In this document: one piece after another, positions 1 to 64,000 of the stretch
How positions within the stretch are numbered: position 1 is the first letter of the stretch
Layout: each line of letters starts with the position of its first letter
Assembly (NCBI GenBank): GCA_002081555.1
Contig: KV921015.1
Span: 1 to 64,000, forward strand
Direction of reading: 5' to 3'
DNA from: Protostelium mycophagum
Taxonomy: Eukaryota; Evosea; Variosea; Protosteliida; Protosteliaceae
Length of the DNA: 64,000 nt
Program-made: the position numbers and the translations under genes
The notes under the pieces: generated by a model
Told to the model about the DNA's origin: nothing
What the model saw: the letters and a program-made list of their open reading frames with translations, nothing else
Database searches by the model: none

Positions 1-52
1 GAAGGTCTGATGGTGGTGGGGGATTGACCTTCCTTTCCTGAAGCCTTTCTGA

Positions 53-331
53 GAGTTAGAAAGCATCAACTCAAGAACTCAACCACTTTGGTTCACAACA
101 GAACACACTACAGATACAACATATAGAGGATTTAAGCCCTATAATGCAGCAAGAGGACTCCCAAAGACACTCAAGACATGGATTATTAAATCACAATACA
201 ATGGAAAAGAAGAAGACCTTCCAGAACACATCCAAAAACTCAACAACAGAGTCATTCAGGGTGCCATTGACATCATCATCTGCCACCTGACAGCCCTCAA
301 CACAATTCGAGCTAGGAACACTCCTGACTAG
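53..331 (+). CDS. Unrecognised open frame, possible 3' end of a gene or repeat-family element
   Basis: This frame is open for about 92 codons and ends in TAG at 329-331. It has no in-frame ATG and is bounded upstream by a stop at 50-52. The peptide is hydrophilic, with a Lys/Glu-rich middle (KEEDLPEHIQKLNN) and a short hydrophobic stretch (GAIDIIICHL). I recognise no domain. It lies directly 5' of the three 158-bp repeats at 369-843, so it may be the tail of a dispersed repeat-family element rather than a host gene. It could also be a chance open frame. The left end of the window may cut the rest away. Confidence 0.2.
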   Translation, partial: ELESINSRTQPLWFTTEHTTDTTYRGFKPYNAARGLPKTLKTWIIKSQYNGKEEDLPEHIQKLNNRVIQGAIDIIICHLTALNTIRARNTPD

Positions 332-368
332 AACAATAATGCTAGCACTATAACTAGCCAAAAAACCT

Positions 369-843
369 TTATATAACAAATTCTCAACTATCATCACCTA
401 GAGACTCTTCAGAAATGTCACCCTGACATCTTTGCTTCCATACAGTGTACACTGCTGTCCCTTGTCATCCTTCCTTCACTGGTTGTTTCTTTATTGTACA
501 AGGCTAAAATAGAAATAAAAATGATTTGTATATAACAAATTCTCAACTACCATTGCCTAGAGACCCTTCAGAAATGTCACCCTGACATCTTTGCTTCCGC
601 ACGGTGTACACCGCTGTCCCTTGTCATCCTTCCTTCACTGGTTGTTTCTTTATTGTACAAGGCTAAACAGAAATAAAAATAACCTTTATATAACAAATTC
701 TCAACTACCATTGCCTAGAGACCCATCAGAAATGTCACCCTGACATATTTGCTTCCGTACGGTGTACACCGCTGTCCCTTGTCATCCTTCCTTCACTGGT
801 TGTTTCTTTATTGTACAAGGCTAAACAGAAATAAAAATGATTT
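369..843. repeat. Three tandem copies of a ~158-bp unit
   Basis: The sequence from the TATAACAAATTCTCAACTA block to the AGAAATAAAAATGA block occurs three times, beginning near 369, 528 and 686, with spacings of 159 and 158 bp. Copies 2 and 3 are nearly identical and copy 1 differs at more positions. Each copy ends in an A-rich AATAAAAAT stretch that resembles a polyadenylation signal. No tRNA-like or coding signature is visible in the unit. It may be a short minisatellite, or the 3' tail of a repetitive element lying to the left. Confidence 0.85.
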
Positions 844-917
844 GATCTAAGCTTGTAAAAGCCGAGAAGGTGCTGAGGGGGTGTCGCTCTTAATATATAT
901 GCTTTCGGAAAAAATTC

Positions 918-1453
918 TCACATTGTGGCAGAACCTATAAAGAAGTTTCTATAGTCTTTTCCGTAAACATAATATGATTGTGGCGACAAGCTGAGAAGCT
1001 TCAGTAGAACAGTACACCCACAGTATTTTGTATTCCAGGTTTCCACGACTTCAAATGTCCAAGCGCATGAAGAAGGGACGCTTTGAGAGAAGTGGAAAAG
1101 CACAATCAGTTTGCAGTTCCGACTTCTTGGTTACATTATGTTTTCAGGATATTGCTTCTATAATGACGACATGATGCAGAGGCCGCTGAATTTTTAGAAG
1201 GATTTTTAGGACGGGGCGTCGTTAACTTTCACATCCACACCTGAAGAGACATATTTTCTATATGGTCACCAATACCCAAATACGCATGGGCATATGAATA
1301 ATCAATAACACCTGAAGTGATGACATTGTCTTGTACTATCTCAGCCGATTTTGATGCTGATATCTCGAACGATGTCAAAAAATTCGCAGATCCGCGCTCG
1401 TCGCCGAATCCGAACCACAAAACAAGCTGATGTTTGGCCGAGAAGCTGGACAT
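918..1453 (-). CDS. Hypothetical small gene, divergent from the large gene at 1452
   Basis: An ATG at 1451-1453 opens a frame beginning MSSFSAKHQLVLWFGFGDE that runs to a possible donor near 1315. A second open stretch ends in TGA near 918 and contains YCGCTVLLKLLSLSPQSYY. Linking them would need one or two short introns (for example GTGTTATT..CTTCAG and a second near 1130), and I could not find a single clean model. No domain is recognised. The start codon overlaps the proposed ATG of the plus-strand gene at 1452, so at most one of the two starts is likely to be right. Confidence 0.25.
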
Positions 1454-4400
1454 GAGTCTAAACAGAAGGCGCGCTGAGTCTGCTCCAACAGTGGTTCTTA
1501 CGGCCGATAGTCCACCACCCAGCCATATTTTAAGAAGGGGGCCAAAACACAGCCCAAATGCAAGGAGGCTCGAGAGGAAATTCTCATCAGAAGAAGATCA
1601 TTATGCCGGTCCTCGAATCTTCACAGGCTTAAGTAAGATGTGATCTTGACTTTTTAATTCTTTAATTAGAGTGATTCTGATCACAAATAGAGTCGAAGAA
1701 ATACACTGGACCAGCTTATCCCCTTGATTTTGCCACCCATGTAGAAAGCCCGAGGTTGAAATCACTTATGCGCTCTTCGAGCTTTCATGAATCAGGTGTC
1801 TATGTCGGGAGTCACGGAACGGTTTATGATCTATTTTATTCACCGGTCACAAATGGAGAAGCTTCAAATCTAGAAAGTTTGGCCATTATGAGTCCTTTTC
1901 CAAACCCAGATACGTTCAACAGCTATTTCGACTTCGAACAAGCGGTAAGTCTAACTCAATTATTTATGGAATTGGATTCGATGTCGACACAGGTTCTCAA
2001 TTGGAAGCATACCATCGAACAATCTCTGGGCCATCATCAACTACCACTTCCTCTTGGACGTACCTATTTCAGACCTAATCTCATCCAGCCACCGGTTTGT
2101 AAACAAGTGATTACCTGCAGAGCTAACACAAGTTAGGAGATCTCTCTGGAGGCGAGTAATTCTTTTGCCTCTTCAGATTCGGGATCAGGAAGAGAGGATG
2201 ATTCTGAGCCAATTACCACAATAGAGGACAAGTGAGATCTCAATTAATATTAAATATATAGGCTGTGCCCGTCGTTTTAAGCAGACAAATCATCTTGAAT
2301 AAAGCTACAGATATTTTCTAATAATTCTGTTCAGAAAATCCTCAACCAGCAGTGGAAGGACATTGAGAGAGCGGGAGCTGAATAGAGTAACAAGCGATTC
2401 AGACATACATTACCCCGAAAGACAGAGAGCTCTTTCTGTAGATAGCGTCTCCACATTCGGTGACGATGAGGACAACAGTAACTCTCTGAGGCATCAATTT
2501 GTCAGAGGAACTAGGATATTGAATACCAGAGTGGGTCAGAGCAGTCCTCGTAGCATGAGGAGCTCCAGAACATCTACAGAGGTGCATTCTTATTCTGACG
2601 AAGACTCTGTTATCTCTGTGGCAGACGATACGAACAGGTTAGAAGTGTTTAATTTTGATTTTTTATCATATTCTCCCGTGCGTTGCGATATAGAAATGAT
2701 AGTGATCAAGGCAGGGCAGTTTTTGATGATGAGCCCTGGCAGACCTTATTAGTCCCTCCGGAACCAAAACCAGAATTTTACTCTGTTTATCAACATTATG
2801 AAATCGCAATGAAGAGGTAATATCTTTTTTTACAATTCGTTTCTGCAAAAAAATCACGACAGTACTGTACAAAGCTTCAGATATAAGTAAGATTAATCTC
2901 GACAGATGGGCTACCCTATGTATGCAGCTTAGATGCATCCCTCCGAGCGCGAAACAGCTCCAAGAGATCTCCAATAAGATCATCCCTCACAAACAGCCAG
3001 TTATTCAAGAAGTTCCAGTACAAGAGGTGAAATCAGTAATCAAAGCAGCGATCGAGAGGGAGACAAGGAATAAACAAAAGCTGAGAGGATCTACAATCCA
3101 AAAATTCGAGGTTACTAAAGAATGCGACATCAGCGCAGACCGTGTCATATCGAACCCGCAGAGGTGGGATTTTTGTATTTCAAAAATATTAAAACAAAAA
3201 ATAAAAATATACGCTCTGTGCTCAGATTTACAGATCTACAACGAGAAGTTCAATGGCCTTACCTCCAAAAAAAACACCTGGGCCTTACAATTTCATTGAT
3301 AACTTATTGGAATACAAGGTGCGAAATTCGTCTAGATTTCGATTTACAACGATAGATTGCTATTCAGAAGGCGGAGGGTTGTTTTAATTTAAGAATTCAC
3401 CCGGTTTTACACGGAATTTCGGAAATCAAAACTGAGGGCGACTCAGCGAGTGAGACGGTCTCCCCACAAAAGTGAGTTTCATCACATCTTCATCAGTTAA
3501 ACCATTGTAGATGGTCAATTGTACAGTCCAAGAACCCAAAATGGGATATCGACAGCCCAGACGAACTACTCCCTGTTGTAAATGTAGATACATATGACCC
3601 CTCATCAAACACCCTCCCACCAAGAAAATTGGAAAACTCAGTTTTCAGAAATAAGGCCAGAACAAAAGAGTTCTGCCAGCAAGCACAGAGCAGACAACAA
3701 TATTTATTCTCGTGGTATCATCCTGACAGTAAAGACCCCCGACAAAAAGACATCGCGAAGATCTTCTCACGATCTCAAACATTTGAACTGGATTGGCTTT
3801 GTCAGATTTTGAGGATGCCAATGTATTTGGATCAATTTAAAGGGTTATTGCAGGTATTTTCTTCCTGCTGTAATTGTTTTGAAAACAGTAGATGCAGTCG
3901 TCTGTCAACGGGAATCTATTTCAGAACTTGAAATCATTGATGACCCCGGATAATTTTCAATCGGTCTTGTATTTATTTACAGATTTTGGTACACACATAT
4001 CCCATGCCAAGGTAATTATTAAAAACACTGGAATAAACTTATAATTCCAGATCTCTTTGTTTATTACGGAAATTCTCCAGTCACACAAGGGTAATCATTT
4101 TGGAGATATTTAACAATTTAAATTATGCAGGGAATAATATCTCAGAAAAAGTAGTGAATTATGATAACACTCTACTTCATCGTTTGGCTTATTCTTTCAA
4201 TGTATATTCCCCCCGTTCAGCCACCGACCTTCCCTTCTACAACCAGACACATCGAGAAGTGATCAAAACACTGATGGGAGAAGACATCAGAAAGTTGTGC
4301 GATGGCATCTTGAGCTCCTGGTACTTGAAAGCGGTTCACAAGATCATCCTCGAGAACGCACATTTGTATGTGACATTCGCCGACATACTAACACGAAAGA

Positions 4401-6371
4401 TAGAGGTGATTCTTTTAAAAATTTTCGATTTTTGTTAAAATCTTCAGGATGTTCAGAGCATGATCATGAAATCTGCTTCTGAGTTGACCTCGCAAAAATG
4501 GAACCAGATATTTGTTCAAGGGATAGGGCACAGATCACAGCAGATATCTTCACTTTTCTTGATGTTTTTAATCCAAATTATCAGAATTAAAGACACGGCA
4601 TTCAGGGTATGTTTCACTTCTGAACAAGTTTGAGAAAAGCGTTGTGGTCCGAGGGCATCAAACTGATTTTTTGTGGATAAATCTTTCGAATGTCTCGCAA
4701 CACCGATTTTGAATGGCTTGATGCGTTTTCGACTGCGGATAAAAATTTGTAAAGTGCTAATCTTCACAGACAGAGATACGATCTACAATAGAAGCTCACA
4801 AACTTCTCCAAATCCTGTCAAAATCTAAATTGAAGCACGTACGGGTGAGTTTAGAATAGGCTTCTCACTCACTGAATCGAATAGTTTGCGTCAAGTCGAC
4901 TATTCGATTTAATGCAAGAAGAATTAATCGAATGGGATTATTCTTACACCAAGGACCAGTTCGTGCAGGTATAGATAATACCAGAATTATCTTCAAATAT
5001 TCACGTGTGCAGGCACTGTCAGGTGTCTCGGAGGATCTGACATCCGCTCATAACTATTGTCTGACGTCTTCTGATTTTGCATTGGTAACTGCCATGAAGA
5101 GTTTTAGTGCTGGAGAAACGGTGTACTGTAACATCGAACTTTTCAGACAGATGTTGAAAGCTCTCACACAGCCCTCCAAAGCTTATCACTCGGTAATTAC
5201 CATGATGTGACTCGTTAAATAACGTGAAAAGGTGCATGAGAACATCTCTCAGTTTTTGGCGGAGCAGTGTAACGCGTTCCAAGAGCAACAGAGGATCAAG
5301 TCGCTCTCAGAACTCCGGCATTCCTCAACAAGACGAAGAAATAGCCAGTCTGGAAGACTTCCCGACGATTTTGACATCAACATGAGCGACCTGCAAAGAG
5401 TACAGAGCGTTATCACACTTTTGTGTTCCCATAGCAATGATATAAGTACTAATATAAGAGCGAGTGAGTGCAGAACAAAGTTTTGAAAGCTGACGCTTTC
5501 AGATTTGACATCAGCCCTCCGAAAACTATTAGCCGTACCAGATGTTTTTGAATTCCTCCGTCACGTAAGTCGTCGACATTCCGAGCGTCTACATTATGAT
5601 TGAACTGTACAACAGGATGTAGCGTTCTACAATCATTTGGTAGATTGGTGCAGGGAAAACAAGGGTCAGAGGGCGTGCAAAGAAGCTTGGAAAATATTCT
5701 ACATGCTGCTGTCAAGAAATCCCGGACTTATAGACGACCTCATCAAATTCAAAATACTGGCACAGGTCCACATCATCCTTTTTTCTCGGTGACTGAAGTT
5801 ACGCAGTTTTTGGACGCGATCGTCCCTTCTTCAGGAAATTTGGTCATTTCTTATGGTTTGCATTATCTGAAAAAATTGTTTTCGAATGTGAGAAAACCGC
5901 AGTCAACGGACAGTGGAAGTTTCAGGATACGTTCCACAGATAAAGTAGATCTCGACCAATGGAGTGAGTATCTACAATGGTGTAGATAGACTGAAAATTC
6001 TCAGATACCAAATTCAATGAAAAGGACCTGAAGACGCTCATTGCGTTTTTCATCAAGCGACATCAGTTCATAAAGATTCACATGATATATAAGAAATTCA
6101 CACAAGGAAGCCAGCCTGGTTTAGCCTTCCAAGTAAATCTCTATGAACCTTCAATATGTCGCTCAATCATTCAGAAACTGACGGAATTCTACCGAGCGCT
6201 CTTGACCGAAGAAAGTTGTTCAAAACTATTAAAAGACATACAAAAGGTACTCGAGACGACAGACAACCTCACAAAATCTGACCAAATTAGAATTCGGAAT
6301 ATAAAGAGGGTCTGGACCGGTTGGGAACATTGCTTCAGAGTAGTGTTGTTCCTCCAAGAACCAGCCACTAA
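1452..6371 (+). CDS. Large multi-exon protein of unknown function, helical C-terminal two-thirds
   Basis: I do not recognise this gene. The start is the first ATG of a Ser/Arg/Pro-rich N-terminus (MSLNRRRAESAPTVV). Exons then run across about 4.9 kb, separated by 40-70 bp introns with GTAAG-type donors. The first third is low-complexity and acidic/Ser-rich (SDSDIHYPERQRALS, SYSDEDSVISVADD), so probably disordered and phosphorylated. From about 3.5 kb on the peptide is mostly amphipathic helix without Gly or Pro, for example WLCQILRMPMYLDQFKGLL and DVAFYNHLVDWCRENKGQ. This suggests an armadillo/HEAT-like superhelix, which is inference only. No signal peptide, membrane span or catalytic motif is visible. 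The last exon probably ends LLQSSVVPPRTSH* at 6369-6371, after an intron at 6247-6290; reading through that intron gives a stop a few bases later. RBBP4 starts 91 bp downstream. The existence of a gene is secure; the exact exon joins are not. Confidence 0.6.
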
Positions 6372-6438
6372 ATAAATCTTGTCTTTTCTTTTGGTCGTTG
6401 TAGACCGGCTCTCTTCCCGCGCGATTCGTGTCATCTGA

Positions 6439-8101
<1,663 letters not shown>

Positions 8102-8121
8102 ACATTTACATAGAGACAGAA

Positions 8122-10086
8122 TCATTTATCCTCATTTTTGACCTCGCTTTTCGTCTCCTTTTTGATCTCCTCTTTGGCTTCCACTTTGACTGGGTGAAAA
8201 GAGGACCAAACAGAATGCGAAAATATACATCGCTGTACATCTGTTGCAGATAGTAATGTCTTCTCATCTACAACTGGCGATTTCAAATTGTATCCTATAA
8301 AATCCCTCTCTTCCTGTAATCATTATTTTAATTTTGAATTGGATGATCACCTCCTCCATTTCCCTTCGCCTCCTCTTTTTTTTATCCTTCTTTTCTTTCT
8401 TTCTTCTGCGATCTTCCACTGGATCAGCCCAAACTTTTGTTAATCTCAGTCCGACCGCTTCTGAAAATGTGTCCATAAAGTCTGGTTGTTCACAGGCCTT
8501 CAAAAAAGCCACGAAAAACAAGAAGCATATGGTGAGCGATGAGCAATATTTGTCCAGCCCAGAATGGTAAGCTGGCGCAGTTTGTGTAATCTGACTTTTT
8601 CAGTAAATAATTCATCATTTTTCTTGACTCTCATAATGATTCAAATAATTCTTCTCACCATATCGACTGTCTTGCGGTATTCTTCGTCAGGAAAGGACCT
8701 CGCAACGGCAGTGGGGTGCGTCAGGATCGCGTTGTAGATGATCAACTGATGTACACTCTCCCACTTCTGCCCACATACCGCTCGGACCAGTGAATTGGTC
8801 TCAAAGTCAGAATGGGTATGCTCCTTCTCCAAATGATAACTCAATCGAAGTAATTGTGAATCAGTTGCCAGGGGTAATGAGACACTGCACAACTCTTGAA
8901 ATGATTTTTTGGACACAAACTCTCCAAAAATACGACGGAATGGGTCGGCACGCCCACCCTGTGAGAGGAATCCGTATAATAAGGCGCGAGCAAAGTATGA
9001 ATAATCCGTGGAAACAATATCCCCTTGTACCACTTGCTGTCTCAAGTTGTGAGACCTTTACACAATCAGTATATCACTTAATACGAAACGATACAAAATT
9101 TCAGCTTTTGCCGAAAGACATGTGTACACCCTAATAATATAGTCTTTTTAAATAGAAAAATCCACAATAACCAAGATATCTCACGTCCAAAAATTCTCCC
9201 ATCGTGAATTAGATCGCTCTCTCTCTTCATCTGATGATTCACCAAAATCTCTTCGGTAAGGTCTGTATTCTTTGCTCGATATATTACGTAATGTCTTCGC
9301 CACATTTATTTCTGAGAGAACTCCTTTTCTATGAATTGCGACGGGTGGGGTCACCTGACTTTTCAGTTTTTATTTTGTTAGAAAATGTTCTCTTCAAATT
9401 ATATTTCTGCAGATTTTATCGTCAGAATTGTACAAAAAAAATACTTTTTTAATATATTATTGAAATTTGAAAATAGAAAGAAATAAGGAGGCTGACCTGT
9501 CTCGATGTGGACCACCTTATTCTATTCCACATGTCATCTCTATGATAAAATAAAAACTGCTCCAATGCTAAAGCACCGGCAGTGTTGTTTCCGTCGAATT
9601 GAAAATGAAACCATCTTGATATCCGATCAATTGAGCTCTCATTTTCACCAAAAGAGGACGGTTTATCTTCGCTTGTTGCATCCCAACCAGCGAAAAAAAG
9701 TCTGAGTATCTGTACACATTAATGCAAATTTAAAAATCACTGGAGTTGATTATCAGGTTTACCTCTCCTTCCTCTGAGAAAAATCTTGAGACCTCACGTG
9801 AATTCTCTTTGCAAATGAAGATGAATAATTGGTAGGCCACCTCTGGATTTTCTAAAGCGAGATCTTCCAATCTCCTCCTCTTCTGATCAGAAGAGATTTC
9901 CTTTCCACAACGCCCAATTGATTGATGCAACCACGTCTTTACTTCAGCAGAATCTAAATTACCACGACCTGACCAAGTCTTCTGCAGATTGTCTTGGAGG
10001 AATTTGAGGCCTTGTTGATCCAATTGAACAGTATTATTTCCAATTGCATTCCACAATGATATTGGGCTCTGCCAAGGTGTGTTCAT
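8122..10086 (-). CDS. Conserved-looking nuclear-type protein of unknown function, basic-acidic C-terminus
   Basis: The ATG at 10084-10086 begins MNTPWQSPISLWNAIGNN; the stop is TGA at 8122-8124. The exons I can join include a helical N-terminus (LDQQGLKFLQDNLQKTW), an aromatic segment (WFHFQFDGNN, FYHRDDMWNRIRW), an Arg/Ser/Glu-rich piece (SSDEERERSNSRWENFW), a long helical stretch (SYFARALLYGFLSQGGRADP, then HTHSDFETNSLVRAV) and a C-terminal run of alternating Lys/Arg and Glu (RRRKKEKKDKKKRRRREMEE) ending KEEIKKETKSEVKNEDK*. The basic clusters suggest nuclear localisation. I considered NELF subunits and found no convincing similarity. It converges on RBBP4 with a 20-bp gap and diverges from DOLPP1 with a 71-bp gap. 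The real span is well supported; the function is unknown. Confidence 0.55.
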
Positions 10087-10157
10087 CTGATTTTGGGAGA
10101 TTTGCGATTTTGGGAGATTTTATTTTTTTTGAGGGCAACACCTGACGACTGCCAGAG
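10087..10157. promoter_or_regulatory. 71-bp head-to-head promoter region with a direct repeat
   Basis: The start codons of the minus-strand unknown gene (10086) and DOLPP1 (10158) are only 71 bp apart. The gap contains two exact copies of GATTTTGGGAGATTT (10089-10103 and 10106-10120, period 17) followed by a T-run. A shared promoter must lie here or within the first exons. Whether the repeated 15-mer binds a factor is inference. Confidence 0.5.
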
Positions 10158-11077
10158 ATGGGACACAAGGCCTTTTCTCTCACACTTGTATATTATGAGG
10201 ATCAGGATCCCTTATCCCTCATTTTGGCCATATTTACTCTTGCCCCCCTTTTTATTGTTGGTGGCTTTGTTGCAGCTCTGTTGGTCAGACGCGAGCTTCA
10301 ATTATTGTATTTCTTCGTTGGTCAACTGATGAACGAGGTCAGCAACATGATTTTAAAGAGGATAATCAGAGAACCACGCCCTCCAGGTAAGTGTCTATAA
10401 TACAAGATACAATTTAGTGATTTCTTAGGCGCTGAAAGTTTGGGTAAAACCAGTTTTGGAATGCCCTCTGATCATGCCCAATTCATGTCCTTTTTTGCTG
10501 TGTTTGTGATCCTCTTGATCGTCACCCGCAGGTGGACAGCTTCATCGCTCTCAATTGTGTTAATATTAATAGGATGTCTTTACCTGGTGTGCTCTTGAAG
10601 ACAGGAGGTATCTTGGGTGTCTCCTTGCTAGCAATCATTGTCTCTTATTCAAGGTGACGATATTTCTTCTTGTAACGAGCCTCTACCTTGAAATCTGCAA
10701 ATCGAGCTCAAGAAATATGTGAATGCTAGCCCAAAATTATTATTGGGCAAAGAAGACGATTTTCGCTCCACCTTCTTCGTATAATATTATTTCTCACACG
10801 ATACAGAGTTTACTTGGGCCTACACACGTCTGTGCAGGTCCTGGCCGGCGCAGCGATCGGTTCAGTATTTGGATCAGCATATTTCTTTCTGCTGCACGTA
10901 TTATTTGGTCGATTCATCCAGAAGAATATATCATCCCGCATTGTGAGCTTTGAAATAGCCAAGAGCTTGTACGTTGTGGATGCATCGATGGTGAAGACGA
11001 GCTTGATGGAGGAAGAATATAAGTTGTGGGTCAAACTGGCTGAAGAGACACGAAGGGACATAAAGAAGACCAAATGA
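10158..11077 (+). CDS. DOLPP1: Dolichyldiphosphatase (PAP2 family)
   Basis: This enzyme removes phosphate from dolichyl pyrophosphate on the lumenal face of the ER, recycling the lipid carrier for N-glycosylation. The PAP2 superfamily motifs are present: KRIIREPRP (C1), GMPSDHAQFM (C2; PSDH replaces the usual PSGH/PSSH, and the catalytic His is kept) and SRVYLGLHTSVQVLAGAAIG (C3, split by an intron just before VYLG). Four or more hydrophobic segments surround them (SLILAIFTLAPLFIVGGFVA, SIVLILIGCLYL, VFGSAYFFLLHVLFG). The ATG at 10158 gives MGHKAFSLTLVYYEDQDP, typical of the family. The C-terminus is a charged cytosolic helix ending IKKTK*. At least four introns interrupt it. It converges on the bHLH gene with a 53-bp gap. 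Confidence 0.9.
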
Positions 11078-11130
11078 GTCTTAGTACAAGGTGCATTGCT
11101 AATATTTTCTAATATTCATTATAATTATAT

Positions 11131-12010
11131 CTAGACCGACTCAGAATTAACAGCATTTTGTGAATCTTCTTGGTCTTGGGGTTCAGATCCACTTCCTCCA
11201 GCGTCATTCGCGTAATCTATAAATATCACAATATCATCTCGATTAAAATATTACCAAGTGTTGAGAGTGCGGCCAATGTGGTGAGATTGTGTCCATGTGT
11301 TCCTCCATGATGAAATGTAGGGGAGTTCTCTCCAGGATTTCTCGCGTATCCATAAGAACCATAATTAGCAGTGATAGAAGGATCCATCCAACTCTCTGTT
11401 TCATCATTAATACCTCTGGATCATTTCGATCACAACAGATGATGTGTTGAATGCAGTTTCATCTTTAGAAAAGTTGCAGAAAACATGTTGCAGGGATATT
11501 TGTTCATCAAGATTAATGATGATGAGAGTTGGTTTGTGAATTACCCTTGTCGATTCTCCCATCAGCTGTGACAGGATGGCTGTGGTTTGGATCTGCCTGA
11601 GCAGCCACTTGGGCTAATACCTCTGGTGACAAAAAGCCCTTCAGTCTTTCATTCTCATGTAGAAGGTGTATATAATCCTCTTGTGCCTGTCTGTGGTGTT
11701 CCACCAGCTTATGTACAGCCGTCTGCGCACCCATTCAGCTCCATCTTTTTTTGTGGATCGAATGTCATAATTATTTGACCACCAAAGAGTGTACCTTTAG
11801 GTTCTTAATATTTTCGACAGCAGCTTGTAGTACAACTGCTTTGTTTTGGACGCCCTCTGGGTAATTTAACAATTCTCTCAACTCATTGATCTTCTCGCTG
11901 ATCTTTTGTCGGCGTCTTTGTTCTATTATTTTGTGACTCTCACGACGAGCTTCTGTGGCGACAGGGATCACCTCCTTCTGCACTCTATTCCCGCCCGCGG
12001 CCCTGCGCAT
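11131..12010 (-). CDS. bHLH transcription factor
   Basis: This is a putative DNA-binding regulator. The basic region and helix 1 read RRESHKIIEQRRRQKISEK, then INELRELL, a loop (NYPEGVQNK) and helix 2 (AVVLQAAVENIKNLK). His, Glu and Arg stand at the usual H-E-R contact positions, which is the class that binds CACGTG-type E-boxes. A 70-bp intron (ending GGGTGCGCAG) joins helix 2 to a leucine-zipper-like stretch (TAVHKLVEHHRQAQEDYIHL). The tail is Asn/Gly/His-rich and ends QNAVNSESV* (stop at 11131-11133). The start MRRAAGGNRVQK at 12008-12010 is the nearest ATG. A possible extra 5' exon (MVAREHINEE) near 12074 could not be joined in frame. It is divergent from the small gene at 12124. Confidence 0.8.
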
Positions 12011-12123
12011 TCTTCAATCAATCATCCAAGGCGTATGGCTTACTTTCTTCGTTTATATGTTCTCTCGCCACCATCTGAGAATAAATTAAAGATGAAAAAG
12101 AAACCAACCGCTTACCATCCGAA

Positions 12124-12541
12124 ATGCTTGGTGAATTCAGGAAAGCGCTAAGCGAAATTAGAAATGGAGAAGTGAAGGATGTTGAACTTACTTTGCTTTT
12201 GAATGAAGTGATTCAACTGTGTCTGCATCATTTGGAAGGGGGATCTGCACTTCTGCGATGCCCGCTGCAGGAGTTCAAAATGGTTATCATTCTTTTCTCA
12301 CCTCTGTGGTCCAATTCTGACATCTTGTTGTCCAACGACTCTATTTAGTTGATCTGTAGGAAATGGGAAGGATTGGGGATCTCTCGGCCCGTTTGAAGGT
12401 TTTGGTCAATAAATTGTCAAGAAAGGTGCTTCTTATTTGAGAGGCGACGATGCTGTGCACGTGACTCTCTCGGGTTCTGACTTGAGTCACGTGGCGATGT
12501 TGAATCAGAGCCTTCGTTTTTATTTGAATGAGCCAGTGTGA
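12124..12541 (+). CDS. Hypothetical small protein, about 105 residues
   Basis: The ATG at 12124 opens MLGEFRKALSEIRNGEVKD, followed by a helix (VELTLLLNEVIQLCLHHLEG) and PLQEFKM, then a 68-bp intron with donor GTTATC and acceptor CTGTAG. The next exon reads EMGRIGDLSARLK, and a further open stretch KKGASYLRGDD ends RFYLNEPV* at 12539-12541. Joining the last two pieces requires an unusually short intron of about 23 nt, so the C-terminus is uncertain; reading straight through stops at 12439-12441. No domain is recognised. Two CACGTG hexamers lie in the last exon. The start is 113 bp from the divergent bHLH gene. Confidence 0.35.
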
Positions 12542-12774
12542 AGCCGAACAGAAAGGAAAGTTAACCCAACACAGGCTTGGCGTCTAAAACTCATTTTATT
12601 CTAGTTTTGTTGTCACCAGGGCCGTTGGGCCTTAGACATGGTACAGAAATTATGTAGTCGATTTGAAATGGCAATAGTCCTGTGAAATTGTATAATCATA
12701 AATTTGGATGCTATATAAAGATAATAAAATCAAACAATACGATTTTTATCATTCATAGATGCGTTGCAAACTGT

Positions 12775-13889
12775 TTAGTTTGTCTTGGCTTCAGCAGCTG
12801 GGGTAGCTGCAGGTGATTGGGGAACTGCGGCAGCGGGGTCAGCGGGCTTCTTGGGGTCGACGAGGGCAACCTTTGGTACGAGCTCTCTGTCTTCAATTTT
12901 CTTTCCTGTAAGAGTGTCCAAAGCCTTCTTCTGGTCTTCTTGGCCCTCGAATTCGACGAATCCGAATCCCTTGCTCTTCTGGTTACGCTTGGTCACTACG
13001 TGAGCCTTCTTGAATTGGAGGCCACTGTCGGTCAACAGCTTAGCAAAGCTCTCGTTTGTAAGAGCAAAGGGGAGGTTGGCAACGAACAAAGAGGTCTCAG
13101 ATGGGACACGGTTGCTGTTGTCGGTGGGCTCGCGAGGTGCACGAGGTTGGCGGGGAGCTCTAGGCTTTTGTTCAGCGGGGGCAGCGGCGGCATCACCCTC
13201 AGCCTTGGGAGCTCTGGGCTTTCTCTGGCGGCGGGGGCGAGCGGCAGCGGGGGATGTTCCTTCTGCGTTGGCGTTGGGGGAGGCAGCGGCAGCCTAAATA
13301 TAGGTTAAAAGAAGCTAAAAAATAAAATAAAGTACCTCTCCTTCAGCCTTAGGCTGGCGGGGTTGTCTTGGGCGACGGGGGCGTTGAGCGGCGGAGGGGG
13401 AAGCACCCTCAGCGTTGGGGGAGGCAGCGGCACCGGTGGCGTCTGCGTTGGGAGCGCGTCTCTGTCTGGGAGCACGTCTGCCAGAGTTGGGCTTGGGGGA
13501 AGAACCGTCAGCACCTTCTGAAACTTAAATAAATAAAAATAGAAATAATAAGAACTTACCAGTGGCGGGCTTGTTGTCTTCGCCCTCGGGGCGGGTCTTA
13601 GCGAGGTCTACGTTTATGGGGCGTCCGTCGATGTCCTTCTTGTCCATGGCGGCGACGGCCTTCTTGGCGTCCTCCTCAGATTCCAACTCCACAAAGCCGT
13701 AACCGAGCGAGCGAGGGCCTCTTGTGATAATGTTGACGCTCACACTGATCCGATATGAGCGGATCCATTCTATCATTAAAAAATGATTATCACTACTTAC
13801 ACTTTGGCGACTGTTTCGAATTGTTGAGCGAGCTCGGCCTCACGGGTCTTGAAGGACAGATTTCCGATGAAGACTTTGGTGCGGACCAT
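12775..13889 (-). CDS. RNA-binding protein with two RRM domains
   Basis: RRM1 begins at the start codon (MVRTKVFIGNLSFKTREAEL, RNP2 = VFIGNL) and is split by two introns; its RNP1 is LGYGFVEL. RRM2 has RNP2 = LFVANL and RNP1 = KGFGFVEF. Between them lies a low-complexity linker rich in Pro, Arg, Ala and Lys (RAPRQPRAPREP, RPRRPRQPRQPKAEGE), encoded by two related exons. The C-terminus is Ala/Pro-rich and ends EAKTN* (12775-12777). The aromatic RNP residues are kept in both RRMs, so both should bind single-stranded RNA. The layout resembles nucleolin-like or RGG-linker hnRNP proteins, but the RNA target cannot be told. The coding strand is much more GC-rich than the flanking sequence, as expected for a highly expressed gene. 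Confidence 0.85.
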
Positions 13890-14703
13890 TTTGTATATTC
13901 GATTCCTTTGTCAACATCAGCATGATTCCATCATAATGCATTTAATGAAAACTTCATCACGAATTATAACAATTCGATATTGTTGTCTCTATGTCTATAT
14001 AAGAAAGGCTGTAGTACCTTGAGGAGGGATTTAACGGACGATGCTGTGGATTCTCTTGTTGAGGATGGCGTGTGAACCTTCGTGTGTGAGCTTGTTGGGA
14101 TGTAACAGCTTGGATCACTTGGTTCAAAAAACACCATTTTTGATACTGAGTCCTCCTGCGGGGAATTGTCGACTCGGCAAAAGATCAACTGCTGCCATCA
14201 AACATCAATCTTTCTGTCCAGACTGCGCGACCTCGACACAGACACAGACACATAGCAGTTTTCGCTGAATTTATAAACATGCGTCAACATCAAATGACTT
14301 GATCAATTCATTTGTATTTCGAATCTATTGGATTCAATCCACTCTTTTCAAAGATTGAATCACAAAAGTAATGATCGCTCGTTATTTAGCTTCAGCAAAA
14401 GAAGATTGGCGCCGATATGAAACACTATGAAACACAAAAAGTGAAGCTTCTACTGAATTACATTGCTTTCCCTCAGTTTTACCCTTCGTACCGAATACTC
14501 TGTTGGTTGATCAAACATCACTATGATCAGCCTTCATGATGTGTTTTTTGGTCAAGTCAGGGATTGAAGCAAAGAATATTCTCATGACATATCCGATTTT
14601 CGTTCCACAGGCGTCACATCTGATTGGGGAGATTCATCGTGACAGTGTGTCAAACCAAACCCTTTGAACACAAAAAAGATCATTTCACCACAGCAGAGAA
14701 GAG
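13890..14703. other. Intergenic region, no gene seen
   Basis: This roughly 810-bp gap separates the RRM gene (starting leftward) from the receptor gene (starting rightward), so it must hold both promoters. Short open frames on both strands (such as 14041-14268) show no domain, no convincing splice sites and no codon pattern. It is AT-rich, with several ATTCAATC/GAATTG words. Confidence 0.6.
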
Positions 14704-17700
14704 ATGAGAGCAGCTCTGTTTCTGGTGGCAATAATTAGTGTGGTCTCAGGACAAAGTAACAGAGCACCTTGTACGTTCACTGATCCGAATGGAGTGAACT
14801 ATGATTTAACCTCCCTTTCTGGACAAGGAATCGGTCTCAAGTGAGGATGATGAATCATGTAAGATGTAGCTGATTCTCCTGTAGCGGTGATTTGGTGGCT
14901 CTATCTTACTATAATTATACGTGGTCGCCATGCGGGTATGTTCGTTACTGAAAGATGTTTTTTCTGATGTCAACAGCCAATGTAACTTACCTGTTTGCAC
15001 ACAAAGCGGTCTTAGCATGGTACAAAACAGCGGGCCCGCCTCTGGCTGGGCTCTATCCTACACTAACAATCCACTGGTGCAGTGGAGTTTTGATGGTGAG
15101 TGGTGCTTGCCTCATGTAGCGGAATAAATTGATGAATTGTAGGGACAAGAGCTGTATGGCAAGTGTGGTCTGGTGAATCTACAAACAGAACGACCAAAGT
15201 AGCCATTTCCTGTTCCTCCTCCCTCGGCATGAACCTAATCTTTACTTTCTTTTCAGAAAATCCAACCATCACGTACAACATGCAGCTGCAATTGAATTGT
15301 GGATATTGGTTCACCACACCGTACCTACTGTCAATAACGGCGTCCTTCAACACTGCCTTTTCTTCCTTCAACGTATCTGGTAGCTTAATAATATATGGTG
15401 GTTATTTTGGCCAAAACACCAATATCAATGCTGTAAGTTGTCATAATTTAGTGATTTATCTCATGAACTATTTAAAGGTAAGCGTGAGCGTGGGAGGAAA
15501 TCCATGCACAGTGAACGCTGTGAATAATACTGCCATCACTTGTACTTTATCTTATATCACTCTGGGAACATACACCACCTCTGTAACGATCAATGGGAGT
15601 CCGTGCAGAAATACACTGCCATTATATGTTGCCGCTGTCAGTAATGGCACTTCGGTACCCACAATAGGAGGTACATCTACGATGGCATTATACGGATTAT
15701 CCGGACTACTTTCTAAGATCAGTTCATCATTCGGTGCCACGCTAAAAGGCTCTCCAATATCAGTTATATCCTCTACGGTAATATTTTATAAAACATCTAA
15801 TATAATTGACTCATCACAGAGCACGCAGCTGCAGCTGAATATTCCTGCAGGATGTGGTGCGAATCTACCGTTAAATATCATCATCGGAGGTATGACTACA
15901 GATATCGATGAAAGCGATAACACACAACAGCATATACTTTCTCAGTTTATACACAGTACAATCCTGCTGTGGTGACGAGTATGACGCAGACGACTTCTCC
16001 AGGAATTAATACAGTGACTTTATATGGAGATAACTTTGGAGTGAGCACAAGTGATGTCACTGAGATATGGATCGGACAGCAAAATTGTTACAATATCCTC
16101 ATGATTTCGCCTCATAAGGTCATCAACTGCACTTTATCTGGTCCATTTAACTACAATTACAATAGCGGCAGAGCTGCGAATAATATAATGATACTCAACG
16201 GTAAGAACAGTACTATAATATTCGATTAATGACCACAGGTGGTGATGCAGCGGTGCCACAGATCAACCGACAAGGAGCAGTGATACAGACATTGAATACA
16301 GCATCTGGATGTCTGCAAGCTTGTATCGGTACATCAAATTGTGTCAGCTTCGTTGTAGATTCCTGTGAGAATAAATGCTATCTTCAGTCCAACATGGGAA
16401 CTGCAGCATTTGGGAATTGCTTTTCATCGGGAGTTATAAGAAGTCGTACAACATATGGTAAGATATCTGAAGTATTGTTTCTATATTCTGATATGATTAG
16501 GACAAGTGGGAATCACTCAGATCAGCCCAATCAATCCTTACGCACCCTGCCAGTTCACGGACCCAAAGGGAATCGTGTACGATTTAGGTTACTACAGCGA
16601 TTCACAGGACTGGATAACCACGGGAAGCTCGTACTATTATTCATTCAATCCCTGTGGAACTCAACAAGCATATTACTTTGGTGGTTCATTATCATTTTCC
16701 CTGTCTCAAAATTTTGCACCGATAATATCAACCAACGATTATTCATTCAAATACGACAGCACAAGTAATCAGACATCATTAGTGGGAAACTCCAATTACT
16801 TGTACAATTGTTTCAGAAGTGGAGTGGTACAGTTGGTGTGCAATAACTCTATCAATACCCCAGTACTGCAGTATGTTAGCGAGAACCCAATTTGCCTATA
16901 TAATTTTCAATTCATCTTCAATTGCGCGCAAGCAGCGAATCTGAATTATCTGAGATTTATACAGTCTTCATCAGGTACGTGAAATCTTATATGCCTATTT
17001 ATTCATATATAAATAGTCAACACATATTCTCAAGGGACGATGACTCTGACCGGTCAATTTGGTAACATTCCCACTGCTATACAGGTTACCGTCGGAGCGT
17101 GAGTAATCGATACGTTATTTATGATTATTTATATCTGTAGGTCTAATTGTAACGTCCAATCTGCGAGCAGAAATATGATTACGTGTACAGTCGGACCGTT
17201 ATTCAACGCAACTGCACTCGTTGTAGTGACAGTTAACGGGCTTATTGCGAGAGGTGGATTATTCCTCACAAGTATTCCCAACCCTGTTGTTTTCGGAACA
17301 TCAGTATTACCATCAAACGGTGGAACCGTAACTATTAATGGGGCAGGTTTCGGGATCAGTACCTCCGCAATCAGTGTATCTATAGGTAGTCCACCTGATC
17401 CAAATCAATACAGATCTGTATTGATATCATTCAGGCGGTGTACCTTGTGCCGTACAATCGATAGATGTCAACGGCACCAGCATTTTCTGTGTCATAAATT
17501 ATACTCCAAGTGGTACCAATTTGCCCCTCTCCGTTCAGATATCTCCATCTACAATGAATCTGGCTGCTGGTTTGATGGTCAATTATTCGGCTCCTACGAT
17601 CTCTAGCCTTACACCTTCCGTCACTACTCTCAACATCTATGGGACTTATTTCGGACCCAGCGGACCCAACACCCTTGTCGACCGAGCATTTGGAGACTTA

Positions 17701-20700
17701 CCGTCATATCCAGTGGTGGTCAATACAGCTTTTGATTGTCAAACACTCTGTGCTCAGTAAGTCTTTCATGATTATCATCTCTTCTAAATCGATTAAGGAA
17801 TGCTGGTTGTCTCGCTTGGTCAGCAAATATATGCGTCAATGGCGGAACTGTGGCCTATTGTTGGTTGAAGAATCTCGTGTATCCGACCAATTACGCGCCG
17901 TGTTCCATTTCAGGAATCAAATCGCCTGTCAGCGTCACCATCGGAAACACCCTCTGCAGTATTACCTCCATGACGAGCAGTCAGATCACTTGTTCGGTTG
18001 CACCCGGTACAGGAACAAATATTCCCTTGATGGTATCAGTCAACGGCCAATCTGTGAATTCATCATACAGCTATCCACCACCAATTATCACATCAATCAC
18101 ACAGACGAATACAGTGGGAGGAACTGTAGCCATACAAGGTTTTCTTTTTGGTGCATCAGCTTCAGATTTAACAATCATTATCAACGGACGAGCGTGCACC
18201 GGCATCTTCTGGTATAATGCATCTTACGTATCCTGTATGGGAGGCCCCGGAACCGGCACTGGTTTACCTGTAAATATTACTGCTGGACGTCAATCCACAC
18301 AAATGAACCTGTTCAGCTATTACCCACCAACTGTCATCTCCGCAACAAACAGCGACACTGCCGGTGGTCTCATTACAATCACCGGCTCAAATTTTGGAAC
18401 TATATCAAGCTCAATCACCGCCGTAGTTAACGGTCAAATGTGTATCAGTGTAACGACGATCACGGATTCAAAATTCAGCTGTGTAGTCGTTGGTGGAGTG
18501 GGCACAAACTTGGGAGTCTATGTAACAGTGAATGGTCAAACATCCACCACTCAGTACATCTTCAGCTACAATCCGCCCTCAGTCATTTCATCGACGCCAA
18601 CATCAACAGATGGAGGACTGATCACTATCACTGGATCAAATTTCGGACCAGCGGGTACACAACCTTTCGTCACCATCAATTCCCAGACTTGCAGTAACGC
18701 AATATCACAAAGTAGCACATCGATTACGTGCTCCGTATACCCCGGTACTGGCTCAAAGAATATCGTTTCGGTGATCGTCGGAGGACAGGGCATGACAAAC
18801 TCGGCATTGTACTCTTATCTACCACCGACTGTCACCATGGTCACTCAGGGAAATACCACTGGTACCACAATCCGAGTGACAGGGTCAAACTTTGGAACAG
18901 ATTTCCAAAAGATCACAGCCAAGATCAACACACAAGATTGTACATCTATCTCCGTATCTAATTCTGCGGCATTCCAATGCAACGTAGCAGCTGGCATTGG
19001 TGCTTTTCTTCCTGTTAACATCACTGTGGATGGATCATCCTTTTACAACCCAGTGGGATATAGCTATTATCCTCCATTTGTGACATCATCAACGTCAATC
19101 GGCACATCAGCAGGAAAGATCAATATCACCGGTGTCAATTTTGGTACAGATCCAAACTTCATTACAATCACTGTTGGAACCCAATCCTGCTCATCTCCTA
19201 CATTTATCGCCACCAACACTCTACAATGCGCACTTCCTGGAGGCACCGGAACATCACCCTTGCTCGTCACTGTCGGTAACCAGAAATCATCCCCTTTCTT
19301 GTACAATTACCAACCTCCAACGATAACCAACGTGAACATCATTCCAACGATTGGTGGAACAATGCAAATCACGGCGAATAATCTCGGAACTAATGTAACG
19401 GCTATCTCAATGTCACGGTGTATCAGCCAATTGACTTTGGTTGGGAATGCAGTTTCCTGCAGCGTGGGATCAGGGTTCGGCTCGTCTGTTGCAGCTACAC
19501 TGACAGTGAATGGACTGTCTACAGCCTTCACCTTCTCTTACATTGCTCCCTCTATTGCCAATGTGCTACAACCTCCCACCAATGGAACTGGACAGATCAC
19601 ATTGTACGGCAGTAACTTTGCCTCGTCTTCGACTGTTATTGTGAATGGCGCCCTGTGTGCAATGACAACAGTTGCATCCAACTTATCCATGATACAATGT
19701 AATTCAATTCCTGGAATAGGATCAGTACCAATCACTGTTCTTGCTGGAGATCAACAAGCAAGATCCACACTCGTATATCAGCCACCCACAGTGATATCCG
19801 CCAATATACTTCCCACATCAGGAGGTAAGTGGTCTTTTGTATTTCTTGGTTATCATACTAATCGTAATCAGGACCTCTTTTAATCAATGGTGGCAACTTC
19901 GGCGCAGATGTAACACAGATATATGTGGCTGTGGGTGGTCAAGAATGCACAAACAGGAGATTGACGATAGCACACACACAAATCAATTGCACACTGGCTC
20001 CAAACGCAGGTTTCAATGTAAATCTAGTGGTCACAGTCGGAGGGCAATCCACGACTTTCCTTTACACCTTTCAAGCCCCCTTTATCACAAGCACATCCTA
20101 CTTATCCACCGGAGGAGATACACTAAAAATCATCGGTGGTAACTTCGGACCATCCAACAGCCAAAACACAGTGACAGTGATGGGGTTTATTTGCTACATG
20201 ATCGGAAGCAGCCCCACTACATTGACATGTAGTTCCCCACCAGGCACTGGAATGAACCGCACTTTATCCATAAATGTGGCAGGACAGTATGTTTTCGGAA
20301 TAGTGAGTTATCAGCCACCTTCTATAGTGAGCGCCAGTACGCCAGGAGATCCAGGAATGATATACATATCGGGTGCAAATTTCGGAAATAACGCTAGCTT
20401 GATCACTGGAAGAGTCGGGACGAGTGGAGTGTGCAGTTTGATAACAATCGTGACACCTAATTCAGGCATCTACTGCTATTATGCAATGACAGTAAATCAA
20501 GGGGACCCAATCATTATTACAGTGGATGGACAGACATCTCTACCTGCTAGATATTCAGCAACAGCACCAATCATCAATAGCATCATACAAGCACCAACGA
20601 TGGGAGGCTCTGTAGACATATTGGGGAAAGGATTCGGTACAGACATCACTAATATCAACGTCACCGTGGACGGAAGACTGTGCACCATTACCGGCATTTC

Positions 20701-23700
20701 AGACGACCACATCACATTCTTGATATCATCTGGCGTGGGCAGCAATCTCAAAGTTCTTGTCACTACGTCTGGAATATCTGCACAGGGAAGCTTCTCATAC
20801 ACAGCACCTACGATCACATCTACAACACTTGTATATACAACTGGTGGTATCATCATCATCAATGGTACCAATTTTGGGGACAATACAAATCAGATGATTA
20901 TCACCGTGAATAATCAGGCTTGTGTCTCCTTGGTGATCATCAAGAACTATACTAGTATACAATGTACAGCAGTAGCCGGAAGTGGAGCTAATATCACTAT
21001 GGGGATATATGTGGGATTAGCTCTGGCCAGTGGCGTGATGAGTTACCGACCTCCCATATTTGCGAACGCATCGTCTGTTCCCACAGCAGGAGGAATGATC
21101 TTCATTTATGGCTCAGAGTTTGGACTCAGTAGTTCAGCTCTAGACATCCGAGTTAATGGAGTTGATTGTACATCACCACAGGTCACCAGCTTAGGAACAG
21201 TCATCTCCTGTATGGCGGCACCAGGAACTGGTGTAAATCGATCATTAACAGTCAGCGTCTCTGGACAATCAACAGTGGGAAGTTATAGTTATCAGTCTCC
21301 TGTGATTACATCCGCAACCTCAGCGCCAAGCAATGGAGGGCAAATCACCATTTCCGGTTATAACTTTGGTGTCTCAGGAACTTTCCTCGCAGTGAACGTA
21401 TCCGGTCAGCCATGTACATCTCCAACTACTTTGGTCAACTACGTATCAGTGACATGTCAAGTACCTTCTGGAATCGGCACAAACCTCTCTTTGACGATCA
21501 ACGTGGATGGACAGATTTACACAGCAAACATCTACAGCTATTCACTTCCCTTCATCTCAGGAGCAAGTTCTATCAATACTACGGGTGGTAACGTCTATGT
21601 CAGTGGCGGCAACTTCGGTACGGATCCATCCAGTATCAGTGTGTACGTAAATGGTGTCTCTGTGGGTGATGTTTCTATTGAGACACCTCACACAAGCATA
21701 TCCTTTGTTGCACCACCCGGTACTCTCAGTTCCAATTTCATCGTTGTGGTGGCGGGACAACAAACTATTGGAAACTACAAATACCTTCCACCAACCGTCT
21801 TCAACAGCACATCACCCATGACAAACGGCTCTATCATGTTAATTTACGGTTCTAACCTGGGAAACAATAACTCGGTCATTACTGTGAGCTTCTCCGGTGT
21901 AGCAGTGCCAGGACAGATCGTGACAAACCACACAGTAATATCATGCATAGCACCACAGGGAACAGGCATCAACCATTACCTTATTGTCACTGTCAATACG
22001 CTCTCCTCATCTTCTCTACCTTGGATTTATGCCTCTCCAGTGGTCACAGATATGACATCCACTTACTCCTCTGGTGGATCGATCAATATCACCGGTTATA
22101 ATTTTGGACAATTTGCCCCCATCATACAAGTCGCAATTGGAAACACTTATTGCACAAACATCGCAATCATCAATCCACACACAAAGATAAGGTGCACATT
22201 ACCTGCAGGAGTGATTGGAATGGACAATCCAGTCACCTTATCGGTGGAAAGCATATCAACACAGAGCAACTATGTATCATTACCACCCTACGTCTATTCG
22301 TCCATCCCCGCTTCCACATCAGGTGGAACTGTCACCTTGATTGGCGCCAATTTTGGATCAAATATTGCCAACGTCAGCGTATTCCTCAACGGATACGTAT
22401 GTCCTTTGGTAACCGTTCAGGACACAATCATCACATGCAATGTGACGCGGAGTGGAATGACAAATACTGGTGGAAACATCACAGTGTATGGACAGATGGG
22501 TATAATACCATTCACAACCTATCTCCCTCCAGCCATCACGAGCATATCACCCTCTGAACCTCAAGGCGGCCCCATATCCGTAACTGGCAATAACTTTGGT
22601 ATCAATCCAGACAAGATCAGCATCAGTGTGGGAGGAATCCCATGCACTGATATATCTATTTCATCGATAGATACAGTAGTCAACTGCACAGCACCATCTT
22701 ACAACGGCACTAACCGCACGGTCATCCTTTCTGTAGACGGCCAAAATAGCAAGGAATTTCCACTCACGTATTATATTCCGGTTATCAATAATATCACCAA
22801 ACCATCAACACAAGGGGGAATAGTACAGATCAGCGGATCTCATTTCGGTAATTCCACAAACTTATCGGTAGTACTTGGCGGAGATACTTGCACATTGATA
22901 TCTGCCACATCAACAAGCATCATCTGTAACATTACGGAGGGTGTTGGAGCATCTTTAATTGCACAAGTGACAACCTTCTCCCTGTCTACATTTGGAATAT
23001 TCTCATATCAACTGCCGATAATATACAACATCACATCACCACCAACTTTGGGAGGAGTAGTCAACATCAGTGGCTATAATTTTGGCTCCTCAGAATCAGC
23101 ATTATCTGTGGGGATCAACGGAAAGACATCGTGCACTAACATTGTGATGTTGTTACCACACACTCTTATCAGTTGCACAATAGAATCTGGCACAGGACAG
23201 AACATCACAGTCAATGTTACTGTATCTAATCAGAACTCCTTGGGAAGAGTGTCCTACATCCCCCCATTCATTCAGAGTGTGGATAGCCCAACAACAGCAG
23301 GACAGACGGTCAAATTTACAGGAACCAATTTTGGGAATGATCCCAGTGTGATCATAGCATATTTTGGTGGAGTGATCTGCAGACTTCCAAGCATCATACA
23401 GAACTCTGTGTCATTTACATGTGCAGCGGCTGCAGGTACTGGTGACGCAAGTGTCTATGTAATTGTAAATGGAGGAATATCGCCATCGATTACGGTACCT
23501 TACCAACCACCAACAATCACTTCCATCGCCCCAGCAAATCAATCTGGAGGAACACTCATACTTTATGGTACCAACTTTGGACAGGACATCGGAGTGATCA
23601 ACATCACCTTACCCTGCATCAATATGACCATAATCGCTCCACACACCGCCATAGGCTGTTCATTAGAATACGATATTATAGAGACCGTGAATTTCACAGT

Positions 23701-26700
23701 GAGCATTGATGGACAGAGCGTGAACTACAGTGGAATCATCAGAATACCACCAACATCATATCTGAAGCAATACTACGGTTTATTATCTCTCGTGACCAAC
23801 TTAAAGAGTCAACCCACAATCAACTACTGCCTTTACCAAGGACTCACCTGCACAGAGGGAGATATCACATCCATAGACTTTACAGGATCTCTCCTTCTCT
23901 CCAATCTCGCCGGGTTATGCAATATGACATCATTGATCACCATAAAGTTATCCAATACCAACTTGACAGGGAATATACCAACATGTCTCAATGACAATAG
24001 TATCATACGTTATATGGATCTCAGCCACAATCAACTCTCCGGTGTGATACCAACGATCAGTGGGCTGGATATTTTGGACTTGTCATATAATCAACTGAGT
24101 GGTACCATCCCGTCTTCTCTGGGAAATGGCAATATCACCATCCTCAACTTGGCCCGGAACGATCTACAAGGATACATACCAGGAAGCATATCTCTATCTA
24201 GCTCTCTCACAACACTTTACCTCGCCGATAATTACCTCGCTGGATTTGTTTTCTCGTCACGACCACCAACGATCACAACTTGCGATATTTCCAAGAACTT
24301 TCTGGCCTGTCCCGTAGCAATGTGGGTTATATCTGAGTGTGGTGGAATCTGTGGAGAAGTGGTAGTAAATCCTACTATGAACATCACAAGAGAATTGCAG
24401 AGGGCCATCTTGTCTCAGAGTCCAATTGTGAATTTGTACTTCACATCAGGATACTACGGATCCGCTGTCTACACTATCTTTCCTGCTGTATCAGGACAGG
24501 ACATTCAATTTATCAATTACGACGGAGGAAATGTGATATTGGACAACTTATCACAAATGACAATCACTGGTGGTAATTCTTTGTCGGTCAAGGGTTTCAC
24601 ATTTAACAACGTGCGAAACTTGGTCCTATCTACCACTCAGACAGGCAGTGTGTATATCTATAATTGTACATTCCAGGGATCCAGGTGAGAACATATTATT
24701 CTTCATCATGCATCACTGACTCATATTACAGTGTAACATCATTATCAATAGATACCCCATCCTCCTCTGTAGTTGTGAGCAACACCAGTTTCATCAACAA
24801 CAAAGGGCCCTCTATCGTCATGCCAGCAACTAATTTTATCTCAACAGTGTCATTGAGAGGAGTGAGGTTCTACAATAATACCGCACAGCCAGTATCTATA
24901 TCTCACACCATCGACTCATTCTCCATCTCAGAATGCATATTTGATGGAAATGTACACAACAGAATTGGTACAGTGGGACTGAATGGTGATAACATCGGAT
25001 TAACAAACATCACGAATAGTTGGTGGAATGGCAACACAGCACAGGCAGGAGGAGCAGTGTATATATCCCCTCAATCATTAGTCATCATCATAAGCAATAG
25101 TAACGTCACATACAACACAGTTTCTGGAGAAGCAGCAGGGTTCTTCATATTTGGTGGTGCAAGACAGACCATAATAGATGGATGTAATCTATTGCACAAT
25201 ACAGCTCAGATAGGTGCCGGTATCAGCTTTCATTCTATTGTACAAGCTAACGTCACAATAACAAACACAACATTGAGCGGCAACACAGCACCACAAGGAG
25301 CTGGTATATCATTCGACTCAACATCACCGATACAGAGTATGGTCTTGGGAAACAGTATCATGAGCAACAATAATGGACAGAGAGGATCCTTATACCTTCC
25401 AAATACAGGATCATCATACATATACAACTCAACATTCATCAGTAACAGTGGAAGTGCAATATATGGAGATCTGTTATCAGGAGAAATGAGAGTAGAGGGC
25501 TCAGTGTTCCAAAGCAACACGGCTAACCAAGGAGGATCTATATCATTGAACGGAAGAGCAACACAACTCGTAATCGCAACATCCAATTTCTCAGAAGGAA
25601 CAGCCTCTACGGTTGGTGCAGAATTATCGATGGAGATAGTGCTTGGGGTATTTAATATCAAGAACTGCTCTTTCATGTATTCAGATGCCAGTCTTAGAGG
25701 TGGTGCTATCAGCATCGGAGCAACAGCAAATATACGTAAGTTCACAGTGGAATACAGTGCGATTGAGGGAACCACATCTCTCTTTGGTTCGGGCATCTCT
25801 GTAGCTGGAATTTGTAACAACATGTCAATCAGTTATTGTAGCTTTACCAACAATATAGCTCAATACGAAGGTGCTGGGGTGTATTCAGTGGACAAGTCTG
25901 TACAGAATATGTACATCAGTAATTCATATTTCACACAAAATACTGCTGTGTCGGGTGGAGCATTCAAATTTACTGGAGGAAATACATCAGCAATCTATTT
26001 GTACAACAACACATTCCAAGGAAATACCGCTACAACTGGAGCTGTTATCACACTACAAAAAACATCCAATATTCTACTTGTTGAATCTTGTCAATTTTTG
26101 AGTAACTGGGCGTCAAATGGAGGTATGATCTATTCCAGTTACAACTGTGTCAACTAAATGAAACTCAGGAGCGATATATCTCACTCAGAACGTAACAAGT
26201 GGCGTGACATTCATCGATTCTACCTTCACGCAGAATTCAGCTGATCTTAACGGTGGTGCCATATATTACGCTCAAACAGCCAACATCACCATACAAGGAT
26301 GTACATTTAACAAGAATACCGCAAGCTCTGGAGCAGCCTTATACACTATCATATCTGGAAAGCAAAAGATATGGATGAATATCCTTGAGAGTAGAATGCT
26401 TGGAAACACTGCATCTCTTTCAGGGCCCGTATACATCTCCTCCAGCAACGCTCAATTTAGTCTTGTATTAGATTCCTCTGATTGGTATGTGCTGAATGAA
26501 GAACATGTGATTGATTAGTTTGTAGGGAAGGTAATAGTGCAGGACAAGAAGGAGGAGGAATATACGCATCTGGGATGATGAACAGTATCAGCTGTACATA
26601 TTCCAACTTCTCACAGAATAGTGCCTCAACCGGTGCTGCCATCTCCGTACAAGCGACCAATAGTTTGACCTTTTTCTCTTTCTGCAATTTCATATACAAT

Positions 26701-29267
26701 TCAGCATCGAGCGAAGGAGCTCTATACCTTGTTGGTGCTACAGAAAACCGAATAGAGAACTGTACCATATCAAACAATAATGCTAAGGTGTCTGGCGGTG
26801 GAATTCAGTTTCAACCAAAGCTGACAGAATCCACTTTGGTCATTTATACTTCAACCTTGACAGGCAATACAGCGGCTAGAGGTGGAGCAGTGTGTATACA
26901 AGCACCCACACCATCAAACGTAGTGTACAACGAAGTAAAGAATAGGTGGGTCAATAATACAGCCACTTACGGTGGTGCGGTGTCAATAGACGGAAATATC
27001 AGAAATGCAACTGTAGATGGAAGCGAATATCGAGGAAATACTGCAGCTACCGGAGGAGGGATCTATTCTACAGCATTAGGAGCGATCATAATTTCACAAT
27101 CAATGTTTGTGCAAAACAAGGCATCAAATAGCGGTGGAGCGGGAAGCTTTTCTGGAGTGAGTTTAATGAGGGTCTTGAATTGCATGATTGGAAACAACGA
27201 GGGTGTTCAAGGAGGAGGATTACAGATCATAATGAGGAATACGACTAACAAGAGGAACTCTGGAGACCAAACATCCATATCATCTTCACAGTTTGTGGGC
27301 AACAAGGCGACAAGTGGAGGAGGATTGATGGCCTTTACACCTAATCAAAATGCACAAGAACATACGATGGACATAGTAGATTCCATTTTTGCGACAAACG
27401 AAGCTTCACTTCAAGGCGGAGGAATGATGACGTCATCAGGTGCTTACCTGAGCAATATCACTTTTATAGATAATGGAGCCCCACAAGGATCAGCTCTCGC
27501 AGCCGGTGGTAATTCAGGAAGTAAGTATGAATGCTTTGAATCAAATGTTGAATGGATGCAGGTATCGTAGTGGGTGTCGGTCAATCATCAGGAGACCAGA
27601 ACATGATGATACCAGCTGGCATACAAGCCTTCCAGACATCTCTCCTCCTTCCTTGCCCTTCCAACTATGTTATCACAAATGACTCGCAGACTGGCGCCGC
27701 CTCGTGCAAACCAAAAGAATTAGACCAGACAAGCAATGTCATCAGTAAAGACAACAACACAACATCCACAATACCCATAATAGTTGGGTGTGTAGTCGGA
27801 GGTGTCATCATCATATGCATCGCTGCGCTGTTTGTACTCTATCGAATGAGAACAAAGAGAACCAAGAGATTTGAGAGCACATTGGACATGACACAGTTTA
27901 TACCACAGTTCCAGAAGAACACAGTTATCAACGAATCAGAATTGAAGAACATGACTCAGGTAGGCTTGAGTTTGTATATAACTGCTCACCACTGTAGATC
28001 GGAAGAGGTGCATTTGGTGTCGTTTATAGAGCACAATGGAGATCCGTACATGTTGCTGTGAGTATTGATAATAATCTCTTCCTCACTGATACGAAATAGG
28101 TGAAACAATTACTGAACCAAGATATGATGGAAAGAGAGCATGTTGAGGCCTTTGTTCACGAAGTACAATTATTAGAGCGACTGAGACCTCATCCTAACTT
28201 GGTGCTGTTCTTGGGTATCATACAGCCACCCAACCTCAGTCTTGTCACGTGAGTGTTTTTAGTTCCAATTGCCCGATCAATTTTCTGATCTACATAGTGA
28301 GTTCTGCGAGGGAGGAGATCTGCTCACTTTTATCCGCAAACAAGTAAGATCTCTCACATAGACATCGGCTGATAACTTTAAAGGACCCAGAACCTGAATT
28401 ACGCTTGACTTGGATTTGTGATATTGCTGTTGGTATGCTCCATCTCCATAACGAGAATATTGTGAGTCTGTTTATATTTCAACCGATAATTAACATTGCC
28501 CAGATACACCGAGATTTGGCAGCCAGAAATGTAAAGAGTATCTTCAAATTACAACTGAAATTTACCATCGCAGATTCTTCTGACTGGAGCCCTTCGTGCA
28601 AAAGTGACGGACTTTGGGTTCAGTCGGCAGATAGAGTCATCTGATCAACAGAGCAAGACATCCTCTGACGTAGGGCCACTGAAATGGATGGCACCTGAAG
28701 CCCTCACAAACCGTGTCTATTCTAGTAAGAGTGATGTGTACAGTTTCGCCATCACAATGTGAGTTATTACAAAAAATGGATCTCGGGTTGATATTTTGAT
28801 AGTTGGGAAATAATTACTGGGAAAGATCCTTATGAGGTAGAGTTATTGATTATCATCCAACACTGACTAACTCAATAATTCAGGGGCAAAATGTTGTGCA
28901 TGTGGCGATAGAGGTGTCTTCCAAGGGGTTGAGACCACCTATTCCAGACGCAGATCTTAAGGTCACAAAGCTGATGACGCAATGCTGGCAGACCGACCCG
29001 GAGGATAGACCTGACTTTGATGCAATCTGCCACTATCTCAATGGAGATATCGACGCCCCACAAGGAGAAGAAACAAACGGTGCATTTTTCGGGACTGAAG
29101 GCCCTCACTCAACCAACTATTCTAAAATGGAGGAGAACTCTCTTTCTGAGCACATTTTCCAGAAGAAAGACTATCAAAGCGAGAAGACGAATTCCCAAAG
29201 CCCAGCCGCCCAAAAAGACGAAGGCGAACAACATTACGGCAAACTCGTATTTGGAGAGGATGCATGA
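14704..29267 (+). CDS. Giant single-pass receptor kinase: MRH-PAN-IPT/TIG array-LRR-beta-helix-TM-tyrosine-kinase-like
   Basis: About 4,400 residues after splicing. The ATG at 14704 starts a signal peptide (MRAALFLVAIISVVSG). Domains in order: a mannose-6-phosphate-receptor-homology-like domain (CTFTDPNGVNYDL, to about 15300); early IPT repeats; a PAN/apple-like module (16260-16440); a second MRH-like domain (CQFTDPKGIVYDL, 16510-16975); another PAN-like module (17690-17900, split by an intron); a dense IPT/TIG array to about 23760; a short LRR run (LDLSYNQLSGTIPSSLGNG, 23880-24330); a beta-helix of NTA..GGA repeats (24560-27500); one membrane span (PIIVGCVVGGVIIICIAALF, about 27775-27840) with a TKRTKR stop-transfer; then the kinase. 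Kinase motifs are intact: GRGAFGVVYRAQW, VAVKQL, IHRDLAARN, VTDFGFSRQ, GPLKWMAPEAL, DVYSFAITIWEI. HRDLAARN and KWMAPEA are tyrosine-kinase-type. The kinase part has about ten introns in 1.1 kb, whereas 19.9-24.7 kb has none. It probably acts at the plasma membrane in adhesion or prey/ligand sensing (inference). The stop at 29265-29267 converges on dynein. Confidence 0.9.
15370..23760 (+). repeat. Array of about 28 IPT/TIG repeats inside the receptor gene
   Basis: The module is about 80-90 residues with the core GG-x(3)-I-x-G-x-NFG, followed by a Cys-containing strand (as in GRLCTITG) and a G-x-G near its end, then SYxPP/ITS joining it to the next. I counted about 28 cores by eye: roughly three before 16300, two near 17310 and 17630, then about 23 between 18100 and 23570. 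Examples are GGLITITGSNFG, GGSINITGYNFG and GGTLILYGTNFG. IPT/TIG folds are immunoglobulin-like and are found in plexins, the Met receptor and Dictyostelium Tgr proteins. Repeats are diverged at the DNA level, so the array is old rather than a recent expansion, although 18360 and 18600 are close to each other. Confidence 0.9.
24560..27500 (+). repeat. Beta-helix (Pmp/pectate-lyase-like) repeat region inside the receptor gene
   Basis: A loose repeat of about 25-35 residues recurs across the region: N-x-NTA-x(2)-GGA-x(2) followed by alternating hydrophobic residues. Examples are NTAQAGGAVYI, NTAPQGAGISF, NTAVSGGAFKF, NTAARGGAVCI, NTAATGGGIYS and NEASLQGGGMMT. This is the signature of right-handed parallel beta-helices, such as chlamydial Pmp proteins and similar eukaryotic surface proteins. 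Three introns (near 26122, 26485 and 27520) fall between repeat cores. It forms the membrane-proximal stalk of the receptor. Coordinates of the ends are approximate. Confidence 0.75.
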
Positions 29268-29395
29268 GATCACTGATAAAGAGCTGTTCTTCATTTCTTT
29301 TAACCTTTTTTATTGCAATCGAAAGGAACAGACTTCACCTGAAATTGACGAATCAAGATGACAGACGAAAGAAACAAATTGAGCACGACTTGTAT

Positions 29396-32300
29396 TTAAG
29401 TGCTCCAAGCAATGATGGCTGGAGCTCTCTGTGCCCATGCTAAGGAACTTCCTTCGTTGTCTCCGTTATGAATCTTGACAGGGACTGAGAAGATAAATTC
29501 GGATCTCAGCTCATTGAGGTACACTGGGAGGATCATCTGTTCCTTTCCTTTGACAACCTTGCCTCCTGCCTCATTCTTCCATCTGAACCTGGCAAGTGGC
29601 AGTGGGGAGGATGTCTCATCTGTGTTGACAAGGCATTGTTGCTCGTGAGACCAAGAGGCCGACTCTAAGACGAGATCCTTGGCAATGAATGTGTCTGACT
29701 CAATCGAAGATGTGTTCTCTTGCAATATTTCCATGGTCAGAGTAAGATTCTCTACGGACCAACCGTGCGCTTGTGCTGCTGATTGTCTGGTGGCAGTAAT
29801 AAATGCTTCAGGGTGGAACAGCCCACCGACCCAAATGCCTCCTCTTCCGTATGCTCCATTCTTTTGTTCTCCGACTGTCTTCATCTGCTTCACTCTCTTT
29901 GATAAGTCCTGGATCCATGCATTCAACGATATTGATGACGGGACAGAATATTCCTTCCAGCTCTTCGGAACAATACCTGTAAAAATTAATTCCAAACTTG
30001 GATGATAATAATATATTTACCCTTGGTAATACTGGATATTAATTCTCGGGTGTAGTTTGTGGGTTTCAAAGTGCCATCGCAAATCTGTATCAACTCTTCC
30101 ACGTCGCGATGAACCTTGGTGAGGAGCTTCACTCCCTTCTCTATCTCCCTCTCGAAGAATCTGAAGAGGGGATCCTTCACCGATGCTGCCGTTCTCTCAA
30201 GCAGTTCCAATTTAGGAGGTAACTGGTTTCTCCAAGCTTGAAGGGTGATGGATAGGGATCTGGCCCACGCTGGACGTTTGGTATCTCCTGATTCCGATTT
30301 ACTATCATCAATCTCGTCTCCGATATCCTCCTGAGTTACGCTCTGTAAACGTAATAATTTCCTAAGCATTGTCTGTCCCTGGCGTGTGAGCAAGAGGACC
30401 TAGATTCAGTGAGACTGATAATCCTTAATCATTATTACCTCAGCGTTCTCTGGAAGTCCTAACCAAACGGGAGATTCTGTGTTGGGGAGTTGTTCGACCC
30501 AATTTACAAAATCTTGTTTGGATTTTCCATCAGGAATAGTGAGTGAGGACTGGGATCCACTGGGTCTGAAGAGGGGGAAATTGACATCAAATGAATTCTC
30601 TGTGAAGAGTTGCTTCAAGAAAGAGTCGAGCAGTCTCTGATCAAAATCGTTATCGATGCGACCACCGTATACTGTCTGTCCAAGGAGTGTTCTCAGTGCA
30701 ACCCAAGGTATCTTCTCTGGTGCCAAATTAGACTTTCCTTGAGCTGCTTGATCTATCCAATAATCTATGGTGTCCAGTGCGACACGTTGGTCTGCCTCGT
30801 TAAATTCAAACATCTTTGACCATCCGAGAGGTGCGTATCTCAATCTCTCCTGTATCACTGCATGGAACCATGCCTCCAAGAAATAAAGTCTGGATCTACA
30901 GATATTAATTATTTGGTGCTAAATAAATAAATTACCTCTCAACTGGAGCACGATCCATTCTCTGTGATGATATTCCTGCAAGTGTGTGCTGTAAATTGGC
31001 CTTGACTCCTGGGGGTGGTTCAAAGACAAATACCTATTAGTCGTCACAAATAATAATAATAATAATGAATCTACAAACCTGAGACATACGGAGCAAATTA
31101 GCGGGTAATTTGGGATGAATCTCAGCTGTCATGAAAAGTCTGAAATTGGTGTGTGGGGTAAGATTATGCAACTTCTTCTCTAATTGCAACAACCAAGATG
31201 GGGCCAGATGAACGTTTTTCAGTAGTACCCAACTTCCTCCCTTTGCTGCTGCAGCGATAGTCTTCTCAGCTAATTCGAATCCTTCGTCACTACCCATGGC
31301 TAATGATTTATATGTCTTCTTGTACTTGGCGGCCAGGTTATCCACCTAAAATAATCAACACATCAATCACATCTTCATGAAAAAGATCACCTTCACAGAT
31401 GGGTCGAAACCGGGCATAGAGCAGAAGAATAATGGTTCGTCACAAGTAGCCTCCTTTTCGACTACTTGACCCAGGTCTAACTCGGGTGTGTTCAACATGT
31501 CATCACCGAATACTTGAGAGACAAATTGTGCTGCTCCTGCAGCAATACGGTCCGGTCTCAATGCCTTCAGAATCAACAATCTCCTGATATATATGAGTAT
31601 TTATTCTCTGTCCGTGTATTGACTCACCTGAAGGAATCCAATTGAGCTCTCTGCTGGTCATCCTCGAGCTTCTCCTTTCCTTCCCAGCAATTGGGGACGG
31701 TTGTCTCTGCTGTGGGGTTATGCAAGAAATTTGACCACTGCTCCTTATTCGCTAAAATATGGTTGGGTAGATTCTTGAATGCTTCAATCATGGACATGTC
31801 TGCCGTCATCCTGCTCTGTACTGCTGAAAAACCTTGGAAGCTGTCGGCTAAGCTTCCTGATGAGGAGAAGGAATCGCCTCCTCTCAATAAGAATTCTTGT
31901 TCCTCTTCATTTGGTTCTTGTGGAGTTCCCTTGAGTTGTATTTGAGCTAATCTTAATGCAAAGGGGATATGGTCTTGATGTAATAGACCTCGTGTGACAC
32001 GTCTGAATACAGTGTGGAATAGATCAGATTGTAACACAGCAAGTCTCTGTTGTGGGTCCTTGATCTTCTCGAGATTAGGGTTGTGGTGTAATACTCCATT
32101 GAATATTTCCAAGAAGAACTTCAGAGAGAATCTGTACAAGAAATGGATCTGATCTAATTGATCGATAGCAAAGTAGATCCTAGAGCAGGCTGATCCAATA
32201 TTGTTGTATGATGCGCTAACCCTGGATATCTCCTCCATAATCACATCTGTTTCCTGTACCTTGGCCATAATATCTGCTGCCTCTGATTTCAAGGTCTCCA

Positions 32301-35300
32301 ATGTTCCAATAATCTTGTCGTCGTCCAATATATTTCCAGATGATTCATTCAGTGCCTTCAGCAGTGACTTTTCTAGGTTTCGGAGCTTCACCTTGAATTC
32401 ACCTTGAGCCTTGATTAGTGATTGCTGCTTCGAATAGACATCGGGTGACTCGGTCTTCAAAACTTGATGCATGCATTGACTCTATATAATGAGTTAGATC
32501 AGTTCTAATCACATGAGATATAATGGATTTACCTGAAGAGAACCAGGGGTAACTGTAAAGTTGACAAAGGTGACACGAGAGCAGAGATCGGGAGTAAAAT
32601 GTGAGGAAGGATCCCTGGTGATGAGGAATATGACAAAGGATGGGGAGAAGTCGACTTCTTGATCACCGAGCTTAATGAGTACTCTGCCACCCTTCTTATG
32701 TATCTCTTTGTTGAGTACAGGGTTCAATACTGGGTCTATCGATTCCACGTCATTTACGATCAATGGTGTTCCAAATCTCAATGCTGATTCAAGATTCTTC
32801 ATGAAACTAGAGTCCAAGAAACTAGTCTTCGTAACCTGGATATAGGTGAGCATTATCTTATATCATCAGATCAGCATACCTTCTTCTCTCTGTATTGATT
32901 GAGTAAAAACTCGGCTGCTTGTCCGGATGGATCGATGACGAGAGGATATCTGTTGAATCTTTGTAGCATGATGGCATTCTCCATACATAGATCGTCTACG
33001 GGTAGTGAATTGCTCTGCCATGTCAATCGCTCATCTGGTGAACTGAGGTATTCTACTACGGATAATTCCTGCTTGAATACTACACCAACATTCTCAAGGT
33101 GGGACATCCATTTCTTCATCAGTTGTGTTCTCAGATTCTGATCGAAGAAACCGATGTAGGCTAAGAATGCTGATGATAGCAGTACATCACCGATAATGGT
33201 GGACATGTTGCTCTGGAATGTCTGTCTCTGGGATTCCCAGCGTCCTGATTCAGAAGATAATTTCTGCAGGAGTGATATGGACCTCTCGACCTTCTCTTTG
33301 ACTCTCTGTAGTTCAGTCTTGATCATCTCAGCGTCACGAATGAGTACGGCGTATTCATCTTTGTATCCTCCTATCGCCTTCTCTAAATCTTGTATCGTCC
33401 CTTGTAATTCGCTCTGTTGGCTTGCTAATAAATTGGCATCTTCCTCCAATTGATCGATCTCCTGACGCAATGGTTGTACTCTATCTAATATCTCCGAATA
33501 CATCATCTGTGCTGTAACCCATTTCACAAGTGGTCCACAAGCCTTGGAGGCTCTGTTCACCGTCTCGAATGTAAACTTGGGGTCCTCCAGATAATTCTTC
33601 TCGATAAAAGATCTCATCTTAGAGGTGATTCTCTTGGAGTCAAATCCCACAATGCTTGGAATGAATCCTGCTTCGACAATGCTTCTTCTTATCTGTGCCC
33701 AATCCAGCTGCTTTCCATGAAGCATGAAGCACACCGCCTCCATAGCAAGTTGTACCGGTGCTGGTGGTTTGGCGAGTGTCTTGATCTCGTCCAAATGTTG
33801 CCTCTTGATTCCTCCTACTGCTTCCTTCGCTTCCTCTATGGCTGGCTCAACCTTCTCAAGATCTTCATAGGCCTTCTTCTTTCTGACTTGTATCTCACTA
33901 TTCTGTTGGTCCAGTTCGGTCTGAAGCTGTGTGCTGTCCTTCTTCTTCTGCTCAGCCACTTGCTGATCCTCTACCTATTTCGTATTAATTTTATTCTTAT
34001 ACAACCACCTCACCATCTGCTTCAACTTTTCGTTCGCCAAGTTGTTCTTTGCCTCCAATTCTTGGTTCTTTGTGGCGAGAGATTGCTGTAGCTCTTTGAC
34101 TTGCTTCTCAGTGTCGTATAATTTTTGTAGACCGATATTCAAATGCAGCTGTTGCTCCTCTAACTCGTCCCTCTTCTCTCCGATGAGATGAACGAAATGG
34201 TTGATGAAATCGAGGTAATGGCGGGGTGTGAGATAATTGTGCTTTCCTTGCTTCAACAACTGTTTGTTGGCCTCACCCACTGACTTGTGCACAAACACAA
34301 GAGAAGAGATCACAGCGTCTCTGTAAATCTCGGGCAAAGGCAGGTCTAATGATTCAGGCCATACTTCTGGTTGCCTGTAGTTGGCATCGTCCAAATCTAG
34401 ATTCTTCGTAAAGTCGCTTCCAACTTGGAATAATGCATTATTGGACCATTCGCCGAACCAATCCAGAACACATCGATTGAAAAGTGCCGGAGATGTTGCC
34501 GCTCGGTTGTGGAATTCTGGCGAAGCAGGGTTCATTGTAAAGACCACGTGTAAGTTTCTTCTCACTTGACCTGTGAACCATCTGTATAATTCCTCCTCTG
34601 AATTGCATCAGTATATGTCATCATACTATTCTATATCTACCAGAGTCGATGATTAGTCCATTCCTCACAACAGCCTCTTTGCATTGATGTATCAGAGTGG
34701 TGTATTCGTCTCCCTCAAAAAGACCCGGGACTTCACCAGATGCTAATAAGGTGTTCATTCTCTCCAAGAAGGATGACTCTAGAACGTTTGACTCGTCGAA
34801 TATAAAACAGATCTTTTCATCCTTGCATCCAGATCTACGCATCACATGTCTCAGGTCCTCATCGAAATCCTCAGCCGAGTATCGGTTATTCACCTATGAA
34901 TATGATCAATAAAGAGGATATATAACTCAGGAAATACCTTGATGGTGAATATAGATAAACCATTCATCCATGCTACGAATCTTGATAATACGGTCTTTCC
35001 ACCACCACTAACACCAATCAATAGAGCATGACCTTGTGGTTGTCTAAAGACTCTGTCTATCCTCAATATGTGGTCCAAGACTTCATTGAAAAGTACTAAT
35101 GGTACATCGAGCTCCTCCTCATAGAAGACCTTCAGACGTGCCTTGACGTAATCCCTCAGTTCATTCCTTCCGACGTTGGTGTATTCCTTTGTAAGCCAAT
35201 TGCTGAACAATATTGGTCTTGCTAGCGATTCCTTCTGTAAGTTGGGGAAGTGTTTAAGAGCAACTTGATCAATTGCGGCATCCGTCCATTCTTGTTCTTC

Positions 35301-38300
35301 CTTCTCCACGAGTCTGTCTTGGAATAACCTCAATCCCTCATGAACCCATAATCTGATCATAAGGTCTAATGTACATCCCTCAATTGGTCTCAATGCCTCA
35401 TGCATGGCTCTGATCCATCTCGATAATTCTCTCGGTGAATATATGTAATGAGCGTGCATATCCGGTGTGAACCTCTTCTGGGATTGTGTGTAAAATTCCA
35501 CCATCGCCTCAGTGAGTGGCTCGGCATATGCTCCCAAGTTGGGTGTTAGCTTCAATAGTGCACGGCAGAATGTTCCGTAAATCTGTATCAGTGATGATGC
35601 CGATGGGAAATCGACCAATAGTAGAGGAGCGTGTCTGAGGAATCTGTGTGTGAGATTTACTCTTCCAGCATCGGTGGGTGGGTTACAAGCACCGACGAAC
35701 TGTATTCTCTCCAATGTGATCCAAGTGTGATCTGATGCCCTCCAAAAACCGCCCTGCTCCGTCAACTGTCTCAAGAATGTGATCACTCTCTGGGTACCGT
35801 AATGATCCGCTGAGGGAAGATTGATCTCGTCACAGAATACAACCAGCCATTTTCCAACTTGGTTTGGACGAAGGACCACTCCCTTTGGTGTCTTCTTATA
35901 TTCACAGTGATGGTCGAATGTCTTCAATATGAGTGCTGGAGTGGTAGCACTTGAGAAGTTGAGTGATACTAGGTCGTAGTCGGGGAAAGCAGATAACGTG
36001 GAAAATAGTGTCATTGTCTTCCCTGATCCTGGTGGTCCACATAATAACAATGGCTTGTGCTCCGCTAGCCAAGAGTGTATCACATCTTCGTGACGGACAG
36101 TATCCACAGTGGGAATAACAACATCAGGAGATGATACTTTGTGTGTCTCAATCTCCACTGCTGGTACCTTATTCTTCCACAACGCCCAATCTCCACTCTC
36201 TAATTCCACTCCATACTCTAATAAATTGAATGTTCCCGTCTCTGGCATTCCATTTTGCACCTAGATTGATTTCAATATGATAAATGATATAGTTTATGAT
36301 TACCATAGAAGATACCCATGTTGCATAATTCTCTCTCTCTGACAGAGCTAAAGAACCACCGAATCCCCATACGACTGAGTAGATCACTCTGTTTGTGATG
36401 TACTTGGTGACAATATCAACATTCAATGGAAACTCAGAGTGTAATTGGTTGAATGCTATGATATTGGAGACACCCTTGTTCACCAATGAGAATAGGGATG
36501 TCAGTACTCTAAGTCTGGTAAAGTCCATGATGTGCTCTCTCTTCGAAGCATTCTCCAAGGCCTTGAGTATAAAACTGTCTCCATCTTCTGATATGAACAT
36601 TGGTCTTATGATACCAGCACACTCCTTCTGTGTCTGCAGGCCAGGTGTAGAAGCATCTGATGGTTGAGATTGTTGTTGAGAGACAGCTTCCCTCTCCAAT
36701 TCATCTATCGGAACTGATGATAATGATGATAGGTAATTCTCCAATATCATATCTGTGGACACTGTTTCCTCAGAGAACCATATCATCCCACATCTTGATA
36801 CTGTAGCGAGCGTCGCGTACTTGAGATCTTGTACCTCGAACATGACCCTCACATTAGATGGTAATGCTAATCTCTCTCCGTTGGGAAGCGTCAACAGCTT
36901 GTTGTCATCCAATAAACTGTTAAGATTCTCCACCCATTCTGGGTCTACATCTCCATCGAATATAATCCAATGTCTCTTTGTGCTCTCTCCTCTCACGTTA
37001 TCGATGATCTTCCTCATAATGTGTGTAAATAATCCGTCCGTCCATTCTCTGGTTGTTGGATCCAATGTTCCGAATAATTCCTCCTTCGATATCGACTTGG
37101 GATCAATGACGTAAGATACACCCTCTACATTCTCCACCAATTCCAAGGCCTCTAATAATACCTTCCATGCGAGAGATTTTCCGGAACCACTGGGACCCAC
37201 CATCATCACTCCATGGCATAATAATTGTATCTGGTAGAGTTGGAATAATTTTTCTATCCAAGACTCCTTCTCGACAAGGTGGTACTTTTCAGATACTTGG
37301 CTGATCCGTTGTCTCAATGCAGGATTCTGGAGAGCATTGTATTTAGTGCCCGGGAACACATCTGATAGTAGAGAATGAAGAAGTGGAATATCCTCGGCCA
37401 CAAGCTTGGGTATGATCGTCTCACATATGCTCTTCAGCAGTACGTCTTGCTCATGATCCTGCACATATCACTATTAAATCATATTAGCAATAAAATACCT
37501 GTTCATTGTGGGAAGGATTCTCTGCAATATCTACTATCATCTTCCTCTTCATAGATCCTGCACTGACGAGAACGCTCTTCAATGCTCTCAAACCGAAATC
37601 GTAATGTGGTTGTGCTGATAATTGCTCGCTACATAGCTTAAACAGAGGGACGATCTTGGCGGCCAATCTCTCCGCTGTCTTAAATCCTTGGCTGTAAAGC
37701 ATCACTTGAGCAATGAGCTCACGATCTGGTGATATCATAGCAATCCCACGGAATAATTGCTTCAGATTGTCCGGTAAGTTGGACCTTCCTGCATACCCAG
37801 GATTCATAGTGACGAATATTCCTGTGTCTTGGTGTATGTTGACCTGTTATCATAAATATCTACATTCTCTTGATCTGATCATACCTGCTTGCCGATCAGC
37901 TCCACACGATCTGCCTTCTCTTTCAATGCAAGCTGTATGATCTGTATTTGTTGTGATACAGCAGATAGAATCCTCTCTTCAAGACGATTGAATTCATCGA
38001 AGCATCCCCATGCACCGCATTGACACAGTCCGATAAATATTCTTATCATGGCTTGGAAATCAAAATTCTCATCACAGCAGAATACGAGGACAAATCTCCC
38101 CAGTTGGCTTCCCAAAGCCTTCACTGTCTCTGTCTTTCCTGTTCCTGCAGGGCCAAATGGATTGCCTCCAAGACGAGCCTCTAATGCTTGAGTCAAAGTG
38201 AGGTAACATCTGTCTGTGAGCGGAGTGGTGACCAATCTCTCTCCTACTCCAAGGTATTCGAATCCGTAAAAGAATCTGGCGTTTGCAACTTCGATAGTGA

Positions 38301-41300
38301 GCTTCTCCAAGGGATTCGGGTTCTTGTGATCGTAATAGAATCTCATCTCGTATAACCATGCAAAGTCTTTCGTAGACTTGACGTTGTTGGCTATCAGCTT
38401 ACGTGTTACATCCCTAGCGATATTAAACCTTGTTCTCTCCCTTTCTCTTACCTCTGGTGGACTAACTCGGTGATCAGGTGTTCATATTTCTTCCTTCTTA
38501 TTGCCGGTAGATCAGCCATGATATTTCCTGCCAATATACTAACAGTATCCTCCACTGTCTTCAATGTCTGCTCTAATGGTCTTCCTTCGTTGAAAGCTGA
38601 TTCCACCGCAGCTGACCACAACATTTGTGCACTCAATGTGACCAATTGAGTTGGGTACTTATCAACCCATGTGAGATACTCATCCTTATCTCCTGGATTC
38701 AAGCTCTTCAGTTCATTGAAGGATTCCTCTAATATTCTAGCCAATGATAACTTCATCTGCTGTTCCACCTAATACTTATTATTTCTCTTCCTTCTGCATA
38801 TGATCATCACCTGTGTTAACCATTCGTTAATCTTCGGACCATCCTTGAGGCTTATAATAGGCTGAAAGCTGACCGACTCTCCTTCCTTAGAACTCATACC
38901 CACTATGCTTTTGTCCTCATCGGCCAGTTGTAGAGAGGATAATCCTGCAAACATCTTCTTGAGGTGCTTCTGGATCTTTACGATGTCTTTGCTGTTTCCG
39001 ATGATTTCGAGAAGATCCTCATCTCCGACGAAGTAGAATCTGGGGAATGCAGCTCTCTGTCTCTCTAAATACTCTCCTAATGCCTTCTGAATCTTGGCCA
39101 ATAGGTCCGATAATCTATCCAATGATCTCTGTAATCCTTCTATGTTGATCACCTCCAATATCAGCTGGGACTTGGAGACCTTCTTCATCAGATTAATAAA
39201 TTCAGTATTGATGCTCTTGAATCTAGAGGATTCTGTGGGAAGTAGAGCATTGATATCCGATGATCCTGAGAATATTCCCTCTAAATAGACCCATCTCCTC
39301 TGTACATCGATCCATACATCGAATATATCCCTTATTCTATTCAACTTCTCGTCCCATGATGATGCTTCCTCTTCAAACACCTTTTTCTGTGAATAGAAAT
39401 CTTCTTTATAGACGTACCTTATAGTAAGGAGATGATTTCATGGCTGTCAAACTGCTGGAATGTTCTGCGAGCTTATTGAATAGATCATCCCAACCTCTGA
39501 TCAATCTGCACTTGTTCTGGTATGGTACTAAATCTAATTCGAATGTCTGCCAGAATTCTCTGACTTGTTTGATGAATTCTTCGAGGGCTAATTCACCCTG
39601 TGCCATCAAGATAACCTCCTTGAATATCTCCTCGTGCTTGGCTAAATCAGAATCCCATATGTTTCCGAGGGTGAGATCGTGGTATATCCAAGATGCATTC
39701 AGTCTCCTTCTCAATTCCTTCCAATGTCTCTCTCTCAATGCTTCCGACTTCAAATCCATCACAATCGTATTGTACTTCAGATAGACCTTAATCATATTCT
39801 GAAGATGTGTAAATGCTGCGTATTGTCTCATCCTATTGGGTAGGTTCTTAAAGTTGTTCAATAAATCCTCCAATGTGTGTCTGATCTTTCTGGGCACAAT
39901 AGCAGTCCATGGTGTCTCCTTCAATGCTTCTATCGCCTTGTATGTCACTGCTAACTCATTCCACACTGATTGTAGATCGTGAATCTCCTCTTCTATGGGC
40001 TGTAATTGATTCTCCGTAGATGTCTGTGGAAGATCCAGTGCCTCCTTAGCCTTGTGTACCCTCTCATAATCTACTTTGAGTCTCTCTACTCTTCCTTGGA
40101 ATATTCTTAATGTATCTGTGGCGGTCTGGTACTTGATAGATCCTCCGAGTGGCTTCTGGGTAGACCATTCTGCTGAGAGGTCCTTTATCTTTCCCTCTAC
40201 GACTCCTTCCTCCTCCATGATCTTCTTCTGTAATGCTGGTATCTGTGATGCTAGAGATTCACTCTTTCTGTGTAAGATCTCGTTGAATGCTCCCCATTCT
40301 CCTTCTATCATCTCATAATGTAACCAATCACTCGGGAACTGGTATCTCTGTCTATTCAATAATTGCTCTCCATTACTGAATGTCTTTGTATCCTTCTCCC
40401 ATTCTTTCACATTCCTCTTCAATTCTTGGATCTGTATGATAAACAATACTGCCTCCTATTACCATTCACTTTATATCTCTCCTTCATATTCTTTACCTGT
40501 GCAGAGACTGAATCGACTGATAACTTCTCGAGTTCCTCCCTTGCTCTGGTAATGTTGGTCATAAAGATCTTCATACTCTCGTTCAGCTTCATTCCAAAGT
40601 TGGATATGAAATCTTTATGCCAGTAGTCGTATTTGTTATTCACACTAGCTTGCACTTGAGCGTAATCTATCACGATGGGACCGAAGATCTTCTGTGTATC
40701 CGAGTTGTCGAATGTTGTCCTCGCCTTCTTGATCTCTCCCAAGAGTTGCTGCCATTTTACGAGATTGTTTCCGAGTTTGGAATATACGGCATTGGCTTCC
40801 ATATCCCACAGTGCTTGGTATTGTAACCACACATTGACATACTTCTGTACTTGTTCTAATTTGTTCTCTATGATACCGTATGCCTTCTCTAGCATTCCCT
40901 TTGGTAATTTAGGTACCAACTCCAAGAAGGTTCTATTCAGTGATGTGTCCTTTCTGTGAGATAATCCTTCATCGTATCTAGATGATTGTATCCGTGGTAA
41001 TTGTGTTATGATCCCCAACCAATCATGGAGCTGTCCAACCCAATTCATTCTCGCTTCCTCCAATGGTGGTTCTAAGAACATCACCTAACTAAGTCACATT
41101 TGATCCTCTCGAGAAACTAAATATACCTGATTACGTATAACAATCTCGTGCTGTGATCTCTTCAGAGATGGCATATCAGCTGATGTTCCATTGTTATTTT
41201 CCTTTGGAGTCACCACAGATAATCTCCTGGTGATCTTCTTTGATGTGGTATCCTTATTCTCTGTCTCGAATAATCCCGCCCATCCTTCTATCAGATCCTT

Positions 41301-44234
41301 TAATCTATCCGTTAACAGTTCCTCCACTCGGTAATCTAGGTTATCCACCCATGTTGACAAGTTGGAATAATTTCCTAGGTTGAGCTCATCTATCGTATTC
41401 TGTAGTCTATCTATGATTCCACGGAATACTTCTGCTTTAAGTGGACACTCCTTCAATTGTTTCAATTCCACATCGATGCTCTCCATCTTCACAAGAACTT
41501 CTTCAACCTAGGAGAGAATCAATGTTGTGATGTCCCTCTAAATATACCTTGTTGCGAAGGTTCGTCACGGAATCAGAGAGACGCTTGACGTAAGGGTCCA
41601 ATTTGGACATTGACTTCCACTTCAACTTGAAACCCTCAGCGATTAAAATCTGAACCTCCCTCTTGTGTGCTGCGATTAAAGATGCAAATTGGGGTGTTAT
41701 CTTGGCGCAAGTTTGACTGTACGTTCTGATGGCTTCTTTGATTGATACTGCGTATGGATAAACTTGCTTAGCTCCGCTAGATATAATGATGATGGAGAAT
41801 GGTACTCTAAACCCAAGCCATTGTAGATTTCTGACCTATGCTCTATTATTCCATTGTTATTCATGTTGTATCACCTCTTTGAATAATGTGATAATCTGTG
41901 AGTCAAAGTTGATATCTAGATGGAGTCTCGCTCCTTTCTTCTCTATACTCAGCAATCTCCCCGATACTTCGAACGATCTACTCTCTGTATCCTTTGTCCA
42001 TTTCTCAAATATTTGATCTGTGTTGAGCTTTCTTCTGAATGAATCTCCGTCCTCCTTGAGTTTCTTTCCTTCTATATCCATCTCCCATTGCTTTCCAAGA
42101 ACATCCTCCACTCTCTGTATATACGTGTTCAATTGGTTTTCTAATTGTCTCGCCCAGATGATGGCTCCTGATACTGGGGGGAGATCCCGAAGATGAGACA
42201 TTGTGTAAGCCTCTGAGTTATTATACTTCATCTTGAATCTCTCATGAAGTGTAGCTATGTCGCTCTTCACTCGTTGTATCAATTGTGCTTGGTATTCCTG
42301 AATAGCTCCCTTGATCTGAAGGTAATCAGTATATCTTATCACTGATACTTTACTCACTCGAGGTCTCACAAATAGTGCATTGAATTTAGAAAACACTCTG
42401 AACATCTCCCCCGCATTCTTTGCAGTGGCAAGTTTATCTCTCAGAGTAGAAGTGATGTGTGATTCTACTCTGTCTATACGTGTGTCGTATCTCTTGACGA
42501 GATTATCCCATAATTCCCCTCCTTCTTTTGACAGATTGAGTACCTGGATGTGTGTTATTACTGATGGATGATGATTATATATACCTCCTTGTCTACAATA
42601 TCTTGATAAGCTTCATCTATTTCTTTCACCGCATCAATCTCTCCGTTTGCTGGTAATATCCTGGTAACAACAGATCTCAGCTCATTATGCTGCTTCCTCA
42701 TCTTCCTGATGCTATTGATACGATCTTGTAGAGGCTTGTTGTCTATGGCTAATCTTATGGGGATCTTCTCTTGATTCCTCCTCTTTGCGAGATCCCTAAA
42801 GACCTCTCTGAATTGATCGAATTGTTCGTCCCATTCCTTGAAGACTCTCCTACAATCTGAGGTTATACTGTCGAATGTCTCATAGTCCAAGCTGAGCAAT
42901 CTCTTCCTCTGTAATATAGTGAGGACCTTCTGGGATAGATCACGTGAGACAGCCTCCAATAATCTCAAGTATCTAGGGATTGGATAACCGGATGATTTGG
43001 AGCTCCTCTTCAGGTGGGAGAATATATGCACGATTGCCCCTGGTAACTTGTCGATCTCCGTTGCCGTAAGTAAATCGTTCATTGGAAAATCTCTGATCAA
43101 GTTCCTGTAGCTCAGTACTTTCTCCATAGACTTTTTCAGTCCGATTGTGTCAGAGTCGAAGGCTGCTGTAGTGATAAACCTCTTTGCTTGCTTCAATATG
43201 TTGAGGGTTATCTCTGCTTCGGGTGTCTTCAATTGTTCATCGATCCGTTTTAATTCAGCCTCTAATTCTAACCAGAACTTGATCTCCTGTTTTATATTAA
43301 CTAAACACTTTACATTTTATCAATCGACCTGCATGGTATCTCCACTAGAAGATGCCTTATCTATTCTCTCTAATTTTGTGACCTTCTGAATATCCCTAAT
43401 CCATATATTCACCCCACTCTGAAGGCTGTTCAAAAAGTCTTCAGACTTCAAATCACCAAGATCTTCTGGGCGGAGTGTACGACCTGCAACTATCAATATC
43501 TTTCGATATGAGACCAGCGTCATTCACCAGCTGTTTCAGCAATTTTGGCTGCGTGAACGATCTGTGGATGGAAGTGTAACGTCACATTGTCGATTTGAAT
43601 ATTCTGTTTGCAGTTGTAAAGCGAGAGCTCTAGCTCAGACATTTTCTGAGAGACGGCACCCATACTGACACCTACAAATTTCAGAAGAGGTCATCTCCGA
43701 GTGGCCTACCAGTTTGGTCAACAGAATCTTGTGATCTCTTCACAAATGACCGAAAAAAAGGGCCCAGTCCGTTGTGAAGATAATTATACATGGACTCGTA
43801 AGGGGTAGTATCGCCCAGATTTAAAATTTGTAACTGACTTCCAACACTCTTTCCTGCCTCTAAGACCCCCTCGGTCTTCTTTAAGAACGCTATTCCGCTC
43901 ACTTGTTGGCCAGTGTAAACAACTTCCAACAGCATTTGAAATTGAATCTCATCTCCCTCTGTAGATTTTAAGGCAAACAGATTCTTTCAGACCCACCTTT
44001 GGAGATCTTCTGAAGGAGAAGCACAGGAGTTTGTGGATCACTAATGAACCTTGATAATTGCGTATTTCCAGCTGTGCTGGATAATATATTGGAGATATCC
44101 CCTTGTACTTTGGGTGTATCGACGTCAAGGAGTGTAGGTACAACTCTCTCCAGATATTGTCTTAAACTGGAAACGTCAAGCAGAGCGACATCCTCTCTTC
44201 TGAGGACCTCTCCTGCTTCCTCTTCTCCGTCCAT
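29396..44234 (-). CDS. dhcA: Cytoplasmic dynein heavy chain
   Basis: This is the minus-end-directed microtubule motor. The ATG at 44232-44234 gives [20 protein letters not shown]; the frame is also open upstream, but without an ATG. The long N-terminal tail and linker cover about 44.2-38.4 kb. AAA1 carries the main P-loop GPAGTGKTE (38128-38154), followed by AAA2 GPSGSGKS (about 37174-37197), AAA3 GPPGSGKT (about 36013-36038) and AAA4 GVSGGGKT (about 34990-35015). All four are complete, as in cytoplasmic dynein 1. The stalk coiled coil and microtubule-binding domain lie at about 34.1-33.2 kb (for example [19 protein letters not shown]). AAA5-AAA6 and the C-terminal domain follow, ending [20 protein letters not shown] and PAIIAWST*. 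The span, 14.8 kb with about 20 short introns, fits a protein of about 4,600 residues, normal for the family. It looks like DYNC1H1/dhcA rather than an axonemal or IFT dynein, based on the C-terminal domain, the four intact P-loops and closeness to cytoplasmic sequences. It is head-to-head with PDCD2. Confidence 0.93.
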
Positions 44235-44320
44235 CCTGCCTTTTGTGGGGAGAAACAACAAAAATTCTCCTTCTCAATGAAATGCGACCAAGATCACATC
44301 ATCAGGCTCAAGACATCAAA
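44235..44320. promoter_or_regulatory. 86-bp shared promoter gap between dynein and PDCD2
   Basis: The ATGs of the dynein heavy chain (minus, 44234) and PDCD2 (plus, 44321) are separated by 86 bp, so transcription of both must begin here or nearby. No TATA box is obvious. The gap contains a palindrome-like GAGAAGGAGAATTTTTG stretch when read on the minus strand. The role is inferred from the geometry only. Confidence 0.5.
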
Positions 44321-45720
44321 ATGAGCGATAAAGTGGTATATCTCGGTTTTGCAGAGCCCCATGAGCTAGACCCTATCTTGGACTTTCCTGATGGTTGCAA
44401 CGGAAAGATTGGTGGTAAACCTGTATGCTGCTTCTTTGTTCCCTTTATTTGAACATCCTCAGGTTTGGTTAGACCCACAAAGATTACCTTCAATTGAGAG
44501 AATCACATGCACTCAATGCAGTAGACCCATGTCTTTACTTCTTCAGGTAAGACTTGATCTAATCATTCAGATCTTAACAACAGCAAGATATATGCTCCTC
44601 ATGACTCTTTTGATCGGGCATTCCATCGAACTATATACGTTTTTTGTTGTGACAAAGGAGAGTGTCACAAATCTGGATTTGAAGGCAGGTAAGCTGTGAC
44701 AATAACATCGAGTGAGTTTTCAATTCTTTACAGATATGCCGTATTACGGTCTCAACTCAGAGAAGAGAATCAATTCTACCGTCGCATAGAAAATGAGGAG
44801 ATCAAAGGATGGGAAGCAATTCCAGAGAGAAAAGGTACATCAATTTCATCTTATGCCATGATGACACCACACAGCTTCCCCACTTTGTGACATTTGCGGT
44901 GCTTCTGGGAGTAAAGTTTGTGGACAATGTAAGGTGGCAAAATATTGCAGTAAAGAGCATCAAGCATATGATTGGAAGAATGGTGGGGCGATTCGAACGA
45001 TACTGACTCACTAAGATAGGACACAAATCGAATTGCCAAAGTGGAACCTCAGACACTGGACGAACGCCCTTCAAACTATTTTCAGAATTCGAACTTGTGA
45101 CAGAATTGGAGGAAGATAAAGTGAGCAAGATTTGTAGATGAGATAATTGATATCAACAAGCAAGTGACTCATGATATTACCGACGAGGAAATTGCTGCGA
45201 AAATACAAGAAGCAGAGGAAGAGGGAGATAAAGAGATCGATGAGACATATTTTGGTATGAAGGCTGATAAATTTGCTCTCAATTTTCAAAAAGTCGTCAA
45301 ACCGTACCCAGATCAATGCCTACGGTATGAAAGGTGATATCACTTGTCGTAATCAACTTAGATACTATGGTTGGGATGGTGCCCGTCCTTTAGCACTCAG
45401 TGAATCAGGTGCGACATCAGTAGAGAAGGTGGGACATGAAAATACATAATTCGATTGATTGTTTAGGTTGGTGTGTGCAAATATTGTGGTGGTAAGAGAC
45501 ATGCTGAATTTCAGGTAAACCATGCTACATTCATTCATCCTCAATATATTAGATTCTCCCACAACTCTTGAACCACCTCAAATTAGACTCCAAAAATGAG
45601 GAATCTGTAGACTGGGGCATATTGACCATCTATACTTGTGAAGAAAGTTGCGACCATGTGCACACAGAGAATGATTGTTACCTCTCAGAGTATCTCTTCC
45701 GTGACAATTTTCTTGAATAA
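44321..45720 (+). CDS. PDCD2: Programmed cell death protein 2 (PDCD2) with MYND zinc finger
   Basis: PDCD2 is a dedicated chaperone of ribosomal protein uS5 and assists small-subunit assembly in other eukaryotes. The N-terminal motif VYLGFAEPHELDP..KIGGKPVWLDP is typical. It is followed by a zinc-binding CTQCSRPMSLLLQIYAP segment, a second pair (CCDKGECHKSG), VLRSQLREENQFY, a MYND finger (CDICGASGSKVCGQCKVAKY, then CSKEHQAYDW), and the C-terminal PDCD2_C domain (QCLRYYGWDGARPLAL, VCKYCGGKRHAEFQILPQLL). The end is YLFRDNFLE* at 45718-45720, immediately overlapped by an AATAAA poly(A) signal. About eight introns of 35-60 bp. The length, about 350 residues, is normal. All zinc-ligand Cys/His positions appear to be present. 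Confidence 0.93.
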
Positions 45721-45854
45721 AGAGGGAGTTTTATTTGTTTCGTCATTGTAGATAAATAAATGGTCAAAACACCACCAGAAATCTTGCGTCATTTTTCTCT
45801 GAATTCCACAACCAAATTCTCGATCACCAGCACTTCACCAACCACAGAATCGTC

Positions 45855-46463
45855 ATGCTAAGATCTCCTAATCGTCTCACGTCACCAAGCTTATCTTCAA
45901 TAGAAGAGGACACGAAAGCAGAGCTAAAAATGCACAAGTTGGCCAACAGAAACGCGCAATGGTTGGCTTCTCCCGGTATGTGGGGTGTCTATCTCTTCTG
46001 TGTAGTGGCAATCCGCTGCATCCTGGAGTTATTCTTGTCTTCAAACCTTGCCTGGACCGCTTGGAATATCGTACACGCCACCGTGAGGCACCCAAATGTC
46101 TCAATTTATTCTAAAGTTCTCAGGCCACCTTCTTCGCCCTTCATTGGGTGAAAGGCGCCCCATTTTCAACAGAAGGCACACATATTGGCGAGTCGAAATA
46201 TCACAGACTTACTTTATGGGAACAAATCGATGGTGGCGTCCAATACACTCCTGCCAGAAAATTTCTCACATTCATTGCCATCCTAGTGTGAGTCTACTGA
46301 GTCTTGTGGTTAGACTGAGCTGAATAGTTTTGCCATCACGTTGCACTACACCAGCTATAATCCTCTCACCTTCTTAATCAATACGACTGCTTTCGCTGTG
46401 ATCTTTATCGCCAAGCAGCCGTTTATGGCGAAGGTCAGACTCTTTGGGATTAATTCAGACTAA
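45855..46463 (+). CDS. ORMDL: ORM1-like sphingolipid regulator (ORMDL)
   Basis: This ER membrane protein binds and restrains serine palmitoyltransferase, the first enzyme of sphingolipid synthesis. The family signature is clear: NRNAQWLASPGMWGVYLFCV, FFALHWVKGAPF, LTLWEQIDGGVQYTPARKF, VRLFGIN. Two introns interrupt it (after IVHAT and after FIAIL). The product is about 176 residues, longer than animal ORMDL (about 153) because of a Ser-rich N-terminal extension (MLRSPNRLTSPSLSSIEED). Such an extension is phosphorylated in yeast Orm1/2 to release inhibition; whether that happens here is inference. The gene lies tail-to-tail with the minus-strand gene at 46548, 84 bp away. Confidence 0.93.
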
Positions 46464-46547
46464 GTATTGATAAACGAAGAAATCATTTTATAAATAAGTT
46501 GTCGCGATAATTCGCAGTCAGCAGGATAGATTACAACGCTCTCAGGA

Positions 46548-47694
46548 CTACTCGTCAGGAATGAGCGTGGGGACTTTCAGATGTCCATGCTTCCTCTTGA
46601 ATTGTATCAGCTCTTGATATCTCACTATCCATAAATCGTGGTTCCTCTTTGCCCTCCCACTGAGAGATAGAACATAAGGTGTGCTCAATATCTCTTGCTC
46701 TGCCACAGCTAATTGCCCTGGGCTCAGTATATCACCCTCCTTCCCGGGCTTGCTCTTGTGTTGTTTTGACCATACAAAGCCTATCAAATCTAGCAGTCTG
46801 ATTCTGTACTCTGGTAACTCTCCAGATTTTTTGTCCTGCCTCTGAGTACACATCCATGAGGATAATTGATTTCGTCTCATTTTCTTGTTATTGAGAACTG
46901 CCACTACTTCAGCCGATATTGTAAAAGCTTTAATTTACCGAGGTGTGGTGCGTCAGAAGGCCTTTCTATATCAGAGGGAAGTGTCATGATTGGTCCAATC
47001 TTATTTGGAACACAACCGGTTGATGTCTTCGAATTGAAGGCAATGATGTTGATCGCTTGTTTCAAAAGTTCTGATCTTTTCCAGTGAGATAAGTATTCTG
47101 CGAGTAAGCACACACCTCTCTGGACTGAGTACACCCTTTCTCATGTCACCAATCTGTTCATTCAGCCATTGTACATCGTCTGCTGAAGGGTACAGAGCAC
47201 AACTTAAGGTCTTCCTGACGTTGTTGTACCTTCTCATCCAATCTGAGCCCTCAGAGACGGGGGAGATTGGTAATAGTGTTGATTCAGTATTGTCGGTTGT
47301 ATACAGTCCTGTGGCTGGAAAGCCGCCAGCGAAGGAACCATCTGAGGCAAAGGCTTCTGTTGAGGTCGGCACTGGATCAGCTTCTTGTGGGTGAAATGGT
47401 CTATTGTTCTGCTCAGCGACGACAAGGGGTGTTGGTTGTGGGTGCAACATCTTGGGCTTCTTGGCAATCCTCTCTTCATCGCTACTCCCGTGAAACTCTT
47501 CTTCGCCACTCGAGATGGGAATGTACCTGCCATCTGTTCGTTTCCGTGGATCCCCAGAACCCTCGCTCAACATGAGAAGCTAGGTGATGTCAGTGGCGAG
47601 GAAAGATCAAGTCTGGCACCAAACTGACCTGATAGCTGACAACCTCGCTCAGTGCATCGTCTCTTTGCTCCACCTTTGTTTGTTGTCCAGACAT
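46548..47694 (-). CDS. Stand-alone helicase-associated (HA) domain protein
   Basis: The ATG at 47692-47694 gives MSGQQTKVEQRDDALSEVVS. The N-terminal half is hydrophilic, with a basic, Ser-rich patch (SGEEEFHGSSDEER, AKKPKM) that could be a nuclear signal. The C-terminal half resembles PF03457 helicase-associated repeats: one repeat ends LSSWMCTQRQDKKSGELP..RIRLLDLIGFVW, and a second begins DLWIVRYQELIQFKRKHGHL but stops at VPTLIPDE*, after only its first helix pair. Introns are short (one at about 46903-46934 restores PHLVVAVLNNKK). No helicase motor is present. HA repeats are found singly in several protists and may bind nucleic acid (family knowledge). The C-terminal repeat looks truncated relative to the usual 60-70 residues. 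Confidence 0.6.
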
Positions 47695-47724
47695 GTTGTA
47701 TCAAGCTGAGGTTTGTTAGTTGGA

Positions 47725-47946
47725 ATGTCTACAACTATGGACTTCTCACCCGAGAGGCAATCTCTTGTGATGATAATGCAATTCCAACTGTTGAACCAGA
47801 AGATTTCAGAGGTAGGTAATAACACTCCCCAATTTCGAGTTCTTTGTGCTCTTCGCTGCTGTATGGTTTCAAAGCCAGGAATCGAGGGGTTCCCAAGAAT
47901 TAGGAAATTGGAATTTTGTCCTCGGACGACTTTCCGAAATTCCTAA
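47725..47946 (+). CDS. Hypothetical small open frame, small-Tim-like first segment
   Basis: The ATG at 47725 gives MSTTMDFSPERQSLVMIMQF, then QLLNQKISE, which is reminiscent of the N-terminal helix of small Tim (Tim8/Tim13) intermembrane-space chaperones. The frame continues with CALRCCMVSKPG, containing one CX3C, but the second CX3C expected in that family is not found before the stop at 47944-47946. A GTAGGT donor at 47812 could instead end a first exon there. It diverges from the HA gene by 30 bp. It is either a broken gene, a gene with a missed exon, or chance. Confidence 0.25.
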   Translation: MSTTMDFSPERQSLVMIMQFQLLNQKISEVGNNTPQFRVLCALRCCMVSKPGIEGFPRIRKLEFCPRTTFRNS

Positions 47947-48004
47947 CAGTCCAACGTGGGTTTCCGTCAAGTCCTCGAGGAAAAAATCCTGGTCCGTTTC
48001 GGAT

Positions 48005-48096
48005 TTTTCCGGGTCAATTCAATTTCCCTTAGACAGAAAACTGGATTCTTTCTACAATCAATTTCTGGTAGGGGGAAATTGAATTGACCTGGAAAA
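48005..48096. repeat. Inverted repeat, 24-bp arms, 44-bp loop
   Basis: The arm at 48005-48028 and the arm at 48073-48096 are reverse complements except for one base (CCGGG against CCTGG), as in TCAATTCAATTTCCC / GGGAAATTGAATTGA. The transcript of either strand would fold into a strong hairpin. Nearby (47880-47935) there is a weaker pairing of AGGAAATT with AATTTCGGAA-type words. It is not near a coding 3' end in an obvious terminator position. It may be a fold-back (MITE-like) remnant or a small hairpin RNA locus. Confidence 0.8.
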
Positions 48097-48155
48097 AACG
48101 ACATTTGGTTGCAAGGAATTAAAAAGTTAATTTAGGTTTTGGATTGGGTAGAACT

Positions 48156-48578
48156 TTATATAGTCACAGGTTTAGTGTTGTTGGATGATGTTATTGGGGA
48201 GTTCGGCGTTGTTCTGCTTGTGTACAGAGGCTTGTGGGGGGAAGTAAGTGGATGGGTTTGCCTTGGAGCTGCTCTCATGAGGTTCAGCTCTTCTCTTGGC
48301 CTCCTCTCCAGCAGCTTTCCAAATTCCTTTGCCTGCTCGAGCTTCTGATCAGCATTCTCGCCCAGAACAAGTTCCTGATGCCTGTTAGAAAACTGTTCAT
48401 AAATACAATCAGTTTCGTACCTTGGCCTTCTCAGCGATGTTAGCAACAGTCTCCTTGGCTTGCTCCACAGTAGTCTTTGCGGACTCGGCGGCAGAATCAG
48501 TGGCCTCTTTGGTCTTCTCAGCCTTCTCTTCTACTTTCTCTGGTTGAAAATGCAAAAAAATACGGAAAATATACCCAT
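48156..48578 (-). CDS. Small LEA-like, Lys/Glu/Ala-rich helical protein
   Basis: The ATG at 48576-48578 is followed after one extra base by a 39-bp intron (donor GTATATTTTC, acceptor TCAACCAG). The next exon reads MEKVEEKAEKTKEATDSAAE, then SAKTTVEQAKETVANIAEKA. The 11-residue periodicity of Ala, Lys and Glu resembles group 3 LEA and other amphipathic-helix proteins linked to desiccation or membrane protection. A second intron (donor GTACGAAAC) leads to a final exon whose frame is uncertain. One acceptor gives ELVLGENADQKLEQAKEFGK and a stop at 48156; another reading gives GEEAKRRAEPHESSSKANP and a stop at 48172. The length would be about 110-130 residues. No signal peptide. A role in cyst or spore dormancy is inference. 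Confidence 0.5.
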
Positions 48579-49685
48579 GTTGTGAATTGGTTCAGTATTT
48601 CTTTTCTTGTATGGTGAATCCATGCTCTGTTATCTTTCTTTATGAAAATTGTGGGTATATCTGTTGTGATATCGTAATTCTGTGTTCTGTGCTTGATTTC
48701 TATGTGTATTTTTATCCGCATTCTGGTTTCCTTTGAGCCTGGGTATCCAAAGGAAACATTGGCTTGCAAAAGGAAAACGACACCCAACTTTGACAGATGA
48801 TTCAGTACACAAATCAATATGGGAGCTGATGCCTCAACCCCTCGTGCACAATAACGCAGCCGCCAACTTACGTACAAAAATAATAACAGAGAAATTATGC
48901 ACAAACCTATGAACCAAACACAACAGCAACACAAACGGCACAACGACGATACACTCTGACACGGAAAAACGCAACCCCGCCAAAAGACGTCGGTTCCACC
49001 CAACATAGATACAGACCCACATATGACCCAACCGATACACCGGTCGCCCTCCCCCCACCCATACCCTGGAGGCCCACCCACACAAACCACCAGATCCCCC
49101 CTCACCTGATCACTATGATGATCTACCATCCCCTGAACATACAAGATCATCAAACAAGAGAGTCCCAAGACCACGAAAACGTTTCATTGAAGAGATCCAA
49201 TCGACCCACGACACCACCAACAAACAAATAAGTACGCAGAGTCCCAAATGACTGACAAGATATTTTCCATACATATAGAAGAATACAATGACACATAGAG
49301 GCATGAACCGACAATCACCAATACTTTACCCTGAGCCGGGGTAACGGCTAGGCCCAGAGGCCACGCAGGCCAGTTGTAAAACAGGCCAACTTGCGGCTGA
49401 ATTAACGAGTAAACGAGTAAAGCGTTGTGTAAGGATGGCTGCTTTGAAGTATAAGGATAGTTTGATATTAAGCTGCGGCTGCATCCCGTTGTTAAATCCT
49501 GACTTGTTCATTTGAGGTGACGCTATTTTTAGAGGCAACCTGACCCGGGTATCCAAAAGGATTGTTTATGTCCACACCACTAAGATGTGTTGGCAATCAA
49601 GTTTACCGTGGAGAATGATTACAATATAGGTAAAATATTGTGGCTTCACATCACAAAGGAGAATTCGCTACGCTCATGTAAGGTA
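48579..49685. other. Gene-poor, A/C-skewed segment flanked by near-identical 14-mers
   Basis: Within this stretch, about 48840-49320 is strongly A+C rich on the plus strand and so poor in stops that long frames appear in several readings of both strands. None has a start, splice pattern or domain that I trust. The word GGGTATCCAAAGGA at 48741-48754 recurs as GGGTATCCAAAAGGA at 49547-49561, bracketing about 790 bp. This could be a target-site duplication around an old insertion, but no terminal inverted repeats or transposase were seen. Confidence 0.4.
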
Positions 49686-49970
49686 ATGGAGGCAAACAAA
49701 GACAACTGGCCCGAGATCTCAAGGCAAGGCTGCGGGAACCAACTTGTATGGTACGAACATGGATATTGGGAGGAAGATGACATCATCTGTTCCCTCTTCG
49801 CGGTGGACCCTCCTCAATTACATGATAGAACACAACATGATACCATCAGATCTCTCCAAGTATGCCAACAAGTTGAACAAAGCAGATCTTTAGGGCAGGC
49901 CAACATATCTCTGGTTGCTACAATACGGATGCAACTCCCCGAGAACATGATTTTTCAGACTGAGCTTTAA
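49686..49970 (+). CDS. Hypothetical single-exon protein
   Basis: The frame is open from 49587 to TAA at 49968-49970. The first in-frame ATG is at 49686 (MEANKDNWPEISRQGCGNQL), giving 94 residues; the upstream open part may belong to a 5' exon. It has an acidic/aromatic run (WYEHGYWEEDDIICSLFAV) and a Gln/Arg/Ser-rich tail. I recognise no domain. It lies beside the skewed segment and has no close neighbours, so it may be a gene fragment or lineage-specific protein. Confidence that it is translated is low. Confidence 0.3.
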   Translation: MEANKDNWPEISRQGCGNQLVWYEHGYWEEDDIICSLFAVDPPQLHDRTQHDTIRSLQVCQQVEQSRSLGQANISLVATIRMQLPENMIFQTEL

Positions 49971-50160
49971 ATTTTGAATTTTTGTTTCGTGTCTTATCGA
50001 ATCGTTGTCATTTTATTTTTCTGTCGGGATTTGTTTCTGAGAATGAATATATAAGTCAAAAAGATTAGCATTGCGAGGTTCAACACACTGTCAACACATT
50101 CTAATCTTAACACCAATGCCTTTTCCTTTGATTATCTTCGTCCATGATTGAAGACATACC

Positions 50161-50460
50161 TCATGATTGATCACTGTAATTTATTTTTGCAGCAGCTAAT
50201 CTATAAATTAATATGTCGATAACCTTGAGATAATCATCCGAAATACAATTCCCATCTCCCAACGGTTTAAAACTCGGTGATTTCGTCGCCTCCAGTAAAT
50301 TGGAAACAAAATCTGTTAGATGTGGTGTGCAGATGATAGTTCTCATCGGATTCTTAAGTCAGATTCTCTTACCGTTTCATATGGAGTTACAAAAACTAAA
50401 TGATTGACAACTTTACCGCTTGGCAGAGGATCACGAATCACCTCACCGAACCTCCATAAC
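50161..50460 (-). CDS. Hypothetical small gene, one possible intron
   Basis: On the minus strand a piece reading KVVNHLVFVTPYET is followed by GTAAGAGA..CTAACAG (an intron of about 60 bp) and then DFVSNLLEATKSPSFKPLG, DGNCISDDYLK, stopping near 50161. The splice signals and the continuity across them are good. The 5' end is not found: no in-frame ATG precedes the first piece before a stop near 50474. No domain is recognised. It would be head-to-head with RPS13. Confidence 0.3.
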
Positions 50461-50642
50461 TTTCAAAGGAGGTTTTTGCAACAATTCGAAAAATGACAGG
50501 CGAAAAGATATCGCAAAAGGAAAAGATAATTATTACGAGAATGGATGGGGGCGGGAGGGAGGAGAAAGGTTTTCGAAAGAAGTCTTTTGGAAGAAAGCTG
50601 CAAGAAAGGACCGTTTCCAAACAGTAACTAAAAGAAGCCAAG

Positions 50643-51380
50643 ATGGGTCGCATGCACTCTGGAGGGTGAGTTGTTACACTTTATTGAGGGTCTACCTGTA
50701 TCGTATGAGATGATATGTTGTTTGATCCATACATCTGTATTTAACGATAACTCGTCCTATTTCTTCTTTTTTTGAATGGAAATCTGATCGTGTGTGCTAC
50801 AGAAAGGGTATTTCCAGCTCGGCTCTGCCCTACAAGAGAACTCCCCCCTCGTGGTTGAAGACTACACCCTCCGAGGTGGCTGAGCACGTTATGAAGCTCT
50901 CAAAGAAGGGACTTACCCCTTCTCAAATCGGTGTTGTCCTTCGTGACTCCCACGGAATCGCTCAGGTCAAGAACGTCACTGGCTCCAAGATTCTCCGTAT
51001 TCTTAAGGCCAACGGTGAGTCCAACTTTTCGCTCATTTTCACATTTTATTCTCACATATCCTGATCTTTGGATGTTAAGAAATAAATGTGATCTTGCCGC
51101 TTATTAACTTAGGAATTGCCCCCGAGATCCCCGAGGACCTCTACCACCTCATCAAGAAGGCCGTTTCCGTCAGAAAGCACTTGGAGAAGAACCGCAAGGA
51201 CAAGGACTCCAAGTTCAGACTCATTCTGATCGAATCTCGTGTCCACAGACTCGCTCGTTACTACAAGACCTACAAGGTCCTCCCCCCCACCTGGAAGTAG
51301 TAAGTGTTTTAACACCTCCACATACTTTAGTGCTCACACGATCTAGCGAGTCCGCCACCGCCTCCGCCCTCGTTTCATAA
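50643..51380 (+). CDS. rps13: 40S ribosomal protein S13 (uS15)
   Basis: This is a small-subunit ribosomal protein that binds 18S rRNA. The N-terminus [20 protein letters not shown] spans a 138-bp first intron. The body ([44 protein letters not shown]) and the second exon ([40 protein letters not shown]) match the family along the full 151 residues. A third intron splits the Tyr codon of [13 protein letters not shown], with the stop at 51378-51380. The apparent TAG at 51298 is therefore intronic, at TA|GTAAGT. Codon use is C-ending (AAG, CTC, GTC), as expected for a highly expressed gene. A poly(A)-like AATAAA lies at about 51425. Confidence 0.97.
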
Positions 51381-51925
51381 ATTGCCTTTTGACCACCCAC
51401 ATCCAGCGGGTAGTTGCAGCTGGGAAATAAAGGGTACTTTGCAGCATAAAATGGTTTTATGTCTCACAGAGGATCTTTTATCTATATCACAGATTTATTT
51501 TGGAAGATGTTTTAGAGGGTTGATTACAGATGTGTATTGTATTTTCTTTCGTCTTTGTCACGTGTGTCTCTGTCCTCTTGATCACGAGATCTGAAGGTAA
51601 GCCTGCTTTTCCTTGCTGCAGTACTTTCTGAACTTTGTTGCTGTCGACTTTCTCGAATTTTATTTGATTTTTTGGTACAGTTTTGTACATGAGATATTGT
51701 TCAAGACTGTCGTCAATCTCTTCAAAGCCTGCTGTACAATCACAACTGGCAATAGAGGAAGCAAAACTTGACCCCTCTCAGGATTTATATCTATATATAG
51801 CAACAGTATTTTTGAAGAGTGATGGCATTTTGGGAGAAAATTGGAATTCAGTTTCCCGGGAAGCATGCACGCCCCACCAAGACTCAAACACCACACGCAC
51901 GACAATTCCATAGACGAACTTAACA
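51381..51925. other. Gap between RPS13 and the SulP transporter
   Basis: The region carries the RPS13 3' UTR and the SulP promoter or 5' exons. An open frame at about 51689-51913 (MRYCSRLSSISSKPAVQ) on the plus strand could be an upstream exon of the transporter, but I could not join it in frame. An opposite-strand frame at 51487-51690 shows no domain. Confidence 0.4.
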
Positions 51926-54793
51926 ATGAGCAGCTCTAACGTCAGTTTTCACAACGCAGATATACACGACGAAGGAGAAGGTGGGAAAATGTAGACATAC
52001 AGATTCTGACAAAACAAAAAGGGATCCTCACAGTTGGTGAAGATCTTAGCAAAAAACAAGACGAGGTGAATACCTATGTCGATTGATTGGAATGACAAAG
52101 AATGAATTTTCATCACGTGACAACATTTCAGGTCACATATCACGAGATTCTGACCCACCGCCGGCACCAAAAATTCAAAAGATTGACTTATTTTGACAGA
52201 GCTAAGAGGTACTGCACACTAACTTTAATCTTGAACATATAATGAATTTCAAGATGGGTTAAAAAAGCTCTCCCATTATGGATGATCAACTATCAAAAGA
52301 GTTGGCTTTTCGGCGACATTGTCGCCGGTATCACGGTCGGTGCTGTCGCCGTTCCCCAGGGGATTGCTTATGCAACCATCGTTGGACTTCCTCCTATTCA
52401 TGGACTCTATTCATCTTTTATACCACTACTAGTGTACTCATTCATGGGCACCTCTAAAGAAATAGCCATTGGTCCTTTCTGTACGTCTTTATTTTCGCTT
52501 TGCCTGGTATTTTTCTTCGTCTTTGACAGAGCCAATTAAATGATAAAGAGTGACATAATCATCGAATGAATCTAAAAGCTAATGATATCAGCACTCGTAT
52601 CACTTTTAGCCGCTGAGGCCGTATCACAAGTCAGTTCTCCTGGACAAGCAGATTATCTTCCATATACTCTCCTGTTGACATTCATGGTTGGCGCCATTTT
52701 AATTTTGGCGGGAATTTTACGACTGGGATTTCTCGTCAATTTCATGTCGAATCCTGTCCTAGAAGGTGGGTTTTTGTAGATGTACCATACGGATTTAAAG
52801 TCCTTAGGATTTCAGTGTGCTGCAGCACTCGTCATGGCGGCAAACCAACTCTTACCTTTGTTCGGGCAGCCAGGGAAGGAGGGAAAGACATTTTATGATA
52901 TCATAGCCAACTTTGTACATGACGTCAGAGGAATGAATTACATCACGCTCATCATTGGATTGGGGATGATCGTGTTTCTCCTTGCTCTGAAGCAAGTCAA
53001 CAAGTGAGTATTTTATATTTGTGGGGGATGATCAGATCCTCACATTTTGTTGATGATCACAGATTTGTTGCAAAATATAAAGTCACTATTCCTGCACCTC
53101 TCGTCGTTGTTTGTATTGGCATTTTAATAGGCTGGGTGTTTAACTTGGGAGATAGAGGTGTGTCATCATGACGTTATGACGTCATCTCACGGCGCCAGGT
53201 GTCATTCTTGTGGGAGATATTAAGGGAGGGTTACCTCCCGTTTACAACGCTGTGGAGAAGATGAGACCGTTCCGGGAACACGTCGACATACTCAGAAAAT
53301 TGCTGACACAAGCCGGTGTACTCGCCCTGGTAACTTTTATGTTAACAATCAGTGTCGCCAAGAGCTACGCAGAGAAGAGAAGGTACAAAATATCTATAAT
53401 CCCATAATCATCAAATAAATAAATTCAATCTACAACGAGTCACAAATTCCAGGTACGAAGTGAGGAGTAACCAGGAGTTGATCGCGCTCGGGACGAGTAA
53501 TTTATTCGGATCTTTTTTCGGATGTTTCCCAACAGCAGGGAGCATGTCTAGAACCTCCATCAACGTGACTGGAGGAGCACGGTCCCAGCTTTCTGGCATA
53601 GTCTCCGCATTGGTTGTTTTTTCTGTCCTGATGCTCTTGACTGGAGTACTGAAGGTGAGACATCTCCTTCTGACAATATGTCAAATGTAGCTCTTGACAT
53701 GTGTCATAACGACGTGACAGTTTCTGCCGGTTGGATGCTTAGCCTCCATCATCATCGTGTCGGTGATCCCGATGATCCAACCCCACAAATTTTTAGACAT
53801 ATGGAAGACAAAGAGGGCAGACCTGCTTCTGTGCCTCGTTGCATTTGTCTGTACATTGTCTTTTGGAATAGCCAACGGGATCATCTTGAGTATATTGGCT
53901 TCCATCGTCGGTGTCATCTACAACAGCTCCAGACCTGACATAGGTGAGTTTTCCACGAAATTCCGTGTTGATGACGTCACCAGTCATATTGGGAAGGCTC
54001 CCGGGTACAAACTCGTTCCATTCGGTGAATCGCTTCCCTCATGCATTGGTCATTCCTGGAATGACAATCATTCGGATGGACGCATCATTATTCTTTGCCA
54101 ATGTGAACTTCTTTAGAGAGAGATTGTTCGTGATGAGGACCCGAGAGAGGACTCGATGTGTCATTTTAGACTTTGAAGGAGTCAATGATATGGACTACAC
54201 AGCCGCAACAGTGTTCAAAACCATAGTCCAAGACCTGAGAGATCATAGTGAGTGAAATTTCATCGAAATTTCGGAATATTCTGAAGGTGTACAGAGATTT
54301 TGTTGTTGGTTGCGAATATTAAAGAGTATGTGGGGGATGTATTTCAAAACTCTGGACTGTGTCACACGATTGGCACAGAAAACATTTTGTGGGAAGTCAA
54401 AGATGCCGTAAAGGTAACTCATCTACACCATTGTAGATCTACAACATCAGTAGATATTTTGTAAAAGATGCATCACTTCGGAGATCGGATTGAAAGAAAA
54501 CGAGATTTTCCTACAGAAAAATTCAGTGAAATTTTTGACCCCTTTAGGTAGGGGAGAGGTGGATGTCTGAGACTGGAATTTTGGCCGAAGAACTGCACCC
54601 TTATGAAGAGGACCATTTCGATTGGTCTGACGATGAGGTGATATTCCGACCTATTTTTATCCCTCTACAACTTTGTCTACAACGAGGATAACATGAGCAG
54701 AGACAATCCTTAGTGGGATACACCCCTTATGTCTTTGAAAATCCGGACAACCCACACCGATCAGGTGTCTTTGCTTCAACGGTCAAGGTCTAA
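51926..54793 (+). CDS. SLC26/SulP anion transporter with C-terminal STAS domain
   Basis: This membrane transporter exchanges sulfate or other anions. After a hydrophilic N-terminus (VTYHEILTHRRHQKF) the family core begins WLFGDIVAGITVGAVAVPQG, then IAYATIVGLPPIHGLYSSFI (the SulP signature). It continues through about 12 hydrophobic segments, with NQELIALGTSNLFGSFFGCF, then PTAGSMSRTSINVTGGARSQ. The STAS domain starts near 53975 (GRLPGTNSFHSVNRFP, VIPGMTIIRMDASLFFANVN) and includes CVILDFEGVNDMDYTAATVF. The gene ends HRSGVFASTVKV* at 54791-54793. It has more than ten introns of 40-70 bp. The 5' end is uncertain: the ATG at 51926 (MSSSNVSFHNADIHDE) joins the next exon poorly, and an alternative start MHAPPRLKHH exists at about 51866. 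The substrate cannot be inferred. Confidence 0.9.
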
Positions 54794-55192
54794 AATAAAT
54801 TGTATCATTTTGGTTATTCGGAAAAACTTGTGGCGTGAGTGCTGCGAATTACATATGTAAGGTCACCCTAAGTGGTGTGTTTATCTATAAAGACCTTCCG
54901 AGGCGGTTTGCCGCCACAAGTTCAGAAGCAACTTTAGATGTTCCGATGGAAGTATCACGTTTTCTAACCGTGATAATATCACGTGTATGTGAAATTTCAG
55001 ATAGATACAAGTTGCGTTGTGACACGGGTGTGTCTGTTTTAGTATACAGCACAACAGCTTCCCCGTCCAGCTTCAGAAGGATGGTAGAGGCTGAGAAATA
55101 TAGGAGGCTAAACACACGGGATTCTGCAAGGGTCATTATAGAGAATAGGTTGCATTGGTTCTTAATGACGAAGAAGGATAACACAACAGCAG
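54794..55192. other. Gap upstream of adenylyl cyclase
   Basis: Both strands are open for over 370 bp here (plus to 55239, minus 54885-55259), but neither frame has a recognisable domain, and neither joins in phase to the cyclase exon that follows. It probably holds the cyclase promoter and 5' UTR. An unannotated small gene cannot be excluded. Confidence 0.4.
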
Positions 55193-58100
55193 ATGGCCTA
55201 TTTCCCCGCGAGCAAGGTCTTCCTCCAAAACCCAACTGAACACAATTGAGTTGCGGCATTCATTGAAGCGATCAACAGAGCGACATTCCATCCGTCAATC
55301 GGCAAATGTAGCAAATGTAAAAGTCGAACCTAAAATTGTTCCACAACCGCCCGCGAAGCTCAGCCGCTGGGAGGAATACAAAAAAGTCCATAGAGACTTA
55401 GCTTGGGAGAATGTTTGGAAATTTAGAGCTGTGTCCTTCATCTACTTTTTGGTTTGGATAATCCAACTGATGATCGGCCGGTACAGAGACGGTATACCGA
55501 TGAGCTCCTCTCAAGGTGAGTCTTTCTTTGCTTTATCGTGGCATGATGATGATGACCACGCTTTAGCGATATGCCACCTCGTGGTTTCCGTCGTGTCATT
55601 TGGTGCCTTTGCGTCAAGTTTTTGGTCGAATGCGTTTTTCGTGTCAGTCAATGTACAGCTTCCGATTCACATCGTCCACCTGATCTGGTGGACTTGCGAC
55701 CCCGTCACGGTCGATTGGGTCATTGTATCTAACCTGACGCTCTCTTCCGTCGGTAAGTCTTTCTTTTGAAGGTACAATTGATTCAGCACAGTGTTCACGT
55801 GGACATTCTGCTTTGATGAAAATTTTTTGAAATTTATGATGGCATTAAACATCATCGCCGTTTGCGTCAGGATTCCGCTCAGTTCTGTGGTATCTGGAAT
55901 GGAGACAGCAATCGATGTCATCATTGTGACGCTACTTCTCGTGGCTCAACTGGGCTTTTGCAGATTATATTCCTCAAAAATCAAACTCGTAAGCTGCTAA
56001 TTTGATTTTATAGAATATTATGGAATGATGAAAATTGTTGATTATTCATTGCCCTCAGTACCACGAGCAAAAAGCGCTTTTAGCTAAGAAGATAGAGACC
56101 GCTAAGGAGGAACAATTACAAGTGAATTTTCTATTTTTATTGGAAGGCTGAATGAAATTAGATGATTTCCATACTATTGAACGTATTACCCGAAGAAATT
56201 GCCAGAAAGGTCCTCACGCATGAGTCAGAAGATGTACACTTTCAAATATCAAAGTCGGATATATCTGTATTAGTATTAGACATAGTCGGATTCACCAGCA
56301 TGTCATCAAGGCATTCTGCTGAGGATTTGGTCGATTTTTTGAACGAATTATACTCCAGTATGGACATTTTATGCAATAAATACGGATTAGAAAAGGTGAT
56401 TTCTAAAGTTTAATCTGAACCATGTTGAAATCGACACAGGTCAGAACAGTGGGAGATTGCTACATTTGCGCGGGAAATGTAACCGTTCCGAATGTAAATC
56501 ACCAAAGGGCAATGTTAGAGATGGGATTGGACCTCATCAAGATACCTTTTCTGACCGAGAATCACCTCCAAGTGGGTTTGAAAAGTATAAAAGAAATTCT
56601 TCCTAAAAAAATACAGGAAAAACTGGCAGTTAGAATTGGAATCGGATCAGGAGCTGGGACATACGGAGTGACCGGACATTTCCGTTGGCATTATGACGTG
56701 ACAGGCCCGACTTTCAGTGATGCAGAGGCACTAGAACCTTTATGCAGGATTGGCACAGTTTTAGTCAGTGAAGAGTTGTGGGAGGGGATCTTGAATAAAG
56801 AGGATTACATCTACACAAAGGTCAGTCCAAAATTCAGAGAAGGATTGATCAAATGTAGATGACGAAAGAGATTGAAAGGAAAGATGGAGGTAGAAGTACA
56901 CTTGATGAGATAGAATGTATAGAGATTGAAGGAAGGAGGAATCCATCCAATTTTATTTACGAAAAACCCGAGACGAGCAATTTGTTCACTTTAGAACAGG
57001 AACAAGTTGTAGAGGAGCACAGGAAGGTGAGTACAAGCAGTTGTGCCGAAGATAACTCGTCTACAACTCGTTCAGGCGGTGCTCGAGCGATTCAAAAGAA
57101 GGAGATTTCAGGCCAATTTTATGGATCCTGATGTGGAACAAGAATTTCAGAACACCAAGTCCAGATATAGACAGTGGATTGTTCCGTATTACGCAATATC
57201 GGGATTGGTTATTGGACTAGTATTCTTGATATTGAGTATACCTCTCTATGGCAAGACTAAATTTCCAGCTTGGCCATTCTTTACGTTGGCGCCGATATTT
57301 ACCCTCCTCAGTGTCAGTATCATTTAATCAATCAATGTAGTCGTGTTTTATCACGAATTTTTTTGGCTTTTCTGAATCTGTATAGTTCATCTCATATGTA
57401 CTTATGATCAAGCTCAGAAAATATGTCGACATGGTGGCAATATTAATGACCGCATGGTCCACTTGCATCTTTGTGGGTCTGTGGGCGATTGCGGATTTCA
57501 ACCAGTCCACATATTTGCGTCTGGTTGTAGTGGTCGTCTTTCCCAATTTCCCTGCTTTTCAATATGTATTCGTACCTTTCATCCCGGTGGCTTTGAGCGC
57601 GTTGTTTTGGGCCCTCGCGACATTAGATGAGTCCATGAGCAGGTGAGCTTCATCTTGATGATGACCTGAACTGAGGATCACAGGCAATTGCAAATGGAGA
57701 ATACTGCTTTGACGTTGCCACTCTTGGTAGCTTTTTGCTGCTTTGTCTTGAGTGTCGCACAGAAACTTCGGAAGTTGCACATCAATTCCAGGACTTCCGA
57801 GATCATGCAAGAATTATCGCAAGAAGCGGCCGTGAAAACAGAGCAAATGATCAAACAGATGCTCCCAGACCGCATCTTTAAGAAGCTGACCGTGCATCAC
57901 CAGTACATCGCAGAACATTATCCCGAAGTGAGTTATGGAGCACAGTGTCTGGCACATGTCTTAATCGAGCAGGTTTCCTGCATGTTCATATCCGCATATT
58001 GGATGGCCGTACCTTTAGACATTAAGGCTTTCGACAAGATGGAGGCTAAATTTATCTGTGATGTGGACAAGATCATCTTGTCTAATGGCGTGGAAAAAAT

Positions 58101-58676
58101 TAAGAGGATGAAACACACATGGATGATCGTGGCTGGTCTCGATGGAAATAAGGACGGAAGGACATTAGATGGACTTATCGAGGTTGCCCTCTTGATCGGT
58201 GAACTGGTCAAAGCAAGCCCACTCCCCATGTTCTTCCAAGCAGGTAGTTTTCTCCGAAGTTTCGTTGAATTCCTGACATTTCAAGGTGTACATAATGGAC
58301 CGTGTTCAGCAGGCATCGTAGGAAGTAATCGATTCTGTTTTGATCTCTGGGGGGACAGCATCAACACAGCTTCAAGAATGCACTCATCTTGCGAACACGA
58401 TAAAATACAAGTAGAATGTCGAATTCGAAAATTTACATCTGATGATGAGAAGGTGACAGAGCGAATATCTCGGCGTATAGAAGCCCGATACAACACTGAA
58501 TACAGAGGAAAGGTCAGAATAAAACGTATCAAACCGATCTCATCAGAAACAGGTGGCGATCAAAGGGAAGGGTGAGATGGACACATTCTACGTCACCGGA
58601 AAGAAGGATTGGCTGGTCCCTGGGAGTCTCATGCCCACAGAGTTCTCAATCGAGGACATGCCTTAACATCTTTATA
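55193..58676 (+). CDS. acaA: 12-transmembrane adenylyl cyclase (ACA-like)
   Basis: This membrane enzyme makes cAMP from ATP. The start MAYFPASK at 55193 joins, by a 35-bp phase-0 intron, to LRHSLKRSTERHSIRQS. The first six-span block (such as FIYFLVWIIQLMIG, FMMALNIIAVCVRI) is followed by cyclase domain C1 with both metal-binding Asp motifs (VLVLDIVGFTS, VRTVGDCY). The second span block (YYAISGLVIGLVFLILSIP, FPAFQYVFVPFIPVALSALF) is followed by C2, which lacks the metal Asp but keeps the base-reading Lys (EKIKRMKH) and Asp (FDLWGDSINTASRM). Lys plus Asp predicts ATP rather than GTP (family rule). The order C1-C2 is that of animal and Dictyostelium ACA enzymes, not the reversed order of Dictyostelium GCA. 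It ends YRGKVAIKGKGEMDTFYVTG..FSIEDMP* at 58674-58676. Many short introns. Confidence 0.9.
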
Positions 58677-58771
58677 ATGGAGGAGATGATGAATCAGACG
58701 GAAGAACACAGGCAGAGCGCCAGTGCGAATTTTCCTTTTCTGGTAGAAAGTTTGAAATAAATTAAATAAAT

Positions 58772-59908
58772 TTATGAATATTTCCTCCAAAGACGCAGCT
58801 GGTCTCTGTACTTCTTGGAGAGACAGGATTCTTGGATGCCTCTCATCGCTCTCTTGGTGGCCTCTATACACTCTTGTAGACGTTCCAAATGGTAGCCTGT
58901 GTAATAAACCAGGGCGTCGTTCCAATCTCCCAGCGCGAGAATGTCCATCATGAGAAAGATGGCCACTGCCGCTCTTAAGGAAGGAAGAAATTGGTAGGAG
59001 CTCTTGAAAAGAAGTGTGGACTCTAAGATCAGACTAGTCATGCGGTAGCTGTTCTTGTCCTCCTCTTCGACTGCGGTAAGATAGAACCTGCAAAATTGAA
59101 CATTTCGAGAAGATGAAGAACTCATCTGAGATCACCTGCGGTGGAAGGAGCTTGGATTGGGCGAGTTTATACGAAAATCGACATCTTTCAGAACTTTCCA
59201 CTCCATGTCGACGAAATCTTGTGGCGTGTATACTTGGACACACACGTTTACAAGGAAATCGAGGGGTATTGGGTTCACTTCTTCAAATTTGAAGGCGATG
59301 AACATGCATGTCGCCGCCAAAAGCTGCGTAAATTGGGAAGTGTCGTTTCGAAATGTCCCACCTGAAGTTCAGATCTTTCGATCAATTGGATCGAGAGGAA
59401 GAGGTCCATAATCCCGATAGAACACCACAAGGTGTCGCTCTTGCCCTCTAAACTGTGATGGAGCTCGATCATCCACTCCACCAATGTGCTCCTCTCTTTG
59501 TCGCCTAGTTTTATAGTTGTTGGGTCTATCGATGCCTCCAACTCTTGATGCATGAGATTGATGATTATGGCTTGTGCGTATTCAGGACTTAGCCTCCAGT
59601 CATCGTGACCATCAACGTCAAAAACATTCTGGGGACGTCTCAACCCTCTAACTAATTGGCTGGGGTGCTGGACCTTGATCAACGAACATGGAAATTAAAT
59701 GAGTGAATCCCACCTCCTTCTGAGCCTCAGTGATGACTGGAAGAGCGACATTGAGGCTTTGAACACTAAGTAGATTGGTCTTGTCTTTCAGCGCTGGACG
59801 ATCACTTCTTTTCACCGGTTTCTGCTCACTCTTTATCTCATTCTCGTCTGTCTTTTTCCTTCTATTATGGAGTATTTTTGGCGCCCTCATAACTGCTTGA
59901 TCGTCCAT
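58772..59908 (-). CDS. Cyclin, A/B type
   Basis: This is a regulatory subunit for a cyclin-dependent kinase. The ATG at 59906-59908 gives MDDQAVMRAPKILHNRRKK, a basic, disordered N-terminus. The cyclin box follows: ERSTLVEWMIELHHSLEGKS, DLFLSIQLIERSELQLLAAT, CMFIAFKFEEVNPIPLDFLV. The conserved Lys (FKFEE) and Glu (IELH) that contact the CDK are present. The C-terminal cyclin fold contains SPNPSSFHRRFYLTAVEEE and YRMTSLILESTLLF. It ends LRLWRKYS* (58772-58774). About 310 residues. No clear RxxL or KEN destruction box was found in the N-terminus, so A against B cannot be settled. It is tail-to-tail with adenylyl cyclase (95 bp). Confidence 0.85.
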
Positions 59909-60088
59909 GATGTGTCTTGGCACCTCAGAAATCGTTCAATTCAATTTCGAAGAAAAGAAAAACCAATCTACAACGCAATTTTAATTCATTAAATAATAAT
60001 TTATTTATTTCATGCCGCTCAAACGTGAGAGATCGACAGTGATGATGATCTCTAACCTCTTAAAAAAATAAACTTCATTCATTTGTAC

Positions 60089-60740
60089 CTAAGTAAATCT
60101 GCTTTTATCTCTGAATTTCCTCATCACCACAGCTGCTGGGTCCCAAGTTTCGATCGTGTAGGGTGGATGAGGAGGCCAATCTGTCTGCACCCTTGCGATC
60201 TCTTCGAATCCGAGGCGGGCAAATATATTTATGGAAGAGGAATTGTCGTTATGTGTCGCCATTGTGACTTCGTTACATTGAAGCTGGTCAAATGCAAAAT
60301 CCACACAAAATCGCACGATGTCAGCACCATATCCTTTCTTTTGGTGAAGACTAACAGACTTCATAAGGGAATAATAAACTCAAAACTCACGTGTGAACGA
60401 ATGTGTGCACAACAGCAACTCTCTTATCTTCTACACTGCTGATGTTCACCCCATAAAAATCCTCATCATGAACTTCTAAAGCAGAAGTCCCAACAGGTTG
60501 TGTCATCTGTTGATCGAGGAAGAATATCCAAAAGATCTTCCTTTTGGCAATGATCTCTTGGCACCAAGCATCGACGCGCTCCTCATGCCAACCAGCGATT
60601 CGTCTTGTTTCTTTTATGTATTCGATGTCTTCCACACTAGGTCGTTCTAACATTTTTGGGTGCAGACCGAGCGCTGTTGTGGCCATTGAAGGTTTTCTAA
60701 CGTTTTTCGATCTGTTTGTCACGAGGCATTCATTCGACAT
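60089..60740 (-). CDS. GNAT-family N-acetyltransferase
   Basis: This is a putative acetyl-CoA-dependent N-acetyltransferase. The ATG at 60738-60740 gives MSNECLVTNRSKN; a second ATG (MATTALGLHPKMLERP) about 50 bp downstream is equally possible. The fold elements visible are beta4 with VGTSALEVHDEDF, the acetyl-CoA-binding segment HQKKGYGADIVRFCVDFAFD (Q/RxxGxG/A; here QKKGYG) and a late N-x-SSxxIFARLGFEEI helix-turn. One intron separates HTFVHT from SLHQKKGYG. It ends RKFRDKSRFT* at 60089-60091. About 200 residues, compact for the family. The substrate is unknown. It is head-to-head with the Rab32-like gene (177 bp). Confidence 0.8.
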
Positions 60741-60917
60741 CACGTGACCCGGAGAAACTGAAGGCAAGTCCGTCAAACTGTTGGTTCAGGGACGATGATG
60801 ATGGAAAGCGGATGATGTCGTTATCGCACGTCGATTTGTCCAATCAGAAGGAATCTTCCAATGAGATTTTTGTTGATTTTTCAATCAAGAATAAAATTCA
60901 ACAATCGGATCATAAAA

Positions 60918-61780
60918 ATGGCCACCGAAGAAGACGACGGACAACAGACCTACAAGGTTTATTGGGTGTGCTAAACCTCACTCACCTTGCCTAGGTTATT
61001 GTGATAGGTGATTACGCGGTCGGAAAGACCTCTTTAATCAGAAGATACACAGAAGGATTTTTCACACCAAGTTATAAGCTCACTATAGGAGTCGATTTTG
61101 CCGTCAAAATGATCAAATATGATGATGACATATCCATCACTCTCCAACTGTGGGATGTAGCGGGCCATGAGGTGAAGTTTATTTAATTAATATTCGTGAC
61201 AAATTGAAGAGATTTGGAACGATGACCAGTGTGTATTATAAATATGCCATAGCCTGCATTGTGGTCTTCGACGTCTCTCGTGATACAACGTTCGAGGCAG
61301 TCAAGAAAGTGAGTCCAATTGTGATTCGAAGTCAGATGAGTGACATCATTCTCTAGTGGCAAGACGACGTCAACAGCAAGGTTTCCTTAGCCAATGATCA
61401 GCCCATACCCATGATATTATTCGCCAATAAGGTGAGATCCATCTCTTTGGGATGCGACTCGCCAATTGACACCAAAACAGTGCGACATACCAGGCATCAC
61501 CATAGACTCAGAATTTTTGGATGACTACTGCAAGAAGAACAATTTCATTGGCTGGTTCAAGACATCAGCTGCGACAGATACGAACATTGGTGAGTGATGA
61601 GACATCAATCTCATCATTTTAACCTCAACAGATGACGCCATGAGATTCTTGACAAAGACAATCGTCGAAGTTTCAAAGACGACCCAGGTCAGAAGGCCAA
61701 AGGTGGACTCCAGCTTTAGATTAGATACAGAGAAGGAACAGACAAACACCAATGAGAGAAACACCTCATGTTGTGGATGA
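60918..61780 (+). CDS. Rab32/38-like small GTPase
   Basis: This is a membrane-trafficking GTPase, and Rab32 members act at lysosome-related organelles and contractile or phagosomal membranes. Domains: MATEEDDGQQTYK, then the P-loop GDYAVGKTS, switch I with TIGVDFAVK, switch II DVAGHERFGTMTSVYYK, NKCD (base recognition) and ETSA-type TSAA. The segments FEAVKKWQDDVNSKVSLAND and CKKNNFIGWFKTSA are Rab32-like. It ends TSCCG* (61778-61780), a CCX-type geranylgeranylation end. Position Gln of WD-x-AGQE is His here (codon CAT at the exon end, 61165-61167). About five introns. Three of four GTP-binding motifs are canonical. Confidence 0.9.
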
Positions 61781-62283
61781 CCCGGACATAAATTTAATTT
61801 TTTTATTCCATAAACTCTTTCTGCAAATATTCTCTATTTCACTGGGATACAGCCACCTCTAAATGGAGACTAATTTGAAAAATAACCGTGCAGTGCACAT
61901 GCGTTACAGTGAAAATGTCACAGAAACGCCGTCCTCTAATTAGAGAAACCCCGGCTGCCCGCGAACACACAGAGAGTGTTTGGCAGGTCAAATTAGAGAC
62001 TGGCCGCCACTAGGTGAAACTGAGAATAATCGTGTTGATGCAAAGATCCAAACTGTACACAGTCTATGTCTATAACGTTATTATGATACGGATCCCTTGG
62101 TGACATCCAACATAAGACTTCAAAGAAGGGGGGCTCTAAAACAACTGGGAAGGATTTAAAACATGAGATTTCCTTGAAATTTCGGGTGCGTAAATGGTTG
62201 AATTCCGTAACTGTCAAAATTATTTGAAAACAAATGATCATTTGGGATCAGCCCCAATACAAATACACACAGAATAGAGAAAC
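61781..62283. other. Intergenic region, no gene seen
   Basis: This 500-bp gap between the Rab32-like and PTEN-like genes has short open frames on both strands (for example 61993-62241 minus) without recognisable domains. It contains a short palindrome-like TCTAATTAGAGA (about 61935) and probably the promoter of the PTEN-like gene near 62240. Confidence 0.5.
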
Positions 62284-63912
62284 ATGAGCTTACTCTCTAC
62301 ATTTGCGAATCAGTTGACCAATATCTCACGGCAGATGGTCTCAAAGGATAAATTCAGATTCGTGGAAAATGGATATGATTTGGACCTGACGTACATCACA
62401 AAGCGAGTAATTGGTGAGATTGGAAGAGTTTTCTTGTAATTAACAAAAAGAATAGCAATGGGATACCCTGGAGATGGATTTCGCAGCGCTTATAGAAATG
62501 AGTACGTTCAAACACTTAATCATTTCACTTGGCAGCATTTTTGTTTCATTCTGAGTCATGTTCAGTGTCCATGAAGTGGCGAGATTTTTCAGGCAGTATC
62601 ATCCCAACAATTTTCACATTATCAACATAAGCGAGGTCCCGTACAGCAGTGGCTGCAGAGATGCTTTAGGTGAGGATCACTTTGATTACCTAGGCTGGCC
62701 AGATCATCACCCCGCATCTCTTAGAAGGTGATTTCTGTTTTTCCTTATTTCAGAAATAAAAACTGAGCGTTGTAGATTGATAGAAGTTATACTGATCATG
62801 TCGCGATGGTTGAACTCTGATCCCAACCACATCATCGCCGTACATTGCCAAGCAGGAAGGAGCCGCACGGGGATGGTGGTATCTTCGTTTTTATTATATT
62901 CTGGCATGTACAAGGATCCAGATGAAGCCATGGACTACTTTGGGCGGTTAGTTTTTTTAAACATTTTTCAAGTTTTTTTCATGCAAGGAATGATTTCAAT
63001 TTTGATAATTTTTTGAAATTGAGAATAAATTAAATATGTTGAAAATTGTGCAGAATGAGAAGTTCAACGTATGATGGTGTGTCATCACCGGCACAGCGCC
63101 GCTATGTCAAATATTTCGCCCATATACTTCCCTCCTTGCTGACAGGACCCCCGGCTCCCCCCTTTGGTGACGTCATGACTTACGTAAATGTCCCGCCCAA
63201 CGGGGTTTATCCGACCAAATATGTACATAAGATCGTGATCAAAGTGAGTTGTCACTTTTCAAATTTTGAATGAGACTGATGGCGGGAAAAGCCACCATTG
63301 ATGATAGACCCGTTCTTTGGAACAATGGAAATTTACGACATGAAAAAACACCCATACCGTCTCATCTACAGCGCTGCTCCAAGAAGGTGACATTCATCGA
63401 AAAATCAATGAAATTTCTCGGAATTTTTGTTGTACAGAGCTGGTCAAAGATTCTTTTCGATGGAAATTTCAGGGAAATTTAATCCAAATAGAGGATCTGA
63501 ACAACACGCCGTGCAGATCGTTTTTCCTGTACAAAAGGAGATAGATGGAGGTGAGTTGTAGACGATGATTATTTTTCCATTTCCCCAAAAAATACAACCT
63601 CACACTCTCAGATTTCATGTTGCGTCTGGAAAATGGCGGGAACATTCTCTGTCGGGCGCTCTACAACACCATGTTCATGGAATGGGACAGGGAGGAGGAT
63701 GGTTTTGAAGTAATGAGAATCACAAAGCGCGAACTGGACAATGAAAAAGCTGGCCGTTTGAAGAACAAAAAGTGATCCAGTGATAGTTCTAAAATCAATC
63801 TGAATCATACAGGTTCATGAGCAATTTTGTGATCGAGATGTATTATCTAGATGCCACGTCCCCGAATCGACCATGTCTGACACCTCATCCATCTGCAACT
63901 CCAGTATCGTGA
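62284..63912 (+). CDS. PTEN-like phosphatase with C2 domain
   Basis: This is a phosphoinositide/protein phosphatase of the PTEN/TPTE group. The ATG at 62284 gives MSLLSTFANQLTNISRQMVS, then the family's hallmark ITKRVIAMGYPGDGFRSAYR, RFFRQYHPNNFHIINISE, and the catalytic loop HCQAGRSRTGMVVSSFLLYS (Cys and Arg of CX5R intact). The gene continues with SPAQRRYVKYFAHILPSLLT and a C2-like part (PLMIDPFFGTMEIYDMKK, HAVQIVFPVQKE). An alternative splice reading ends FVIEMYYLDATSPNRPCLTP, then a stop at 63910-63912; a further 3' exon beyond GTGAGAATC is possible. Introns number about ten. PTEN's two catalytic-loop lysines (HCKAGKGRTG) are Gln and Arg here. Confidence 0.85.
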
Positions 63913-64000
63913 GAATCATTTTATGACGTCATACATTGAAAAATATTTAGTCTCGTGATGAGGATCGTTGTAGATTGATAGATACAGATCATCTATGTAC

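Follow-up and report, generated by a model that had tools for sequence, protein, structure and literature searches.

A giant gene of Protostelium mycophagum predicted to encode a single-pass receptor kinase with an interleaved MRH-like, PAN, IPT, LRR, and beta-helix ectodomain

Overview

The window analysed here is a 64,000-nucleotide stretch of Protostelium mycophagum contig KV921015.1. It contains a gene on the forward strand that extends from an ATG at 14704 to a stop codon at 29267 (14704..29267), consists of 25 exons and 24 introns, and has a predicted product of 4,507 amino acids (aa). The gene model and the predicted domains provide good support for one gene whose product is a single-pass receptor kinase. 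The preferred reading of the product, with a probability of about 0.6, is a type I single-pass contact receptor kinase with a glycan-binding head on a long rod, which would be activated in trans and would recruit SH2 proteins through its tail tyrosines.

From the N terminus, the product contains a signal peptide, an MRH-like domain, three IPT domains, a PAN domain, a second MRH-like domain, two IPT domains, and one IPT domain split by a second PAN domain. These are followed by 23 tandem IPT domains, a short LRR, a Pmp-type beta-helix, a membrane span, a complete kinase, and a tail with three tyrosines. A previous sequence-only reading had proposed the order MRH-PAN-IPT(~28)-LRR-beta-helix-TM-kinase and a length of ~4,400 residues. 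All of its modules are predicted in one gene and the product is indeed giant, but the IPT, PAN, and MRH domains are interleaved rather than strictly linear, and the length is corrected to 4,507 residues. Profile searches of the kind suggested in that reading leave the predicted IPT/TIG, LRR, beta-helix, and kinase assignments secure and the PAN assignment marginal. The MRH assignment is the weakest, pointing solely to the cation-independent mannose-6-phosphate receptor (CI-MPR). All features of the receptor gene described below lie on the forward strand.

Gene Structure

To obtain the gene model, spliced reading frames were searched between the ATG at 14704 and the stop at 29267. All 24 introns are of the GT-AG type and are 38-49 bp in length, and the only stop codon in the 4,507-residue product is the terminal one. 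Two introns in the kinase were placed by hand, guided by conserved kinase motifs. When a gene finder was run over both strands of the whole window without preset boundaries, it also returned 14704-29267 as a single gene with the same start and stop, in agreement with the earlier claim of one reading frame through about 25 exons. The codon model of the gene finder was trained in part on exons of the receptor gene itself. In a fairer control, the codon model was trained on the neighbouring dynein gene alone, and 20 of the 24 introns were recovered. Under the same rules, no complete reading path was found on the reverse strand, in another wrong-strand stretch of equal length, or in three shuffles.

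Introns are dense in the kinase (eight introns) and in the N-terminal third of the gene, and the 23 tandem IPT domains plus the LRR are nearly intron-free (one intron). This distribution fits a modular assembly in which the tandem IPT array would have expanded inside exons.

The intron at 27521-27561 is 41 bp in length and, if retained, places a stop codon right after the beta-helix. A secreted ectodomain isoform is possible through this retention.

The stop reached on intron retention counts in favour of a rival reading in which the model has fused two neighbouring genes, one for an IPT/beta-helix adhesin, secreted or anchored, and one for a separate kinase. Such a fusion is very improbable. 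A single 4.8-kb exon holds the IPT array, the LRR, and the start of the beta-helix, and the membrane span is encoded in one exon together with the last part of the ectodomain; these common exons argue against a split. In addition, the gene finder unites all parts as one gene, no AATAAA or ATTAAA was found between 16.4 kb and the end of the gene, and a kinase on its own would be without a signal peptide.

Neighbouring Genes

A cytoplasmic dynein 1 heavy chain gene (29396-44234, reverse strand) ends 129 bp from the stop codon of the receptor gene. The best solved structure for its C-terminal 720 residues is from Dictyostelium (748 bits), and mammalian-type dynein 1 scores at most 661 bits. Taken with the short introns of the receptor gene, these scores point to an amoebozoan source. 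Two further proteins are predicted. One carries two adenylate/guanylate cyclase catalytic domains together with several hydrophobic segments (55500-58666, forward strand); the other has a helicase-associated HA domain (PF03457) and no helicase match (46272-47694, reverse strand), and its gene model is uncertain. The ordinary neighbours are an RBBP4-like WD40 protein (6463-8101, forward), a helix-loop-helix protein (10472-12323, reverse), a sulfate permease with a STAS domain (52582-54570, forward), and a Rab-like GTPase (60918-61780, forward). The window also contains a 158-bp tandem repeat at 360-838, present in three copies with 93% matches.

Proposed N-Terminal Head

The first 16 residues (14704..14751), MRAALFLVAIISVVSG, are hydrophobic by inspection and resemble a signal peptide.

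MRH-like domain 1 (aa ~20-155; 14761..15300) and MRH-like domain 2 (aa ~509-642; 16527..16928) are 34% identical. The CIMR profile gave E values of 0.007 (domain 2) and 0.075, and each copy alone falls below the Pfam cut-off. The best PDB match of domain 2 is CI-MPR (E = 0.0075). When a profile of both copies was compared with solved structures, CI-MPR was the only significant match (2.8e-4). A model of domain 2 alone made with AlphaFold was unusable (pLDDT 38.7).

CI-MPR uses Gln, Arg, Glu, and Tyr for sugar binding. Both MRH-like copies contain the pattern Arg..Cys..Glu..Tyr with a Glu-Tyr spacing of 6, and the search alignment, which scores low, matches the Arg, Glu, and Tyr of domain 2 to those of CI-MPR. 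An aligned Thr-Gln common to both copies may supply the fourth binding residue. The R/E/Y and Q would then match the sugar-binding set of CI-MPR as a putative site.

PAN-like domain 1 (aa ~427-495; 16200..16444) matches PAN_1 (E = 6e-4) and PAN_4 (E = 3e-4). PAN-like domain 2 (aa ~846-915; 17671-17921) lies inside IPT domain 6. With the N-terminal 2,837 residues as the query, PAN_1 scored 21.7 bits against a cut-off of 21.4 and PAN_4 scored 27.3 bits against a cut-off of 27. Searched singly, each copy falls below the Pfam cut-off, and a two-copy PAN profile found nothing significant among solved structures (best E 0.1).

IPT Array

A profile built from the repeats of the protein itself identifies 29 IPT domains, which corrects the earlier count of ~28 and leaves the large array as claimed. 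In a Pfam search with the N-terminal 2,837 residues, TIG matched in 25 stretches (E = 1.2e-170). Domains 1-3 (aa ~160-425; 15313..16196) were found with the own-repeat profile and with TIG (1.3e-10), and IPT2 is degenerate. Domains 4-5 (aa 652-807; 16956..17556) were placed by the own-repeat profile. Domain 6 (17590..18074) is split by PAN-like domain 2 into halves at aa 819-845 and 916-966, which match positions 1-30 and then 29-81 of the own-repeat profile. Domains 7-29 (aa 968-2843; 18078..23752) form a tandem run of 23, supported by both the own-repeat profile and Pfam, with one intron inside.

The pairwise identity of the repeats has a mean of 30% and a maximum of 44%, which indicates that the array is not recently amplified. 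No solved structure was matched by sequence when four IPT repeats were used as the query.

LRR and Beta-Helix

The short LRR domain (aa ~2845-3050; 23756..24373) matches LRR_1 (3.3e-11) and LRR_8 (3.1e-9), both above the Pfam cut-off, and LRR_ComC (2e-4) below it. It is followed by a right-handed parallel beta-helix (aa ~3051-4062; 24374..27584) that matches Beta_helix (2e-17) and Chlam_PMP (3.7e-10) above the Pfam cut-offs and carries Pmp-type GGA[IV] and FxxN repeats.

A 463-residue portion of the beta-helix is encoded by a single exon, and its structure, predicted without an alignment, has a pTM of 0.75. Foldseek listed beta-helix proteins for this model, none of them at E < 0.001 (best 0.011). 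VIA-align gave Z values of up to 26.8 over 389 residues, with matches to autotransporter passengers, tailspikes, and polysaccharide lyases. The predicted beta-helix fold is backed by this model and its structural alignment. The fold is common to beta-helix proteins and carries no functional information.

Membrane Span, Kinase, and Tail

Hydropathy places a transmembrane span at aa 4124-4147 (27768..27839), followed by the basic stop-transfer sequence RMRTKRTKR. This is the only span above threshold in the whole product, as the sequence-only reading had claimed, and the predicted single-pass topology is well supported.

The protein kinase domain (aa ~4183-4440; 27945..29063) is intron-rich and matches PK_Tyr_Ser-Thr (4.1e-73) above the Pfam cut-off. 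It is complete, as previously described, and retains every catalytic residue: the Gly-loop, the VAVK lysine, HRDLAARN, DFG, and APE. The ectodomain is dominated by repeats that are common in adhesins, as would be seen if the protein were largely a structural adhesin or matrix component with a vestigial or constitutively active kinase and no ligand gating. That the catalytic residues are all kept across nine intron-separated exons argues for selection on kinase activity and makes such a protein a highly unlikely explanation.

The catalytic loop of the receptor kinase is HRDLAARN and the P+1 loop is GPLKWMAPE. In the same alignment, the corresponding sequences are HRDLAARN and VPIKWMALE in EGFR, and HRDLKSPN and GTPEWMAPE in CTR1. 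Where the P+1 loop pattern GTPxWxAPE has its Ser/Thr, the receptor thus has a proline. Absence of Ser/Thr from the P+1 loop is a criterion for tyrosine specificity in the Dictyostelium kinome paper (PMC1420674), and by this criterion tyrosine specificity is favoured; the receptor kinase probably phosphorylates tyrosine. The cytoplasmic tail (29064..29264) contains three tyrosines, Y4459, Y4477, and Y4498.

The principal rival keeps the receptor but assigns it a TKL-group kinase of Ser/Thr or dual specificity, which would signal without SH2 docking, like the DRK/GDT receptor kinases of Dictyostelium. The kinase is 43% identical to CTR1, a plant TKL kinase, versus 32% to EGFR. Its best single-domain PDB match is CTR1 (175 bits) versus ~161 bits for the Src-Abl ancestor, and its activation loop is Ser/Thr-rich with no Tyr. 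The HRDLAARN and GPLKWMAPE motifs, which are of the tyrosine-kinase type in the same alignment, speak against this rival, and it is considered possible but rather unlikely. The kinase appears to combine a TKL-like backbone with tyrosine-kinase-type motifs. EGFR was rejected as the closest relative; its top score of 280 bits adds two kinase copies in one chain.

Proposed Mechanism

The ectodomain of the preferred contact receptor kinase is ~4,100 residues long. Its 29 IPT domains and 1,000-residue beta-helix would make up a rod at least roughly 100 nm long, which would hold the MRH/PAN/IPT head at a distance from the cell. Possible ligands of this head are mannose-type glycans or glycoproteins of another cell, of prey, or of the matrix. 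Binding of a ligand would cluster the receptors, and the kinases would phosphorylate each other in trans. The tail tyrosines may then recruit SH2 proteins, leading to adhesion, uptake, or aggregation. A role in adhesion or in sensing prey or bacteria fits the predicted make-up of the ectodomain.

MRH recognition of mannose-type glycans serves lysosomal sorting and ER quality control elsewhere. The narrower proposal of a glycan-sensing amoebozoan receptor tyrosine kinase, in which MRH domains would sit at the end of an IPT/beta-helix rod of ~100 nm and be coupled directly to tyrosine phosphorylation, is doubtful and is offered tentatively.

Comparison with Known Receptors

The general plan of an IPT ectodomain, one membrane span, and a kinase is already known from Dictyostelium rk3 and animal MET (PMC1420674). 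The receptor follows this plan, with a signal peptide by inspection, IPT/TIG domains, and a single span before the kinase. The architecture had been described as unfamiliar, which applies to the combination of outer modules but not to the plan: the MRH-like, PAN, 29 IPT, LRR, and beta-helix combination could not be matched to any described protein. Like the receptor, rk3 of the DRK family is amoebozoan and has a signal peptide, extracellular TIG/IPT, one membrane span, and a C-terminal kinase, which is TKL-type in rk3 and TKL-like in backbone in the receptor; the comparison is by description, in which a TIG domain is the only extracellular domain reported (PMC1420674). Unlike rk3, the receptor has 29 IPT domains, MRH-like, PAN, LRR, and beta-helix modules, and tyrosine-kinase-type catalytic motifs. 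Animal MET/RON share the IPT stalk, the single membrane span, and, as judged by the catalytic motifs, a tyrosine kinase. The head of MET is formed by Sema and PSI domains and its IPT domains number four; unlike the receptor, MET is without MRH, PAN, LRR, or beta-helix.

Membrane-spanning tyrosine kinases and SH2 proteins occur in Acanthamoeba and Physarum. As given in the main text of the two papers, membrane spans are predicted in seven tyrosine kinases of Acanthamoeba, unique domain combinations occur in most of the tyrosine kinases of this amoeba, and Physarum has three with a membrane span (PMC4053784, PMC4758236). These receptor-type kinases resemble the receptor in being amoebozoan and single-span and in their tyrosine-kinase signatures, and IPT or beta-helix ectodomains are not mentioned in the main text of these papers. 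As far as that text extends, a large domain-shuffled receptor kinase is therefore a variation on a known theme.

The beta-helix resembles chlamydial Pmp and autotransporter passengers in its GGA[IV]/FxxN repeats and right-handed form. Unlike Pmp autotransporters, the receptor has no C-terminal outer-membrane beta-barrel and ends in a membrane span and kinase. Sequence similarity to the MRH/CIMR repeats of CI-MPR is weak, with the R, E, Y pattern of its sugar site preserved in a low-scoring alignment. CI-MPR functions in trafficking and has no kinase, whereas the receptor has a kinase and just two repeats near its N terminus.

A literature search found no MRH- or IPT-bearing amoebozoan receptor tyrosine kinase. 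Searches with short peptide patterns, which exclude close relatives only, were negative for the MRH pair and the kinase when run on viral contigs, and for the beta-helix and IPT stretches when run on bacterial and archaeal genomes.

Significance

Phosphotyrosine signalling is known in amoebozoans, and its ligands are, to our knowledge, largely not known. With this gene, the amoebozoan repertoire gains a candidate contact receptor whose enzyme is of the tyrosine-kinase type. The apparent combination of a TKL-like backbone with tyrosine-kinase motifs in its kinase bears on the origin of tyrosine kinases. If the MRH head binds mannose-type glycans, the receptor would provide a testable link between the recognition of prey or kin glycans and receptor signalling.
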